Assembly: GCA_950295325.1 (NCBI GenBank)
Contig: OX485808.1
Span: 9,426,501-9,490,500, forward strand
Reading direction: 5' to 3'
DNA from: Polytrichum commune
Taxonomy: Eukaryota > Streptophyta > Polytrichopsida > Polytrichales > Polytrichaceae
Length of the DNA: 64,000 nucleotides
The notes beneath the pieces were generated by a model. That model was given only the letters and a program-made list of their open reading frames with translations, did no database searches and had not been told where the DNA came from. This document shows positions 1-64,000 of the stretch, piece by piece. Every line of letters begins with the position of its first letter. Position 1 is the stretch's first letter. The position numbers were made by a program, and so were the translations under genes.

Positions 1-1125
1 CCAAAACCACATTGGTGGGATGTTGGTGAGGTACAAGGATGTATTCACCAATATGTTGCCCAAAAAGTTACCGCCAAGGAGTGAAAAATAACTTTGCTCA
101 ACGAGAGATTGAGTTCTTGAGGTATGTGGTGACAAAGGAAATTGGTGGACGAACATGAAGAATGTCAAGGCAATCCAAAAGAGAATTGGCCCTTGATTCA
201 AAAAAGGCTTAGGTCATTGGTTGGCCTAGCCAACTACTACCACCACTTCATTCTAGATTTGTTTTAAGGTTGCTAAGACCTTATTCAACTTATTGAGGAA
301 ATGGCTATCCCAAGAGTGGAATGAGCATTGTCACCAAGCCTTTGGGAAGCTCAAGAGCAAAGTTCCCTTCACAAGATGTGGTTAAGTTTCCGGGTTTTCA
401 TAAGCATTTTGAGGTGCACATGGAGGCGAAGGACTTTACCATTGGCGGATGTTGATCCAAGATGGATGACCATTGCTTATGAGAGGATTAAGCTCCATGG
501 TTGTCGAACCTTGTCCGGCTTGTGCAAGAAATGGTTATCCCAAGAGTGGGATGAGCCGTGCCACCAAGCCATTGGGGAGCTTAAGAGCAAGTTGTCTTTG
601 CCGCCCGTGCTCAAGCTTGCGGAGTTTGCCAAACCTTTTGAGGTGCATACGGGGGCAAGTCACTTTGCCATTGGCGGATGTTGATCCAAGATGAAGGACC
701 ATTGCATATGAGAGCAATAAGCTCAATGGTTGTTAAACCTTGCCCGGCTTGTGCAAGACATGGCTATCCCAAGAGTGGGATGAGCCGTGCCACCCAGTCC
801 TTGAGGAGCTTAAAACCCAAGTTCTCTTTGCCGCCCGTGCTCAAGTTCGCGGAGCTTGACAAACCTTTTGAGGTGCATACGGGGGTGAGTGACTTTGCCA
901 ATGGTGGATTATTTGTAAGATGGATGGCCATTGCATATGGGAGCTTGAGGCTCGATGGTTGTCAAAGAAGACAACCAACTCATGACAAAGAACTTCTTTG
1001 CCGTAGTGCATTGCTTGAAGATGTGGCGACATTATTTGGGGTCGCACAAAGCAAAGGTCTACATGGACAATGTGTCCTAAAAGTATTTTAACATATACAA
1101 GCGCAAGTGAGCGCCAAGTCATTGC
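1..1125 (+). pseudogene. Gypsy pol fragment: RT thumb and RNase H start (element B, left part)
   Basis: Plus-strand pol remnant of element B, whose 5' LTR lies left of the window. It opens with YKDVF...LPKKLPPRSEK, the start of a plant gypsy RT, and jumps straight to QREIEFLRYVVTK and LRSL(V)GLANYYHHFI, the RT thumb, so fingers and palm with the YxDD box are absent. Three tandem ~229-bp units follow (starts near 298, 530 and 759), each KWLSQEWDEPCHQ...FEVHTGASDFAIGG...IAY, the RT-connection to RNase H start. The last runs into QRRQPTHDKELL and the RNase H middle. Frameshifts and stops break it throughout. The sequence stops at ATTGC (1121-1125) where element A inserted and resumes at 7874. 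Confidence 0.85.
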
Positions 1126-2098
1126 TGTCGCAACCCTTGCTAGCCCCCTTGACCATCTTGCCAATTTGCATTCCTAGCAAAGGTTACGAGCGCTAACCCT
1201 TCGCATACCGCGATGCTAATGGTTAGCTCCTCCTACCCCGGACCTTATAGTTCATAGGAGGGAACCAACCCTCCTACTTTGCTTTCGGGACTCACCCCTT
1301 AATCCGTAACCAAATCCCAAATGTGGACTTCCATCCATAGAAGTCCAATCCTATGTTGATCATCGCGTTGCCGGAGCAACACTACAACAACCCGAAGTAT
1401 ACTAGGCAACTATGGCCTCTCCATGGGCCAAAGCCCATGGAGGCCGTGCCGTTCGGCCTCGGGTGGGTGAGGCCACACCACCTCACCCATATAAGCCTCT
1501 AGGACTTCACGCGGGGCCCCTACCCCACCGTCAACCAACCTCTTGTCTCTCTACCAAGAGTTGGGGCCAAGTGGACATTTTCCTTTAGCTGCTGGGCTTA
1601 GAACCCCCCCAGCAGCTTCAGACCATCATAACTTCCTTGTATGATGTTTGATCATAACAACCAACCACTCCATCCTCATCTACGCTTCACGTACATGCCG
1701 ATGGACTCCTCACTTGCCCCATTCGGCCAAGTCTTGAGGAAGTTATGCCTGTTTGAACCTTGGCAGTCCCGGGAATCACTCCCAGGCACTGCTGTACCAG
1801 GGCGCTGTCCCGGGACAGCGCCCCACTCAAATGGCCATAACTCCTAGCTCACACCTCCGATTGAGGTGTTCTTGAGCATTCTAGAATCACCACGCCATGA
1901 GCTACGCATAGCTCTTGGCCTTACCCTTATGCCTCCTAGTCTCCGTGGGTGGGAGGCGTTCCCAACGCCCGGGGCCCTCACCCACACTAGGATCACTTGG
2001 GCCCTCTCACCAACGGCGCCACAAGTCCCGGGTGTCACTCCGGGGTCCCCCTTGTGCCCATGGTGTTTCGGCCACTCCTCATGGAGAGGTGCGCGACA
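1126..2098 (-). repeat. LTR of element A (3' LTR in element orientation)
   Basis: On the plus strand it starts TGTCGCAACCC and ends GGTGCGCGACA, giving the TG...CA ends expected of an LTR. It is 973 bp, the same as its partner at 6901-7873. It contains the perfect palindrome GGGCGCTGTCCC and its complement (1800-1823) found in every LTR of the family. Apparent open frames inside it (68, 112 and 155 codons) recur in all LTR copies and are not genes. Confidence 0.95.
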
Positions 2099-2110
2099 CT
2101 CACCCCCACC
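2099..2110 (-). other. Polypurine tract of element A
   Basis: On the minus strand GGTGGGGGTGAG lies directly before the 3' LTR, the position of the plus-strand primer in LTR retrotransposons. The same tract abuts the 3' LTRs of B (10331-10342), C (14865-14876), C2 (17582-17593) and E (62056-62067). Confidence 0.8.
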
Positions 2111-2930
2111 AAACGGAGTCGATGCCCTCATCGACTATACTCGTAGTCGGCACACCAATTCTCAAGTTGCCATCCTCTATGGTGCGGCATTGTGTTTACC
2201 TTAGGGCGCGACCCCCACAATGCATCTTCAAATTTGGCATGGTCCCAAAGGTGTCGTTCCTAGGTGGTCCGTTAGCGACCTTGGATCTCTCCTCCAAGGA
2301 CCTAACCTACACTAGACCCACCTACTTTGGGACTCACTTGGGTTGCCCCTCCTTTGGGGCCTCCCCCGTTAGGCTCCACTAGCCTAACGTGACACATCTA
2401 GGCGAGACCTCAACGCTTCCACTAAGTTGTCTCGGTTGCAACTCCGAGATGGCTTTCCATTGTTAAGCCACGCCTCGATCGCACGGGGGTGATGCCAAGT
2501 CCCGCCCGACTCGGTTCCCACTTTGCTCTTTCGAGACATGGGTTCATGACTCCCATGCGCCAACTCTCGTTAGCTCGCGGGTAGCACTTTTATGAGCACG
2601 CGCCATCACCTTGTCCCCGCCCGGACAAGCCCACGGCTAAGAAGTTTCTTGGTTTTATCCAAGGCCCCTCCAAGCCATGGCCCCCAATTACTCGGCTTAC
2701 CCAACCTAGTTTGGCATATCTATTCCCCCTCTTCCATTAACCAAGCACAAGTACAAGACTAGGACCTCATCTCATACTTTTCTCTTTGCACCACTAAAGT
2801 TTGGACTTTATTCCCTCAAGCCAAAGAACAAGTTCATGTTGTGGAGTAATTAACCTCGAAGCTAAGTGTGCTACTAGCGTCTCTCCCCCACTAAAGGAGA
2901 TTGATGTCCTCATCAATGCCTACGCTTCAT
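2111..2930 (-). other. 3' noncoding block of element A
   Basis: About 820 bp between the chromodomain remnant and the polypurine tract, with no protein match that I recognise. It is conserved almost base for base in the other copies (B 9511-10330, C 14877-15700, C2 17594-18415, E 61235-62055), so it belongs to the element. The 155-codon open frame that crosses from LTR into it is not supported by any homology. Confidence 0.7.
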
Positions 2931-4380
2931 TTTATTGGAATCCTTAGCCTTAGTTTCTTCAAAGTGCTTTACTAATTCCTTGGCGTTCATCATGTCTCCT
3001 GCCGCTACCCAAACGGCTTCTTTCTCATGGTATCCTAACCATTTCACCAAGTACTCCTTTGTACATTTTCTTTCATTTTCACTTGGGCTTCCTACACTTG
3101 AGGATGCCCTCCTACCTCATGTTCCAAATGACGTCCACAAGGTCGAGAGGTGGCCTAATCACTTGCTTGTGATCGGGCCACAAGGTGTCGTCCTTAAATG
3201 GCTTTAGGATTGAGACATGAAATGTTAGATGCACTTTGATCTCCGGCGGTAATTCCAACTTATACATGTGCTTGAACACTTGTTCCACAATGGAAAACGA
3301 AGCTCCAATTTTGGACATGAAATTTGGAGTGAGGTCTTCCGGGAAAGTGAAGTTGTTCACATTCAACAACACCTTTTGGCCCACCTCATTCTCCACTTTG
3401 CGTCTTCCGGCATTGACTTGCACTTCGTAGCACCTTCGGGCTTTCTCCACCAACGACTTGGTCATCTCCAAGACTTCTTTACCATCCTTGGCCAAGTCCT
3501 CACCATCTTGGTTGAACTCTAGTGTTGAATGTGCCCCCTCGAGAGCTAGGTTAATAGGTTGGAGCGCATCCACTCCATAAGCCACCATGAAAGACAACCC
3601 CTTGGTCGCCAAGTGCGTGGCTACATAACAACTACACTCCGCTCGACCCACATAGTCCGCCCAATCTCCTTGGTCCGCCCCCACCAAGCTCCTCAAGTAT
3701 TGCTTCAAGACTCCATTCACACGCTCCGCTTTCCCATCCATTTGGGAATGCAAGGTCATGCTAAACCTTAGTTTCATTCCGACCTCCTTAGAGAAATGCA
3801 TTAAAAATGCACTTGTGAACTTTGGATCTTGATCCCACACAACCACTCTTGGCAACCCGTGGTGCCTCCACCATCCTTTGAGAAAAGGCTATGCGGTCTC
3901 CAACGCGGTGGCGGTTCCCACAATCGGCACCATGTGTGCCAACTTGGCAAACCGCTCTACCATCAACAAGATGGCATCATACCCATGTGACTCCGGCAAA
4001 CTTGTGATCAAGTCCATGCACATACTATGCCATGGCGCCGACGGGATAGGCAACGGTTGCAAGAAACCGCCTTGCTTTTGGTAAGAGGCTCGGTTCACTT
4101 GGCACTTTATTCACGCCTTCACAAAGTGGGTTATATCCTCCTTTATGCACTGTCAACGGTACCTCTTTGACACCATTCTATGGCGGTTGTTTCTTTCTCC
4201 TCTATGGCCGGCAATAGGACTATCATATTCCTCCTTCAAAATTGATAGCCTCAACGTGCCTTGTGGCCATACACCCAACTTTGCTTGCACTTGAACAATC
4301 TGTCCACTAACTTAACCTCTTTGAGCACCTTGCTCTTGCGAAGCTCACCTAAAAGCTTTTGTGCTTTGGGGTAGTTAATT
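2931..4380 (-). pseudogene. Integrase with C-terminal chromodomain remnant (element A)
   Basis: Minus-strand integrase of the Ty3/gypsy type. It inserts cDNA into the host genome. The N-terminal zinc-binding region (about 4330-4090) keeps the His residues but the first Cys of the final pair is lost. The core has MDLITSLPES (first Asp), VVWDQDPKF (second Asp) and the Glu of GKAERVNGV. The C-terminal part is KVHLTFHVSILKPF. After RPPLDLVDV the frame shifts, and a degenerate chromodomain (EGILKCRKPK...VKW.GY...ARDMMNAKELVKHFEE in relatives) runs to about 2931. A TAG (minus strand, 3889-3891) sits between the first and second catalytic Asp, as in all copies here. Unlike B, D and E this copy keeps an open NVNNFTFPEDLTP where the others have a TAG. 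Confidence 0.85.
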
Positions 4381-5560
4381 TACCCCTCCCGTATCTCGCA
4401 TCACAAGTTTCCTTCGCCGGCACACATTAGCCACAAGGTTTGGATGGTTCTCATTGCTTGGAACTCTTCCGGTCTACTTTGCGCATCCGGCACCACATTT
4501 CCACGGTCCAGTTTGTGGATCAAATCCACCTTCATAAGCGCCAAACTATCATGCCACCGCAGTGACTTGGCGCTCACTTGCGCTTGTATGTCAAAATTCT
4601 TTTAGGACACATTGTCCATGTAGACCTTTGCTTTGTGCGACCCCAAATAGTGTCGCCACATCTTCAAGCAAAGCGCTACGGCAAAGAAGTTCTTTGTCAT
4701 GAGTTGGTTGTCTTCTTTGACAACCATCGAGCTTCGTGCTCCCGTATGCAATGGCCATCCATCTTACACATAATCCACCATTGGCAAAGTCACTCACCCC
4801 CGTGTGCACCTCAAAAGGTTTGTCAAACTCCGCGAACTTGATCACGGGCGGCGAAGAGAACTTGGTCTTAAGCTCCCCAAAGACTCGTGACAAACATCAT
4901 CCCATTCTTGGGATAGTCATTTCTTCCACAAGTCGGACAAGGTCGGACAACCATCGAGCTTCATGCTCTCATATGCAATGGCCATCCATCTTGCATCAAC
5001 ATCCGCCAATGGTAAAGTCACTTGCCCCCGTATGCACCTCAAAAGGTTTGGCAAACTCCGCAAGCTTAAGCACGGGCGGCAAAGACAAGTTGCTCTTAAG
5101 CTCCCCAATGGCTTGGTGGCACGGCTCATCCCACTCTTGGGATAGCCATTTCTTGCACAAGCCGGACAAGGTTCGACAACCATGGAGCTTAATCCTCTCA
5201 TAAGCAATGGTCATCCATCTTGGATCAACATCCGCCAATGGTAAAGTCCTTCGTCTCCATGTGCACCTCAAAATGCTTATGAAAACCCGGAAACTTAACC
5301 ACATCTTGTGAAGGGAACTTGCTCTTGAGCTTCCCAAAGGCTTGGTGACAAGGCTCATCCCACTCTTGGGATAGCCATTTTCCTCAATAAGTTGACTAAG
5401 GTCCTAGCAACCTTAAAACAAATCTAGAATGAAGTGGTGGTAGTAGTTGGCTAGGCCAACCAATGACCTAAGCCTTTTTGGAGTCAAGGGCCAATTCTCC
5501 TCTTGGATTGCCTTGACATTCTTCATGTTTCTCCACCGACTTCCTTTGTCACCACATGCC
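4381..5560 (-). pseudogene. RNase H and RT thumb remnant with three tandem units (element A)
   Basis: Minus-strand block with the RT thumb (SFVGLANYYHHFI type, about 5480-5400), then three ~229-bp units starting near 5368, 5139 and 4909. Each holds KWLSQEWDEPCHQ and FEVHTGASDF. The rest of RNase H follows (QRRQPTHDKELL at ~4700; DALSRREE type at ~4480). RNase H removes the RNA template during reverse transcription. No YxDD palm exists upstream. The reading changes frame at nearly every unit. Confidence 0.75.
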
Positions 5561-6235
5561 TCAAGAACTCAATTTCTTCTTGACCAAAGTTGCAATTCAC
5601 TCCTTGGCGGTAACATTTTGAGCAACACATTAGTGAATACATCCTTGTATCTCACCAACATCCCACAAGTATGGTTTGGGGGAGGCCCATCTTTCCTAGC
5701 CTCCCCATGAGTTCCTTGGAGTTGCTCCAATTGAACCACGACCATTATGGTTTCTATTTTTCATTTGGTCCATTAAGACCAAATTCAACTTGGGTCCTCC
5801 TACCATAGGAGTCCTTGTCAATTTGAACTTCAATTCTTTGTCATTATGACACATCATAATGCACCGCAAGCACACCGGCTTGCACCTCACATCTATCATG
5901 TGAGTTTCAAAGAAGGCGGCCTTCACAATGACATGCATTTCATCTATTTCACATGGTGTGAAATTTTGACAAAAATCCAATGTCCCACATTGAAAAGTTA
6001 CATGCATCGCGGCCTCCTTTGTCTCATGCGGTTCGCGCTTTCCAAACCGCACCTTGATGGGCTTGCCCGCTCTATCAATCGGCAAGCCCCAACTCCCTTG
6101 TGAGTTTTGGGCTCAAGAAGGAATGGCTTGCCTCTTTGTCAACCCATGAGACATATCTCCCATTCATTTGAGCCTCAAGGTACAAAAGACTTGGCCTCGG
6201 CTTGAGGCTACTAGCCTTGGCCACAATGCCATCGT
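5561..6235 (-). pseudogene. Retropepsin-like protease region (element A)
   Basis: Minus-strand segment that in functional relatives matures the Gag-Pol polyprotein. It reads MNGRYVSWVDKEASHSF...LGLPIDRAGKPIKVRFGKREPHETKEAAMHVTFQCGTLDFCQNF, the fold expected of a plant gypsy aspartic protease. The catalytic D-[ST]-G is replaced by D-K-E (about 6150-6140), so this copy should be inactive. It ends at the truncated RT start (about 5690-5580), where the RT palm is missing. Confidence 0.65.
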
Positions 6236-6880
6236 CTTACATTCGGTCCGCAGCACAAGTATTATTTGGTGTGGTACCTATCTCCCCTCAACGTCCATTG
6301 TTGTAAGGCACCGCCAAATTTCTTATTGGGGTCATCGGCCTTAATGCTCGTGGCAATTTTGATGATCCCCGCCACAACCTCAATAAACTTTTGGAAATTT
6401 GAACTTGGTATTCACCACCCGCTTTTGAAACCCCACCTTAAACGATGTATTTCTTAGAAAACTCGTTCATCTAAGATGTACAATTCATTTGGATGTGAAA
6501 TTCGCGCATATACGCCTTAAGAGGCCCGGACGCCTCATTTCCACCAAATTCATTCCAACCTCACTTCCTTACAAGCATTTCGAATTGGAATTTCAATCCA
6601 ACATTAATGCCTTCCAAGGTTTTGGGTGCATTCGGTATTATAGGCCCCAAATACTTTTTGAGGTTTGCGGGAGCCCTTTTCAAAGGACTCCTCCATTTGC
6701 CTTACCGAATCCACCCTCATGCCCACCATTGTCATTAGAACCAATGGTATGGTCAAATTCCATTTACACATGATCTTTGTTCCAATTTGAGCCTCACAAC
6801 CTTTTTGAAACCCCGGGTCACTACCATAACCCGCACATTTGATAGCCATGCTTCCCTCAAAGTGCTAGCTCAAAAATTGG
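6236..6880 (-). pseudogene. Degenerate gag region (element A)
   Basis: Lies between the primer binding site and protease, where gag belongs. The recognisable pieces (GVSKRL-like start near 6850, LEGINVGLKFQF near 6590, KFIEVVAGIIKIA near 6370) match the same region of D and E but no continuous frame exists. Compared with C2, the zinc-knuckle-like array is deleted near 6240-6280. Confidence 0.55.
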
Positions 6881-6886
6881 AACCCT

Positions 6887-6898
6887 GCTCTGATACCA
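6887..6898 (-). other. tRNA-iMet primer binding site of element A
   Basis: The minus strand reads TGGTATCAGAGC two bases after the 5' LTR. It is complementary to the 3' end of plant initiator-methionine tRNA, the usual primer of plant gypsy and copia elements. Confidence 0.9.
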
Positions 6899-6900
6899 CG

Positions 6901-7873
6901 TGTCGCAACCCTTGCTAGCCCCCTTGACCATCTTGCCAATTTGCATTCCTAGCAAAGGTTACGAGCGCTAACCCTTCGCATACCGCGATGCTAATGGTTA
7001 GCTCCTCCTACCCCGGACCTTATAGTTCATAGGAGGGAACCAACCCTCCTACTTTGCTTTCGGGACTCACCCCTTAATCCGTAACCAAATCCCAAATGTG
7101 GACTTCCATCCATAGAAGTCCAATCCTATGTTGATCATCGCGTTGCCGGAGCAACACTACAACAACCCGAAGTATACTAGGCAACTATGGCCTCTCCATG
7201 GGCCAAAGCCCATGGAGGCCGTGCCGTTCGGCCTCGGGTGGGTGAGGCCACACCACCTCACCCATATAAGCCTCTAGGACTTCACGCGGGGCCCCTACCC
7301 CACCGTCAACCAACCTCTTGTCTCTCTACCAAGAGTTGGGGCCAAGTGGACATTTTCCTTTAGCTGCTGGGCCTAGAACCCCCCCAGCAGCTTCAGACCA
7401 TCATAACTTCCTTGTATGATGTTTGATCATAACAACCAACCACTCCATCCTCATCTACGCTTCACGTACATGCCGATGGACTCCTCACTTGCCCCATTCG
7501 GCCAAGTCTTGAGGAAGTTATGCCTGTTTGAACCTTGGCAGTCCCGGGAATCACTCCCAGGCACTGCTGTACCAGGGCGCTGTCCCGGGACAGCGCCCCA
7601 CTCAAATGGCCATAACTCCTAGCTCACACCTCCGATTGAGGTGTTCTTGAGCATTCTAGAATCACCACGCCATGAGCTACGCATAGCTCATGGCCTTACC
7701 CTAGTGCCTCCTAGTCTCCGTGGGTGGGAGGCGTTCCCAACATCCGGGGCCCTCGCCCACACTAGGATCACTTGGGCCCTCTCACCAACGGCGCCACAAG
7801 TCCCGGGTGTCACTCCGGGGTCCCCCTTGTGCCCATGGTGTTTCGGGCACTCCTCATGGAGAGGTGCGCGACA
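6901..7873 (-). repeat. LTR of element A (5' LTR in element orientation)
   Basis: 973 bp, TGTCGCAACCC...GGTGCGCGACA on the plus strand, followed by the target duplication ATTGC (7874-7878). A TATA-like CTTATATG on the minus strand and the 24-bp palindrome suggest the promoter half, as in the other LTRs. Confidence 0.95.
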
Positions 7874-9510
7874 ATTGCGGTGGCATGATAGTTTGGCGCT
7901 TATGAAGGTGGATTTGGTCCACAAACCGGACCGTGGAAATGTGGTGCCGGATGCGCTAAGTAGACGGGAAGAGTTCCAAGCAATGAGAACCATCCAAACC
8001 TTGTGGCTAATGTGTGCCGGCGAAGGAAACTTGTGATGCAAGATACGGGAGGGGTAAATTAACTACCCCGAGGCACAAAAGCTTTTAGGTGAGCTTCGCA
8101 AGAGCAAGGTGCTCAAAGAGGTTAAGTTGGTGGACGGATTGTTCAAGTGTAAGCAAAGTCGGTTGTATGTGCCTCAAGGCAAGTTGAGGCTATCGGTTTT
8201 GAAGGAAGAATGTGATAGTCCTATTGCCGGCCATAGAGGAGAAAGAAAAAACCGCCATAGAATGGTGTCATGGAGGTACCATTGGCGGTGCATAAAGGAG
8301 GATATAACCCACTTTGTGAAGGCGTGAATAAAGTGTCAAAGTGAACCGAGCCTCTTACCAAAAGCAAGGCGGTTTCTTGCAACCGTTGCCTATCCCGTCG
8401 GCGCCATGACATACTATGTGCATGGACTTGATCACAAGTTTGCCGGAGTCACATGGGTATGATGCCATCTTGTTGATGGTAGAGCGGTTTGCAAAGTTGG
8501 CACACATGGTGCCGATTGTGGGAACCGCCACCGCGTTGAAGACCGCATAGCCTTTTCTCAAAGGATGGTTGAGGCACCACGGGTTGCCAAGAGTGATTGT
8601 GTGGGATCAAGATCCAAAGTTCACAAGTGCATTTTCAATGCATTTCTCTAAGGAGGTCGGAATGAAACTAAGGTTTAGCACGGCCTTGCATTCCCAAATG
8701 GATGGGAAAGCGGAGCATGTGAATGGAGTCTTGAAGCAATACTTGAGGAACTTGGTGGGGGCGGACCAAGGAGATTGGGCGGACTATGTGGGTCGAGCGG
8801 AGTGTAATTGCAATGTAGCCACGCACTTGGCTACCAAGGGGTGGTCTTTCGTGGTGGCCTATGGAGTGGATGCGCTCCAACCTATTAACCTTGCTCTCGA
8901 GGGGGCACATTCTACACTAGAGTTCAACCAAGATGGTGAGGACTTGGCTAAGAAGCGTGAACAAGTCTTGGAGATGACCAAGTTGTTGGTGGAAAAAACC
9001 CGAAGGTGCTACGGAGTGCAAGTCAATGCTGGAAGACGCGAAGTGGAGAATGAGGTGGGCCAAAAGGTGTTGTTGAATGTGAACAACTTCACTTAGCCGA
9101 AAGGCCTCACTCCAAAGTTCATGTCCAAAACTGGAACTCCGTTTCCCATTGTGGAACAAATGTTCAAGGACATGTATAAGTTGGAATTACCGCCCAAGAT
9201 CAAAGTGCATCCGACATTTCATGTCTCATTCCTAACGCCATTTAAGGACAACACCTTGTGGCCTTATCACAAGCAAGTGATTAGGCCACCTCCCGACCTT
9301 GTGGACGTCATTTGGAACATGAGGTAGGAGGGCATCCTCAAGTGTAGGAAGCCCAAGTGAAAAGGAAAGAAAATGTACAAAGGAGTAGTTGGTGAAATGA
9401 TGAGGATACCATGAGAAAGAAGCCGTTTGGGTAGCGGCAAGAGACATGATGAACGCCAAGGAATAGGTGAAGCACTTTGAAGAAACGAAGGCTAGACATT
9501 CCAATAAAAT
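7874..9510 (+). pseudogene. RNase H end, integrase and chromodomain remnant (element B, right part)
   Basis: Continuation of element B after insertion A. It holds LRWHDSLALMKVDLVHKPDRGNVVPDALSRREE (end of RNase H, 7880-7975), a zinc-binding region broken by a TGA (about 8326), a core with MDLITSLPES, VIVWDQDPKF and KAEHVNGV, and KVHPTFHVSFLTPF (9208-9243). A TAG at 8548-8550 splits the core, and a second TAG near 9094 follows NVNNFT. After DLVDV (9304) the frame shifts into a decayed chromodomain ending KHFEETKA near 9490. The chromodomain normally steers integration to particular chromatin. Confidence 0.85.
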
Positions 9511-10342
9511 GAAGCGTAGGCATTGATGAGGACATCAATCTCCTTTAGTGAGGGGGAGAGACGCTAGTAGCACACGTAACTTCGAGGTTAATTATTCCAC
9601 AACATGAACTTGTTCTTTGGCTTGAGGGAATAAAGTCCAAACTTTAGTGGTGCAAAGAGAAAAGTATGAGATGAGGTCCTAGTCTTGTACTTGTGCTTGG
9701 TTAATGGAAGAGGGGGAATAGACATGCCAAACTAGGTTGGGTAAGCCGAGTAATTGGGGGCCATGGCTTGGAGGGGCCTTGGATAAAACCAAGAAACTTC
9801 TTCGTTATGGGCTTGTCCGGGCGGGGGCAAGGTGATGGCGCGTGCTCATAAAAGTGCTACCCGCGAGCTAACGAGAGTTGGCGCATGGGAGTCATGAACC
9901 CATGTCTCGAAAGAGCAAAGTGGGAACCGAGTCGGGCGGGACTTGGCATCACCCCCGTGCGATCGAGGCGTGGCTTAACAATGGAAAGCCATCTCGGAGT
10001 TGCAACCGAGACAACTTAGTGGAAGCGTTGAGGTCTCGCCTAGATGTGTCACGTTAGGCTAGTTGAGCTTAACGGGGGAGGCCCCAAAGGAGGGGCAACC
10101 CAAGTGAGTCCCAAAGTAGGTGGGTCTAGTATAGGTTAGGTCCTTGGAGGAGAGATCCAAGGTCGCTAACGGACCACCTAGGAACGACACCTTTGGGACT
10201 ATGCCAAATTTGAAGATGCATTGTGGGGGTCGCGCCCTAAGGTAAACACAATGCCGCACCATAGAGGATGGCAACTTGAGAATTGGTGTGCCGACTACGA
10301 GTATAGTCGATGAGGGCATCGACTCCGTTTGGTGGGGGTGAG

Positions 10343-11391
10343 TGTCGCGCACCTCTCCATGAGGAGTGGCCGAAACACCATGGGCACAAGGGGGACCCCG
10401 GAGTGACACCCGGGACTTGTGGCGCCGTTGGTGAGAGGGCCCAAGTGATCCTAGTGTGGGTGAGGGCCCCGGGCGTTGGGAACGCCTCCCACCCACGGAG
10501 ACTAGGAGGCATGAGGGTAAGGTCATAAGCTATGCGTAGCTCATGGCGTGGTGATTCTAGAATGCTCAAGATCACCTCAATCGGAGGTGTGAGCTAGGAG
10601 TTATGGCCATTTGAGTGGGGCGCTGTCCCGGGACAGCGCCCTGGTACAGCAGTGCCTGGGAGTGATTCCCGGGACTGCGAAGGTTCAAACAGGCATAACT
10701 TGCTCAAGACTTGCTCAAATGGGGCAAGTGAGGAGTCCATCAGCATCTACGTGAAGCGTAGATGAGGATGTAGTGGTTGGATGCTGGAATCAGACATCAT
10801 ACAAGGAAGTTATGATGGTCTGAAGCTGCTGGGGGCTTCTAGGCCCAGCGGCTAAAGGAAAGTGTCCACTTGGCCCCAACTCCATGCAAAAAAATCATTG
10901 AAATAGCATTTGGCTGAGGGCCCGGTCACATGCGACTTCACACTACACTTGAGGGTCCTTGGTAGAGAGACAAGAGGTTGGTTGACGGTGGGGTAGGGGC
11001 CCCGCGTAGAGTCCTAGAGGCTTATATGGGTGAGGTGGTGTGGCCTCACCCACCCGAGGCCAAACGGCAAGGCGTCCATGGGCATTGGCCCATTGTGAGG
11101 CCATAGTTGCCTAGTATGGTTCGGGTTGTTGTAGTGTTGCTCCGGCAATGCGATGATCAACATAGGATTGGACTTCCATGGATGGAAGTCCACATCTAAG
11201 GAATGGTTACTGATTAAGGGGTGAGTCCCAAAAGCAAAGTAGGAGGGTTGGTTCCCTCCTATGAACTATAAGGTCCGGGGTAGGAGGAGCTAATCATTAG
11301 CATGGCGGAATGCGAATGGTTAGCGCTCGTAACCTTTGCTAAAATTGAAAATTGGCAAGATTGTCAAGGGGGTTTAGCAAGGGTTGCGACA
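10343..11391 (+). repeat. 3' LTR of element B, enlarged
   Basis: Plus-strand orientation, TGTCGCGCACC...GGGTTGCGACA, 1049 bp. It is longer than the family because of an extra ~76 bp (about 10882-10957) between CCCCAACT and TTGGTAGAGAG. It is preceded by the polypurine tract 10331-10342 and followed by GGAGT, which should be the target duplication. The matching left copy lies outside the window. Confidence 0.92.
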
Positions 11392-12151
11392 GGAGTTGTT
11401 CCAATAAGAATGAGAATGTTGTTTGTTTGTTTTGTGTCCTTGGTGGCTCTGAATTAAAATATATGTAATCATAGAGTTATTTTGTGTAGGATGTCTAGTG
11501 AGGTGGTTTTGGATAAATGTGGATTATACAATTATATGAGTGGATGTGGGGTTTTGATATGTCGTTCTAGAGGATTAGAAATTCCTATCATTTTTTTAGA
11601 AATTTTAAAGTCCAGTTAGGAATTGGTTGTTTTTGCAGGTCTATGATGCATATATCAATGGAAGAGTTGATTGTAACAATCAATATGCGTGGTATGTTGG
11701 TGTATGTAGTTGTGTAGGTTTGAATATGACAGTGTTGATCGAATGTGTAAGGAATGTGTGGTTTGAAAGAGTGGTTTGAAAGGTGTGGCTAAATGTTGGT
11801 ATTTTGGTTGCAGTTCAAAGAGTAATGTCTGTAGAAACCAATGTTGTTTGAAGCTGGGGTATAGTCAAGTGTCTTGAGAGCAATGGTCGGTAGGACATTG
11901 ATCGACCATAAAGGCAAGTAAATTTGTGAAGGCTATGAGAGTTATAGGCCAGTGTAAAGGAGTGATCCTCTGGCTATAACTTGAGAGGTATAAGAGAGAT
12001 GCACAAGCCTTTGAAAGAAAAGTAAGTCTTGACAATAAGCAAGAGTGGTATTACCTTAGTTTGTGAGAGAGAAAGGAAGACGAGTCGCCGTAAGAAGGGC
12101 GATAGCCTAACTACAAGCAAAAAAAAAAAAAGGTAAAGCTAAGTAGCTGAA
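11392..12151 (+). other. Non-coding stretch between element B and a solo LTR
   Basis: About 760 bp, moderately AT-rich, with no long open frame on either strand and no family I recognise. A run of about 12 A residues lies at 12119-12131. It ends in CTGAA, the left target duplication of the solo LTR. Confidence 0.5.
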
Positions 12152-13127
12152 TGTCGCAACCCTTGCTAGCCCCCTTAGCAATCTTGCCAAATTTCCTTTC
12201 TAGCAAAGGTTACGAGCGCTAACCCTTCGCATACCGCCATGCTAATGGTTAGCTCCTCTTACCCCGGACCATATAATTCAAAGGAGGGGAACCAACCCTC
12301 CTACTTTGCTCTTTCGGGACTCATCCCTTAATCGGTAACCCATTTCTTTGATGTGGACTTCCATCCATGGAAGTCCAATCCCATGTTGATCATCGCGTTG
12401 CCGGAGCAACACTACAACAACCCGAACCATACTAGGCAACTATGGCCTCACATTGGGCCAATGCCCATGGAGGCCGTGCCGTTCGGCCTCGGGTGGGTGA
12501 GGCCACACCACCTCACCCATATAAGCCTCTAGGACTTCACGCGGGGCCCCTACCCCACCGTCAACCAACCTCTTTTCTCTCTACCAAGGGTTGGGGCCAA
12601 GTGGACATTTTCCTTTAGCTGCTGGGCCTAGAACCCCCTAGCAGCTTCAGACCATCATAACTTCCTTGTATGATGTTTGATCATAACAACCAACCACTCC
12701 ATCCTCATCTACGCTTCACGTACATGCCGATGGACTCCTCACTTGCCCCATTCGGCCAAGTGGTGAGGAAGTTATGCCTGTTTGAACCTTGGCAGTCCCG
12801 GGAATCACTCCCAGGCACTGCTGTACCAGGGCGCTGTCCCGGGACAGCGCCCCACTCAAATGGCCATAACTCCTAGCTCACACCTCTGATTGAGGTGTTC
12901 TTGAGCTTTCTAGAATCGCCACGCCATGAGCTACGCATAACTCATGGCCTTACCCTTGTGCCTCCTAGTCTTCGTGGGTGGGAGGCGTTCCCAACGCCCG
13001 GGGCCCTCACCCACACTAGGATCACTTGGGCCCTCTCACCAACGGCGCCACAAGTCCCGGGTGTCACTCCGGGGTCCCCCTTGTGCCCATGGTGTTTTGG
13101 GCACTCCTCATGGAGAGGTGCGCGACA
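12152..13127 (-). repeat. Solo LTR of the chromovirus family
   Basis: 976 bp, TGTCGCAACCC...GGTGCGCGACA on the plus strand, with a perfect 5-bp duplication CTGAA on both sides (12147-12151 and 13128-13132) and no internal element sequence. This is the footprint left by LTR-LTR recombination after a complete insertion. Confidence 0.94.
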
Positions 13128-13891
13128 CTGAAGGCTAAGAGATGTTGAAAAGAGAGAAAAGAGGCAAGTAGCCAGAGGGTAAGTGGTAAGTAGCCTTGGT
13201 ATGGATTGTTTATGATCAGAATGTGATGCATGGTGGGAATCTAGACAATAAAGAGCTAAGAGAGCACTGAGGTTGCGAGGCTCTTGAGTCCCGAAGTGCT
13301 GCTTGGAGGCAGGAAGGAGAGAGTTGTGTGGCAACGACATCTTCCTCGCCGCATAACCTACTACAACATACCAACAACATATGAGTACCACCACGCTCAC
13401 TCCCCCGAACCACTGCTCAAGATTGAAGTCTTCAATACCCTTCAAACACGATTTGGCCCTTCAGAATATACCTCTCTCAAAACAACTTTTCAAAACGCAA
13501 CCCCAAATTGAAAATGAAGATGTCAATTGAAGTCCTCAATATAATATGCTTGTCACAAGAACCAACAAAACGTAGGGCATTGTCACTACAAGAAATGGAG
13601 TCACATGGTTGATTCTTAATTCTTCACATTGTCTTGGAAACATGTACCATATAATTCATGCACAAGTTTAATATGAGTTTTGTATTTCATTTCTATATTC
13701 TTGGATTGACGTCTTGGATTTGAACCAGCCCTTCAATTGAAAGGCTAAATTTTGAGAGCCCTTCAAAATGAAACTCATACGAGGGCTTCAATCTTGAACA
13801 CTGCCCCGAACACACCACCACGCTCTCTCTACCACCACCAGAAGCTGCTCCTAAAACCCACTGAGAGTTGTTGCTAAGACTCCACCGAAAG
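13128..13891 (+). other. Non-coding stretch between solo LTR and element C
   Basis: About 760 bp without a convincing gene. CTCAAGATTGAAG near 13416-13428 recurs inverted near 13787-13799, and ACCACCACGCTC recurs directly, so an older small repeat may be present. It ends with GAAAG, the expected left target duplication of element C. Confidence 0.4.
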
Positions 13892-14864
13892 TGTCGCAAC
13901 CCTTGCTAGCCCCCCTTGACAATCTTGCCAATTTTCAATTCTAGCAAAGGTAACGAGCGCTAACCATTCGCATTCCGCCATGCTAATGGTTAGCTCCTCC
14001 TACCCCGGACCTTATAGTTCATAGGAGGGAACCAACCCTCCTACTTTGCTTTCGGGACTCACCCCTTAATCGGTAACCCATTTCTTGGATGTGGACTTCC
14101 ATCCATGGAAGTCCAATCCTATGTTGATCATCGCGTTGCCGGAGCAACACTACAACAACCCGAACCATACTAGGCAACTATGGCCTCACATTGGGCCAAT
14201 GCCCATGGAGGCCGTGCCGTTTGGCCTCGGGTGGGTGAGGCCACACCACCTCACCCATATAAGCCTCTAGGACTTCACGCGGGGCCCCTACCCCACCGTC
14301 AACCAACCTCTTGTCTCTCTACCAAGAGTTGGGGCCAAGTGGACATTTTCCCTTAGCCGCTGGGCCTAGAAGCCCCCACAGCTTCAGGCCATCATAACTT
14401 CCTTGTATGATGTCTGATCATAACACTTGACCACTCCATCTTCATCTACCCTTCACGTAGATGCCGATGGACTCCTCACTTGCCCCATTCGGGCAAGTGG
14501 TGAGGAAGTTATGCCTGTTTGAACCTTGGAAGTCCCGGGAATCACTCCCAGGCACTGCTGTACCAGGGCGCTGTCCCGGGACAGCGCCCCACTCAAATGG
14601 CCATAACTCCTAGCTCACACCTCTGATTGAGGTGTTCTTGAGCTTTCTAGAATCACCACGCCATGAGCTACGCATAACTCATGGCCTTACCCTTGTGCCT
14701 CCTAGTCTTCGTGGGTGGGAGGCGTTCCCAACGCCCGGGGCCCTCACCCACACTAGGATCACTTGGGCCCTCTCACCAACGGCGCCACAAGTCCCGGGTG
14801 TCACTCCGGGGTCCCCCTTGTGCCCATGGTGTTTCGGCCACTCCTCATGGAGAGGTGCGCGACA
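13892..14864 (-). repeat. 3' LTR of element C
   Basis: 973 bp, TGTCGCAACCC...GGTGCGCGACA, directly followed by the polypurine tract of the internal region. No second LTR for this copy remains in the window. Confidence 0.93.
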
Positions 14865-15700
14865 CTCACCCCCACCAAACGGAGTCGATGCCCTCATCGA
14901 CTATACTCGTAGTCGGCACACCAATTCTCAAGTTGCCATCCTCTATGGTGCGGCATTGTGTTTACCTTAGGGCGCGACCCCCACAATGCATCTTCAAATT
15001 TGGCATAGTCCCAAAGGTGTCGTTCCTAGGTGGTCCGTTAGCGACCTTGGATCTCTCCTCCAAGGACCTAACCTACACTAGACCCACCTACTTTGGGACT
15101 CACTTGGGTTGCCCCTCCTTTGGGGCCTCCCCCGTTAGGCTCCACTAGCCTAACGTGACACATCTAGGCGAGACCTCAACGCTTCCACTAAGTTGTCTCG
15201 GTTGCAACTCCGAGATGGCTTTCCATTGTTAAGCCACGCCTCGATCGCACGGGGGTGATGCCAAGTCCCGCCCGACTCGGTTCCCACTTTGCTCTTTCGA
15301 GACATGGGTTCATGACTCCCATGCGCCAACTCTCGTTAGCTCGCGGGTAGCACTTTTATGAGCACGCGCCATCACCTTGCCCCCGCCCGGACAAGCCCAT
15401 AACGAAGAAGTTTCTTGGTTTTATCCAAGGCCCCTCCAAGCCATGGCCCCCAATTACTCGGCTTACCCAACCTAGTTTGGCATGTCTATTCCCCCTCTTC
15501 CATTAACCAAGCACAAGTACAAGACTAGGACCTCATCTCATACTTTTCTCTTTGCACCACTAAAGTTTGGACTTTATTCCCTCAATCCAAAGAACAAGTT
15601 CATGTTGTGGCGTAATTAACCTCGAAGCTAAGTGTGCTACTAGCGTCTCTCCCCCACTAAAGGAGATTGATGTCCTCATCAATGCCTACGCTTCATTTTA

Positions 15701-16608
15701 TTGGAATGTCTAGCCTTCGTTTCTTCAAAGTGCTTTACCAATTCCTTGGCGTTCATCATGTCTCTTGCCGCTACCCAAACGGCTTCTTTCTCATGGTATC
15801 CTCATCATTTCACCAACTACTCCTTTGTACATGTTCTTCCTTTTCACTTGGGATTCCTACACTTGAGGATGCCCTCCTACCTCATGTTCCAAATGACGTC
15901 CACAAGGTCGGGAGGTGGCCTAATCACTTGCTTGTGATCGGGCCACAAGGTGTTGTCCTTAAATGGCTTTAGGAATGAGACATGAAATATCGGATGCACT
16001 TTGATCTTGGGCGGTAATTCCAACTTATACAGGTCCTTGAACATTTGTTCCACAATGGGAAACGGAGTTCCAATTTTGGACATGAACTTTGGAGTGAGGC
16101 CTTTCGGCTAAGTGAAGTTGTTCACATTCAAGAACACCTTTTGGCCCACCTCATTCTCCACTTCGCGTCTTCCGGCATTGACTTGCACTCCGTAGCACCT
16201 TCGGGCTTTCTCCACCAACAACTTGGTCATCTCCAAGACTTGTTTACCATCCTTGGCAAGTCCTCACCATCTTGGTTGAACTCTAGTGTTGAATGTGCCC
16301 CCTCGAGAGCTAGGTTAATAGGTTGGAGCGCATCCACTCCATAAGCCATCACGAAAGACCACCCCTTGGTAGCCAAGTGCGTGGCTACATTGCAATTACA
16401 ATCCGCTCGACCCACATAGTCCGCCCAATCTCCTTGGTCCGCCCCCACCAAGTTCCTCAAGTATTGCTTCAAGACTCCATTCACATGCTCCGCTTTCCCA
16501 TTCATTTGGGAATGCAAGGCCGTGCTAAACCTTAGTTTCATTCCGACCTCCTTAGAGAAATGCATTGAAAATGCACTTGTGAACTTTGGATCTTGATCCC
16601 ACACAATC
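15701..16608 (-). pseudogene. Integrase core and chromodomain remnant (element C)
   Basis: Minus strand. It runs from the second catalytic Asp (IVWDQDPKF at ~16600) through GKAEHVNGV, KVHPIFHVSFLKPF and RPPPDLVDV to a decayed chromodomain (about 15870-15701). Frameshifts lie near 16240 and 16110. The first part of the core is displaced to 23656-23797 by insertion C2. Confidence 0.82.
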
Positions 16609-17581
16609 TGTCGCAACCCTTGCTAGGTCCCTTAACAATCTTGCCAATTTTCGTTTCTAGCAAAGGTTACGAGCGCTAACCATTCGCATTCCGCCATGCT
16701 AATGGATAGCTCCTCTTACCCCGGACCAATAGTTCATAGGAGGGAACCAACCCTCCTACTTTGCTTTCGGGACTCACCCCTTAATTGGTAGCCCATTTCC
16801 CCAATGTGGACTTCCATCCATGGAAGTCCAATCCTATGTTGATCATCGCGTTGCCGGAGCAACACTACAACAACCCGAAGCATACTAGGCAACTATGGCC
16901 TCACAATAGGCCAAAGCCCATGGAGGCCTTGCCGTTCGGCCTCGGGTGGGTGAGGCCACACCACCTCACCCATATAAGCCTCTAGGACTCTACACGGAGC
17001 CCCTACCCCACCGCCAACCAACCTCTTGTCTCTCTACCAAGAGTTGGGGCCAAGTGGACATTTTCCCTTAGCTGCTGGGCCTAGAACCCCCCCAGCAGCT
17101 TCAGACCATCATAACTTCCTTGTATGATGTCTGATCATAACAACCAACCACTCCATCCTCATCTACGCTTCACGTAGATGCCGATGGACTCCTCGCTTGC
17201 CCCATTCGGGCAAGTCTTGAGGAAGTTATGCGTGTTTGAACCTTGGCAGTCCCGGGAATCACTCCCAGGCACTGCTGTACCAGGGCGCTGTCCCGGGACA
17301 GCGCCCCACTAAAATGGCCATAACTCCTAGCTCACACCTCCGATTGAGGTGTTCTTGAGCTTTCTAGAATCACCACGCCATGAGCTACGCATAGCTCATG
17401 GCCTTACCCTTGTGCCTCCTAGTCTTCGTGGGTGGGAGGCGTTCCCAACGCCCGGGGCCCTCACCCACACTAGGATCACTTGGGCCCTCTCACCAACGGC
17501 GCCACAAGTCCCGGGTGTCACTCCGGGGTCCCCCTTGTGCCCATGGTGTTTCGGCCACTCCTCATGGAGAGGTGCGCGACA
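16609..17581 (-). repeat. 3' LTR of element C2
   Basis: 973 bp. The plus-strand start TGTCGCAACCCTTGCTAGGTCC is a subtype shared with 22683-23655 and with the solo LTR at 48223. Confidence 0.95.
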
Positions 17582-18414
17582 CTCACCCCCACCAAACGGA
17601 GTCGATGCCCTCATCGACTATACTCGTAGTCGGCACACCAATTCTCAAGTTGCCATCCTCTATGGTGCGGCATTGTGTTTACCTTAGGGCGCGACCCCCA
17701 CAATGCATCTTCAAATTTGGCATGGTCCCAAAGGTGTCGTTCCTAGGTGGTCCGTTAGCGACCTTGGATCTCTCCTCCAAGGACCTAACCTACACTAGAC
17801 CCACCTACTTTGGGACTCACTTGGGTTGCCCCTCCTTTGGGGCCTCCCCCGTTAGGCTCCACTAGCCTAACGTGACACATCTAGGCGAGACCTCAACGCT
17901 TCCACTAAGTTGTCTCGGTTGCAACTCCGAGATGGCTTTCCATTGTTAAGCCACGCCTCGATCGCACGGGGGTGATGCCAAGTCCCGCCCGACTCGGTTC
18001 CCACTTTGCTCTTTCGAGACATGGGTTCATGACTCCCATGCGCCAACTCTCGTTAGCTCGCGGGTAGCACTTTTATGAGCACGCGCCATCACCTTGTCCC
18101 CGCCCGGACAAGCCCACAATTAAGAAGTTTCTTGGTTTTATCCAAGGCCCCTCCAAGCCATGGCCCCCAATTACTCGGCTTACCCAACCTAGTTTGGCAT
18201 GTCTATTCCCCCTCTTCCATTAACCAAGCACAAGTACAAGACTAGGACCTCATCTCATACTTTTCTCTTTGCACCACTAAAGTTTGGATTTTATTCCCTC
18301 AAGCCAAAGAACAAGTTCATGTCGTGGAGCAATTAACCTCGAAGCTAAGTGTGCTACTAGCGTCTCTCCCCCACTAAAGGAGATTGATGTCCTCATCAAT
18401 GCCTACGCTTCATT

Positions 18415-19870
18415 TTATTGGAATCCTTAGCCTTAGTTTCTTCAAAGTGCTTCACCAATTCATTGGTGTTGACCATGTCTCTTGCCGCCACCCAAGCGGT
18501 TTCTTTCTCATGGTATCCTCACCATTTCACCAAGTACTCATTTGTACATTTTTTTTCATTTTCACTTGGGCTTCCTACACTTGAGGATGCCCTCCTACCT
18601 CATGTTCCAAATGACCTCCACAAGGTCGGGACGTGGCCTAATCACTTGCTTGTGATCGGGCCACAAGGTGTCGTCCTAAAATGACTTTCGTAATGAGACA
18701 TGAAATGTCGGATGCACTTTGATCTCCGGCGGTAATTCCAACTTATACATGTCCTTGAACACTTGTTCTACAATGGAAAACGAAGTTCCAATTTTGGACA
18801 TGAACTTTGGGAGTAAGGCCTTTGGGCAAGGTGGAGTTGTCCACATTCAACAACACCTTATTGGCCCACCTCATTCTCCACTTCGCGTCTTCCGGCATTG
18901 ACTTGCACTCCGTAGCACCTTCGGGCTTTCTCCACCAACAACTTGGTCATCTCCAAGACTTGTTCACGCTTCTTAGCCAAGTCCTCACCATCTTGGTTGA
19001 ACTCTAGTGTTGAATGTGCCCCCTCGAGAGCTAGATTAATAGGTTGGAGCGCATCCACTCCATAAGCCACCACCAAAGACCACCCCTTGGTAGCCAAGTG
19101 CGTGGCTACATTGCCATTACACTCCGCTCGACCCACATAGTCCGCCCAATCTCCTTGGTCCGCCCCCACCAAGTTCCTCAAGTATTGCTTCAAGACTCCA
19201 TTCACACGCTCCGTTTTCCCATCCATTTGGGGATGCAAGGCCGTGCTAAACCTTAGTTTCATTCCGACCTCCTTAGAGAAATGCATTGAAAATGCACTTG
19301 TGAACTTTGGATCTTGATCCCACACAATCACTCTTGGCAACCCGTGGTGCCTCAACCATCCTTTGAGAAAAGGCTATGCGGTCTCCAACGCGGTGGCGGT
19401 TCCCACAATCGGCACCATGTGTGCCAACTTGGCAAACCGCTCTACCATCAACAAGATGGCATCATACCCATGTGACTCCGGCAAACTTGTGATCAAGTCC
19501 ATGCACATACTATGCCATGACGCCGACGGGATAGGCAACGGTTGCAAGAAACCGCCTTGCTTTTGGTAAGAGGCTCGGTTCGCTTGGCACTTTATTCACG
19601 CCTTCACAAAGTGGGTTATATCCTCCTTTATGCACCCCCAATGGTACCTCTTTGACACCATTCTATGGCGGTTGTTTCTTTCTCCTTTATGGCCGGCAAT
19701 AGGACTATCATATTCCTCCTTCAAAACCGATAGCCTCAACTTGCCTTGTGGCACATACACCCAACTTTGCTTGCACTTGAACAATCCGTCCACGAACTTA
19801 ACCTCTTTGAGCACCTTGCTCTTGCGAAGCTCACCTAAAAGCTTTTGTGCTTTGGGGTAGTTAATTTACC
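18415..19870 (-). pseudogene. Integrase and chromodomain remnant (element C2)
   Basis: Minus strand, same layout as the other copies. VIVWDQDPKF, GKTERVNGV and the zinc-binding His residues are visible, with a TAG at 19374-19376 between the first and second catalytic Asp. The zinc region has VKA followed by a stop (about 19598). The chromodomain remnant (about 18600-18420) is out of frame. Confidence 0.82.
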
Positions 19871-21060
19871 CCTCCCGTATCTTGCATCACAAGTTTCCTT
19901 CGCCGGCACACATTAGCCACAAGGTTTGGATGGTTCTCATTGCTTGGAACTCATCCGGTCTACTTAGCGCATCCGGCACCACATTTCCATGGTCCGGTTT
20001 GTGGATCAAATCCACCTTCATAAGCGCCAAACTATCATGCCACCGCAATGACTTGGCGCTCACTTGCGCTTGTATATGTTAAAATACTTTTAGGACACAT
20101 TGTCCATGTAGACCTTTGCTTTGTGCGACCCCAAATAGTGTCGCCACATCTTCAAGCAATGCACTACGGCAAAGAAGTTCTTTGTCATGAGTTGGTTGCC
20201 TTCTTTGACAACCATCGAGCCTCAAGCCCCCATATGCAAAGGCCATCCATCTTACATTAACAATCCGCCATTGGCAAAGTCATTCACCCCCGTATGCACC
20301 TCAAAAGGTATGTCAAGCTCCGCGAACTTGAGCACGGGCGGCGAAGAGAACTTGCTCTTAAGCTCCCCAAAGACTTGGTGACAAGGCTAGTCCCACTCTT
20401 GGGATAGCCATTTCTTTCACAAGTCGGACAACCATCGAGCTTCATGCTCCCATATGCAATGGCCATCCATCTTACATCAACAATCCGCCATTGGCAAAGT
20501 CATTCACCCCCGTATGCACCTCAAAAGGTTTGTCAAGCTCCGCGAACTTGAGCACGGGCGTCAAAGACAATTTTGTATTAAGCTCCCCAAAGACTTTGGG
20601 GCAAGGCTCATCCCACTCTTGAGATAGCCATTTCTTTCATAGGTCGCACAAGGTTTGACAACCTTTAAGCTTAATACTCCCATATGCAATGGGCATCCAT
20701 CTTGGATCAACATCCGCCAATGGTAAAGTCACTCGCCTCCATGTGCACCTCAAAATGCTTATGAAAACCCGGAAACTTAACCACATCTTGTGAAGGGAAC
20801 TTGCTCTTGAGCTTCCCAAAGGCTTGGTGACAAGGCTCATCCCACTCTTGGGATAGCCATTTTTTCAACAAATTGACTAAGGTCCTAGCAACCTTAGAAA
20901 AACCTCGAATGAAGTGGTGGTAGTAGTTGGCTAGGCCAACAAATGACCTAAGCCATTTTCTTGAGTCAAGGACCAATTCTCCTTTTGGATGGCCTTGATA
21001 TTCTTCATGTTTGTCACCAACTTCCTTTGTCACCACATACCTCTAGAACTCAATATGTTG
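19871..21060 (-). pseudogene. RNase H and RT thumb with three tandem units (element C2)
   Basis: Minus strand. The thumb reads LRSFVGLANYYHHFIRGFSKVARTLVNLLKKWL (about 20960-20850). ~228-bp units start near 20855, 20625 and 20400. The RNase H end reads LRWHDSLALMKVDLIHKPDHGNVVPDALSR (about 20050-19950). The RT palm is missing: QEMKITLLNNI joins the truncated start directly to the thumb at about 21090-21050. Confidence 0.78.
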
Positions 21061-21690
21061 TTGAGCAAAGTTATTTTCATTTCTTGGCGGTAACTTTTGG
21101 GCAACACATTGATGAATACATCATTGTATCTCCCCAACATCCCACCAAAGTGGTTTAGGGGAGGCCCATCTTTCCTAGCCTCCCCATAAGTTCTATCGAG
21201 TTGCTCCAATTGAACCACGACTATTATGCTTTCTATTTTTCATTTGGTCCATTAAGACCAAATTCAACTTAGATCCTCCTACCATAGGAGTCCTTGTCAA
21301 TTTGAACTTCAATTCTTTGCCATTATGACACATCATAATGCACCGCAAGCACACCGGCTTGCACCTCACATCTATCATGTGAGCTTCAAAGTAGGCGGCC
21401 TTCACAATGACATGCATTTCATCTATTTCACTTGGTGTGAAATTTTGACAAAAATCCAATGTCCCACATTGAAAGGTTACATGCATCGCGGCCTCCTTTG
21501 TCTCATGCGGTTTGCCCTTTCCAAACCGCACCTTGGTGGGCTTGCCCGCTCTACCAATCGGCAAGCCCCAACTCCCTTATGAGTTTTGGGCTCAAGAAGG
21601 CATGGCTTGCCTCTTTGTCAACCCATTAGACGTTTGTCCCATTCATTTGAGCCTCAAGATATAAAATAGTTGGCCTTGGCTTAAGGCTAC
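21061..21690 (-). pseudogene. Protease region (element C2)
   Basis: Minus strand. LGLPIGRAGKPTKVRFGKGKPHETKEAAMHVTFQCGTLDFCQNF matches the retropepsin region. The catalytic triad position reads VDKEASHAF instead of D-[ST]-G-A. It continues as HMIDVRCKPVCLRC and TPMVGGSKLNLV and stops at the truncated RT. Confidence 0.65.
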
Positions 21691-22040
21691 TAGCCTTGGC
21701 CACAATGCCATTGTCTTACATTTGGTCCTCGGCAACTTGGCTTGGCTTGGTCCGCAAAGCCAACTTTAAACATTTCGTCCGCGGGACAAATTGGTTTGGT
21801 GCCACAAAACCAATTTCTAATAGTTTGTCCGCAAAACAAACATGTTTTGCCTTGGTAGCACAAAGCCACCTTCCCACACTCCGTCCGCAACACGAACATG
21901 AATTGCCTTGGTAGGACAAACCCACCTCCCAACATTCCGTCCGCGGCACAAGTATGATTTGCTTTGGAAGCATAAAGCCACCTTTCAACATTCCGTCCGC
22001 GGCACCAACATGTTTTGCCTAAGTAAAATGGACCAAACAA
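21690..22040 (-). pseudogene. Zinc-knuckle-like repeat array in gag (element C2)
   Basis: An open minus-strand stretch of 116 codons with about five degenerate ~66-bp repeats. Each carries Cys-rich pieces such as CLFCGQTIRNWFCGTK and CRGRNVERWLYASK, resembling decayed CCHC zinc knuckles of a Gag nucleocapsid domain, which binds the RNA genome. The repeat consensus contains GTCCGCGGCAC on the plus strand. A, D and E are shorter here and keep only a single GTCCGCGGCAC-like remnant. Confidence 0.5.
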
Positions 22041-22660
22041 TTTGCACTCATTTCTTTGGGACCTACTTTGGCTAAAGCCACTTGTGGTGATGCGCCGCCA
22101 AACTTCTCTTTGGGACCATCGGCTTCAATGCTCTTGCAAACTTGATGGTCCCCACCATGTCCTCAAGAAGCCTTAGGGACTTAAACAAGGCATCCACCAC
22201 CCGCTTTTAAAACCCCACCTAAAGGATGCATTTCTTAGAAAGCTCGTCCGTTTTAGGTGTATCCTTCATTTGTGCGTTTGAATAGCGCACATAGGCCTTA
22301 AGAGGCCCCGGGTGCCTCTTTAGCACCAAATTCATTCCAACATCAATACCTTCCAAGCATTTCGAATTGGAATTTCAATCCAACATTAATGCCCTCCAAG
22401 GTTTTGGGTGCATTCGGTATTCTAGCCCCAAATGTTTTTCGAGGTTTGGGGGAGCCCTTTTCAAAGCACTCCTCCATTTTCCTTACCAAATCCACCCTCA
22501 TGCCCACCATTGTCATTTGAACCAATGGTATGGTCAAATTCCACTTGCACATGATCCTTGTTCCAATTTGAGCCTCACAACCTTTTGGAAACCCCGGGCT
22601 CACCATCATAACCCTCATTTTTGATACCCATGTTTCCCTCAAAGTGCGAGCTCAAAACTT
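22041..22660 (-). pseudogene. Degenerate gag (element C2)
   Basis: Minus strand, between the primer binding site and the knuckle array. Segments PGFPKGCEAQIGTRIMCKWNLTIPLV and LEGINVGLKFQFEMLGRY match D and E. A 99-codon open stretch (22343-22642) is the longest piece. No continuous gag frame remains. Confidence 0.5.
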
Positions 22661-22668
22661 GGAACCCT

Positions 22669-22680
22669 GCTCTGATACCA
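22669..22680 (-). other. tRNA-iMet primer binding site of element C2
   Basis: The minus strand reads TGGTATCAGAGC two bases from the 5' LTR at 22683. Confidence 0.9.
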
Positions 22681-22682
22681 CG

Positions 22683-23655
22683 TGTCGCAACCCTTGCTAG
22701 GTCCCTTAACAATCTTGCCAATTTTCGTTTCTAGCAAAGGTTACGAGCGCTAACCATTCGCATTCCGCCATGCTAATGGATAGCTCCTCTTACCCCGGAC
22801 CAATAGTTCATAGGAGGGAACCAACCCTCCTACTTTGCTTTCGGGACTCACCCCTTAATTGGTAGCCCATTTCCCCAATGTGGACTTCCATCCATGGAAG
22901 TCCAATCCTATGTTGATCATCGCGTTGCCGGAGCAACACTACAACAACCCGAAGCATACTAGGCAACTATGGCCTCACAATAGGCCAAAGCCCATGGAGG
23001 CCTTGCCGTTCGGCCTCGGGTGGGTGAGGCCACACCACCTCACCCATATAAGCCTCTAGGACTCTACACGGAGCCCCTACCCCACCGCCAACCAACCTCT
23101 TGTCTCTCTACCAAGAGTTGGGGCCAAGTGGACATTTTCCCTTAGCTGCTGGGCCTAGAACCCCCCCAGCAGCTTCAGACCATCATAACTTCCTTGTATG
23201 ATGTCTGATCATAACAACCAACCACTCCATCCTCATCTACGCTTCACGTAGATGCCGATGGACTCCTCGCTTGCCCCATTCGGGCAAGTCTTGAGGAAGT
23301 TATGCGTGTTTGAACCTTGGCAGTCCCGGGAATCACTCCCAGGCACTGCTGTACCAGGGCGCTGTCCCGGGACAGCGCCCCACTAAAATGGCCATAACTC
23401 CTAGCTCACACCTCCGATTGAGGTGTTCTTGAGCTTTCTAGAATCACCACGCCATGAGCTACGCATAGCTCATGGCCTTACCCTTGTGCCTCCTAGTCTT
23501 CGTGGGTGGGAGGCGTTCCCAACGCCCGGGGCCCTCACCCACACTAGGATCACTTGGGCCCTCTCACCAACGGCGCCACAAGTCCCGGGTGTCACTCCGG
23601 GGTCCCCCTTGTGCCCATGGTGTTTCGGCCACTCCTCATGGAGAGGTGCGCGACA
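22683..23655 (-). repeat. 5' LTR of element C2
   Basis: 973 bp, no difference from 16609-17581 seen by eye, followed by CAATC (23656-23660), the target duplication. Confidence 0.95.
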
Positions 23656-23797
23656 CAATCACTCTTGGCAACCCGTGGTGCCTCAACCATCCTTTGAGAA
23701 AAGGCTATGCGGTCTCCAACGCGGTGGTAGTTCCCACAATCGGCACCATGTGTGCCAACTTTGCAAACCGCTCTACCATCAACAAGATGGCATCATA
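23656..23797 (-). pseudogene. Integrase fragment of element C, right of insertion C2
   Basis: 142 bp continuing element C: on the minus strand MMPSCLLMVERFAKLAHMVPIVGTTTALETA then TAG (23705-23707). It contains the family's shared stop codon. It stops at TCATA where the LTR of D begins, so D inserted into C here. Confidence 0.85.
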
Positions 23798-24792
23798 TGT
23801 CGCGCACCTCTCCATGAGGAGTGCCCGAAACACCATGGGCACAAGGGGGACCCCGGAGTGACACCCGGGACTTGTGGCGCCGTTGGTGAGAGGGCCCAAG
23901 TGATCCTAGTGTGGGTGAGGGCACCGGGCGTTGAGAACGCCTCCCACCCACGGAGACTAGGAGGCATGAGGGTAAGGCCATGAGCTATGCGTAGCTCATG
24001 GCGTGGTGATTCTAGAATGCTCAAGAACACCTCAAGCGGAGGTGTGAGCTAGGAGTTATGGCCATTTGAGTGGGGCGCTGTCCCGGGACAGCGCCCTGGT
24101 ACAGCAGTGCCTGGGAGTGATTCCCGGGACTGCCAAGGTTCAAACAGGCATAACTTCCTCACCACTTGCCCTAATGGGGCAAGTGAGGGGTCCATCGGCA
24201 TCTACGTGAAGCGTAGATGAAGATGGAGTGGTCAACTGGTAGAATCAGACATCATACAAGGAAGTTATGATGGTCTGAAGCTGTGGGGGCTTCTAGGCCC
24301 AGCGGCTAAGGGAAAATGTCCACTTGTCCCCAACTCTTGGTAGAGAGACAAGAGGTTGGTTGACGGTGGGTTAGGGGCCCCGCCTAGAGTCCTAGAGGCT
24401 TATATGGGTGAGGTGGTGTGGCCTCACCCACCCGAGGCCGAACGGCACGGCCTCCATGGGCATTGGCCCATTGTGAGGCCATAGTTGCCTAGTATGGTTC
24501 GGGTTGTTGTAGTGTTGCTCCGGCAACGTGATGATCAACATAGGATTGGACTTCCATGGATGGAAGTCCACATCTAAGGATTGGTTACCGATAAAAGGGG
24601 TTGGGTACCGATTAAAGGGGTGAGTCCCGAAGTCAAAGTAGGAGGGTTGGTTCCCCTCCTATGAACTAATGGTCCGGGGTTAGACGAGCTAACCATTAGC
24701 ATGGCGGTATGCGAAGGGTTAGCGACTCGTAACCTTTGCTAGAATTGAAAATTGGCAAGATGGTCAAGGTGGGGCTAGCAAGGGTTGCGACA
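23798..24792 (+). repeat. 5' LTR of element D
   Basis: 995 bp, TGTCGCGCACC...GGGTTGCGACA. The extra length comes from a short tandem duplication around GGTTACCGAT/GGGTACCGATT (about 24586-24622). Confidence 0.93.
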
Positions 24793-24794
24793 CT

Positions 24795-24806
24795 TGGTAT
24801 CAGAGC
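24795..24806 (+). other. tRNA-iMet primer binding site of element D
   Basis: TGGTATCAGAGC two bases after the 5' LTR. Confidence 0.9.
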
Positions 24807-24843
24807 AGGGTTCCAATATTTGAGCTAGCACTTTGAGGGAGAC

Positions 24844-26430
24844 ATGGCTATCAACAATGCGGGTCATATTGATGAGCACGGGGTTTCCAAAAGGTTGTGA
24901 GGCTCAAATTGGAACAAGGATCATGTGCAAATGAAATTTGACCCTACCATTGGTTCTAATGACAATGGTGGGCATGAGGGTGGATCGGTAAGGAAAATGG
25001 AGGAGTCCTTTGAAAGGGCTCCCGCACACCTCAAAAAAACATTTGGGGCCTAGAAAAACGAATGCACCCAAAACCTTGGAGGGCATTAATGTTGGATTGA
25101 AATTCCAATTCGAAATGCTTGGAAGGTGTCGCAACCCTTGCTAAGCCCCCTTGACAATCTTGCCAATTTTCAATTCTAGCAAAGGTTACGAGCGCTAACC
25201 ATTCGCATTCCGCCATGCTAATGGTTAGCTCCTCCTACCCCGGACCTTATAGTTCATAGGAGGGAACCAACCCTCCTACTTTGCTTTTTGGACTCACCCC
25301 TTAATCGGTAACCATTCCTTAGATGTGGACTTCCATCCATGGAAGCCCAATCCTATGTTGATCATCGCATTGCCGGAGCAACACTACAACAACCCGAACC
25401 ATACTAGGCAACTATGGCCTCACAATGGGCCAATGCCCATGGACGCCTTGCCGTTTGGCCTCGGGTGGGTGAGGCCACACCACCTCACCCATATAAGCCT
25501 CTAGGACTCTACGCGGGGCCCCTACCCCACCGTCAACCAACCTCTTGTCTCTACCAAGAGTTGGGGCCAAGTGGACATTTTCCCTTAGCCGCTGGGCCTA
25601 GAAGCCCCCACAGCTTCAGACCATCATAACTTCCTTGTATGATGTTTGATGCTAACACTTGACCACTCCATCTTCATCTACGCTTCACGTAGATGCCGAT
25701 GCACTCCTCACTTGCCCCATTCGGGCAAGTGGTGAGGAAGTTATGCCTGTTTGAACCTTCGCAGTCCTGGGAATCACTCCCAGGCACTGCTGTACCAGGG
25801 CGCTGTCCCGGGACAGCGCCCCACTCAAATGGCCATAACTCCTAGCTCACGCCTCCGATTGAGGTGTTCTTGAGCATTCTAGAATCACCACGCCATGAGC
25901 TACGCATAGCTCATGGCCTTACCCTAGTGCCTCCTAGTCTCCGTGGGTGGGAGGCGTTCCCAACGCCCGGGGCCCTCACCCACACTAGGATCACTTGGGC
26001 CCTCTCACCAACGGCGCCACAAGTCCCGGGTGTCACTACGGGGTCCCCCTTGTGCCCATGGTGTTTCGGGCACTCCTCTTGGAGAGGTGCGCGACAGAAG
26101 GTATTCATGTTGGAATGAATTTGATGGAAATGAGGCACCCCGAGCCTCTTAAGGCCTATGTGCGCAATTCAAACGCACATATGAAGGATACACCTAAAAT
26201 GGACAAGCTTTGTAAGAAATTCATCATTTTTGGTGGGGTTTCAAAAGCGGGTGGTGAATACCAAGTTCAAATTTCCAAAAGTGTATTGAGGTTGTGGCGG
26301 GGATCATCAAAATTATTGCCGTGAGCATTAAAGCCGATGACCCCAATAAGAAATTTGGCGGTGCCTTACAACAATGGACGTTGAGGGGAGATGGGTACCA
26401 CGCCAAATAATATTTATGCCGCGGACCGAA
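24844..26430 (+). pseudogene. Degenerate gag of element D, split by a solo LTR
   Basis: Starts ATGGCTATC after the primer binding site. The alignable pieces are PKGCEAQIGTRIMCK, KMEESFERAP and LEGINVGLKFQFEMLGR up to 25126, then after the solo LTR GIHVGMNLMEMRHPEPLKAYVR and GGVSKAGGEYQVQI. Several stops and shifts occur. Confidence 0.5.
25127..26096 (-). repeat. Solo LTR inside gag of element D
   Basis: 970 bp, TGTCGCAACCC...GGTGCGCGACA on the plus strand, flanked by GAAGG at 25122-25126 and 26097-26101. The gag sequence continues across it when it is removed. Confidence 0.94.
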
Positions 26431-26447
26431 TGTAAGACAATGGCATT

Positions 26448-26975
26448 GTGGCCAATGCTAGTAGCCTTAAGCCAAGGCCAAGTCTTTTGTACTTTGAGAC
26501 TCAAATGAATGGGAGAAATGTCTCATGGGTTGACAAAGGAGCAACGGACTCCTTCATGAGCCCAAAACTCACAAGTAGTTGGGGCTTGCCGATCGGAAGA
26601 GCGGGCAAGCCCTCCAAGGTGCGGTTTGGAAAGGGCAAACCGCATGAGACAAATGAGGCCGCGATGCATGTAACCTTTCAATGTGGGACATTAGATTTTT
26701 GTCAAAATTCCACACCATGTGAAATAGATGAAATGCATGTCATTGTGAAGGTCATCTTCTTTGAAACTCACATGATAGATGTGAGGTGCAAGCCGGTGTG
26801 CTTGCGGTGCATTATGATGTGTCATAATGGCAAAGAGTTGAAATCCAAATTGACAAGGTCTCCAATGGTAGGAGGACCCAAGTTGAATTTGGTCTTAATG
26901 GACCAAATGAAAAATAGAAACCATAATGGTCGTGGTTCAATTGGAGCAACTCCAATGAACGTATGGGGAGGCTAG
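26448..26975 (+). pseudogene. Protease region of element D, the longest open copy
   Basis: 175 codons open: FETQMNGRNVSWVDKGATDSFMSPKL, then LGLPIGRAGKPSKVRFGKGKPHETNEAAMHVTFQCGTLDFCQN, HMIDVRCKPVCLRC and PMVGGPKLNLVLMDQM. This is a retropepsin fold in which the catalytic D-T-G-A is D-K-G-A. All family members seen here have Lys at that position, so the substitution predates their spread. The loss of the usual Thr/Ser predicts poor or no activity. Confidence 0.7.
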
Positions 26976-28500
26976 GAAAGATGGGCCTCCCCCAAATCAC
27001 ATTGGTGGGATGTTGGTGAGATACAAGGATGTATTCACCAATGTGTTGCCCAAAAAGTTACCGCCAAGGAATGAAAAATAACTTTGCTCAACGAGAGATT
27101 GAGTTCTTGAGGTATGTGGTGACAAAGGAAGTTGGTGGACGAACGTGAAGGATGTCAAGGCAATCCAAAAGGAGAATTGACCCTTGATTCAAAAAGGGCT
27201 TAGGTCATTTGTTGGCCTAGCCAACTACCACCACCACTTCATTCGAGAGTTTTTTAAGGTTGCTAGGACCTTATTCAACTTATTGAGGAAATGGCTATCC
27301 CAAGAGTGGGATGAGCCTTGTCACCAAGCCTTTGGGAAGCTCAAGAGCAAAGTTCCCTTCACAAGATGTGGTTAAGTTTCCGCGTTTTCATAAGCATTTT
27401 GAGGTGCACATGGAGACGAAGGACTTTATCATTGGCGGATGTTGATCCAAGATGGATAACCATTGCTTATGAGAGCATTAAACTCCATGGTTGTCGAACC
27501 TTGTCCGGCTTGTGCAAGAAATGGCTATCCCAAGAGTGGGATGAGCCGTGCCACCAAGCCATTGGGGAGCTTAAGAGCAAGTTGTCTTTGCCGCCCGTGC
27601 TCAAGCTTGCGGAGTTTGCCAAACCTTTTGAGGTGCATACGGGGGCGAGTCACTTTGCCATTGGCGGATGTTGATCCAAGATGGAGGACCATTGCATATG
27701 AGAGCAATAAGCTCAATGGTTGTTAAACCTTGTCCGGCTTGTGCAAGACATGGCTATCCCAAGAGTTGGATGAGCCGTGCCACCAAGTCCTTGAGGAGCT
27801 TAAGACGAAGTTCTCTTCGCCGCCCGTGCTCAAGTTCGCAGAGTTTGACATACCTTTTGAGGTGCATACGGGGGCGAGTGACTTTATCATTGGCGGATGT
27901 TGATATAAAAAAAAAGATGGCCATTGCATATGGGAGCATGAAGCTCGATGGTTGTCCGACCTTGTCCGACTTGTGAAAGAAATGGCTATCCCAAGAGTGG
28001 GACTAGCCTTGTCACCAAGTCTTTGAGGAGCTTAAGAGCAAGTTCTCTTCGCCGCCCGTGCTCAAGTTCGTGGAGTTTGACAAACCTTTTGAGGTGCATA
28101 CGGGGGCGAGTAATTTTGCCAATGATGAATTGTTAATGTTAGATGGATGGCCTTTGCATATGGGGGCTTGAGGCTCGATGGTTGTCATAGAAGACAACTA
28201 ACTCATGACAAAGAACTTCTTTGCCGTAGTGCATTGCTTGAAGATGTGGCGACATTATTTGGGGTCGCACAAAGCAAAGGTCTACATGGATAATGTGTCC
28301 TAAGGGTATTTTAACATATACAAGCGCAAGTGAGCGCCAAGTCATTGCGTTGGCATGATAGCTTGGCGCTTATGAAGGTGGATTTGATCCACAAACCGGA
28401 CCGTGGAAATGTGGTGCCGGATGCGCAAAGTAGACCGGAAGAGTTCCAAGCAATGATAACCATCCAAACCTTGTGGCTAATGTGTGCCGGCGAAGGAAAC
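26976..28500 (+). pseudogene. RT thumb and RNase H with four tandem units (element D)
   Basis: The RT start (YKDVFTNVLPKKLPPRNEK) joins QREIEFLRYVVTKEVGG directly, so the palm is deleted (junction about 27075-27095). Units of KWLSQEWDEPCHQ...FEVHTGASDF begin near 27288, 27520, 27749 and 27979. The RNase H middle (LTHDKELLC) and end (MKVDLIHKPDRGNVVPDAQSRPEE) follow. Confidence 0.78.
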
Positions 28501-30950
28501 TTGTGATGCAAGATACGGGAGGGGTAAATTTACTACCCCAAAGCACAAATACTTTTAGGTGAGCTTCGCAAGAGCAAGGTGCTTAAAGAGGTTAAGTTGG
28601 TGGACGGATTGTTCAAGTGCAAGCAAAGTCGGGTGTATGTGCCACAAGGCAAGTTGAGGCTATGGGTTTTGAAGGAGGAATATGATAGTCCTATTGCCGG
28701 CCATAAAGGAGAAAAAGAAAACCACCATAGAATGGTGTCAAAGAGGTACCATTGGCGGTGCGTAAAGTTGGATATAACCCACTTTGTGAACGCGTGAATA
28801 AAGTGCCAAGTGAACCGAGCCTCTTACCAAAAGCAAGGCGGTTTCTTGCAACCGTGCCTATCCCGTCGGCGCCATGGCAGAGTATGTGCATGGACTTGAT
28901 CACAAGTTTGCCGGAGTCACATGGGTATGATGCCATCTTGTTGATGGTAGAGCGGTTTGCCAAGTTGGCACACATGGTGTCGCAACCCTTGCTAGCCCCC
29001 CTTGACAATCTTGCCAATTTTCAATTCTAGCAAAGGTTACGAGCGCTAACCATTCGCATTCCGCCATGCTAATGGTTAGCTCCTCCTACCCCGGACCTTA
29101 TAGTTCATAGGAGGGAACCAACCCTCCTACTTTGCTTTCGGGACTCACCCCTTAATCGGTAACTCATTTCTTGGATGTGGACTTCCATCCATGGAAGTCC
29201 AATCCTATGTTGATCATCGCGTTGCCGGAGCAACACTACAACAACCCGAACCATACTAGGCAACTATAGCCTCACATTGGGCCAATGCCCATGGAGGCCG
29301 TGCCGTTTGGCCTCGGGTGGGTGAGGCCACACCACCTCACCCATATAAGCCTCTAGGACTTCACGCGGGGCCCCTACCCCACCGTCAACCAACCTCTTGT
29401 CTCTCTACGAAGAGTTGGGGCCAAGTGGACATTTTCCTTTACTAGGTGCTGGGCCTAGAACCCCCCAGCAGCTTCAGACCATCATAACTTCCTTGTATGA
29501 TGTCTGATCATAACAATCAACCACTCCATCTTCATCTACGCTTCACGTAGATGCCGATGGACTCCTCACTTGCCCCATTCGGGCAAGTCTTGAGGAAGTT
29601 ATGCCTGTTTGAACCTTGGCAGTCCCGGGAATCACTCCCAGGCACTGCTGTACCAGGGCGCTGTCCCGGGACAGCGCCCCACTCAAATGGCCATAACTCC
29701 TAGCTCACACCTCCGATTGAGGTGTTCTTGAGCTTTCTAGAATCACCACGCCATGAGCTACGCATAACTCATGGCCTTACCCTTGTGCCTCCTAGTCTTC
29801 GTGGGTGGGAGGCGTTCCCAACGCCCGGGGCCCTCACCCACACTAGGATCACTTGGGCCCTCTCACCAACGGCGCCACAAGTCCCGGGTGTCAGTCCGGG
29901 GTCCCCCTTGTGCCCATGGTGTTTCGGGCACTCCTCATGGAGAGGTGCGCGACACATGGTGCCGATTGTGGGAACCGCAACCGCGTTGGAGACCACATAG
30001 TCTTTTCTCAAAGGATGGTTGAGGCACCACGGGTTGCCAAGAGTGATTGTGTGGGATCAAGATCCAAAGTTCACAAGTGCATTTTCAATGCATTTCTCTA
30101 AGGAGGTCGGAATGAAACTAAGGTTTAGCACGGCCTTGCATTCCCAAATGGATGGGAAAGCGGAGCCTGTGAATGGAGTCTTGAAGCAATACTTGAGGAA
30201 CTTGGTGGGGGCGGACTAAGGAGATTGGGCGGACTATGTGGGTCGAGCGGAGTGTAATTGCAATGTAGCCACGCACTTGGCTACCAAGGGGTGGTCTTTC
30301 GTGGTGGCTTATGGAGTGGATGCGCTCCAACCTATTAACCTAGCTCTCGAGGGGGCACATTCAACACTAGAGTTCAACCTAGATGGTGAGGACTTGGCCA
30401 AGAATGGTAAACAAGTCTTGGAGATGACCAAGTTGTTGGTAGAAAAAGCCCGAAGGTGCTACGGAGTCAATGCCGGAAGACGTGAAGTGGAGAATGAGGT
30501 GGGCCAAAAGGTGTTGTTGAATGTAAACAACTTCACTTAGCCGAAAGGCCTCACTCCAAAGTTCATGTCCAAAATTGGAACTCCGCTTCCCGTTGTGGAA
30601 CAAATGTTCAAGGACATGTATAAGTTGGAATTACCGCCGGAGATCAAAGTGCATCCTACATATCATGTCTCATTCCTAAAGCCATTTAAGGACAACACCT
30701 TGTGGCCCGATCACAAGCAAGTGATTAGGCCACCTCCCGACCTTGTGGACGTCATTTGGAACATGAGGTAGGAGGGCATCCTCAAGTGTAGGAAGCCCAA
30801 GTGAAAAGGAAAGAAAATGTACAAAGGAGTACTTGGTGAAATGGTGAGGATACCATGAGAAAGAAGTCGTTTGGGTAGCGGCAAGAGACATGATGAACGC
30901 CAAGGAATTGGTAAAGCACTTTGAAAAAACTAAGGCTAAGGATTCCAATA
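28501..30950 (+). pseudogene. Integrase and chromodomain of element D, split by a solo LTR
   Basis: Zinc-binding region 28561-28830; first catalytic Asp (MDLITSLPES, ~28888); solo LTR 28978-29954; TAG 29998-30000; VIVWDQDPKF (~30050); GKAEPVNGV with the catalytic Glu; stop at 30217; KVHPTYHVSFLKPF (30646-30690). The chromodomain is out of frame after DLVDV (~30747) and runs to about 30945 (ARDMMNAKELVKHFE). Confidence 0.82.
28978..29954 (-). repeat. Solo LTR inside integrase of element D
   Basis: 977 bp with CATGG at 28973-28977 and 29955-29959. Its removal restores GGCACACATGGTGCCG as in E. Confidence 0.94.
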
Positions 30951-31127
30951 AAATGAAGCGTAGGCATTGATGTGGACATCAATCTCCTTTAGTGGGGGAG
31001 AGACGCTAGTAGCACACTTAGCTTCGAGGCTAATTGCTCCACAACATTAACTTGTTCTTTGGCTTGAGGGAATAAAGTCCAAACTTTAGTGGTGCAAAGA
31101 GAAAAGTATGAGATGAGGTCCTAGTCT

Positions 31128-31156
31128 TAACACTATATTCGTTAAATTGAGACTTT
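31128..31156 (+). repeat. Left terminal inverted repeat of T1
   Basis: Begins TAACACTATATTCG and ends GAGACTTT. Exact reverse complement of 47324-47352. TAGTCTCAAATT at 31160-31171 repeats the GTCTCAA core just inside. Confidence 0.75.
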
Positions 31157-31660
31157 CTCTAGTCTCAAATTAATATATGGATCAAAGAACTTGAAGAGGC
31201 CCGAAACTATATTGTCAACAATCTCAATTATATTATATGTTCTAATATCCCAAATCTATGATGTGCGGACATAAGCACATATGGTAGAGCACTCGACACC
31301 AACTTCATCAACAAAAACACATTGGGTAGAGCACTTCAAACAAGTTTCACCCAAAAATATATATAAAATGATTTCTATTATTAGCATGTTCAATAGAATA
31401 TAGACATTGCAACATACAAAGTGCATGTAATAAATGCATGTTTCTTCATTCGAGAATATAGTCCCAAGCATAATAATAAGATGAACTTCAATTGCAGCTT
31501 GAAATATAGTAAATGGATATTCATCCAACTCCAAACAATATAGTATTCGTAAGTTCTACCCAAACTCTGCCCCAATTTTGAAGAGCACACATATGTGTAA
31601 TTTATATTGCTATAATTACGTATTAAACTATAATCATGCTAACACAATCCTACCAACTTC
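31157..31660 (-). other. AT-rich subterminal region of T1
   Basis: About 500 bp of AT-rich sequence between the left terminus and the stop codon of the transposase-like gene. GGTAGAGCAC occurs twice (about 31281 and 31324). It presumably includes the 3' end of that gene. Short open frames here look like chance. Confidence 0.4.
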
Positions 31661-34600
31661 TCATTCAACGTGGGTTGCTTCTTCTGCAATCCGAGCAAGG
31701 TTGTCTTTTGCAAAAGTTATGTACTTTTGAGGGATGGACACTGATCCACTATGGTGTTTCCGTGGTTTCCATGCTATGAATATGGAATCTGTATCTACCC
31801 AAGATGGACCGTGCTCAGAATCCACCTTCCACCGAAAGTTAGGGTTTGTATCCCAGCCTGTATAATGCCGAATCACATCTTCATTCCTTGCTGTCGGTCG
31901 ATAGTACTCCACTTGTATTTGTCGAAAATGAGGGCTGGAAGTTACAAAATTTGGATTGGACAAAGCTCTTGCCACCCACACTGGCTTCGCATATGTCTCG
32001 TCTCCAGGACGCAAAATGAGCATATAACCTTCATGACAATCCACTGCAATGCGGAAAGATGGTGGGGGACGACTACTAGCAGGCCCCACGTAATGGTCGT
32101 CCACATCAAACTCCTCTCGAACCTCTCCATTTCCCAAAAGACTAGGCTCTGAAGCTTGTACATCGACTCGTGTTTGTGGCCAAAATCCATGCCTCAAAGT
32201 ATGAGGGCTATCTTGGTGGAGGTCTGCCAAGGCGGCACGAACACGTGTCCAATAATGTATCCAACTCCCATAACGATGCCAACATGATCCGCCAACATCC
32301 GCTATTTTCAAACTCTCCCAATATTGTATGAAGCCTGATATACCTTTCAAAATATCCTCCAAATTCTTCATGGCTATTGGCTTACAAGGCCTAGGCTCCC
32401 CATCCGGTAACATGGTCTTTCCATCCGCATCCACGCGCCACACAAGAAGACCCTCCGGCGGGCTCCAGTCTTGTGACGTGCACAACAACTTGTATTGCAT
32501 GGCCGGGACACCATCGTCACGCATATAGAAGCGGAATTGTTGTGCCTTCGTATGCCCGATCAATCGGTGAGCTCCACTTCGAATATAAGGTTCTATAAAT
32601 GCCTTGAAGTCTGGCACCTCCTCAATCATATGGGGGATGACGGGAACGTTCTCCAAATCCATGTACGACTTCATCAATAATGGAATTGTAGGAAAATCCT
32701 CCTCCCGCAACTTCATGCTCCACCGCCCAAAAGATGCATCAATATCATCGTGCGTGTGGCCTACCAATAGGAAGGACACAAAAACCTCCTTGAAAATGCC
32801 TTTCGCAACCAACAACGACCAATATGCAAATACATATCTGCTTTTATTGTCCTTGGCACAATTGTCCAATTGGACACGCAAAGTTGGAGGCAACTTCTTG
32901 GCAATCACGGGTTCATTGGGTGGCTCGGGCAACGAATGCAAGCATACATCTTTTCCATCCAACACCGCTTCATATAAAGGTGTTGAACCCGTGTTCTCAA
33001 ATAACAATCCTGAAGAATAGGCTGGTGGTTTCTCTAAATCACGTAAAAGCCTTGCAAATGATCCTATCGTGTGGTTTGAATCCGCTGGATACAAATCAAG
33101 AGCATAATGGGCAAATTTGACATCACCGTGTCCATGTGCAATCATTCCTGCAATGCCAACCCAACGTGATTAGCATCTATGTATGAATAAACCATTATGA
33201 AGGAATCCATGTTCTCCAGTACATCACGGAATAAAATACAACAACATTTAGGGTATGTCATGACATTGTTTCGAAGTTCACCTGTAACCGATACAGGCAA
33301 CTTGAAAAACCCATCCGTGGCCTTGATTCGATTTGCAAAACATGGGGAGGCTGTTTTGGCATGGTCCATTTTGTCATGGATGACCGTAAGAACCTCCAAG
33401 GGCCTGGAGATGGACAAAGCTCTATTTGTGTAGTAATCATTACGGTGTGCCTCTTGCATGTTTACGTGCTTGAAATAGTTCAATTGATGCGCTGCATATG
33501 ACTCGGTGCCCATCGTGTGTGCATCCCGGAGGCGCTTCAACTTCTCGCAATTAGAGCACCTGGCAAATTTGTCCCCTCGTCTTTTTGTAATGTATTCGCT
33601 AAAGTTTTGTTTCTTGATTGCACTCAATTTTGACAATGAAATTGGCTCCAACCCAATCTTCTCGCCAACTGCATTAACGTCCAACAATATGTCTTTCCAT
33701 TTTGTGCCTGTGGGAAGAACTTTCTCCACAACCTTTTCACCGGTTGTGAGTGTGCGTGTTTTGTGCGGCATTGCATCGGCAAGAGGGACAATGATGGTTG
33801 CTAGAGTGGCCGTTGCTTGCCTTGTTGCTTCCCTAGGCTTCTTTAAACCCACGTTACCATGGTGACGGGACCGGCGGCCTTCCTTGGCATAAGCAGCTTG
33901 TCTATAAAAGTCCGATTTCGACACACCGTGAATGGTGTACCATGCCTTACAACACACGTCTATGCTTTCAATGGTGATGACCTTGCGACCCGTCCCATTC
34001 ACATGTATCGCCCTATGGACATCAAGTTTTCTTGTGGATCTTAGACGGAAATCTCCAAGCCACATTTCTTCGCGGATGACCTTCAATTTATCCCTTGGAA
34101 ACAATTGGCAACAACGATGCACACAACAATCCTTTGTGGCAACTTCTCTAATGGACTCCTCCCCGAGCAACCTTTGACGTTTACAATCAGTTGCAGACGG
34201 AGCAGGACGTGCCAATGTATCGTACTTTCTTTGACCCTTGCGCGGCCGCATGTTTGATTGCACCTCCTTTTCGATTTGCATGTGTCGTTGCTCATGTTCA
34301 CGCAAGCTAACTCCATCAATTGTGACATTCCTCAATGGCCACCTGCGGAGGGAGAACCTATGAGTGGGATCCACCTCGGAATGAACGACCGACTCCAATA
34401 TGACAACCCCAACGTCCTCAGTGCCAAGCGGGTTTTCATCAATGCAATCTTGCGGATGGGTGTTACGGCAAATCCCCTCCGCCACAACAACTCCACTATC
34501 GTTAAGAAGTATCACCTCCAAATTCACCCACGAAGCCCTTGAAAGTCCCGTACATTCAACAATGGGACACTGCGGTACGGAAGACGAAGGTAAATCCAAA

Positions 34601-34725
34601 TGATCTTCATCCGCACTGTCAGCCATAGTAGCCTCCCCGACAATGTCTAGGTCATCATCAGATGCAGATGGCCAAGTGGCCATGTCATCAGATGACCAAT
34701 CCCCTATTTCACTAAACCCATCCAT
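31661..34725 (-). pseudogene. Transposase-like protein with one frameshift
   Basis: A minus-strand gene of about 1020 codons in two overlapping frames (34725-33142 and 33145-31661). Residues MDGFSEIGDWSSDD look like the true start; the frame is open to 34818. Features in order: acidic N-terminus; Arg-rich segment; Cys/Trp region (CCVHRCCQLF, VCCKAWYTIHGVSKSDFYR); CxxC (FARCSNCEKL); then, in the second frame, RVQLDNCAKDNKSRYVFAYWSLLVAKGIF and SFLLVGHTHDDIDASFGRWSMKL. This QLDN...GHTHDDID pattern is what I remember of DUF7869-type proteins, which I take to be transposase-derived. The frames meet at LALQ/MIAHGHG, where one base is missing. A cryptic intron (TTGGCATTGCAG acceptor on the minus strand) is possible but less likely. 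It sits at the left end of T1, so it is the candidate transposase. Confidence 0.65.
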
Positions 34726-34917
34726 TCTGCCTACACACATGAACATTGAACATTGTCTTAAAATCACAAAAATTGTAGGTTCAAATCGAAGAACAAAAAA
34801 ACCATCATATATAAACAAAATTGCAAATACTCAGTGCTCATACAAGTTCATATGACTGCTATGCCATTGGGCTTGCAAAGGTTTCGGAAGGCCAGTGGCC
34901 ACACCGGCACCCAGATC

Positions 34918-35900
34918 CCAACCACACTTAGAGGCTGGGTTTGGGTCGAGCGACCCAAACCTTTTGGGAGGATGGGTTCAGGCTCAATACAGAGAGCACC
35001 CACACTTAGGCGCTGGATTTGGGTCGAGCGACCCAAACCTTCTGGCAGGATGGGTTTAGGCTCACTACAGACAGCATCCACACTTAGGGGCTGGGTTTGG
35101 GTCGAGCGACCCAAACCTTTTGGCAGAATGGGTTTTGGGTCACGACAGGGAGCACCCACACTTAGAGGGCTGGGTTTGGGTCGAGCGACCCAAACCTTTT
35201 TGCAGGATGGGTTCAGGCTCACAACAGTGAGCACCCACAGTGTAGGGCTAGGTTTGGGTCGATCGACCCAAACCATGAGGCAGGATGGGTTCAGGCTCAC
35301 AACAATGAGCACCCACACTGTAGGGCTGGGTTTGGGTCGATCGACCCAAACCATGAGGCAGGATGGGTTCAGGCTCACAACAGAGAGCACCCACACTGTA
35401 AGGCTGGGTTTGGGTCGACCGACCCAAACCATGAGGCAGGATGGGTTCAGGCTCACAACAGTGAGCACCCACACTGTAGGGCTGGGTTTGGGTCGATCGA
35501 CCCAAACCATGAGGCAGGATGGGTTCAGGCTCACAACAGTGAGCACCCACACTGTAGGGCTGGGTTTGGGTCGATCGACCCAAACCATGAGGCAGGATGG
35601 GTTCAGGCTCACAACAGAGAGCACCCACACTGTAAGGCTGGGTTTGGGTCGACCGACCCAAACCATGAGGCAGGATGGGTTCATGCTCACAACAGTGAGC
35701 ACCCACACTGTAGGGCTGGGTTTGGGTCGATCGACCCAAACCATGAGGCAGGATGGGTTCAGGCTCACAACAGTGAGCACCCACACTGTAGGGCTGGGTT
35801 TGGGTCGATCGACCCAAACCTTGAGGCAGGATGGGTTCTGGCTCAATACAGAGAGCACCCACACTGTAAGGCTGGGTTTGGGTCGACCGACCCAAACAAT
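34918..35900 (+). repeat. 78-bp minisatellite, 13 units, each with a palindrome
   Basis: Thirteen tandem units, exactly 78 bp apart from 35252 onward and slightly irregular before. Each unit holds the palindrome with arms GTTTGGGTCG/CGACCCAAAC, followed by AGGCAGGATGGGTTC and GAGCACCCACA. Palindromes start at 34939, 35018 (20-bp form), 35095, 35174, 35252, 35330, 35408, 35486, 35564, 35642, 35720, 35798 and 35876. The centre is AG in the first four, then AT or AC. Long open frames on both strands (372, 338 and 219 codons) are a by-product of a stop-free 78-bp unit, a multiple of 3. Confidence 0.9.
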
Positions 35901-37466
35901 TCCGCAAAATCCGCCTATTTATTCGGGTGATGCTCTATTAATCTATTTATAACCTATTTGGGACAACTGAACTCATAGATGCTTGTTGTAATTAGCTGCT
36001 CATGAATGGAAGCGTATACAAACCGTGTATTACAGCTCCAACTTAGAGAGCTTGCAGCAATCTCAGGATTGGGACATGAAAGAAAGAACCAGCATTTGGG
36101 GGGGTTGGGCTCTTTATACTACCCGCCTCCGCTTTGGGCATCCTCTTTGGATGCCTTTCCCACCTGGTCTCCTTTGGATGTTAATTCAAACCTTCTGACT
36201 CAATTTCCCGCTTCTTGTCAATAATAGAGAATGTATATTTAGCTTGGCTCTTCGTTGCCCCAACCACCAAATGAATAATTCAACATATATTTAAAGTTGT
36301 TACCACCCTAACTTGGTCAACACTATTCTTCAACTCTTTCATAATTAGTTTTATACATGAATACACCACCACCTTCCCTATTGCCATCTCCTTTCTCCTT
36401 TTATCATTGTTGTATATTTTTCTCACATCCTTACTAATACTAAATCCCTATATGTAACTTCCATATATCACCATAGTGGATATTTAGTGTTTGAGTTTAC
36501 ATTTAATGTTACTTACTCTCATAGGGTTAGTAATGGGAAGTGTATGTGTTCGTTTTAAGTGTATCAAACACTAACTATCATATAACTAAAAAGGATATAA
36601 AGGTTTTGATACACTACATATGAACGCATACACTGAATACCAATAACCCTATGACAATATGTAAGATTATATCTATTAAGGGGTTTTACTCTACTTGTAG
36701 TCAAACATTATGGTATATTTCAAACAATATATTGACAAAAGATGTGCATGTATTATAAAACTTCATATACTAAAAGTCACTAAATATAATAGTTAATGCT
36801 ATTATTTAGACTCTCACATGAGGACTTATATTTTGAAAACAAATAATTAATGCCATGACAAACTTGAATAATTTGGCCAACTTTCAATTTCTGCTAATTA
36901 AAAGAACATATGTTGTGTTGTAATGTGTGCACCCAATATTGCTTCATCCTCAAGACTCCAAGTGTGACAATAACCTAGTACCTATGTGGAAGTCATTAAT
37001 GGAACCCTAAACCACAAATGACATTTGGCACGTTCAATCTTCCAAGGATGTTTGAACCTATCGTGAAGTCCCTTGAACTCTACCAATGTGTGTGAGCAAA
37101 ACATGCAAAGTTCAAAAGGTATGTCCTCATATCATTCACAACATGAAATCTACTTTAAATTAATATATAATATTTCACTATTCCAAATAACATGTTAACA
37201 TGAACAACATCCTATCCATTATAATCTAGTTCTTATGCTTTTCTTACCAGGTGACAAGGTTATAGGTTAATATTGTATCACCTACTTGTGAGCACAATAT
37301 CGTTTATTTCCTTTAGTGCGTTCATTCGTGAAAAACCACACATCCATCTTTCACGTTTGTGAATTAGGATGTTGTGATGACAATATACATTTGTATTGGA
37401 AACTACAAGCACCAAGGCCCATGTCATTTGACCTATGTGCCATCCAGTTATGGTTTGTGTTGTTTA

Positions 37467-37500
37467 AGGTTTAGGGTTTAGGGTTTAGGGTTTAGGGTTC
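37467..37500 (+). repeat. Interstitial plant telomere repeat (TTTAGGG, about 4.5 units)
   Basis: Consecutive GGTTTAG units of the plant telomere type, the last unit changed to GGTTCAGG. Such short tracts occur inside plant chromosomes and upstream of some genes (telo boxes), so this does not mark a chromosome end. Confidence 0.85.
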
Positions 37501-38152
37501 AGGCATCATCAAACATCAAACTGAATGTTTAAATGACTTCATATGATATGTGAACTCCATGGGGTTGCAGTAGATACATTTGTAATCATTTGTTTCTCCC
37601 ATGTACTTCAAATGTGAACTTCTAAGTACATATATTAATGTTCACTCTAATGCTACTTGTTAGGGTATCCATTATAGACTAGAGCATTGTCCTCTACCAA
37701 CAACCATCATATAAATTACAATACATAATCCTAAACTGTTAACCATGTGAATGGTTACCATATTTATATTATTGCACCGTGTAATTGCCTTTGTGGATTG
37801 CAATATAATTATGACTTACTCCTCTTAGACTTTGTAACACTCTCATATGATTCCATAAATTACATTATTCATACACCAAAACGATAATGGCTACATTCAA
37901 CGATGTTATCAATTCCAACGGGTGATCATTCAATTGAACACCATTAAAATATGAGTTGGTGATGGTGTTAATTTTGTGGAATACCTTAGTCCACGTAGGT
38001 TTTTGAGTGGTATTGAATTGCCGCTAATGAATAGCGGGTTAGAAGGCCGGGGCCGGGCGGCCAAGAGAGGCGCCGGCCCTCCTATGTCCCGCACCTAGGG
38101 GCAAGGACAACCAGGAAGGCAATCTCCCTAGGGTGGCAGGTGTCAACACCAC

Positions 38153-38221
38153 AAGCCTCGCGGGCAACCACCTAAACCAAGGAGGTGTCGACACCTGGCA
38201 AGGTGTTGGCCCGCGAGGCTT
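38153..38221 (+). promoter_or_regulatory. Perfect 13-bp inverted repeat upstream of the plus-strand gene
   Basis: Arms AAGCCTCGCGGGC (38153-38165) and its exact complement (38209-38221) around a 43-bp spacer that itself contains the palindrome GGTGTCGACACC (38184-38195). GGTGTCAACACC occurs just upstream (about 38140). It lies in a GC-rich patch before the leader; a regulatory role is inference. Confidence 0.4.
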
Positions 38222-38279
38222 CTGAGCCGTTGATGGGCCCGGCGCAATCTAATGGCCCGGATTCGAGGGTTTAGGGTGA

Positions 38280-38881
38280 CCCCTTCCGCTCTCTCCTTCT
38301 CTCCCCTCCTCTTTTTCCTTTCTCTCTTTTTCTTCCTCTCTTCCTCCGCGCCAAGCGCCGCTCTTGGAAACGCCGCCGCCGCTTTCCATAGCGCCGCGCC
38401 AAGCGCTTCCTCTCGCACCTTTTGCTTTTGTCTTGGTCGCGCCGCTTCCCTTCATTCTTCTTTCTCCTTCATTCCTCTCCTCCTCTCTGATGCTTCTCCT
38501 CCTCTTCTCTCATTCTATTCCTCTTGTTATTGTCTTCCTCTTCTTATTCTCTCTTCTTGGTCCAGAGTGTTAGCTTTGAGTGAGTTCGGAGCGGTTTATT
38601 GTGTTGAACTCCTTACTTGTTTTGTAAAATTCATGCATGGAGTGATTTTAGGTTGAGTAGAAGTGAGCACGGTCGAGTGTGATAGAAAGGTAGAGGTCTT
38701 TCAAATTAGGCCTGAGTTTGCAAGAATCAGGGGGTTTGTGAGAAAGTTTTAGGGTGCTTGAGAGATTCATTGTGTTTCTGAGATCTTTGTGAGAGTTGTT
38801 CTTTAGTGCCACAACAGAGTTTCTGAGTCTGGTTGTAAGAAGCAGATTGTGAGAGCAGCTTTCAAGAGTTTGAAAGACAAG
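38280..38881 (+). other. Probable 5' untranslated exon of the multi-domain gene
   Basis: Starts with a long pyrimidine-rich tract (38285-38345) typical of plant leaders and ends at a good donor, GACAAG/GTAAGC (intron from 38882). The next acceptor, GGATTGCAG (ending 39967), is directly followed by the ATG at 39968. A 134-codon open frame at 38252-38656 is low-complexity Leu/Ser and I do not treat it as coding. Confidence 0.45.
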
Positions 38882-39967
38882 GTAAGCAATTTGCATCAGT
38901 GCACACAATTTGCATCATTCCCTTTAGGTTCCTGTTACATATACAATGCATAAGCATTGTATATGTTGCCCAAGCATTAAACATGCATCTGGAAACACAG
39001 TAGTTTGGGGAGACGACCCAAACTCATATTAAAATATAATAAATATTTGAATTGCAGCCTAAAATGAACTAAATGTTTGGGTCGTTCGACCCAAACATTG
39101 TAGCCTCTTGTTTGGGTCGAGCGACCCAAACATTGGAGCCTCATTATGTTTGGGTCGCTCGACCCAAACATTACAGGGAGAAGAACTAAACCACATTGTA
39201 AAATATAAAAGAACTTTAAAAATTAAGTAAATGTTTGGGTCGTTCGACCCAAACATTGCAGACTGAAATGACTGGGTTTGGGTACCTAAATTTGCAGCCT
39301 AACATGTTTGGGTCGCTCGACCCAAACATTACAGGGAGAAGAACTAAACCACATTGTAAAATATAAAAGAACTTCAAAAATTAAGTGAATGTTTGGGTCG
39401 TTCGACCCAAACATTGCAGTCTGAAATGATTGGGTTGAGCTACCTAAATTTGCAACCTAACATGTTTCGGTCGGTCGACCCAAACATTACAGGGAGAAGA
39501 ACTAAAGCACATTGTAAAATAAAAAAGAAATTTGAAAATTAAGTAATTGTTTGGGTCGTTCGACCCAAACATTGCAGTCTGAAATGAATGGGTTGAGCTA
39601 CCTAAATTTGCAGCCTAACATATTTGGGTCGCTCGACCCAAACATTACAAGGAGAAGAACTAAACCACATTGTAAAATATAAAAGAACTTCGAAAATTAA
39701 GTAATTGTTTGGGTCGTTCGACCCAAACATTGCAGTCTGAAATGAATGTGTTGAGATACCTAAATTTGCAGCCTCATCATGTTTGGGTCGCTCGACCCAA
39801 ACATTACAGGGTGACCACCTAAACCACACTTTAAAATCTAAAAGATCTTTTAAAACGACTTTGAAAATTAAGTAAATGTTTGGGTCAATCCTCCAAATGT
39901 TAAATGCACATTGCAATACTTTGGGTCGATCGACCGAAACTCACAGTTTCGATTTCTTGGATTGCAG
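38882..39967 (+). other. Leader intron with 13 palindrome copies
   Basis: Predicted GT...AG intron (1086 bp), AT-rich. Palindrome copies start at 39003 (degenerate), 39075, 39110, 39148, 39233, 39306, 39391, 39464 (one mismatch), 39549, 39623, 39707, 39781 and 39921 (one mismatch). From about 39148 they are carried in a ~155-bp tandem unit holding two palindromes, with centres CT and TT alternating, plus ACAGGGAGAAGAACTAAA. Confidence 0.55.
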
Positions 39968-41293
39968 ATGGCCCCTAAAAAGAGACCAGGTGAAAGGTGG
40001 TTCATGCTCGCGCCAGACCACCTTTGGCAGGAGTATGAAACTCCACAGGACGATTCTTACGTCCCAAAAGATGGCGTCGTTTTGGCATGGTCCGTTCAGG
40101 TGGTGAAGGCATCCATGTTCAAGCTGCTATTCGTGGTGAAGGTGGGGACCCACGAGCAGCACACCTGGGCAACGCTGACGGGATGGGAGGTTGCGTCCGT
40201 CCAGTCTCTCGGGGACTACGTAGACGTGATACTGGAGAACTCCGCCGTGCAGAACGTCCACATGTTCATGCACCAGTTCTCCGAGCCCTTCGACCCCCTG
40301 TACGCCAAGGAGACTTGCGTCGACCCTGAAACCATAAAACCGGAGGCCATATTCATAGATGGTAGTGTAACGAACACGAAGGTTGCGAGCAGGTTCACGA
40401 AGTTAAAACAGGCTATCACGGTTCTCAACAAGGCGCTGCAAAGCAAACCCAAGACGCAGCAGCCTGTGAGGCGGAAGGCAACGACGGAAGAAGGCGCAGG
40501 GTCCTCAAGACCACAAACTGTGAGGAAACCGCGGGCGGTCCCTGCAGACTCGAGACGGACGAGCACTACAACAACGCCGGCTGACAGCGAGACGCCAACG
40601 CCATCAGGAAGCCGTCAGACGACCCCTTCCAAGAGGGGAAGAGAGTCATCGGGGATGACTGACGAGCCTGTTTCCCCGGAGCTCCGGATGCCGAAGCCTG
40701 GCCAAGAGGTGGATGCAGGCGAAATACAAAAAATAAACAACAACTTCGAGACAAAATGCCTGCACTGCTTCTTCATGGGCAGGGACTTCAAATTCGAGGT
40801 CAACATTGCGCAGTGCCACCTTGCGCCACCAGAGAAGTGCGTCCGAGCCAAGGAGGACGCCTACGTCGACTGGATGGTCGCTCAAATCTTGGGCGGGCAG
40901 TTCAAGGACGACAGGCAGACAATTGTTGTCATGCCACAAGGGCTGAAAAGAATGCCGACGCCTGAGATGTGGCCGGCAATCTCTAAAGGAGACTTCTGGC
41001 TGATTGACGGGCAGCACAGTGTGGAGGCCTCGAAAAAAATCCAGCTGATGACCGAGTGGGACGACCCGAACAACCAGAAGGAGAAGCTAAAAGTTTGGAA
41101 GGCTTTGGTGGTTTGGTCGGACAACGAGACGGTCCTCAGCGACATCTCCAGGTTCTTCAACATGGGGAACAAAAAGAGGGCCTATCAGGCATCGTGGATC
41201 AGAAACATCATGGCCTCGAGGGAGGTGTGGGAGTTTTATGGAAGGCCTCCCAAGGAAAGGGAGAATGCTAAAGACAAGAACCCCAAATGGGAG
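39968..41293 (+). CDS. Exon 1: N-terminal domain, basic linker, ParB-like motif
   Basis: 442 residues. Residues 1-150 are a compact unknown domain (VLAWSVQVVKASMFKLLFVVKV, TWATLTGWEVASVQSL). Residues ~160-231 are a basic, Ser/Thr/Pro-rich linker. At ~260-292 are CLHCFF and CHLAPPEKC, perhaps a metal site. At ~330-350 is VVMPQGLKRMPTPEMWPAI followed by GDFWLIDGQHSVEASKKI, which resembles the ParB/DGQHR pattern (a dinucleotide-binding or nuclease-like fold) with Ser in place of Arg. The remainder (WSDNETVLSDISRFFNMGNKKR) also fits such proteins. The fold assignment is tentative. Confidence 0.6.
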
Positions 41294-44200
41294 GTGAGTA
41301 TGTTTGGGTCGATCGACCCAAACTCCTACATTGTTTTGTTGTCATCGCCAGGTTGATAGTTTGGGTCGGTCGACCCAAACTCTGAAATTATTTTGATATT
41401 GTCCCCAGGTTCATAGTTTGGGTCGGTCGACCCAAACTCTGAAATTGTTAAGATGTTTTCGCCAGGTTCATAGTTTGGGTCGTTCGACCCAAACTGCTGT
41501 TGCATTTGTTTTTCCATTATGTGTTGTCTAACATGTGCTAATGTCTTCCTGTGCAGGACTTCAAATATCAAATGATCAATAAATTCTCCTCGATCGACAA
41601 TGCTAGCCACAAGCAGAAAAAGTATAACGAGCTGAGAGGAGAAATCTATTTGATCACAGCGTCCGATTCCGTATGGGCAAGATGGAAGAGTGTTTTTGAA
41701 AAACACGAGACGGGGGACCTCATGGACCCCGACACCGGCATGCTCTTCAACCAGACTACGCGCTTCAAGCAAATGAAGCCTCTGGTGAGGGAGTTCTTCA
41801 GAGCGCTTCAAGGTCTCTCCGAGACAGAGATGGGAAAAGCGGCGTCCCACATCCTACACGTGGAGACGACGGCGAAGAGATGCTGGGTCCACCCTAAGAT
41901 CGTCTTCACCAAACCCAAGATCTTCGTCCCTTCATGCTACACAATGAAGGAATGGACGGAGAACAGGAAGAAGAAGACGACCATCGTCCAGGAGCTGCAC
42001 AAGCTTGTGCCAGAGAAGAAGCTCATCGTGGACGGAGAGGTCGACGAGGCGCACTGGAGGGCCTTCAAAGCCGAATATAAGTTTACCAGTGCGTCCATGG
42101 CGGCACTCATGAGGGAGGCGGGAGACGACTTCCTCAGATCCAAGCTCGTGAAGGGGGGGAGGAACCGGGCGCTTCCCGAACACTCAGTGCGGGCCTTCTC
42201 CAACTTCATAAAGGAGAAGAAGATCGTCAGTTTCGAAGGCGATGCGCAATTCAACATGGTCACTGTCGAACCTCTCAGGATCCAGGGTTGGCCGGGTTCT
42301 GAGTCAAGGAAGGCGATCAGGACTAGAGCCGGGGACCGCTTCCCCTTCGGAATGATAGACTTCAGGAACATCCCTGGAGCCTCATTCGAGGGGACTATGA
42401 GCACCCCTTTTTACGATCCTTTCTTGTCGAAGTTCGTGGACTACGGCAGCCCCAAATTCAGGGAGGTCGACGTCTGGCTCTGGATTGTCGAGGACAGAAG
42501 GGCAGAGCAGGTTTACGAGATCGTGCGCAAATTGCAGCCGGAGTATGCCGTCTCGAAATCTCACTACGTTGCTGCACCGGCGGAGGGGGCGTACAGCACG
42601 CTGAAAGACAAGAAGACGAAGATCGTCAACGTGCTGTGTTTGTACTTCGTGTACAAAGCTGAGCTGGTTAAGGTGCCAAACCATCCCATAGCCAGGATGG
42701 AAAAGCTCTTCCAAGTCCAAGAAGGGTTGGGTACCAGCAGGAGCTTATATGACGAGGCGAAGTACGCCAACTACCCCGCGGATGAGCTGCGCATGGAGTT
42801 CTACCTGCGGATGATGAGGACCCTCACGAAGAGAGGGGACTGCATCTTCAACGTTTTCGGGGGGTCCAAACCGATTTTTGCAGCCATTGTAAGCAGAAAA
42901 CCCAGAAGTCCCTATACGTTCGGTTTGGGTCGAACGACCCAAACTAGGGGCATGCACAGTTTGGGTCGAGCGACCCAAACTAGGGCCATGCATAGTTTGG
43001 GTCGAGCGACCCAAACTAACTATTCTTATTTTGTTTTGGAAGTCATTTTCCATTATATGTTCATTTGGTGTTACTAATAGTATTGATTTTGATTGTGCAG
43101 ATGTCTGGGTTGAACATCTACTCCTATGTGGAGGATGCCGATGTTCAATTCTACAGGACCCAAAAGGCGCTGGCCAAGAGAATGGACATCCTCGACTGGA
43201 TACCCGGATCCTACGTCGAAGAGATCGTCGAGGGGGGCGAGAATCCTTTGGATATTGCGAGGCGAATCAACCCGGGTGAATTCGCCATGCGGGCCCCCGT
43301 TCAATTGCCAGAGCCGCTCATCGGGTTGCATCCGGGCAATCCGTCTATGGGAGCAGGTGGCGAGGTTGGGGAGGAGGGGGAGGAAGACGAGGAGGAGGCG
43401 GAGGAGGAAGCAGAGAAAGTGGAGGGGGAGGTGGAGGAAGGGGCAACAGGATTCACTCAAGAATCCGAGGCCCCTCAGCGGAAGAAGGCCATGCGGCCTG
43501 CCACGCCGCAGAGCAGGCTGGTGCCCGCGTTGACGGTGGACGACGCCAAGGATATGTACTCGAGGGACGCGACGGCCACCTTCAGGGAGCGTAGAAGGAT
43601 GAAGGGGAAGAAGCTGTACGGGGACTATGCGGTGGAGGAGACGATCGCAATAAGCTCCGAGGACGAGGACGACATGGAACTCGCCAAGAAGCTGAGGTCT
43701 GATCCTGCCTCCCCCAGAGCGTTCGCCGGGAATGTGAGGGTGAAACCGGAGGTCCTCACCGTGGAGGAGGCGAACGCAAAAATGCTCCGAGACGAGGAGC
43801 AGCGTGTGCGACTGCAGAGGGCTGCCGCCGAGGAACCCTCTGTCCGCAACGAAGTCGCGGAGTTGAGGGCTCTCCTGTTGGAGCAGGAGCGGCAAAGGGC
43901 GATGTCCCAAACTCCGTCCCAAGCGGACCTCATCACGCAAGTGATCCAGGGCATGCTGGCGCAGGGATTGGTGATGGCTCCCCCGAGTTCATTCCCTCAC
44001 TTGCCCGCAGGCTTCCCTCCACAGGATATCCGCCCGCGGCCGGCGTTGGAGCATTCCTTCAGCTTCGCGGATTTGCTGCAGCCGCACGCCCGTCCTTACG
44101 CGCCTGTGCAGCAGGTGGATGATCCAAACCTTTGGCGCGTCCCCGGAGCGTCCAGCTCGTTGGCACCCCCCCCGCTCCGGCCTCCCATCCTCTTGCCCCC

Positions 44201-45894
44201 ACACCACCAGCGGGACGACCCCCACATGTTTGGGTCGTCCGACCCAAACAGTGCCGACGTTGCAGCGTCGCAGAGCGACCCTCGCCAAGCAGCAGGGTTT
44301 GGGTCGGCCGACCCAAACCCCGTCCCCCATCAGACCCCGGTCGACGAGCCTATGCTAGATGTTGAAGGCCCGCAAGGGCCTGGTGATACCTCTACTCCTA
44401 ACCCAGTCGATGAACCAATGCATGATGCGCATGCGGAGGTTGGGTTGGGACAAAGGCCTGACAGTCAGCCTTTGCAGGAGCAGGTTGCGGCTGACGGCGT
44501 CGTCGGAGGCGGCGGTGACAGAGGTGGGGCAGCGCACGCGATGCCGGCATCAACGTCGTCAAGGCACGACCAAGGCGAGGTAATGCACTGACCCCACTCA
44601 GTTTGGGTCGGTCGACCCAAACTTCCTGGGTCTTTGACTTCTTGCCTTGGTCGTGTCCCCTAGCTAGGACGAACTTAGGCCCCCCCCGGCACTCGCGCCC
44701 TTCGTCACCCCCAGCGACCATTCGTTCGTCCACCTACCCCCGGCTTTGCAACGAAGTCTTCATCACGGCGGCCCGTCTCTTCAATTTTTTCTAGATGTAG
44801 AAGTAGGCTAGTTTGAACGCATCGTTCAACGCGGCTCCCCCAATCAAGATGTACATAGAGCATTGTATATAATATAATCACCATTTTTGACTCCTATATA
44901 CTTGTATATTGTGTTTGAATGTATTTTGTATGCTCTTGTATCCCTTGTATCCCTTGTTGCACCCCCTCCAAAATGAATCAAATGCTTTTGTGTTTGCACC
45001 GAGAACGCTCGTTTCCTTAATGCTTCGTTTGGACATAGCATGACATAAGTCGCCCCCGTTTTCTCTCGCTCGTATCCGCAGGGCTCGGAGCATAGCGTAG
45101 CGGCTCCCCGACGCTCTTCCCCAAGGAGCGGAGAGGGCAGCGCGGCGGCGCCCCCGGTTTTACCCGCCCCGCCCCCGCTGCCGAAGAAACGATTCCTGGT
45201 GTTAGACCTGAACGGGGTCCTCGTCCAATGCGTTCATTGCCCTAGGACCCCCACGGTGCCCTTTTGCAAGCCCGAGGACGCTAATTACGACGGGCCGCCC
45301 ACGTTCATAAAGAGCAAACTAGTTCACCTCCGCCCGTGGCTTCGGACCTTCCTCCAGATCGCCCAACAACGATGGTGGGTGGTCGTCTGGAGCTCCATGA
45401 AGGCCGAGAACACCAATGCCGTCGTGGAGTTCATCTTCAAGGGCATCGAGCCCCCCTGCATGGTCCTAGCACAAGAAGCCTGTAGAATATTGTACACACC
45501 TGACGGCAAAGTCGTCAAAAAACCAAACAACCCCGCTTCCCCCCAATATCTCAAGGTCTTGAAGCCCATTTTTTGGGACCAACGTCCGTCCTTGATAGGC
45601 GTCCCCTACGACGTCCGCCCCACCCGCGAGAACACGCTCATGGTGGACGACAGCGCCGCAAAGAACATGTTGAACCCGACGGCCAACCTCATAGTTTGCC
45701 CTACATGGACGGTCGAGAAGGTCCGGGACCGATTTTTGTTAGACCTTAGTAAATACCTCCAGGCGCTCTGGGGTAGCGGGCTACCTGTAAACAATTTTGT
45801 TAGGAACAATCCGATAGGCGAGAGATACTTGGATCCACGAGACCATTTGTACAGAGAGTTGTTCTCACACGCGAAATTCAACAAGCTCATTTGA
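39968..45894 (+). CDS. Multi-domain protein: ParB-like region to FCP1-like phosphatase (four exons)
   Basis: Join 39968-41293, 41557-42888, 43101-44579, 45082-45894, about 1649 residues. Every junction is phase 0 with GT-AG borders (GAG/GTGAGT, ATT/GTAAGC, GAG/GTAATG; acceptors CTGTGCAG, TTGTGCAG, TATCCGCAG), and the reading stays open across all four. I chose ATG 39968 because it follows an acceptor-like TTGCAG and starts MAPKKRPGERW; an in-frame ATG at 39911 would translate palindrome sequence. I know no described protein with this order. Coding sequence is markedly GC-rich against AT-rich introns. It occupies the right half of T1. It could instead be two or three genes; only transcripts can settle that. 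Confidence 0.65.
41294..41556 (+). other. Intron with four palindromes at 57-bp spacing
   Basis: Donor GAG/GTGAGT, acceptor CTTCCTGTGCAG. Palindromes start at 41302, 41359, 41416 and 41473, exactly 57 bp apart, in a small tandem repeat that also carries CGCCAGGTT/CCCCAGGTT. Confidence 0.75.
41557..42888 (+). CDS. Exon 2: large domain of unknown function
   Basis: 444 residues, open throughout. It opens DFKYQMINKFSSIDNASHKQ. It has a charged central part (WTENRKKKTTIVQELHKLVPEKKL) and a C-terminal half with well-ordered alternation (FPFGMIDFRNIPGASFEGTM, VDVWLWIVEDRRAEQVYEIV, SKSHYVAAPAEGAYSTL, KIVNVLCLYFVYKAELVKVP), suggesting a folded enzyme-like domain. I recognise no family. The high third-position GC and lack of frame damage argue that it is or was under selection. 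Confidence 0.6.
42889..43100 (+). other. Intron with three palindromes at 36-bp spacing
   Basis: Donor ATT/GTAAGC, acceptor GATTGTGCAG before ATG 43101. Palindromes start at 42923, 42959 and 42995 (36 bp apart), with centres AA, AG and AG. Confidence 0.75.
43101..44579 (+). CDS. Exon 3: acidic, coiled and proline-rich region
   Basis: 493 residues starting MSGLNIYSYVEDADVQFYR. An almost pure Glu tract lies at ~92-115, a basic patch (FRERRRMKGKKLYGDY) at ~155-175, and an acidic EDEDDMEL stretch just after. A probable coiled coil (RVRLQRAAAEEPSVRNEVAELRALLLEQERQRA) lies at ~232-270, then a long Pro-rich tail. Two palindrome copies (44228-44249 and 44297-44318) are inside the coding sequence and read FGSSDPN and FGSADPN in the frame used. 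The tail looks disordered. Confidence 0.55.
44580..45081 (+). other. Intron with one palindrome
   Basis: Donor GAG/GTAATG, acceptor CGTATCCGCAG. One palindrome at 44601-44622 (centre GT). Without splicing, exon 3 would end after EVMH at 44591. Confidence 0.6.
45082..45894 (+). CDS. Exon 4: FCP1/NIF-like HAD phosphatase domain
   Basis: 270 residues to a TGA. After a ~38-residue Pro/Ser linker: FLVLDLNGVLV (residue 42 is the presumed nucleophile Asp; the general-acid Asp of D-x-D is Asn, as I recall from a plant subgroup of NIF-like proteins), then RPWLRTFL, VVVWSSM (HAD motif II), YLKVLKPIFW, and NTLMVDDSAAKNMLNP (motif IV). It ends VNNFVRNNPIGERYLDPRDHLYRELFSHAKFNKLI. This family dephosphorylates proteins such as the RNA polymerase II C-terminal domain. 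The Asn leaves activity uncertain. The paralogue at 51285-52052 shares every motif and the same ending. Confidence 0.8.
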   Translation, partial: GSEHSVAAPRRSSPRSGEGSAAAPPVLPAPPPLPKKRFLVLDLNGVLVQCVHCPRTPTVPFCKPEDANYDGPPTFIKSKLVHLRPWLRTFLQIAQQRWWVVVWSSMKAENTNAVVEFIFKGIEPPCMVLAQEACRILYTPDGKVVKKPNNPASPQYLKVLKPIFWDQRPSLIGVPYDVRPTRENTLMVDDSAAKNMLNPTANLIVCPTWTVEKVRDRFLLDLSKYLQALWGSGLPVNNFVRNNPIGERYLDPRDHLYRELFSHAKFNKLI

Positions 45895-46031
45895 GGCACT
45901 ATGTGTGTTTGTATGTGTGTGTGTGTGCCCGCCCACTTTGTGTAATATATGCTTCATATGTATCTTGATTTTCACGCGCTCTATCAAACCCTCCTCCCTT
46001 GGGTTTTGTTTTGTTTTAATTTTGGCTCCAG

Positions 46032-46385
46032 CGTTTGGATCCCTCGATTGACATCGTGAGCGAGTCAAACTTGGGGAGCTTCTTCTACGAGACTGTTTAC
46101 GACGCCGCGTCAACCATTGACTACTCCAAGGAGCCTATTGACGCCGGCGTCGTCGATAGCCCCCCACCCAAGCAAATCTTCCGGCGATCTGCGTCCCCGT
46201 CGCCGCTCAAGGGCATAAATCGCAAATGCGTCCGGACGTCCCCCTCTCGACCCGGCGGCCATATTACACCTCAACGGCGGCTGCGGATGGACGCTCGGCC
46301 AACGAAGAGTGGAACCCTTCCTATTCCTTTGCGGGACGCCTTGCCCCTCCTCGCCAACTCCGACGGGAACGCCCCCGGTGACAAG
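46032..46385 (+). CDS. Follow-on exon with DAAS-DYS motif (module 1)
   Basis: 118 residues after the acceptor TTTTGGCTCCAG (ending 46031), phase 0, to the donor GACAAG/GTGAAC. Content: DPSIDIVSESNLGSFFYETVYDAASTIDYSKEPIDAGVVDSPPPKQ, then SASPSPLKGINRKC. The paralogous exon at 52175-52699 shares DAAS-x-x-DYS, V-[DN]-SPPP and SPSPL. No in-frame ATG opens it, so it is probably reached by splicing. Since exon 4 has its own stop, this exon may join exon 3 directly, skipping the phosphatase. The function is unknown. Confidence 0.55.
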
Positions 46386-46514
46386 GTGAACCCCCCCCCC
46401 CCAACATGGTTAACCGCGCATTACAATCATCCCACACTTAAAAAATGAACGTGTGACACGTTTGGGTCTTCCTCCCTTAACTAACACGTGTGTTCTTGCA
46501 TTCACGCGTTGCAG

Positions 46515-46802
46515 GTTGCTCCCGCCCGTAAACCTATGCGGGATGATCCGTCCGTCGAGGTGGAGCGTTTCTACTCCATGACCAGAAATGCAAGACAGTC
46601 CACTTCATCGTATTCGAATTCTTCGTCGTATAATTCGGGCGGCCGACGGAATCCAAAATGTGTTATTGTTGGCTGTCACCCCAAGAATGGCTATAGTCGC
46701 GGGGCGGAGATTTTCAGGAATGTTGAAGCAATGCGAGCAAAAGAAGCCGCAGCAAAAGAAAAAGAGGCAAAAGAAAAAGAGGCACTCTCCGAGGCTAGAT
46801 AG
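46515..46802 (+). CDS. Last exon with NGYSRGAEIFR tail (module 1)
   Basis: 95 residues after the acceptor CACGCGTTGCAG, phase 0, to TAG. It is Ser-rich in the middle, then KNGYSRGAEIFRNVEAMRAKEAAAKEKEAKEKEA, a charged helix. The paralogue ends KNGYSRGPEIFRAMEAAKNKDLAAKKK. In both modules the exon begins with V-A after a Lys codon, so the splice site is conserved. Confidence 0.6.
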   Translation, partial: VAPARKPMRDDPSVEVERFYSMTRNARQSTSSYSNSSSYNSGGRRNPKCVIVGCHPKNGYSRGAEIFRNVEAMRAKEAAAKEKEAKEKEALSEAR

Positions 46803-47323
46803 GCCATAGTAGGCGTAGGGTTTTGGGCCATAGGCAAGAACATTTTGGGTCGCACTATCCAATGGATGTTTAGGTGTTAGCATGCTATGCATTTTACATG
46901 CCATACTTTGTATGTTCTATTTGCAATAATATAAGTGTCATATGATTTCCCCTTCCATATGGTCTAAGGTTTGGATTGCCCTACCTAAACCATCACAAAT
47001 ATGAGTTTGGAATATTTTGTATGCCATATTATATTGGTTAACATATTAACCCTTCAATAAGATCTATGGTTTGGATTGCCCTACCTAAACCATATTCGTA
47101 CAAGCTCTAATATTTTGTGTGCAATAATATGAATGTTTTAAGGTTTCCCCTTCAATTTGGTCTAAGGTTTGGGTTGCCCACCCTAAACCATCACAAATAT
47201 GAGTTATATATGGGGTTTTTTGGTCTAAACACCCGCTTCAAAGTGTTCGCATCTTACAACTTTCTCCAATATGTGTTCCATTTATCCTTGTTCTTATTTT
47301 TATGAATGTCTCAAAATGCCCAA
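46803..47323 (+). other. Right subterminal region of T1 with three ~100-bp repeats
   Basis: AT-rich, no gene. GGTTTGGATTGCCCTACC followed by TAAACC occurs at about 46969 and 47068 and, slightly changed, at about 47166, each time after an ATATGGTCTAAG- or AAGATCTATG-like lead. Each is itself a weak inverted repeat (GGTTT...AAACC). Repeated subterminal motifs are common binding sites of transposases, but that role is inference here. Confidence 0.45.
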
Positions 47324-47352
47324 AAAGTCTCAATTTAACGAATATAGTGTTA
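47324..47352 (-). repeat. Right terminal inverted repeat of T1
   Basis: Ends ...CGAATATAGTGTTA. Perfect complement of 31128-31156 over 29 bases. ATGTCTCAAAATG at 47309-47321 repeats the GTCTCAA core just inside. Confidence 0.75.
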
Positions 47353-50000
47353 GTGGCTCTTGTGTGTGAGGTTAAGGCCTTGGCCAAACATATTCGATTA
47401 GTGGCTCTTGTGTGTGAGGTTAAGGCCTTGGCCAAACATATCAGATTAGTGACTCTTGTGTGTGAGGTTAAGGCCTTTGGCCAAAAATTTGTGATTGTAG
47501 GCTCTTGTATATGAGGTTAAGGCCTTGGCCAAGAATTTGTGATTGTATCCTCTTCTATATGAGGTTAAGGGCTTGGCCAAAAATTTGTGATTGTAGGCTC
47601 TTGTATATGAGGTTAAGGCCTTGGCCAAATATTTCAGATTGTAGGCTCTTGTGTATGAGGTTAAGGCCTTGGCCACAAAATTTCAGATTGTATCCTCTTG
47701 TATGTGAGGTTAATGCATTGCCAAAAGTTTGTGATTGTTGGCTCTTGTGTGTGAGGTTAAGGACTTGGCCAAAAAATTGTGATTGTATCCTCTTCTATAT
47801 GAGGTTAAGGGCTTGGCCAAAAATTTGTGATTGTAGGCTCTTGTATATGAGGTTAAGGCCTTGGCCAAATATTTCAGATTGTAGGCTCTTGTGTATGAGG
47901 TTAAGGCCTTGGCCACAAAATTTCAGATTGTATCCTCTTGTATGTGAGGTTAATGCATTGCCAAAAGTTTGTGATTGTTGGCTCTTGTGTGTGAGGTTAA
48001 GGACTTGGCCAAAAAATTGTGATTGTATCCTCTTCTATATGAGGTTAAGGGCTTGGACAAAAATTTGTGATTGTAGGCTCTTGTATATGAGGTTAAGTCC
48101 TTGGCCAAACATATCACATTAGTGGCTGTTGTGTGTGAGGTTAAGGCCTTGGCCAAAAATTTCGGATTGTATCCTCTTGTATGTGATGTTAAGGCCTTGG
48201 GCAAAAATTTCAGATTGTTGGCTGTCGCAACCCTTGCTAGGTCCCTTAACAATCTTGCCAATTTTCGTTTCTAGCAAAGGTTACGAGCGCTAACCATTCG
48301 CATTCCGCCATGCTAATGGATAGCTCCTCTTACCCTGGACCAATAGTTCATAGGAGGGAACCAACCCTCCTACTTTGCTTTCGGGACTCACCCCTTAATC
48401 GGTAACCCATTTCCCCAATGTGGACTTCCATCCATGGAAGTCCAATCCTATGTTGATCATCGCGTTGCCGGAGCAACACTACAACAACCCGAAGCATACT
48501 AGGCAACTATGGCCTCACAATAGGCCAAAGCCCATGGAGGCCTTGCCGTTCGGCCTCGGGTGGGTGAGGCCACACCACCTCACCCATATAAGCCTCTAGG
48601 ACTTCACGCGGGGCCCCTACCCCACCGTCAACCAACCTCTTGTCTCTCTACCAAGAGTTGGGGCCAAGTGGACATTTTCCCTTAGCCGCTGGGCCTAGAA
48701 GCCCCCAGCAGCTTCAGACCATCATAACTTCCTTGTATGATGTCTGATTCCAGTAACCAACCACTCCATCTTCATCTACGCTTCACGTAGATGCCGATGG
48801 ACTGGTCACTTGCCCCATTCGGGCAAGTGGTGAGGAAGTTATGCCTGTTTGAACCTTGGCAGTCCCGGGAATCACTCCCAGGCACTGCTGTAGCAGGGCG
48901 CTGTCCCGGGACAGCGCCCCACTCAAATGGCCATAACTCCTAGCTCACACCTCGGATTGAGGTGTTCTTGAGCATTCTAGAAACACCACGCCATGAGCTA
49001 CGCATAGCTCATGGCCTTACCCTTGTGCCTCCTAGTCTTCGTGGATGGGAGGCGTTCCCAACGCCCGGGGACCTCACCCACACTAGGATCACTTGGGCCC
49101 TCTCACCAACGGCGCCACAAGTCCCGGGTGTCACTCCAGGGTCCCCCTTGTGCCCATGGTGTTTCGGGCACTCCTCATGGAGAGGTGCGCGACATTGGCT
49201 CTTGTGTGTGAGGTTAAGGCCTTGGCCAAAAATTTGTGATTGTAGGCTCTTGTATATGAGGTTAAGGCCTTGGCCACAAAATTTCAGATTGTATCCTCTT
49301 GTATGTGAGGTTAATGCATTGCCAAAAATTTGTGATTGTTGGCTCTTGTGTGTGAGGTTAAGGCCTTGGCCACAAAATTTCAGATTGTATCCTCTTGTAT
49401 GTGAGGTTAATGCATTGCCAAAAATTTGTGATTGTTGGCTCTTGTGTGTGAGGTTAAGGCCTTGGCCATAAATTTCAGATTGTAGCCTCTTGTATGTGAG
49501 GTTAAGGCCTTGGCCAAACATATCAGATTAGTGGCTCTTGTGTGTGAGGTTAAGGCCTTGGCCAAACATATCATATTAGTGGCTCTTGTGTGTGAGGTTA
49601 AGGCCTTGGCCAAAAATTTGTGATTGTAGGCTCTTGTATATGAGGTTGAGGCCTTGGCCAAGAATTTGTGATTGTTGGCTCTTGTGTGTGAGGTTAAGCC
49701 CTTGGCCAAAAATTTGTGATTGTATCCTCTTCTATATGAGGTTAAGGGCTTGGCCAAACATATCAGATTAGTGGCTCTTGTGTGTGAGGTTAAGGCCTTG
49801 GCCAAAAATTTCAGATTGTATCCTCTTGTATATGAGGTTAAGGCCTTGGCCAGAAAATTCAGATTGTTGGCTCTTGTGTGTGAGGTTAAGGCCTTGGCCA
49901 AAAATTTGTGATTGTAGGCTCTTGTATATGAGATTAAGGCCTTGGCCAAAAGTTTCAGATTGTATGCTCTTGTGTGTGAGGTTAAGGCTCTTGTGAATTT
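47350..50000 (+). repeat. ~48-bp minisatellite, interrupted by a solo LTR
   Basis: Units of GGCTCTTGTGTGTGAGG, then TTAAGGCCTTGGCCAAA and (T/A)TTTGTGATTGTA or ATATCAGATTAGT, 48-49 bp apart, from the T1 terminus to about 50000 with one 972-bp interruption. That leaves about 1.68 kb, roughly 34 units. Higher-order repeats of several units occur (47551-47760 and 47791-48000 are nearly identical). Open frames of up to 225 codons in either direction come from the stop-poor unit. Confidence 0.88.
48223..49194 (-). repeat. Solo LTR in the minisatellite
   Basis: 972 bp, TGTCGCAACCCTTGCTAGGTCC...GGTGCGCGACA, flanked by TTGGC (48218-48222 and 49195-49199). The start subtype matches element C2. Confidence 0.94.
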
Positions 50001-51284
50001 TAAGCATTCTTGAGTCTTTGGGTTGAGGTTAAGTTCTTGGCCAAAATTTACTTGATTTTTGAGTTCATTTGTGTACCTCATCATTTGTTCATCAGGTTGT
50101 GGAAGATCGCTCTAATTGCACGTCATGGAGCCACTCGTATTGCATCTGGACCTAGATGTACAATTGTCAGTCTTAGTTCCCAACTTATTGGTGGGTGCCG
50201 CAAATGTGGATACGAGCCGGGAGACGGTATTGGACACCCAACGTCGTTTGTCGCTAATCCACGATTTGAGGCTATGTTGCAAATCATGGAAAAATGTTGT
50301 GGATAAAAGTGTGGAGTACAATGCTCTTCGTTTGGCTTAATATGAATACGCCATGGGTCCCAATGTAGACTTAAGGGTGTGTTTGCCACGTGAACATAAC
50401 CTCATCACACAATTTCAAATGAACATGATGTGGTTCTCTCATAGCCGCCACGTCAGCTTAAAAATTTCGCGGAGGATTCTTATGTCGGACTGGGGGATTT
50501 GTCATTACGTTCATTGGCTAAGCTAAGGGATGAATTGGAGAGTTGCTGGTGTGCGGAGGAGTTATATGGCATGATCTTTGAATCATTTTACCCATATTGG
50601 ACATGCCCGGCCGATAGGGTGTAGATGGAAATAAAGTAGAGGATGGTTGTATATAGCTACTTGAACTGAATACACATTTTTGTAAGTCTTGAGTTTGGCA
50701 CCTAACTTCATGAACATTTTCTCGGCCAATCAAATATTTTGTGTATGGTAATTATTGAAATCTAATCGTACTTGGAAATAGTACCCAACCTACTTGGCGC
50801 AATTTATCACTTTGTGGAAATCATTTATGTACACTTAAGTTGTTCATCATATGTTAATGTTTGATTTCAATTGGTGACGTCAGCCCTAATTTAATATGAA
50901 ACATTTCAAACCTAGACTATAGGATGTTTGAGAACAAATGGAATCTTCCACGCCTATAGGATCCGTTGGTTTCTCGAACAATTCAGGGTTCTTATGTCCA
51001 CGGGAATGGGGTGCCTTTCCAACAAATTGAATTCAAACTACCCCTAAATCCACGAAAATAGGCACGGCTTCTCCTAAAATTACCCAATAAAATCTAAATT
51101 TTTCGCTCTCCAATCACCGCTCTCCGCTCTCCGCTCACACTACTAAGTTTCCCTGCACTTGACCACATTCTACTTGCACTATTTTCCTCGCATCATCGTC
51201 TTTTTCCATATGCATCGTCATTTTCCTTCATGCGATCTTATTTATTGGATCATAGAATTAAACTAGTCGAGTTGTTAATCACAG
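50001..51284 (+). other. Mostly non-coding stretch before module 2, with a possible F-box-like fragment
   Basis: In 50116-50340 one plus-strand frame ends LRLCCKSWKNVVDKSVEYNALRLA, which resembles the end of plant F-box-type motifs (CKSW....V). It stops at TAA and could be read further (YEYAMGPNVDL). This is weak. The rest (50341-51284) is AT-rich with no gene. An acceptor TTGTTAATCACAG ends at 51284. Confidence 0.3.
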
Positions 51285-52052
51285 GACCCCCCGGAGATAG
51301 GTCGCAACCCCTCGACCAGTGGACGTCAGACCCGAAACAAACCGTTCGTCGTGTTTGACCTGAACGGGGTGTTGTGTCACACCGAACACATCCCTAGGGT
51401 CCCCACGCGTCCCTTCCGTCACCCCGACGAAAGGGACTACGACGGCGACCTCGACACCCTCATTAACCGCAAGGCTGTCCGCGCCCGTCCCGGCCTGCGT
51501 GACTTCCTTCGAGAGGTGCTCGACGTAGCTCACGTCATTGTGTGGAGCTCCATGGTCATGGAGAACACCGAGCCAATCGTCGACTTCCTCTTCCGCGATC
51601 TTCCGAGCCCTTGCCTCGTCCTCGGCCAAGAGGATTGCGATGAATTGCTCGACGAAAAGGGTCTGCCGGTTCCAAAGTTCGGCGGTCGTGGCGGAGGACA
51701 ACAATTCCTCAAGGTCCTGAGGTCAAGACTGTGGCGGGGCATCCCCCGGCTGCAGGGGGTACCCCACGGGTGGTGGCCGACCCCCGAGAACACCATCCTC
51801 GTCGACGACAACCCCACCAAAAGCGTCTTGAACCCCCCGGGGAACGTCATCTTCCCCGCCACTTGGACCGGCGATAGGAACGACACGTTTTTGGTCGATA
51901 CGCTAGCGCCTTACCTTAGAAGGCTTGTTGTCCACGCCGGTAGCATACCATTTTTTGTTAGGTCCAACCCCATCGGCAATGTGGGTTTAAGCCCCCATGA
52001 TAATGTATTCAAGAGCATCATGAGGCTCGCCAAACTCAATAAATTGATTTGA
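51285..52052 (+). CDS. FCP1/NIF-like HAD phosphatase exon (module 2)
   Basis: 255 residues to TGA, starting at the acceptor TTAATCACAG in phase 0 with no ATG, so upstream exons are expected but not found in the window. Motifs: FVVFDLNGVLC (Asp at residue 25, Asn at the second D-x-D position), RPGLRDFL, VIVWSSM, FLKVLRSRLW, NTILVDDNPTKSVLNP, and the ending PFFVRSNPIGNVGLSPHDNVF...LNKLI. It is colinear with exon 4 of the gene at 39968-45894 and clearly paralogous, though well diverged. It may be a 5'-truncated copy. The sequence is very GC-rich and the frame is undamaged. Confidence 0.75.
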   Translation, partial: DPPEIGRNPSTSGRQTRNKPFVVFDLNGVLCHTEHIPRVPTRPFRHPDERDYDGDLDTLINRKAVRARPGLRDFLREVLDVAHVIVWSSMVMENTEPIVDFLFRDLPSPCLVLGQEDCDELLDEKGLPVPKFGGRGGGQQFLKVLRSRLWRGIPRLQGVPHGWWPTPENTILVDDNPTKSVLNPPGNVIFPATWTGDRNDTFLVDTLAPYLRRLVVHAGSIPFFVRSNPIGNVGLSPHDNVFKSIMRLAKLNKLI

Positions 52053-52174
52053 AACGCCTCCATGTCTTTGCTTTGTATCATGTGGTTCACATTTACTAAT
52101 GCTTGCTCCGTTTTTGGATGTCTTTTTGTTGTTGTTTTTTGTTGTTGTTGTGCTTGTGGTTGTTGCCCCCTTAG

Positions 52175-52699
52175 TCTGCCCCCATATGCGACACCCCTAT
52201 CATGGATGGCCCTTCCCATCCCGACTCGGCCCTTGGCTCCCCTTCCCGCGACGTCACGAACTTCCAAATGCCATCCCTCTACCAGTTCTCGGCGGTCGAC
52301 GCGGCCTCGGCCGTGGATTACTCCCGCGACGTCGGCATCGACGACGGCGTCGTCAACAGCCCGCCCCCCGCACTTGTCGCCCACACCTACGCCCCGTCGC
52401 CCTCCCCCCTCTCCAAGGAGAAACGGACGCTCGTTCGTTTGGGGCACCTCTCGCCCTCGAAGGACGACGGCGTCGCTTGTCGCGGGCCGAGCCGGCGTCT
52501 CTGCATGGAAGGCCCCCGTTGCCACACCTCCCCCGCCAACTCTGTTCATCCCCCCGCAACGTCCTCCGCGATCGTGGGCCCTCCACGCCTCGACTCCCCC
52601 CCGCCATCCAACAGTGCAATAGTTCCATCGGCTCCGGATGTTCCCGTTGACGCCCCCCTCGTTCCCACCATCCCCCGCATGGACGTCCCCAAAGCCAAG
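52175..52699 (+). CDS. Follow-on exon with DAAS-DYS motif (module 2)
   Basis: 175 residues from the acceptor GTTGCCCCCTTAG (ending 52174), phase 0, to the donor GCCAAG/GTGCAA. An in-frame ATG at 52202 (MDGPSHPDSALGS) could also be a start. VDAASAVDYSRDVGIDDGVVNSPPPAL and SPSPLSKEK match the module-1 exon. It is Pro/Ser-rich and probably disordered. The following intron (52700-52852) is 153 bp without a stop, so an unspliced reading is also open. Confidence 0.55.
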
Positions 52700-52852
52700 G
52701 TGCAAACCCTCAACCCTAAACCCCTTTCCTGCTTTTGCTTCCCTTGTCTTCCGTGTGCGTGCCGTTATCTTTACGATCGCCCACCCCAAACCGCTCTCAT
52801 TATTTTCCCCACTACATTCTTATACTTAGCTTCCTATGACGTTGTTTCGCAG

Positions 52853-53161
52853 GTGGCTACCCGCTCGCTTGGTGCCCGGCCCTCCTCCACGTCCTCCTTG
52901 GACAGGCACGCCCTGAAGGCCGCATCATTCGAGTCCGATCGTTGTTTGGCCCTCTGCCGTAGCGCAAGACATTCCCTCTCGCAAACGCACTCGTATTCCA
53001 CTCACAATACCACTCTGTACAATTTGGGAGCGCGTCCGGAAATTTGGAAGAACGATACGTATTCCGGGTCCGTCAACAAAAACGGTTATAGCCGCGGGCC
53101 TGAGATTTTCAGAGCCATGGAGGCTGCCAAAAACAAGGACTTAGCCGCGAAAAAAAAATAG
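52853..53161 (+). CDS. Last exon with NGYSRGPEIFR tail (module 2)
   Basis: 102 residues from the acceptor GTTGTTTCGCAG to TAG, beginning V-A-T-R as its counterpart begins V-A-P-A-R. It ends SVNKNGYSRGPEIFRAMEAAKNKDLAAKKK. Equal exon order, equal phase and equal end place modules 1 and 2 as duplicates. Confidence 0.6.
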   Translation: MATRSLGARPSSTSSLDRHALKAASFESDRCLALCRSARHSLSQTHSYSTHNTTLYNLGARPEIWKNDTYSGSVNKNGYSRGPEIFRAMEAAKNKDLAAKKK

Positions 53162-53536
53162 TGGGTCGGACTAGTGGGACTTGAAGCGTACTAGTGGGAC
53201 GGACTCCCTAAATGCGCTTAGGTGTAGAACATATAATTTAGTGCTTACTTTCTATTGTATTCCAAGTTACTCAAGACATTGATGGTATTTCCATTATATT
53301 TGTATTTCAATCCCATTGGATTCATTCAACTTCCATTCATTCTCCGCATCTTTCCTTCCATTCATAACGATCTCTCATTTCATACGCAACTATTCTCATG
53401 TATGCCTCACATTTTTGTTCACTTTCATGCCTTTGTGTCTAATAATAGTGTCCAAAATTATACATATGGGATTTTTGGCCGTCATTACTGGTCCAATTTT
53501 GAAAAGTGCATCCTTATTTAGTCTCATAATCAACAA
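53162..53536 (+). other. Subterminal region of a second element (T2)
   Basis: AT-rich, no gene. ACTAGTGGGAC occurs twice (53169-53200). TAGTCTCATAATC (53519-53531) corresponds to the internal GTCTCA copy of the T1 ends. Confidence 0.4.
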
Positions 53537-53564
53537 AAAGTCTCCAATTACCGAATATAGTGTT
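53537..53564 (-). repeat. Right terminus of a second T1-like element (T2)
   Basis: Ends CCGAATATAGTGTT. It matches the T1 right terminus at 25 of 28 positions and lies about 400 bp after the end of module 2, as the T1 terminus lies about 550 bp after module 1. I found no matching left terminus, so T2 is truncated or its left end is too diverged to see. Confidence 0.6.
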
Positions 53565-53566
53565 TG

Positions 53567-54743
53567 ATGCTGGCAGACTACCAGCGGAACGATGGAATCC
53601 GTTTGGATGTAGGGTGGGAGGGTTGGGTGTTCATGGCTTCTTTAGATTCGTGTGGGAATGCTAAGGGTCTTCATGACCAATATTATATCCACAATGGGAA
53701 AAAACTAATAAATCCGTTGCTTTCAGCTGCTAAAACTTTGCAGTTAGGAGGAGATTTGTGTCTCCATGATCACATAGAGCAAGTATTTCAACAGTTTACG
53801 GTTGAAGAACATGGTTTGACTGGAGAAGATGTAGAAAGAAGGGACCGGCAGAATTGGGCTACGGCACAGAGGTTGTGTCAGTCAAAAGTCAGGACATGTT
53901 TGGCTCGCATGCGTGCTCTTGATTATCCTCATCGTGAAAGAACCCTCGGAACGGAATTGTACTTGGATATATGTGTTGCCTCTATTTGACATTTTCCATT
54001 CTCCTGCTTTGGACTTGCGTTCTAGGATAGTATTGTGTGGCAAGGTCCCCTTTTTTTTTCGACTTTGGAGGTTGTGGTTGCAGCATGGAGATCACGGTGT
54101 ATTGGGTAATTTGGAACCACTTGTGTAGGCAAAGAACTTTGGAAGCCTACAATGTTTTATTGATATTCAATTATCGTGTCATTTTGTTGTTCTTTTAATT
54201 TGTCATTTCAAAGACAAGTTCCCCGACTTAGCTGTGTCGCTGCATTTGACTGGGAGTGATTCCTGCGAAATCTTCTTCTCAAGAATTGGTGGCATGAATG
54301 GCCACGAACGTGCCTATGACTTCCATCAATTGGTGAACACCGCAAATACATTGAACCACATTTCAACTGTCAAGTATGGGAAAAACGGTCTAGTCTTCAA
54401 GAAACAACACAACAAGATGGATACTGTCTGGGAATCATTGCACAAGCTGCAACCTTGGGAGCAGCGTTGCAATTTGGGTGACTACAGTCTGATTTCAACA
54501 AACGTAGAGGTGATATCAACTCTACAGGAAGGACTGAAACAAACCCAAGGCATGCTGAGGTCGCTGAATATAGTGCCAAGTACACAGTGCCAACCACGAC
54601 GAAGAATTTGGTATGACAAACCCTGGCTGGTGGAGAGAGAAGACCCTAAATGCTTCCACTACAAACCGGGTGCAACGACGCTACCGTGTCAGCGGTGGGA
54701 CGCGAGCGGTGAGCAGAAAAAAGTCAACGCTTTCCAATTATAG
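53567..54743 (+). pseudogene. Decayed transposase-like gene (C-terminal part)
   Basis: Plus-strand remnant of about 390 codons, first residues LADYQRNDGIRLDVGWEGW. One frame runs to 53989 (HNGKKLINPLLSAAKTLQLGGDLC, RRDRQNWATAQRLCQSK, HRERTLGTELYLDIC). It shifts near 53985 into FDIFHSPALDLRSRIVLCGKVPFFFRLWRLW, has a TAG at 54126-54128, then continues in the same frame through CHFKDKFPDLAVSLHLTGSDSCEIFFSRIGGMNGHERAYDFHQLV to 54743. The LTGSDSCEIFFS...YDFH segment reminds me of transposase-derived proteins of seedless plants; I cannot name the family. Its 5' part is missing where the T2 terminus abuts it. Confidence 0.5.
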
Positions 54744-55266
54744 TAAAATTTCCAAATTTAGAATCCATAAATAGAAAAATCGTGGGACCTCTTTTTTTAG
54801 TAAAAATGATGGACCTATTTCCGTGGAAATTTTGAGGGATTTAAGGACAAAGACTTGGTTTTAGGGTACCTTTCAGAGAGACTAGTTCACATGATTTACT
54901 TAAACCAGGGAACTTTTGACTGTCCATATTATGGTGAGAGCCGCTTAATCATAGGCTATGGTCACAACGTAAGAAAAAATTCTAAGTCATAAAATTAAAG
55001 CATTCAAGCATTCAAGCAAAGTAGCAAAACTCGTACCATTCAATAACATCTAAAACTACTGTTGGAAGGAGAGACCCATAAATATTTAGAAACCTTTATA
55101 GATATTTAAAAACGATTACAATTCACATCATGTAGATAATGATAGGTCTGAAATATCAACGATATTTTCGGAATACGTGCACTCATACTATAGTATACTC
55201 AACGCAATAATACTTAGCGACAAATTATAAATAAGGGGGGCAGCCTAGCTCCTATAGGTATCCACG
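54744..55266 (-). other. AT-rich stretch, no gene seen
   Basis: About 520 bp between two gene remnants that converge here, with no long frame on either strand. It probably contains both 3' ends. Confidence 0.5.
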
Positions 55267-55840
55267 CTAAGGTCCCACATGCTTCATGATGCCACTTTCG
55301 AGGAGGTGCTTCACTTCATTGAAACTAAGACTCGGAGCATGGATGAAAGTGTCTTCGTATTGATCCAAGTTGCAGGTCACACGGAAGATGAAGTACAAGT
55401 GCTTGCAGTTCACCCAAGTGCGCCGCTTCCCAAGTGCTCTTGTTGACATCTCCACGAAATCCGGGCAGGTGCACGACGGGAAGGTGCTGATAGTGATACG
55501 GTACTCTTCAACCTTAGCCTTCTTTCGGGACTGGAAGAGAATGATGCAGCCGATCCCTGGGTGAGGTATCATTGTGACGGAGGTGATTTGTCCGTCGACG
55601 TTGAGGGTTGACTCCCACTTGTTGCGTTGTTGGATGCATGGTCCGTTGTTACTGCGTCGGATCTTCTTTCCAAACTTGAGCGTAGGGTATTGATCGGCTT
55701 GGGCCGGGGTAGGGAGTTCGGCCATGGATGAGGCAACATTGGAGGAGTCGCCGAAGAGTCTTCTGGGTGACACATCTTGACGCTGCTGAAGTTGGAATCC
55801 CCCTTCTTCAAGGGCCAAAACCTCCTGGAGAGTGAGGTTT
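55267..55840 (-). pseudogene. SWIM zinc-finger protein, C-terminal part (interrupted by element E)
   Basis: Minus strand, from the insertion point to a stop at 55267. It reads NLTLQEVLALEEGGFQLQQR, then KWESTLNVDGQITSVTMIP, then the SWIM motif CTCPDFVEM...GKRRTWVNCKHLYFIF (C-x-C-xn-C-x-H), ending GIMKHVGP. SWIM domains bind DNA or protein and are common in MULE-type transposases and their domesticated relatives. The N-terminal part lies beyond element E at 63046-63885 and the reading is continuous across the 5-bp duplication GGTTT. Confidence 0.75.
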
Positions 55841-56813
55841 TGTCGCGCACCTCTCCATGAGGAGTGCCCGAAACACCATGGGCACAAGGGGGACCCCGGA
55901 GTGACACCCGGGACTTGTGGCGCCGTTGGTGAGAAGGCCCAAGTGATCCTAGTGTGGGTGAGGGCCCCGGGCGTTGGGAACGCCTCCCACCCACGGAGAC
56001 TAGGAGGCAGAAGGGTTAGGCATGAGCTATGCGTAGCTCATGGCGTGGTGATTCTAGAATGCTCAAGATCACCTCAATCGGAGGTGTGAGCTAGGAGTTA
56101 TGGCCATTTGAGTGGGGCGCTGTCCCGGGACAGCGCCCTGGTACAGCAGTGCCTGGGAGTGATTCCCGGGACTGCCAAGGTTCAAACAGGCATAACTTCC
56201 TCAAGACTTGCCCGAATGGGGCAAGTGACCAGTCCATCGGCATCTACGTGAAGTGTAGATGAAGATGGAGTGGTTGGTTGTTATGATCAGACATCATACA
56301 AGGAAGTTATGATGGTCTGAAGCTGCTGGGGGGGTTCTAGGCGCAGCAGCTAAAGGAAAATGTCCACTTGGCCCCAACTCTTGGTAGAGAGACAAGAGGT
56401 TGGTTGACGGTGGGGTAGGGGCCCCGCGTAGAGTCCTAGAGGCTTATATGGGTGAGGTGGTGTGGCCTCACCCACCCGAGGCCGAACGGCTCGGCCTCCA
56501 TGGGCTTTGGCCCATTGTGAGGCCATAGTTGCCTAGTATGGTTCGGGTTGTTGTAGTGTTGCTCCGGCAACGCGATGATCAACATGGGATTGGACTTCCA
56601 TGGACGGAAGTCCACATCTAGGAATGGGTTACCGATTAAGGGGTGAGTCCCGAAAGCAAAGTAGGAGGGTTGGTTCCCTCCTATGAACTATAAGGTCCGG
56701 GGTAGGAGGAGCTAACCATTAGCATGGCGGAATGCGAATGGTTAGCGCTCGTAACCTTTGCTAGAATTGAAAATTGGCAAGATTGTCAAGGGGGGCTAGC
56801 AAGGGTGGCGACA
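55841..56813 (+). repeat. 5' LTR of element E
   Basis: 973 bp with TGTCGCGC...GGCGACA ends. It contains the 24-bp palindrome at 56115-56138 and the inverted repeat GGACTTCCAT/ATGGAAGTCC-like at about 56592-56613. Confidence 0.95.
56443..56450 (+). promoter_or_regulatory. TATA-like box in the LTR
   Basis: CTTATATG preceded by a GC-rich segment, about 370 bp before the LTR end. It is conserved in every LTR, also on the reversed copies as CATATAAG. The assignment rests on sequence and position only. Confidence 0.35.
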
Positions 56814-56815
56814 CT

Positions 56816-56827
56816 TGGTATCAGAGC
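56816..56827 (+). other. tRNA-iMet primer binding site of element E
   Basis: TGGTATCAGAGC two bases after the 5' LTR. Confidence 0.9.
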
Positions 56828-56863
56828 AGGGTTCCAATATTTGAGCTAGCACTTTGAGGGAGA

Positions 56864-57500
56864 CATGGCTATCAAACCTGAGGGTTATTATGGTGACCCC
56901 GGGGTTTCAAAAAGGTTGTGAGGCTCAAATTGGAACAAAGATCATGTGTAAATGGAATTTGACCATACCATTAGTTCTAATGACAATGGTGGGCATGATG
57001 GTGGATTCGGTAAGGAAAATGGTGGAGTCCTTTGAAAGGGCTCCCGCACACCTCAAAAAACATTTGGGGCCTAGAATACCGAATGCACCCAAAACCTTGG
57101 AAGGCATTAATGTTGAATTGAAATTCCAATTCCAAATGCTTGGAAGGTATTGATGTTGGAATGAATTTGGTGGAAATGAGGCGTCCGGGCCTCTTAAGGC
57201 ATATATGCGCGCATTTCACACCCGAATGAATTGTACATCTTAGATGAACGAGCTTTCTAAGAAATGCATCGTTTTAGGTGGGTTTCAAAAGCGGGTGGTG
57301 AATACCAAGTTCAAATTTCCAAAGTTTATTGAGGTTGTGGCGGGGATCATCAAAATTGCCATGAGCATCAAGGCCGATGACCCCATTAAGCAATTTGGCG
57401 GTGCGTTACAACAATGGACGTTGAGGGGAGATAGGTACCCCGCCAAATAATACTTGTGCCGCGAACCGAATGTAAGACGATGACATTGTGGCCAAGGCTA
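56864..57500 (+). pseudogene. Degenerate gag of element E
   Basis: Begins ATGGCTATCAAACCTGAGGG with a stop 19 codons later. A second frame carries FQKGCEAQIGTKIMCKWNLTIPLV and PKTLEGINVELKFQFQMLGRY to 57153. A third piece KRVVNTKFKFPKFIEVVAGIIKIAMSIKADDP runs to 57450. No complete gag exists. Confidence 0.5.
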
Positions 57501-58018
57501 ATAGCCTTAAGCCGAGGCCAAGTCTTTTGTACCTTGAGGCTCAAATGAATGGGAGAAATGTCTCATGTATTGACAAAGAGGCTACCACTCCTTCTTGAGC
57601 CCAAAACTCATAAGGGAGTTGGGGCTTGCCGATGGGTAGAGCGGGCAAGCCCACCAAGGTGCGGTTTGGAAAGGGCAAACCGCATGAGACAAAGGAGGTC
57701 GCGATGCATGTAACCTTTCAATGTGGGACATTGGATTTTTGTCAAAATTTCACACCAAGTGAAATAGATGAAATGCATGTCATTGTGAAGGCCGCCTTCT
57801 TTGAAACTCACATGATAGATGTGAGGTGCAAGCCGGTGTGCTTGCGGTGCATTATGATGTGTCATAATGGCAAAGAATTGAAGTTCAAATTAACAAGGAC
57901 TCCTATGGTAGGAGGACCTAAGTTGAATTTGGTCTTAATGGACCAAATGAAAAAAAGAAAAAGACATAATGGTCGTGGTTCAATTGGAGCAACTCCAAGG
58001 AACGTATGGGGAGGCTAG
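57501..58018 (+). pseudogene. Protease region of element E
   Basis: Catalytic position IDKEATTPS followed by a stop, then LGLPMGRAGKPTKVRFGKGKPHETKEVAMHVTFQCGTLDFCQNF, HMIDVRCKPVCLRC, PMVGGPKLNLVLMDQM. It has the same layout as D and the active-site motif is likewise lost. Confidence 0.65.
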
Positions 58019-59720
58019 GAAAGATGGGCCTCCCCCAAACCACATTGGTGGGACGTTGGTGAGATACAAGGATGTATTCACCAATGTGTTGCCCAAAAAG
58101 TTACCGCCAAGGAGTGAAAAATAACTTTGCTCAACGAGAGATTGAGTTCTTGAGGTATGTGGTGACAAAGGGCGTTGGTGGATGAACATGAAGAATGTCA
58201 AAGCAATCCAAAAGGAGACTTGGCCCTTCATTCAAAAAAAAGCTTAGGTCATTTGTTGGCCTAGCCAACTACTACCACCACTTCATTCGAGAGTTTTCGA
58301 AGGTTGCTAGGACCTTATTCAACTTATTGAGGGAAATGGCTATCCCAAGAGTGGGATGAGCCTTGTCACCAAGCCTTTGGGGAGCTCAAGAGCAAGTTCT
58401 CTTCACAAGATGTGGTTAAGTTTCCGGGTTTTCATAAGCATTTTGAGGTGCACATGGAGGCGAAGGATTTTACCATTGGTGGATGTTGATCCAAGATGGA
58501 TGACCATTGCTTGTGGGAGCATTAAGCTCCATGGTTGTCGAACCTTGTCCGGCTTGTGCAAGAAATGGTTATCCCAAGAGTGGGATGAGCCTTGCCACCA
58601 AGTCTTTGAGGAGCTTAAGAGCAAGTTCTCTTCGCCGCCCGTGCTCAAGTTCGCGGAGTTTGACAAACCTTTTGAGGTGCATACGGGGGCGAGTAACTTT
58701 ACCATTGGCGGATGTGATCCAAGATGGATGCCCATTGCATATGGGAGCATTAAGCTTAATGGTTGTCGAACCTTGTGTGACTTGTGAAAGAAAGGGCTAT
58801 CCCAAGAGTGGGATGAGCCTTGTCACCAAGTCTTTGGGGAGCTTAAGAGCAAGTTCTCTTCGCCGCCCGTGCTCAAGTTCGCGGAGTTTGACAAACCTTT
58901 TGAGGTGCATACGGGGGCGAGTAACTTTACCATTGGCGGATGTGATCCAAGATGGATGCCCATTGCATATGGGAGCATTAAGCTTAATGGTTGTCGAACC
59001 TTGTGTGACTTGTGAAAGAAATGGCTATCCCAAGAGTGGGATGAGCCTTGTCACCAAGTCTTTGGGGAGCTTAAGAGCAAGTTCTCTTCGCCGCCCGTGC
59101 TCAAGTTCGTGGAGTTTGACAAACCTTTTGAGGTGCATACGGGGGCGAGTGACTTACCATTGGCGGATGTTGAGGCAAGATGGAAGGCCATTGCATATGA
59201 GAGCATGAAGCTCGATGGTTGTCCCACCTTGTCCGACTTGTGGAAGAAATGGCTATCCCAAGAGTGGGATGATGTTTGTCATGAGTCTTTGGGGAGCTTA
59301 AGACCAAGTTCTCTTTGCCGCCCGTGCTCAAGTTCGCGGAGCTTGACAAACCTTTTGAGGTGCATACGGGGGTGAGTGACTTTGCCAATGGTGGATTATG
59401 TGTAATTGGATGGCCATTGCATATGGGAGCATGAAGCTCGATGGTTGTCAAAGAAGACAACCAACTCATGACAAAGAACTTCTTTGCGGTAGTGCATTGC
59501 TTGAAGATGTGGCGATACTATTTGGGGTCGCACAAAGAAAAGGTCTACATGGACAATGTGTCCTAAAAGAATTTTGACATACAAGCGCAAGTGAGCGCCA
59601 AGTCACTGCGGTGGCATGATAGTTTGGCGCTTATGAAGGTGGATTTGATCCACAAACCGGACCGTGGAAATGTGGTGCCGGATGCGCGAAGTAGACGGGA
59701 AGAGTTCCAAGCAATGAGAA
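58019..59720 (+). pseudogene. RT thumb and RNase H with five tandem units (element E)
   Basis: The RT start YKDVFTNVLPKKLPPRSEK joins the thumb (QREIEFLRYVVTK, LRSFVGLANYYHHFIREFSKVARTLF) at about 58105-58125, without a palm. ~228-bp units begin near 58333, 58562, 58790, 59019 and 59244; units 2 and 3 are nearly identical, so the latest duplication is recent. RNase H continues as QRRQPTHDKELL (59450-59490) and ends DARSRREE (~59690). Confidence 0.8.
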
Positions 59721-59779
59721 CCATCCAAACCTTGTGGCTAATGTGTGCCGGCGAAGGAAACTTGTGATGCAAGATACGG

Positions 59780-61230
59780 GAGGGGTAAATTCACTACCCC
59801 AAAGCACAAAAGCTTTTAGGTGAGCTTCACAAGAGCAAGGTGCTCAAAGAGGTTAAGTTGGTGGACGGATTGTTCAAGTGCAAGCAAAGTTGGGTGTATG
59901 TGCCACAAGGCAAGTTGAGGCTATCGGTTTTGAAGAAGAAATATGATAGTCACATTGCCGGCCAAAGAGAAGAAAGAAAAAACCGCCATAAAATGGTGTC
60001 TTGGAGGTACCATTGGCGGTGCATAAAGGAGGATATAGCCCACTTTGTGAAGGCTTGGATGAAGTGCCAAGTGAACCGAGCCTCTAACCAAAACCAAGGT
60101 GGTTTCTTGCAACCGTTGCCTATCCCGTTGGCGCCATGGCATGGCATGTGCATGGACTTGATCACAAGTTTGCCGGAGTCACATGGGTACGATGCCATCT
60201 TGTTGATGGTAGAGCGGTTTGCCAAGTTGGCACACATGGTGCCGATTGTGGGAACCGCCACCGCGTTGGAGACCGCATAGCCTTTTCTCAAAGGATGGTT
60301 GAGGCACCACGGGTTGCCAAGAGTGATTGTGTGGGATCAAGATCCAAAGTTCACAAGTGCATTTTCAATGCATTTCTCTAAGGAGGTCGGAATGAAACTA
60401 AGGTTTAGCACGACCTTGCATTCCCAAATGAATGGGAAATCGGAGCGTGTGAATGGAGTCTTGAAGCAATACTTGAGGAACTTGGTGGGGGCGGACCAAG
60501 GAGATTGGGTGGACTATGTGGGTCGAGCGGAGTGTAATTGCAATGTAGCCACGCACTTGGCTACCAAGGGGTGGTCTTTGATGGTGGCTTATGGAGTGGA
60601 TGTGCTCCAACCTATTAACCTAGCTCTCGAGGGGGCACATTCAACACTAGAGTTCAACCAAGATGGTGAGGACTTGGCCAAGAAGCGTGAACAAGTCTTG
60701 GAGATGACCAAGTTGTTGGTGGAGAAAGTCCGAAGGTGCTACGGAGTGCAAGTCAATGCCGGAAGACGCGAAGTGGAGAATGAGGTGGGCCAAAAGGTGT
60801 TGTTGAATGTGAACAACTTCACTTAGCCGGAAGGCCTCACTCCAAAGTTCATGTCCAAAATTGGAGCTCCGTTTCCCATTGTGGAACAAGTGGTCAAGGA
60901 CATATATAAGTTGGAATTACCGCCGGAGATCAAAGTGCATCCGACATTTCATGTCTCGTTACGAAAGTGATTTTAGGACGACACCTTGTGGCCCGATCAC
61001 AAGCAAGTGATTAGGCCATGTCCCGACCTTGTGGAGGTCATTTGGAACATGAGGTAAGAGGGCATCCTCAAGTGTAGGAAGCCCAAGTGAAAAGGAAAGA
61101 AAAAGTACAAAGGAGTACTTGGTGAAATGGTGAGGATACCATGAGAAAGAAACCGCTTTGGTAGCGGCAAGAGACATGGTCAACACCAATGAATTGGTGA
61201 AGCACTTTGAAGAAACTAAGGCTAGACATT
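59780..61230 (+). pseudogene. Integrase and chromodomain of element E
   Basis: Zinc region with His residues and VKAWMKCQ (one Cys lost) 59930-60080; MDLITSLPES ~60150; TAG 60278-60280; VIVWDQDPKF ~60330; GKSERVNGV with catalytic Glu ~60440; TAG after NVNNFT (60824-60826); KVHPTFHVS ~60930. The chromodomain is still readable in pieces: EGILKCRKPK (~61059), then VKW-stop-GYHEKETALVAARDMVNTNELVKHFEETKA (about 61118-61220), the aromatic and acidic pattern of a chromodomain. This supports the chromovirus assignment. Confidence 0.85.
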
Positions 61231-62055
61231 CCAATAAAAAGAAGCGTAGGCATTGATGAGGACATCAATCTCCTTTAGTGGGGGAGAGACTCTAGTAGCA
61301 AACATAGCTTCGAGGTTAATTGCTCCACTACATGCACTTGTTCTTTGGCTGAGGGAATAAAGTCCAAACTTTAGTGGTGCAAAGAGAAAAGTATGAGATG
61401 AGGTCCTAGTCTTGTACTTGTGCTTGGTTAATGGAAGAGGGGGAATAGACATGCCAAACTAGGTTGGGTAAGCCGAGTAATTGGGGCCACGGCTTGGAGG
61501 GGCCTTGGATAAAACCAAGAAACTTCTTAGTTGTGGGCTTGTCCGGGCGGGGACAAGGTGATGGCGCGTGCTCATAAAAGTGCTACCCGCGAGCTAACGA
61601 GAGTTGGCGCATGGGAGTCATGAACCCATGTCTCGAAAGAACAAAGTGGGAACCGAGTCGGGCGGGACTTAGCATCACCCCCGTGCGATCGAGGCGTGGC
61701 TTAACAATGGAAAGCCATCTCGGAGTTGCAACCGAGACAACTTAGTAGAAGCGTTGAGGTCTCGCCTAGATGTGTCATGTTAGGCTAGTGGAGCCTAACG
61801 GGGGAGGCCCAAAGGAGGGGCAACCCAAGTGAGTCCCAAAGTAGGTGGGTCTAGTGTAGGTTAGGTCCTTGGAGGAGAAATCCAAGGTCGCTAACGGACC
61901 ACCTAGGAACGACACCTTTGGGACTATGCCAAATTTGAAGATGCATTGTGGGGGTCGCGCCCTAAGGTAAACACAATGCCGCACCATAGAGGATGGCAAC
62001 TTGAGAATTGGTGTGCCGACTACGAGTATAGTCGATGAGGGCATCGACTCCGTTT

Positions 62056-62067
62056 GGTGGGGGTGAG
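62056..62067 (+). other. Polypurine tract of element E
   Basis: GGTGGGGGTGAG directly before the 3' LTR. Confidence 0.8.
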
Positions 62068-63040
62068 TGTCGCGCACCTCTCCATGAGGAGTGCCCGAAA
62101 CACCATGGGCACAAGGGGGACCCCGGAGTGACACCCGGGACTTGTGGCGCCGTTGGTGAGAAGGCCCAAGTGATCCTAGTGTGGGTGAGGGCCCCGGGCG
62201 TTGGGAACGCCTCCCACCCACGGAGACTAGGAGGCAGAAGGGTTAGGCATGAGCTATGCGTAGCTCATGGCGTGGTGATTCTAGAATGCTCAAGATCACC
62301 TCAATCGGAGGTGTGAGCTAGGAGTTATGGCCATTTGAGTGGGGCGCTGTCCCGGGACAGCGCCCTGGTACAGCAGTGCCTGGGAGTGATTCCCGGGACT
62401 GCCAAGGTTCAAACAGGCATAACTTCCTCAAGACTTGCCCGAATGGGGCAAGTGACCAGTCCATCGGCATCTACGTGAAGTGTAGATGAAGATGGAGTGG
62501 TTGGTTGTTATGATCAGACATCATACAAGGAAGTTATGATGGTCTGAAGCTGCTGGGGGGGTTCTAGGCGCAGCAGCTAAAGGAAAATGTCCACTTGGCC
62601 CCAACTCTTGGTAGAGAGACAAGAGGTTGGTTGACGGTGGGGTAGGGGCCCCGCGTAGAGTCCTAGAGGCTTATATGGGTGAGGTGGTGTGGCCTCACCC
62701 ACCCGAGGCCGAACGGCTCGGCCTCCATGGGCTTTGGCCCATTGTGAGGCCATAGTTGCCTAGTATGGTTCGGGTTGTTGTAGTGTTGCTCCGGCAACGC
62801 GATGATCAACATGGGATTGGACTTCCATGGACGGAAGTCCACATCTAGGAATGGGTTACCGATTAAGGGGTGAGTCCCGAAAGCAAAGTAGGAGGGTTGG
62901 TTCCCTCCTATGAACTATAAGGTCCGGGGTAGGAGGAGCTAACCATTAGCATGGCGGAATGCGAATGGTTAGCGCTCGTAACCTTTGCTAGAATTGAAAA
63001 TTGGCAAGATTGTCAAGGGGGGCTAGCAAGGGTGGCGACA
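62068..63040 (+). repeat. 3' LTR of element E
   Basis: 973 bp, no difference from the 5' LTR seen by eye, followed by the target duplication GGTTT. Confidence 0.95.
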
Positions 63041-63045
63041 GGTTT

Positions 63046-63885
63046 GTCCCAGTGAGGACAGGCCAGACGTCCGGGACATCCGGACGGTGCTGCACCCACT
63101 TCCTCCTGGTGCCTTTGACACATCTTTCAATGTCGTCGTTGCAGAAGAAGAATTGTGTCAAGAATTCCTTGTTCTTCTTGTAGTCGCGCATGTAGCCGGT
63201 GTACGTAGGAGCTGGAGTACTTTTACCATGCCGAACGATCTTCTGGGTGCACTTGGTCTTTGTGCGAGCTTGCATGGCGAAGCAGGCCTTGGCGGAAGTC
63301 TTGGGCAGTCTAGAAATGTGCCACTTGGAGACATCGCAGTGGGTCTCCTGAATGTTATTGACGTGGGTGACCCGTTGTGGAATCGATTTCTCGGGTGATT
63401 GTGCTAGGGGCAGGTCTGATGGTGTGGAGGAATCAGTACGTGCCTTGGTTGACCTAGTGCTCACTCGTGGATGAGAGAAGCTAACCTTGTCGGGTCTATG
63501 TGAATCATGATCAGAACCAGGGGGCATATCAAGTTTGCGCTTGGTGGTGCCAAAGACCTCCTCTCCTTCGAGTTGGGGTTTGCGGGTGCACCAATGCTCT
63601 GCTCCAGGCATGTGCTCGAGTGCTGCAACAATTCTCTTGGCGTCACCGGATCGTTGTGCAGCACGAGGGCAGAGTTCTTCCTTTCATGGGCCAGTACCAG
63701 AGCGATCACCCTTCAAGTAGGCGTAGTAGTTCGTACATTGCATGAACGCCCTCACAAAATCATCGACGGTCGCAACATATAGATCAGAGCCACAGTTTCT
63801 AGACTGCTGAAGCCATTTGTTATGGACTGTCTCGGAGAGGTTGCAAGATGGCATCTCTGCCAACTCAGAATCTGTGAAATTCTGA
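63046..63885 (-). pseudogene. SWIM-domain protein gene, upstream exon (interrupted by element E)
   Basis: Minus strand. A likely acceptor TTTCTCTCAG (ends about 63886) opens NFTDSELAEMPSCNLSETVHNKWLQQS, then VATVDDFVRAFMQCTNYYAYLKGDRSGTGP and an in-frame TGA (63684-63686), after which the same frame stays open: KEELCPRAAQ, LEHMPGAEHW, PPGSDHDSHRPDKVSFSHPRVSTRS, KSIPQRVTHVNNIQETHCDVSKWHISRLPKTSAKACF, TYTGYMRDYKKNKEFLTQFFFCNDDIERC, ending PVLTGTN at the insertion. The TGA and the 7.2-kb insertion both disable it. It was probably transposase-derived, like other SWIM proteins. An upstream exon should lie beyond 64000. Confidence 0.65.
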
Positions 63886-64000
63886 GAGAAATCAAGAAAA
63901 TGTAGTGAGAACGCTTTGTACAAAAACAGGCTAAAATCCTAAATTGACACCCACAAACAAAAAAACCCACAAAAACAAAACAAAATCCAAAAAAAATTCA
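63886..64000 (-). other. A-rich segment, probably intron of the SWIM gene
   Basis: Rich in T on the minus strand, ending in TTTCTCTCAG, as expected for the 3' end of an intron. Nothing else is recognised. Confidence 0.4.

Follow-up and report, generated by a model that had tools for sequence, protein, structure and literature searches.

A candidate large DNA transposon of Polytrichum commune with a DUF7869 gene, a predicted ParB-methyltransferase-NIF fusion gene and arrays of a 22-bp palindrome at gene starts and in introns

Sequence-specific anti-silencing of a transposon has been shown for the VANDAL elements of Arabidopsis and their VANC proteins; according to excerpts of the reports, short motif arrays there occupy non-coding DNA, the introns of accessory genes and the region ahead of the transposase gene (PMC5735166; PMC10398659). 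The VANC21 motif is described in an excerpt as 9 bp long and non-palindromic, with the copies of an array all pointing the same way (PMC5735166). In Ectocarpus, the 21.5-kb transposon Sola1-1_Ec32 has a ParB plus N4/N6 methyltransferase-like gene opposite its transposase, for which epigenetic self-modification is suggested by the authors, and green and red algal relatives are cited in the available part of the same paper (PMC12477816). TET/JBP-carrying fungal DNA transposons have DNA-modification-related genes that, in the accessible text, are thought to aid escape from silencing (PMC12730594). The same text gives the CACTA/EnSpm (CMC) elements 5'-CAC..GTG-3' at the very terminus and a target-site duplication of 3 bp, with 2-5 bp in the wider clade (PMC12730594). 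The closest known systems to the unit described here are the algal giant transposons with ParB-methyltransferase genes, together with the VANDAL/VANC arrays.

The unit occupies positions 31128-47352 of the window, i.e. the whole 64-kb stretch of DNA that was analysed, and is its only complete copy there. A perfect 29-bp inverted repeat framing some 16 kb, with extra GTCTCA words inside each end, had been reported in an earlier note, and both features were recovered: the left arm (31128-31156, plus strand, TAACACTATATTCGTTAAATTGAGACTTT) is the exact reverse complement of the right arm (47324-47352, minus strand), and GTCTCA is found at 31162 and 47308, as well as at 47327 within the right arm. 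The left inner word (31162) is oriented opposite to the TGAGAC of the left arm. The two arms are the only places in the window, one on each strand, where the first 10 bases of the repeat are found. A chance origin of the repeat is ruled out, as a random-base model predicts 9.5e-9 inverted pairs of 29 bp per 64 kb. Inverted repeats are frequent in this window (945 maximal exact inverted matches of at least 24 bp) because gypsy-type repeat copies are present in both orientations, and the 29-bp arms lie outside these copies. Where exactly the unit begins is uncertain by a few bases, since the outermost T (31128) is identical to the base of the flanking repeat at the same place and fits that repeat as well. 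The two flanks are different repeats, a gypsy-type repeat on the left and a 48-bp array on the right, so that no target-site duplication can be read.

Inside these ends, a transposase-like gene runs leftward (34725-31661) and a four-exon gene model, hereafter gene 2, rightward (39968-45894), with repeat-rich DNA between them, which is the layout given in the earlier note. The transposase-like gene consists of exon 1 (33282-34725, minus strand; an open frame with splice sites chosen by eye), an intron of 134 bp (33148-33281) and exon 2 (31661-33147, minus strand), whose ORF carries the DUF7869 domain (Pfam PF25273, E 1.1e-42). Once spliced, it encodes 976 aa with a single terminal stop, and PF25273 (E 3.3e-44) is the sole Pfam match listed up to E 10. 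No credible match to this protein was found in a sequence search of solved structures, no locus in a search of viral contigs, and no paper on DUF7869 in a literature search. DUF7869 may be related to Sola transposases, and the 976-aa protein is probably the transposase of the element. The CACTA-type transposase domain has a Pfam family of its own, and membership in CACTA/EnSpm (CMC) was rejected, the 976-aa protein having no such domain. The CACTA word, brought up in the earlier note as a hint, sits 2-3 bases inside the terminal repeat and not at its extreme end; with DUF7869 as the only Pfam match of the protein, the hint finds no support.

Gene 2 is an open model of 1,649 aa on the plus strand, divergent from the transposase-like gene. 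Exon 1 (39968-41293) covers an N-terminal beta domain and a ParB-fold domain with the motif DGQHS; exon 2 (41557-42888) covers a helical region and a domain with the fold of permuted N6/N4 DNA methyltransferases; exon 3 (43101-44579) presumably covers the end of the methyltransferase-like domain, followed by a long acidic and proline-rich linker; and exon 4 (45082-45894) covers an NIF/FCP1-like domain (PF03031, E 4.5e-15), ending in ...HAKFNKLI-stop. Judging from the reading frame and the splice sites, the four exons would encode one protein. Exon 3, for which there was no Pfam match, is an open frame with a length that is a multiple of 3 and a GC3 of 0.72. Homologs, all bare metagenome proteins without genomic context, form 46 clusters for exon 1, 49 for exon 2 and 30 for the NIF exon. 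Pfam searches with the pieces of gene 2 returned NIF, one weak family at chance level and nothing else, and those with all members of the exon alignments gave weak matches in one or two members each; in NCBIfam, relatives of NIF scored under the cut-off and one further match was at chance level. Searches with the exon-1 and exon-2 proteins yielded no locus in viral contigs, exon 2 had no match in genome contigs, and neither exon 2 nor NIF had a credible match in the sequence search of solved structures. The ParB-fold and methyltransferase-fold domains are absent from the earlier note, as are the palindrome arrays at gene starts and in introns.

A third occurrence of the 13-bp end AACACTATATTCG, the core that the arms share with a second, diverged element, was found at 53552-53564, at the right end of that element. 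Its right part (51279-53564, plus strand) contains an NIF gene (51279-52052), 44% identical to the NIF part of gene 2 over 239 residues, and a tail gene within 52175-53161. The first unit has a corresponding tail gene or exons (46020-46802, plus strand, in two pieces, 46020-46448 and 46485-46802), with 41-42% identity to 52253-52513 and 52907-53158 by tblastn. The right ends are alike too, 47308-47351 being 84% identical to 53521-53564. The earlier claim that the unit is a large DNA transposon, carrying a transposase-like and a multi-domain gene, thus gains support, as the second element has the same end type and relatives of NIF and tail. It also bears on a pack-type or composite origin, in which the inverted ends of one transposon would have captured unrelated host genes and the gene set would be accidental. 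NIF-type genes are indeed ordinary genes of plant hosts, and GC3 is 0.71-0.74 in gene 2 versus 0.46 in the transposase-like gene. Against such a capture, an NIF plus tail gene recurs in the second element, similarly spaced from an end of the same type, the exons belong to large homolog families, and palindromes recur in the same introns (see below); we regard it as very unlikely. For the second element, no counterpart of the ParB, methyltransferase and linker regions or of the transposase turned up anywhere else in the window, so these components may not be obligatory.

What gene 2 might do depends on its three domains. The predicted structure of exon 2 has the permuted Rossmann fold of methyltransferases, and Foldseek returned nothing for this model at or below E 0.001. 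The usual motif IV of these enzymes is [DNS]PP[YFW], and their motif I usually has a second glycine. At the place of motif IV, as located by the strand order of the model, exon 2 has D-[FYLW]-R instead, a word found in 44 of 49 homologs, while a DPPY-like word (EPPY) was seen in 1 of 49; D268 and R270 are invariant across 23 aligned sequences. In 39 of 49 homologs motif I has the form N[VI]FGGxK, without the second glycine. These replacements count against the idea that the protein is an active N6-adenine/N4-cytosine DNA methyltransferase, binding and marking its own transposon, an idea to which the predicted fold and the self-modification suggested for Sola1-1_Ec32 in the available text (PMC12477816) both lend weight, but which we consider improbable.

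The NIF domain was recognised with 56.1 bits (PF03031, cut-off 21.8). Active phosphatases of the NIF/FCP1 superfamily have the active-site motif DxDx(T/V), whereas motif I is DLNGVL in both NIF genes of the window, without DxDx. The stretch is present in 14 of the 30 homologs (12 DLNGVL, 1 DLNGVF and 1 DLYGYL), the remaining 16, mostly fragments, having no such motif. Of the FCP1-like phosphatase gene proposed earlier, the FCP1/NIF-type domain therefore stands, but phosphatase activity is doubtful. None of the papers found for NIF ('NLI interacting factor') and transposon describes such a transposon, as judged by title and start of the abstract. As for exon 1, the predicted structure has the fold of a ParB N-domain. 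DGQHS is found in 36 of 46 homologs and, with box II assigned to it by our own placing, none has an arginine at the place of the box-II arginine, which in bacterial ParB is required for nucleotide binding according to an excerpt (PMC12704722). Furthermore, the ParB model showed no recognisable DNA-binding part and, unlike the bacterial ParB-parS system, no helix-turn-helix of the parS type. Because signature residues are changed in all three domains, we favour a role in binding and recruiting rather than in catalysis for the protein that this sequence would encode.

A candidate DNA partner for such a protein is a 22-bp palindrome, GTTTGGGTCG-NN-CGACCCAAAC, present in 31 perfect copies in the window, all of them inside the unit. 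They precede each of the two genes and occur in all three introns of gene 2, and two more fall within the frame of exon 3 (44228 and 44297); overall, 33 of 35 palindrome sites lie outside the provisional exons. Upstream of the transposase-like gene, TRF detected an array of 12.5 units of 78 bp (34922-35897) with one palindrome per unit and 12 perfect sites; across 12 copies, 19 of 20 half-site columns are invariant versus 29 of 56 others. Nine perfect sites are found upstream of gene 2, where an array of 5 units of 158 bp (39061-39855, TRF) has two palindromes per unit, and among 4 aligned copies 38 of 40 half-site columns are invariant versus 90 of 115 others. The introns of gene 2, all GT..AG on the plus strand, contain 4 palindromes (intron 1, 41294-41556; repeat unit of 57 bp), 3 palindromes (intron 2, 42889-43100; repeat unit of 36 bp) and one at 44601 (intron 3, 44580-45081). 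The four arrays, with otherwise unrelated units, have exactly the same palindrome. Tandem arrays are frequent in this window (27 TRF rows), which favours a reading of those in the unit as neutrally expanded satellites, the framing inverted repeat and the two genes then being a dead remnant. Yet one palindrome is shared by unrelated units, its half-sites are less variable than the other positions of each unit, and both genes have open frames; plain satellites were rejected on the half-site variation, and the remnant reading as a whole seems to us most improbable. A search of viral contigs with the palindrome and end pattern gave no locus.

The best explanation, in which we place moderate confidence, is that 31128-47352 is a large eukaryotic cut-and-paste DNA transposon with a sequence-specific self-recognition system, probably for anti-silencing; the unit was probably once autonomous. 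The DUF7869 protein would be a DDE-type transposase cutting at the terminal repeats. With less certainty, the element may encode its own dimeric binding protein, the ParB/methyltransferase/NIF product being the likeliest candidate; by occupying the palindromes in the promoters and introns of the element, this protein would shield the copy from host silencing and keep it transcribed, in the manner of VANC on VANDAL. Only tentatively do we suggest a more specific scheme, in which a catalytically silent ParB-methyltransferase-NIF fusion would load on the promoter and intron arrays in a parS-like manner and couple these arrays to RNA polymerase II via NIF, subfamilies keeping their own copies active while protein and palindrome co-evolve between subfamilies.

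The proposed transposon resembles the giant algal ones in its large size, its terminal inverted repeats and its transposase-like gene (known here from sequence), and in having an opposite-strand ParB plus N4/N6 methyltransferase-like protein, here by predicted fold. It is set apart from them, as they are described in the available text (PMC12477816), by the NIF/FCP1-like domain in the same frame, the changed methyltransferase and ParB signature residues, and the palindrome arrays. With VANDAL/VANC, as far as the excerpts describe it, it shares motif arrays in non-coding regions, in introns and upstream of the transposase gene, but the site is a 22-bp palindrome instead of a short motif in one orientation, and the 976-aa protein is without a match to the MULE-type transposase that VANDAL has. 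Like the TET/JBP fungal elements, it is a DNA transposon with DNA-modification-related genes; the enzyme family differs, and the accessible text mentions no palindrome arrays (PMC12730594). With bacterial ParB-parS, Noc and KorB it has in common a ParB fold and many palindrome copies on the same DNA. If the proposal is true, anti-silencing would have had an independent origin with unrelated proteins and a palindrome, giving a defined 22-bp site, and a candidate kind of DNA target would be at hand for the algal ParB-methyltransferase accessory genes, whose role is so far only suggested in the text available. It is conceivable, if speculative, that a ParB fold of prokaryotic type was co-opted by a eukaryotic transposon for recognising itself in a parS-like way.

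CACTA elements have subterminal sites for assembly of the transposase complex, and the palindromes could likewise be binding sites of the transposase or its helper, on which an excision complex assembles. They are restricted to the element, and three degenerate relatives are found some 160-385 bp inside the right end, in subterminal 98-bp repeats (46922-47199), each with one of the form GGTTTGG[AG]TTGCCC..CCTAAACC. The perfect copies, however, cluster mid-element (34939-44601), at gene starts and in introns and not at the ends, and their intron positions recur in relatives, so that we find this reading rather unlikely. Among intron read-throughs of relatives, 20 of 26 and 16 of 27 had a palindrome, in the same introns as gene 2, the loose version of the read-through motif having been shaped partly after seeing the tails and the strict version taken from the window palindrome alone.

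The 29-bp inverted repeat reported by the earlier note at the limits of the unit, a candidate large DNA transposon of ~16 kb (31128-47352), was recovered exactly: 31128-31156 is the reverse complement of 47324-47352. The first ten bases of the arms have no further occurrence in the window, and 9.5e-9 such arm pairs are expected under a random-base model. Extra GTCTCA words do lie directly inside each end (31162 and 47308), and the two genes diverge mid-unit, each aimed at its nearer end, as had been described. The left gene was modelled on the minus strand with two exons (34725-33282 and 33147-31661), the splice sites being picked by eye. Its product of 976 residues has no internal stop, and the sole Pfam match is DUF7869 (E 3.3e-44), a type of protein in which we expect the RNase-H-like transposase motifs D..., DNC...N and GHT...D; the product contains HDKMD, LDNCAKDNK and VGHTHDDID. 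Because of its position, these motifs and the ends of the unit, the left gene probably encodes a transposase. The hint of a CACTA-type element was not borne out, as Pfam lists no CACTA-type transposase domain for this product.

The window has 31 perfect copies of the palindrome GTTTGGGTCG-NN-CGACCCAAAC, none of them outside 34939-44622. With up to 3 mismatches allowed, 35 sites were detected, 35/35 within the unit: 13 lie 5′ of the transposase-like gene, 12 lie 5′ of gene 2 (four-exon model, 39968-45894, plus strand), 4, 3 and 1 are in introns 1, 2 and 3 of gene 2, and 2 are in frame of its exon 3. This assignment used provisional exon limits, slightly off the final gene model, which affects none of the sites. 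When one unit per array was compared on both strands, the array units of 78, 158, 57 and 36 bp shared no common stretch longer than 8 bp beyond the palindrome. In each of the four arrays, half-sites were less variable than the remainder of the unit, with invariant columns at 19/20 half-site positions versus 29/56 others in the 78-bp array (12 copies), 38/40 versus 90/115 in the 158-bp array (4 copies), 20/20 versus 23/35 in the 57-bp array (3 of 4 copies) and 20/20 versus 12/14 in the 36-bp array (2 of 3 copies). The two bases at the centre were more variable than the half-sites. Such constancy would be the trace expected from a dimer on two half-sites.

The placement of these arrays is like that of the VANC21 motif arrays of the Arabidopsis VANDAL transposon, which PMC5735166 locates to introns of both VANC21 and VANB21 as well as 5′ of VANA21. 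Because of this match, the mechanism we favour is self-recognition by a specific sequence, which would most likely serve anti-silencing. Transposons with a ParB-methyltransferase gene are a kind already known; an NIF fusion is described in none of the literature matches listed, nor are the other features, and either may have been described before.

The palindrome was also found in relatives of gene 2, as protein sequences without genomic context. Their predicted proteins often run through the donor site into the intron, where the palindrome is read as the peptides WVxRPK, LGRxTQT or FGSxDPN. With a tail defined by our own pattern as 10 or more read-through residues, tails were present in 26/46 homologs of exon 1 (predicted ParB fold) and in 27/49 of exon 2 (predicted methyltransferase fold). 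The strict motif, derived from the window palindrome alone, occurred in 15/26 and 13/27 of them; the loose motif, shaped in part by tails already inspected, occurred in 20/26 and 16/27. Shuffled tails gave means of 0.007 and 0.004 motif matches (maximum 1), and the protein body, 24,870 residues in total, contained none. The palindrome may drift among subfamilies, to judge from variants such as FGPTGPN and SGDRPK.

The signature residues of the gene 2 domains were examined in homologs. Motif IV of the methyltransferase part reads D-[FYLW]-R in 44/49 homologs (D268 and R270 are invariant across 23 aligned sequences), a DPPY-like word being present in 1/49; at motif I, 39/49 have N[VI]FGGxK. For the NIF/FCP1-like domain of exon 4, motif I among 30 homologs was DLNGVL (12), DLNGVF (1) or DLYGYL (1), and no such motif was seen in the remaining 16, mostly fragments. 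The roles of these methyltransferase and NIF motifs are as we presume them to be. The ParB box, which we placed at DGQHS, was located in 36/46 homologs, and its arginine is absent in 36/36 of these; this arginine is required to bind nucleotide, according to PMC12704722. Since the signature motifs are changed in all three domains, catalysis appears doubtful in each.

The right part of a diverged second element lies at 51279-53564; it carries NIF and tail genes and shares the end type of the first. The end AACACTATATTCG is found again at 53552-53564, and the terminal 44 bp are 84% identical to the end of the first element. The NIF genes share 44% identity over 239 residues, two stretches of the tail gene match that of the first element at 41-42%, and the NIF stop codon is ~1.5 kb from the right end in either element. 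As this pairing recurs, we conclude that the NIF gene and this end type occur together in two diverged elements. The ParB, methyltransferase, linker and transposase parts had no second match elsewhere in the window; either the left side of the second element is cut off, or these parts are absent from it, its left part being missing or different from that of the first element. To its right, the ORFs 53561-54743 and 55267-56037 may be other transposon proteins, with no significant Pfam match.

Between the elements, the right flank of the unit is a 48-bp array (47355-48223 and 49197-49993) extending toward the second element; the consensus unit of the array has AAGGCCTT and TTGGCCAA. The array is possibly the second element's own equivalent of the palindrome arrays. 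It is split by a solo LTR (TG...CA, 48223-49194) that is flanked by a 5-bp duplication (TTGGC, 48218-48222 and 49195-49199). An ORF at 50116-50340, between this array and the second NIF gene, gave a weak match to the F-box (E 0.021) that falls short of the cut-off. We read the repeat on the left flank of the unit as gypsy-type: its copy at 3115-3888 matches a Tf2-1-like SH3 family (E 2.8e-9), and three further pieces scanned gave no match. At the unit this repeat (31115-31128) stops at 31127 or 31128; five other copies in the window continue, and the partner half was not found within the window. With different repeats at its two borders, the unit shows no readable target duplication, and its left end has likely undergone a rearrangement. 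Tandem arrays of a 220-229 bp unit occupy five places (298-966, 4719-5380, 20207-20867, 27288-28187 and 58333-59449), and by eye the frames of the first would resemble the reverse-transcriptase/RNase H part of a gypsy-type pol. A TTTAGGG-type run, the intron structure and the repeats would fit a green-lineage genome. Inside the first element, 37462-37503 holds six GTTTAGG copies (94% matches), a telomere-like repeat of the plant TTTAGGG type.
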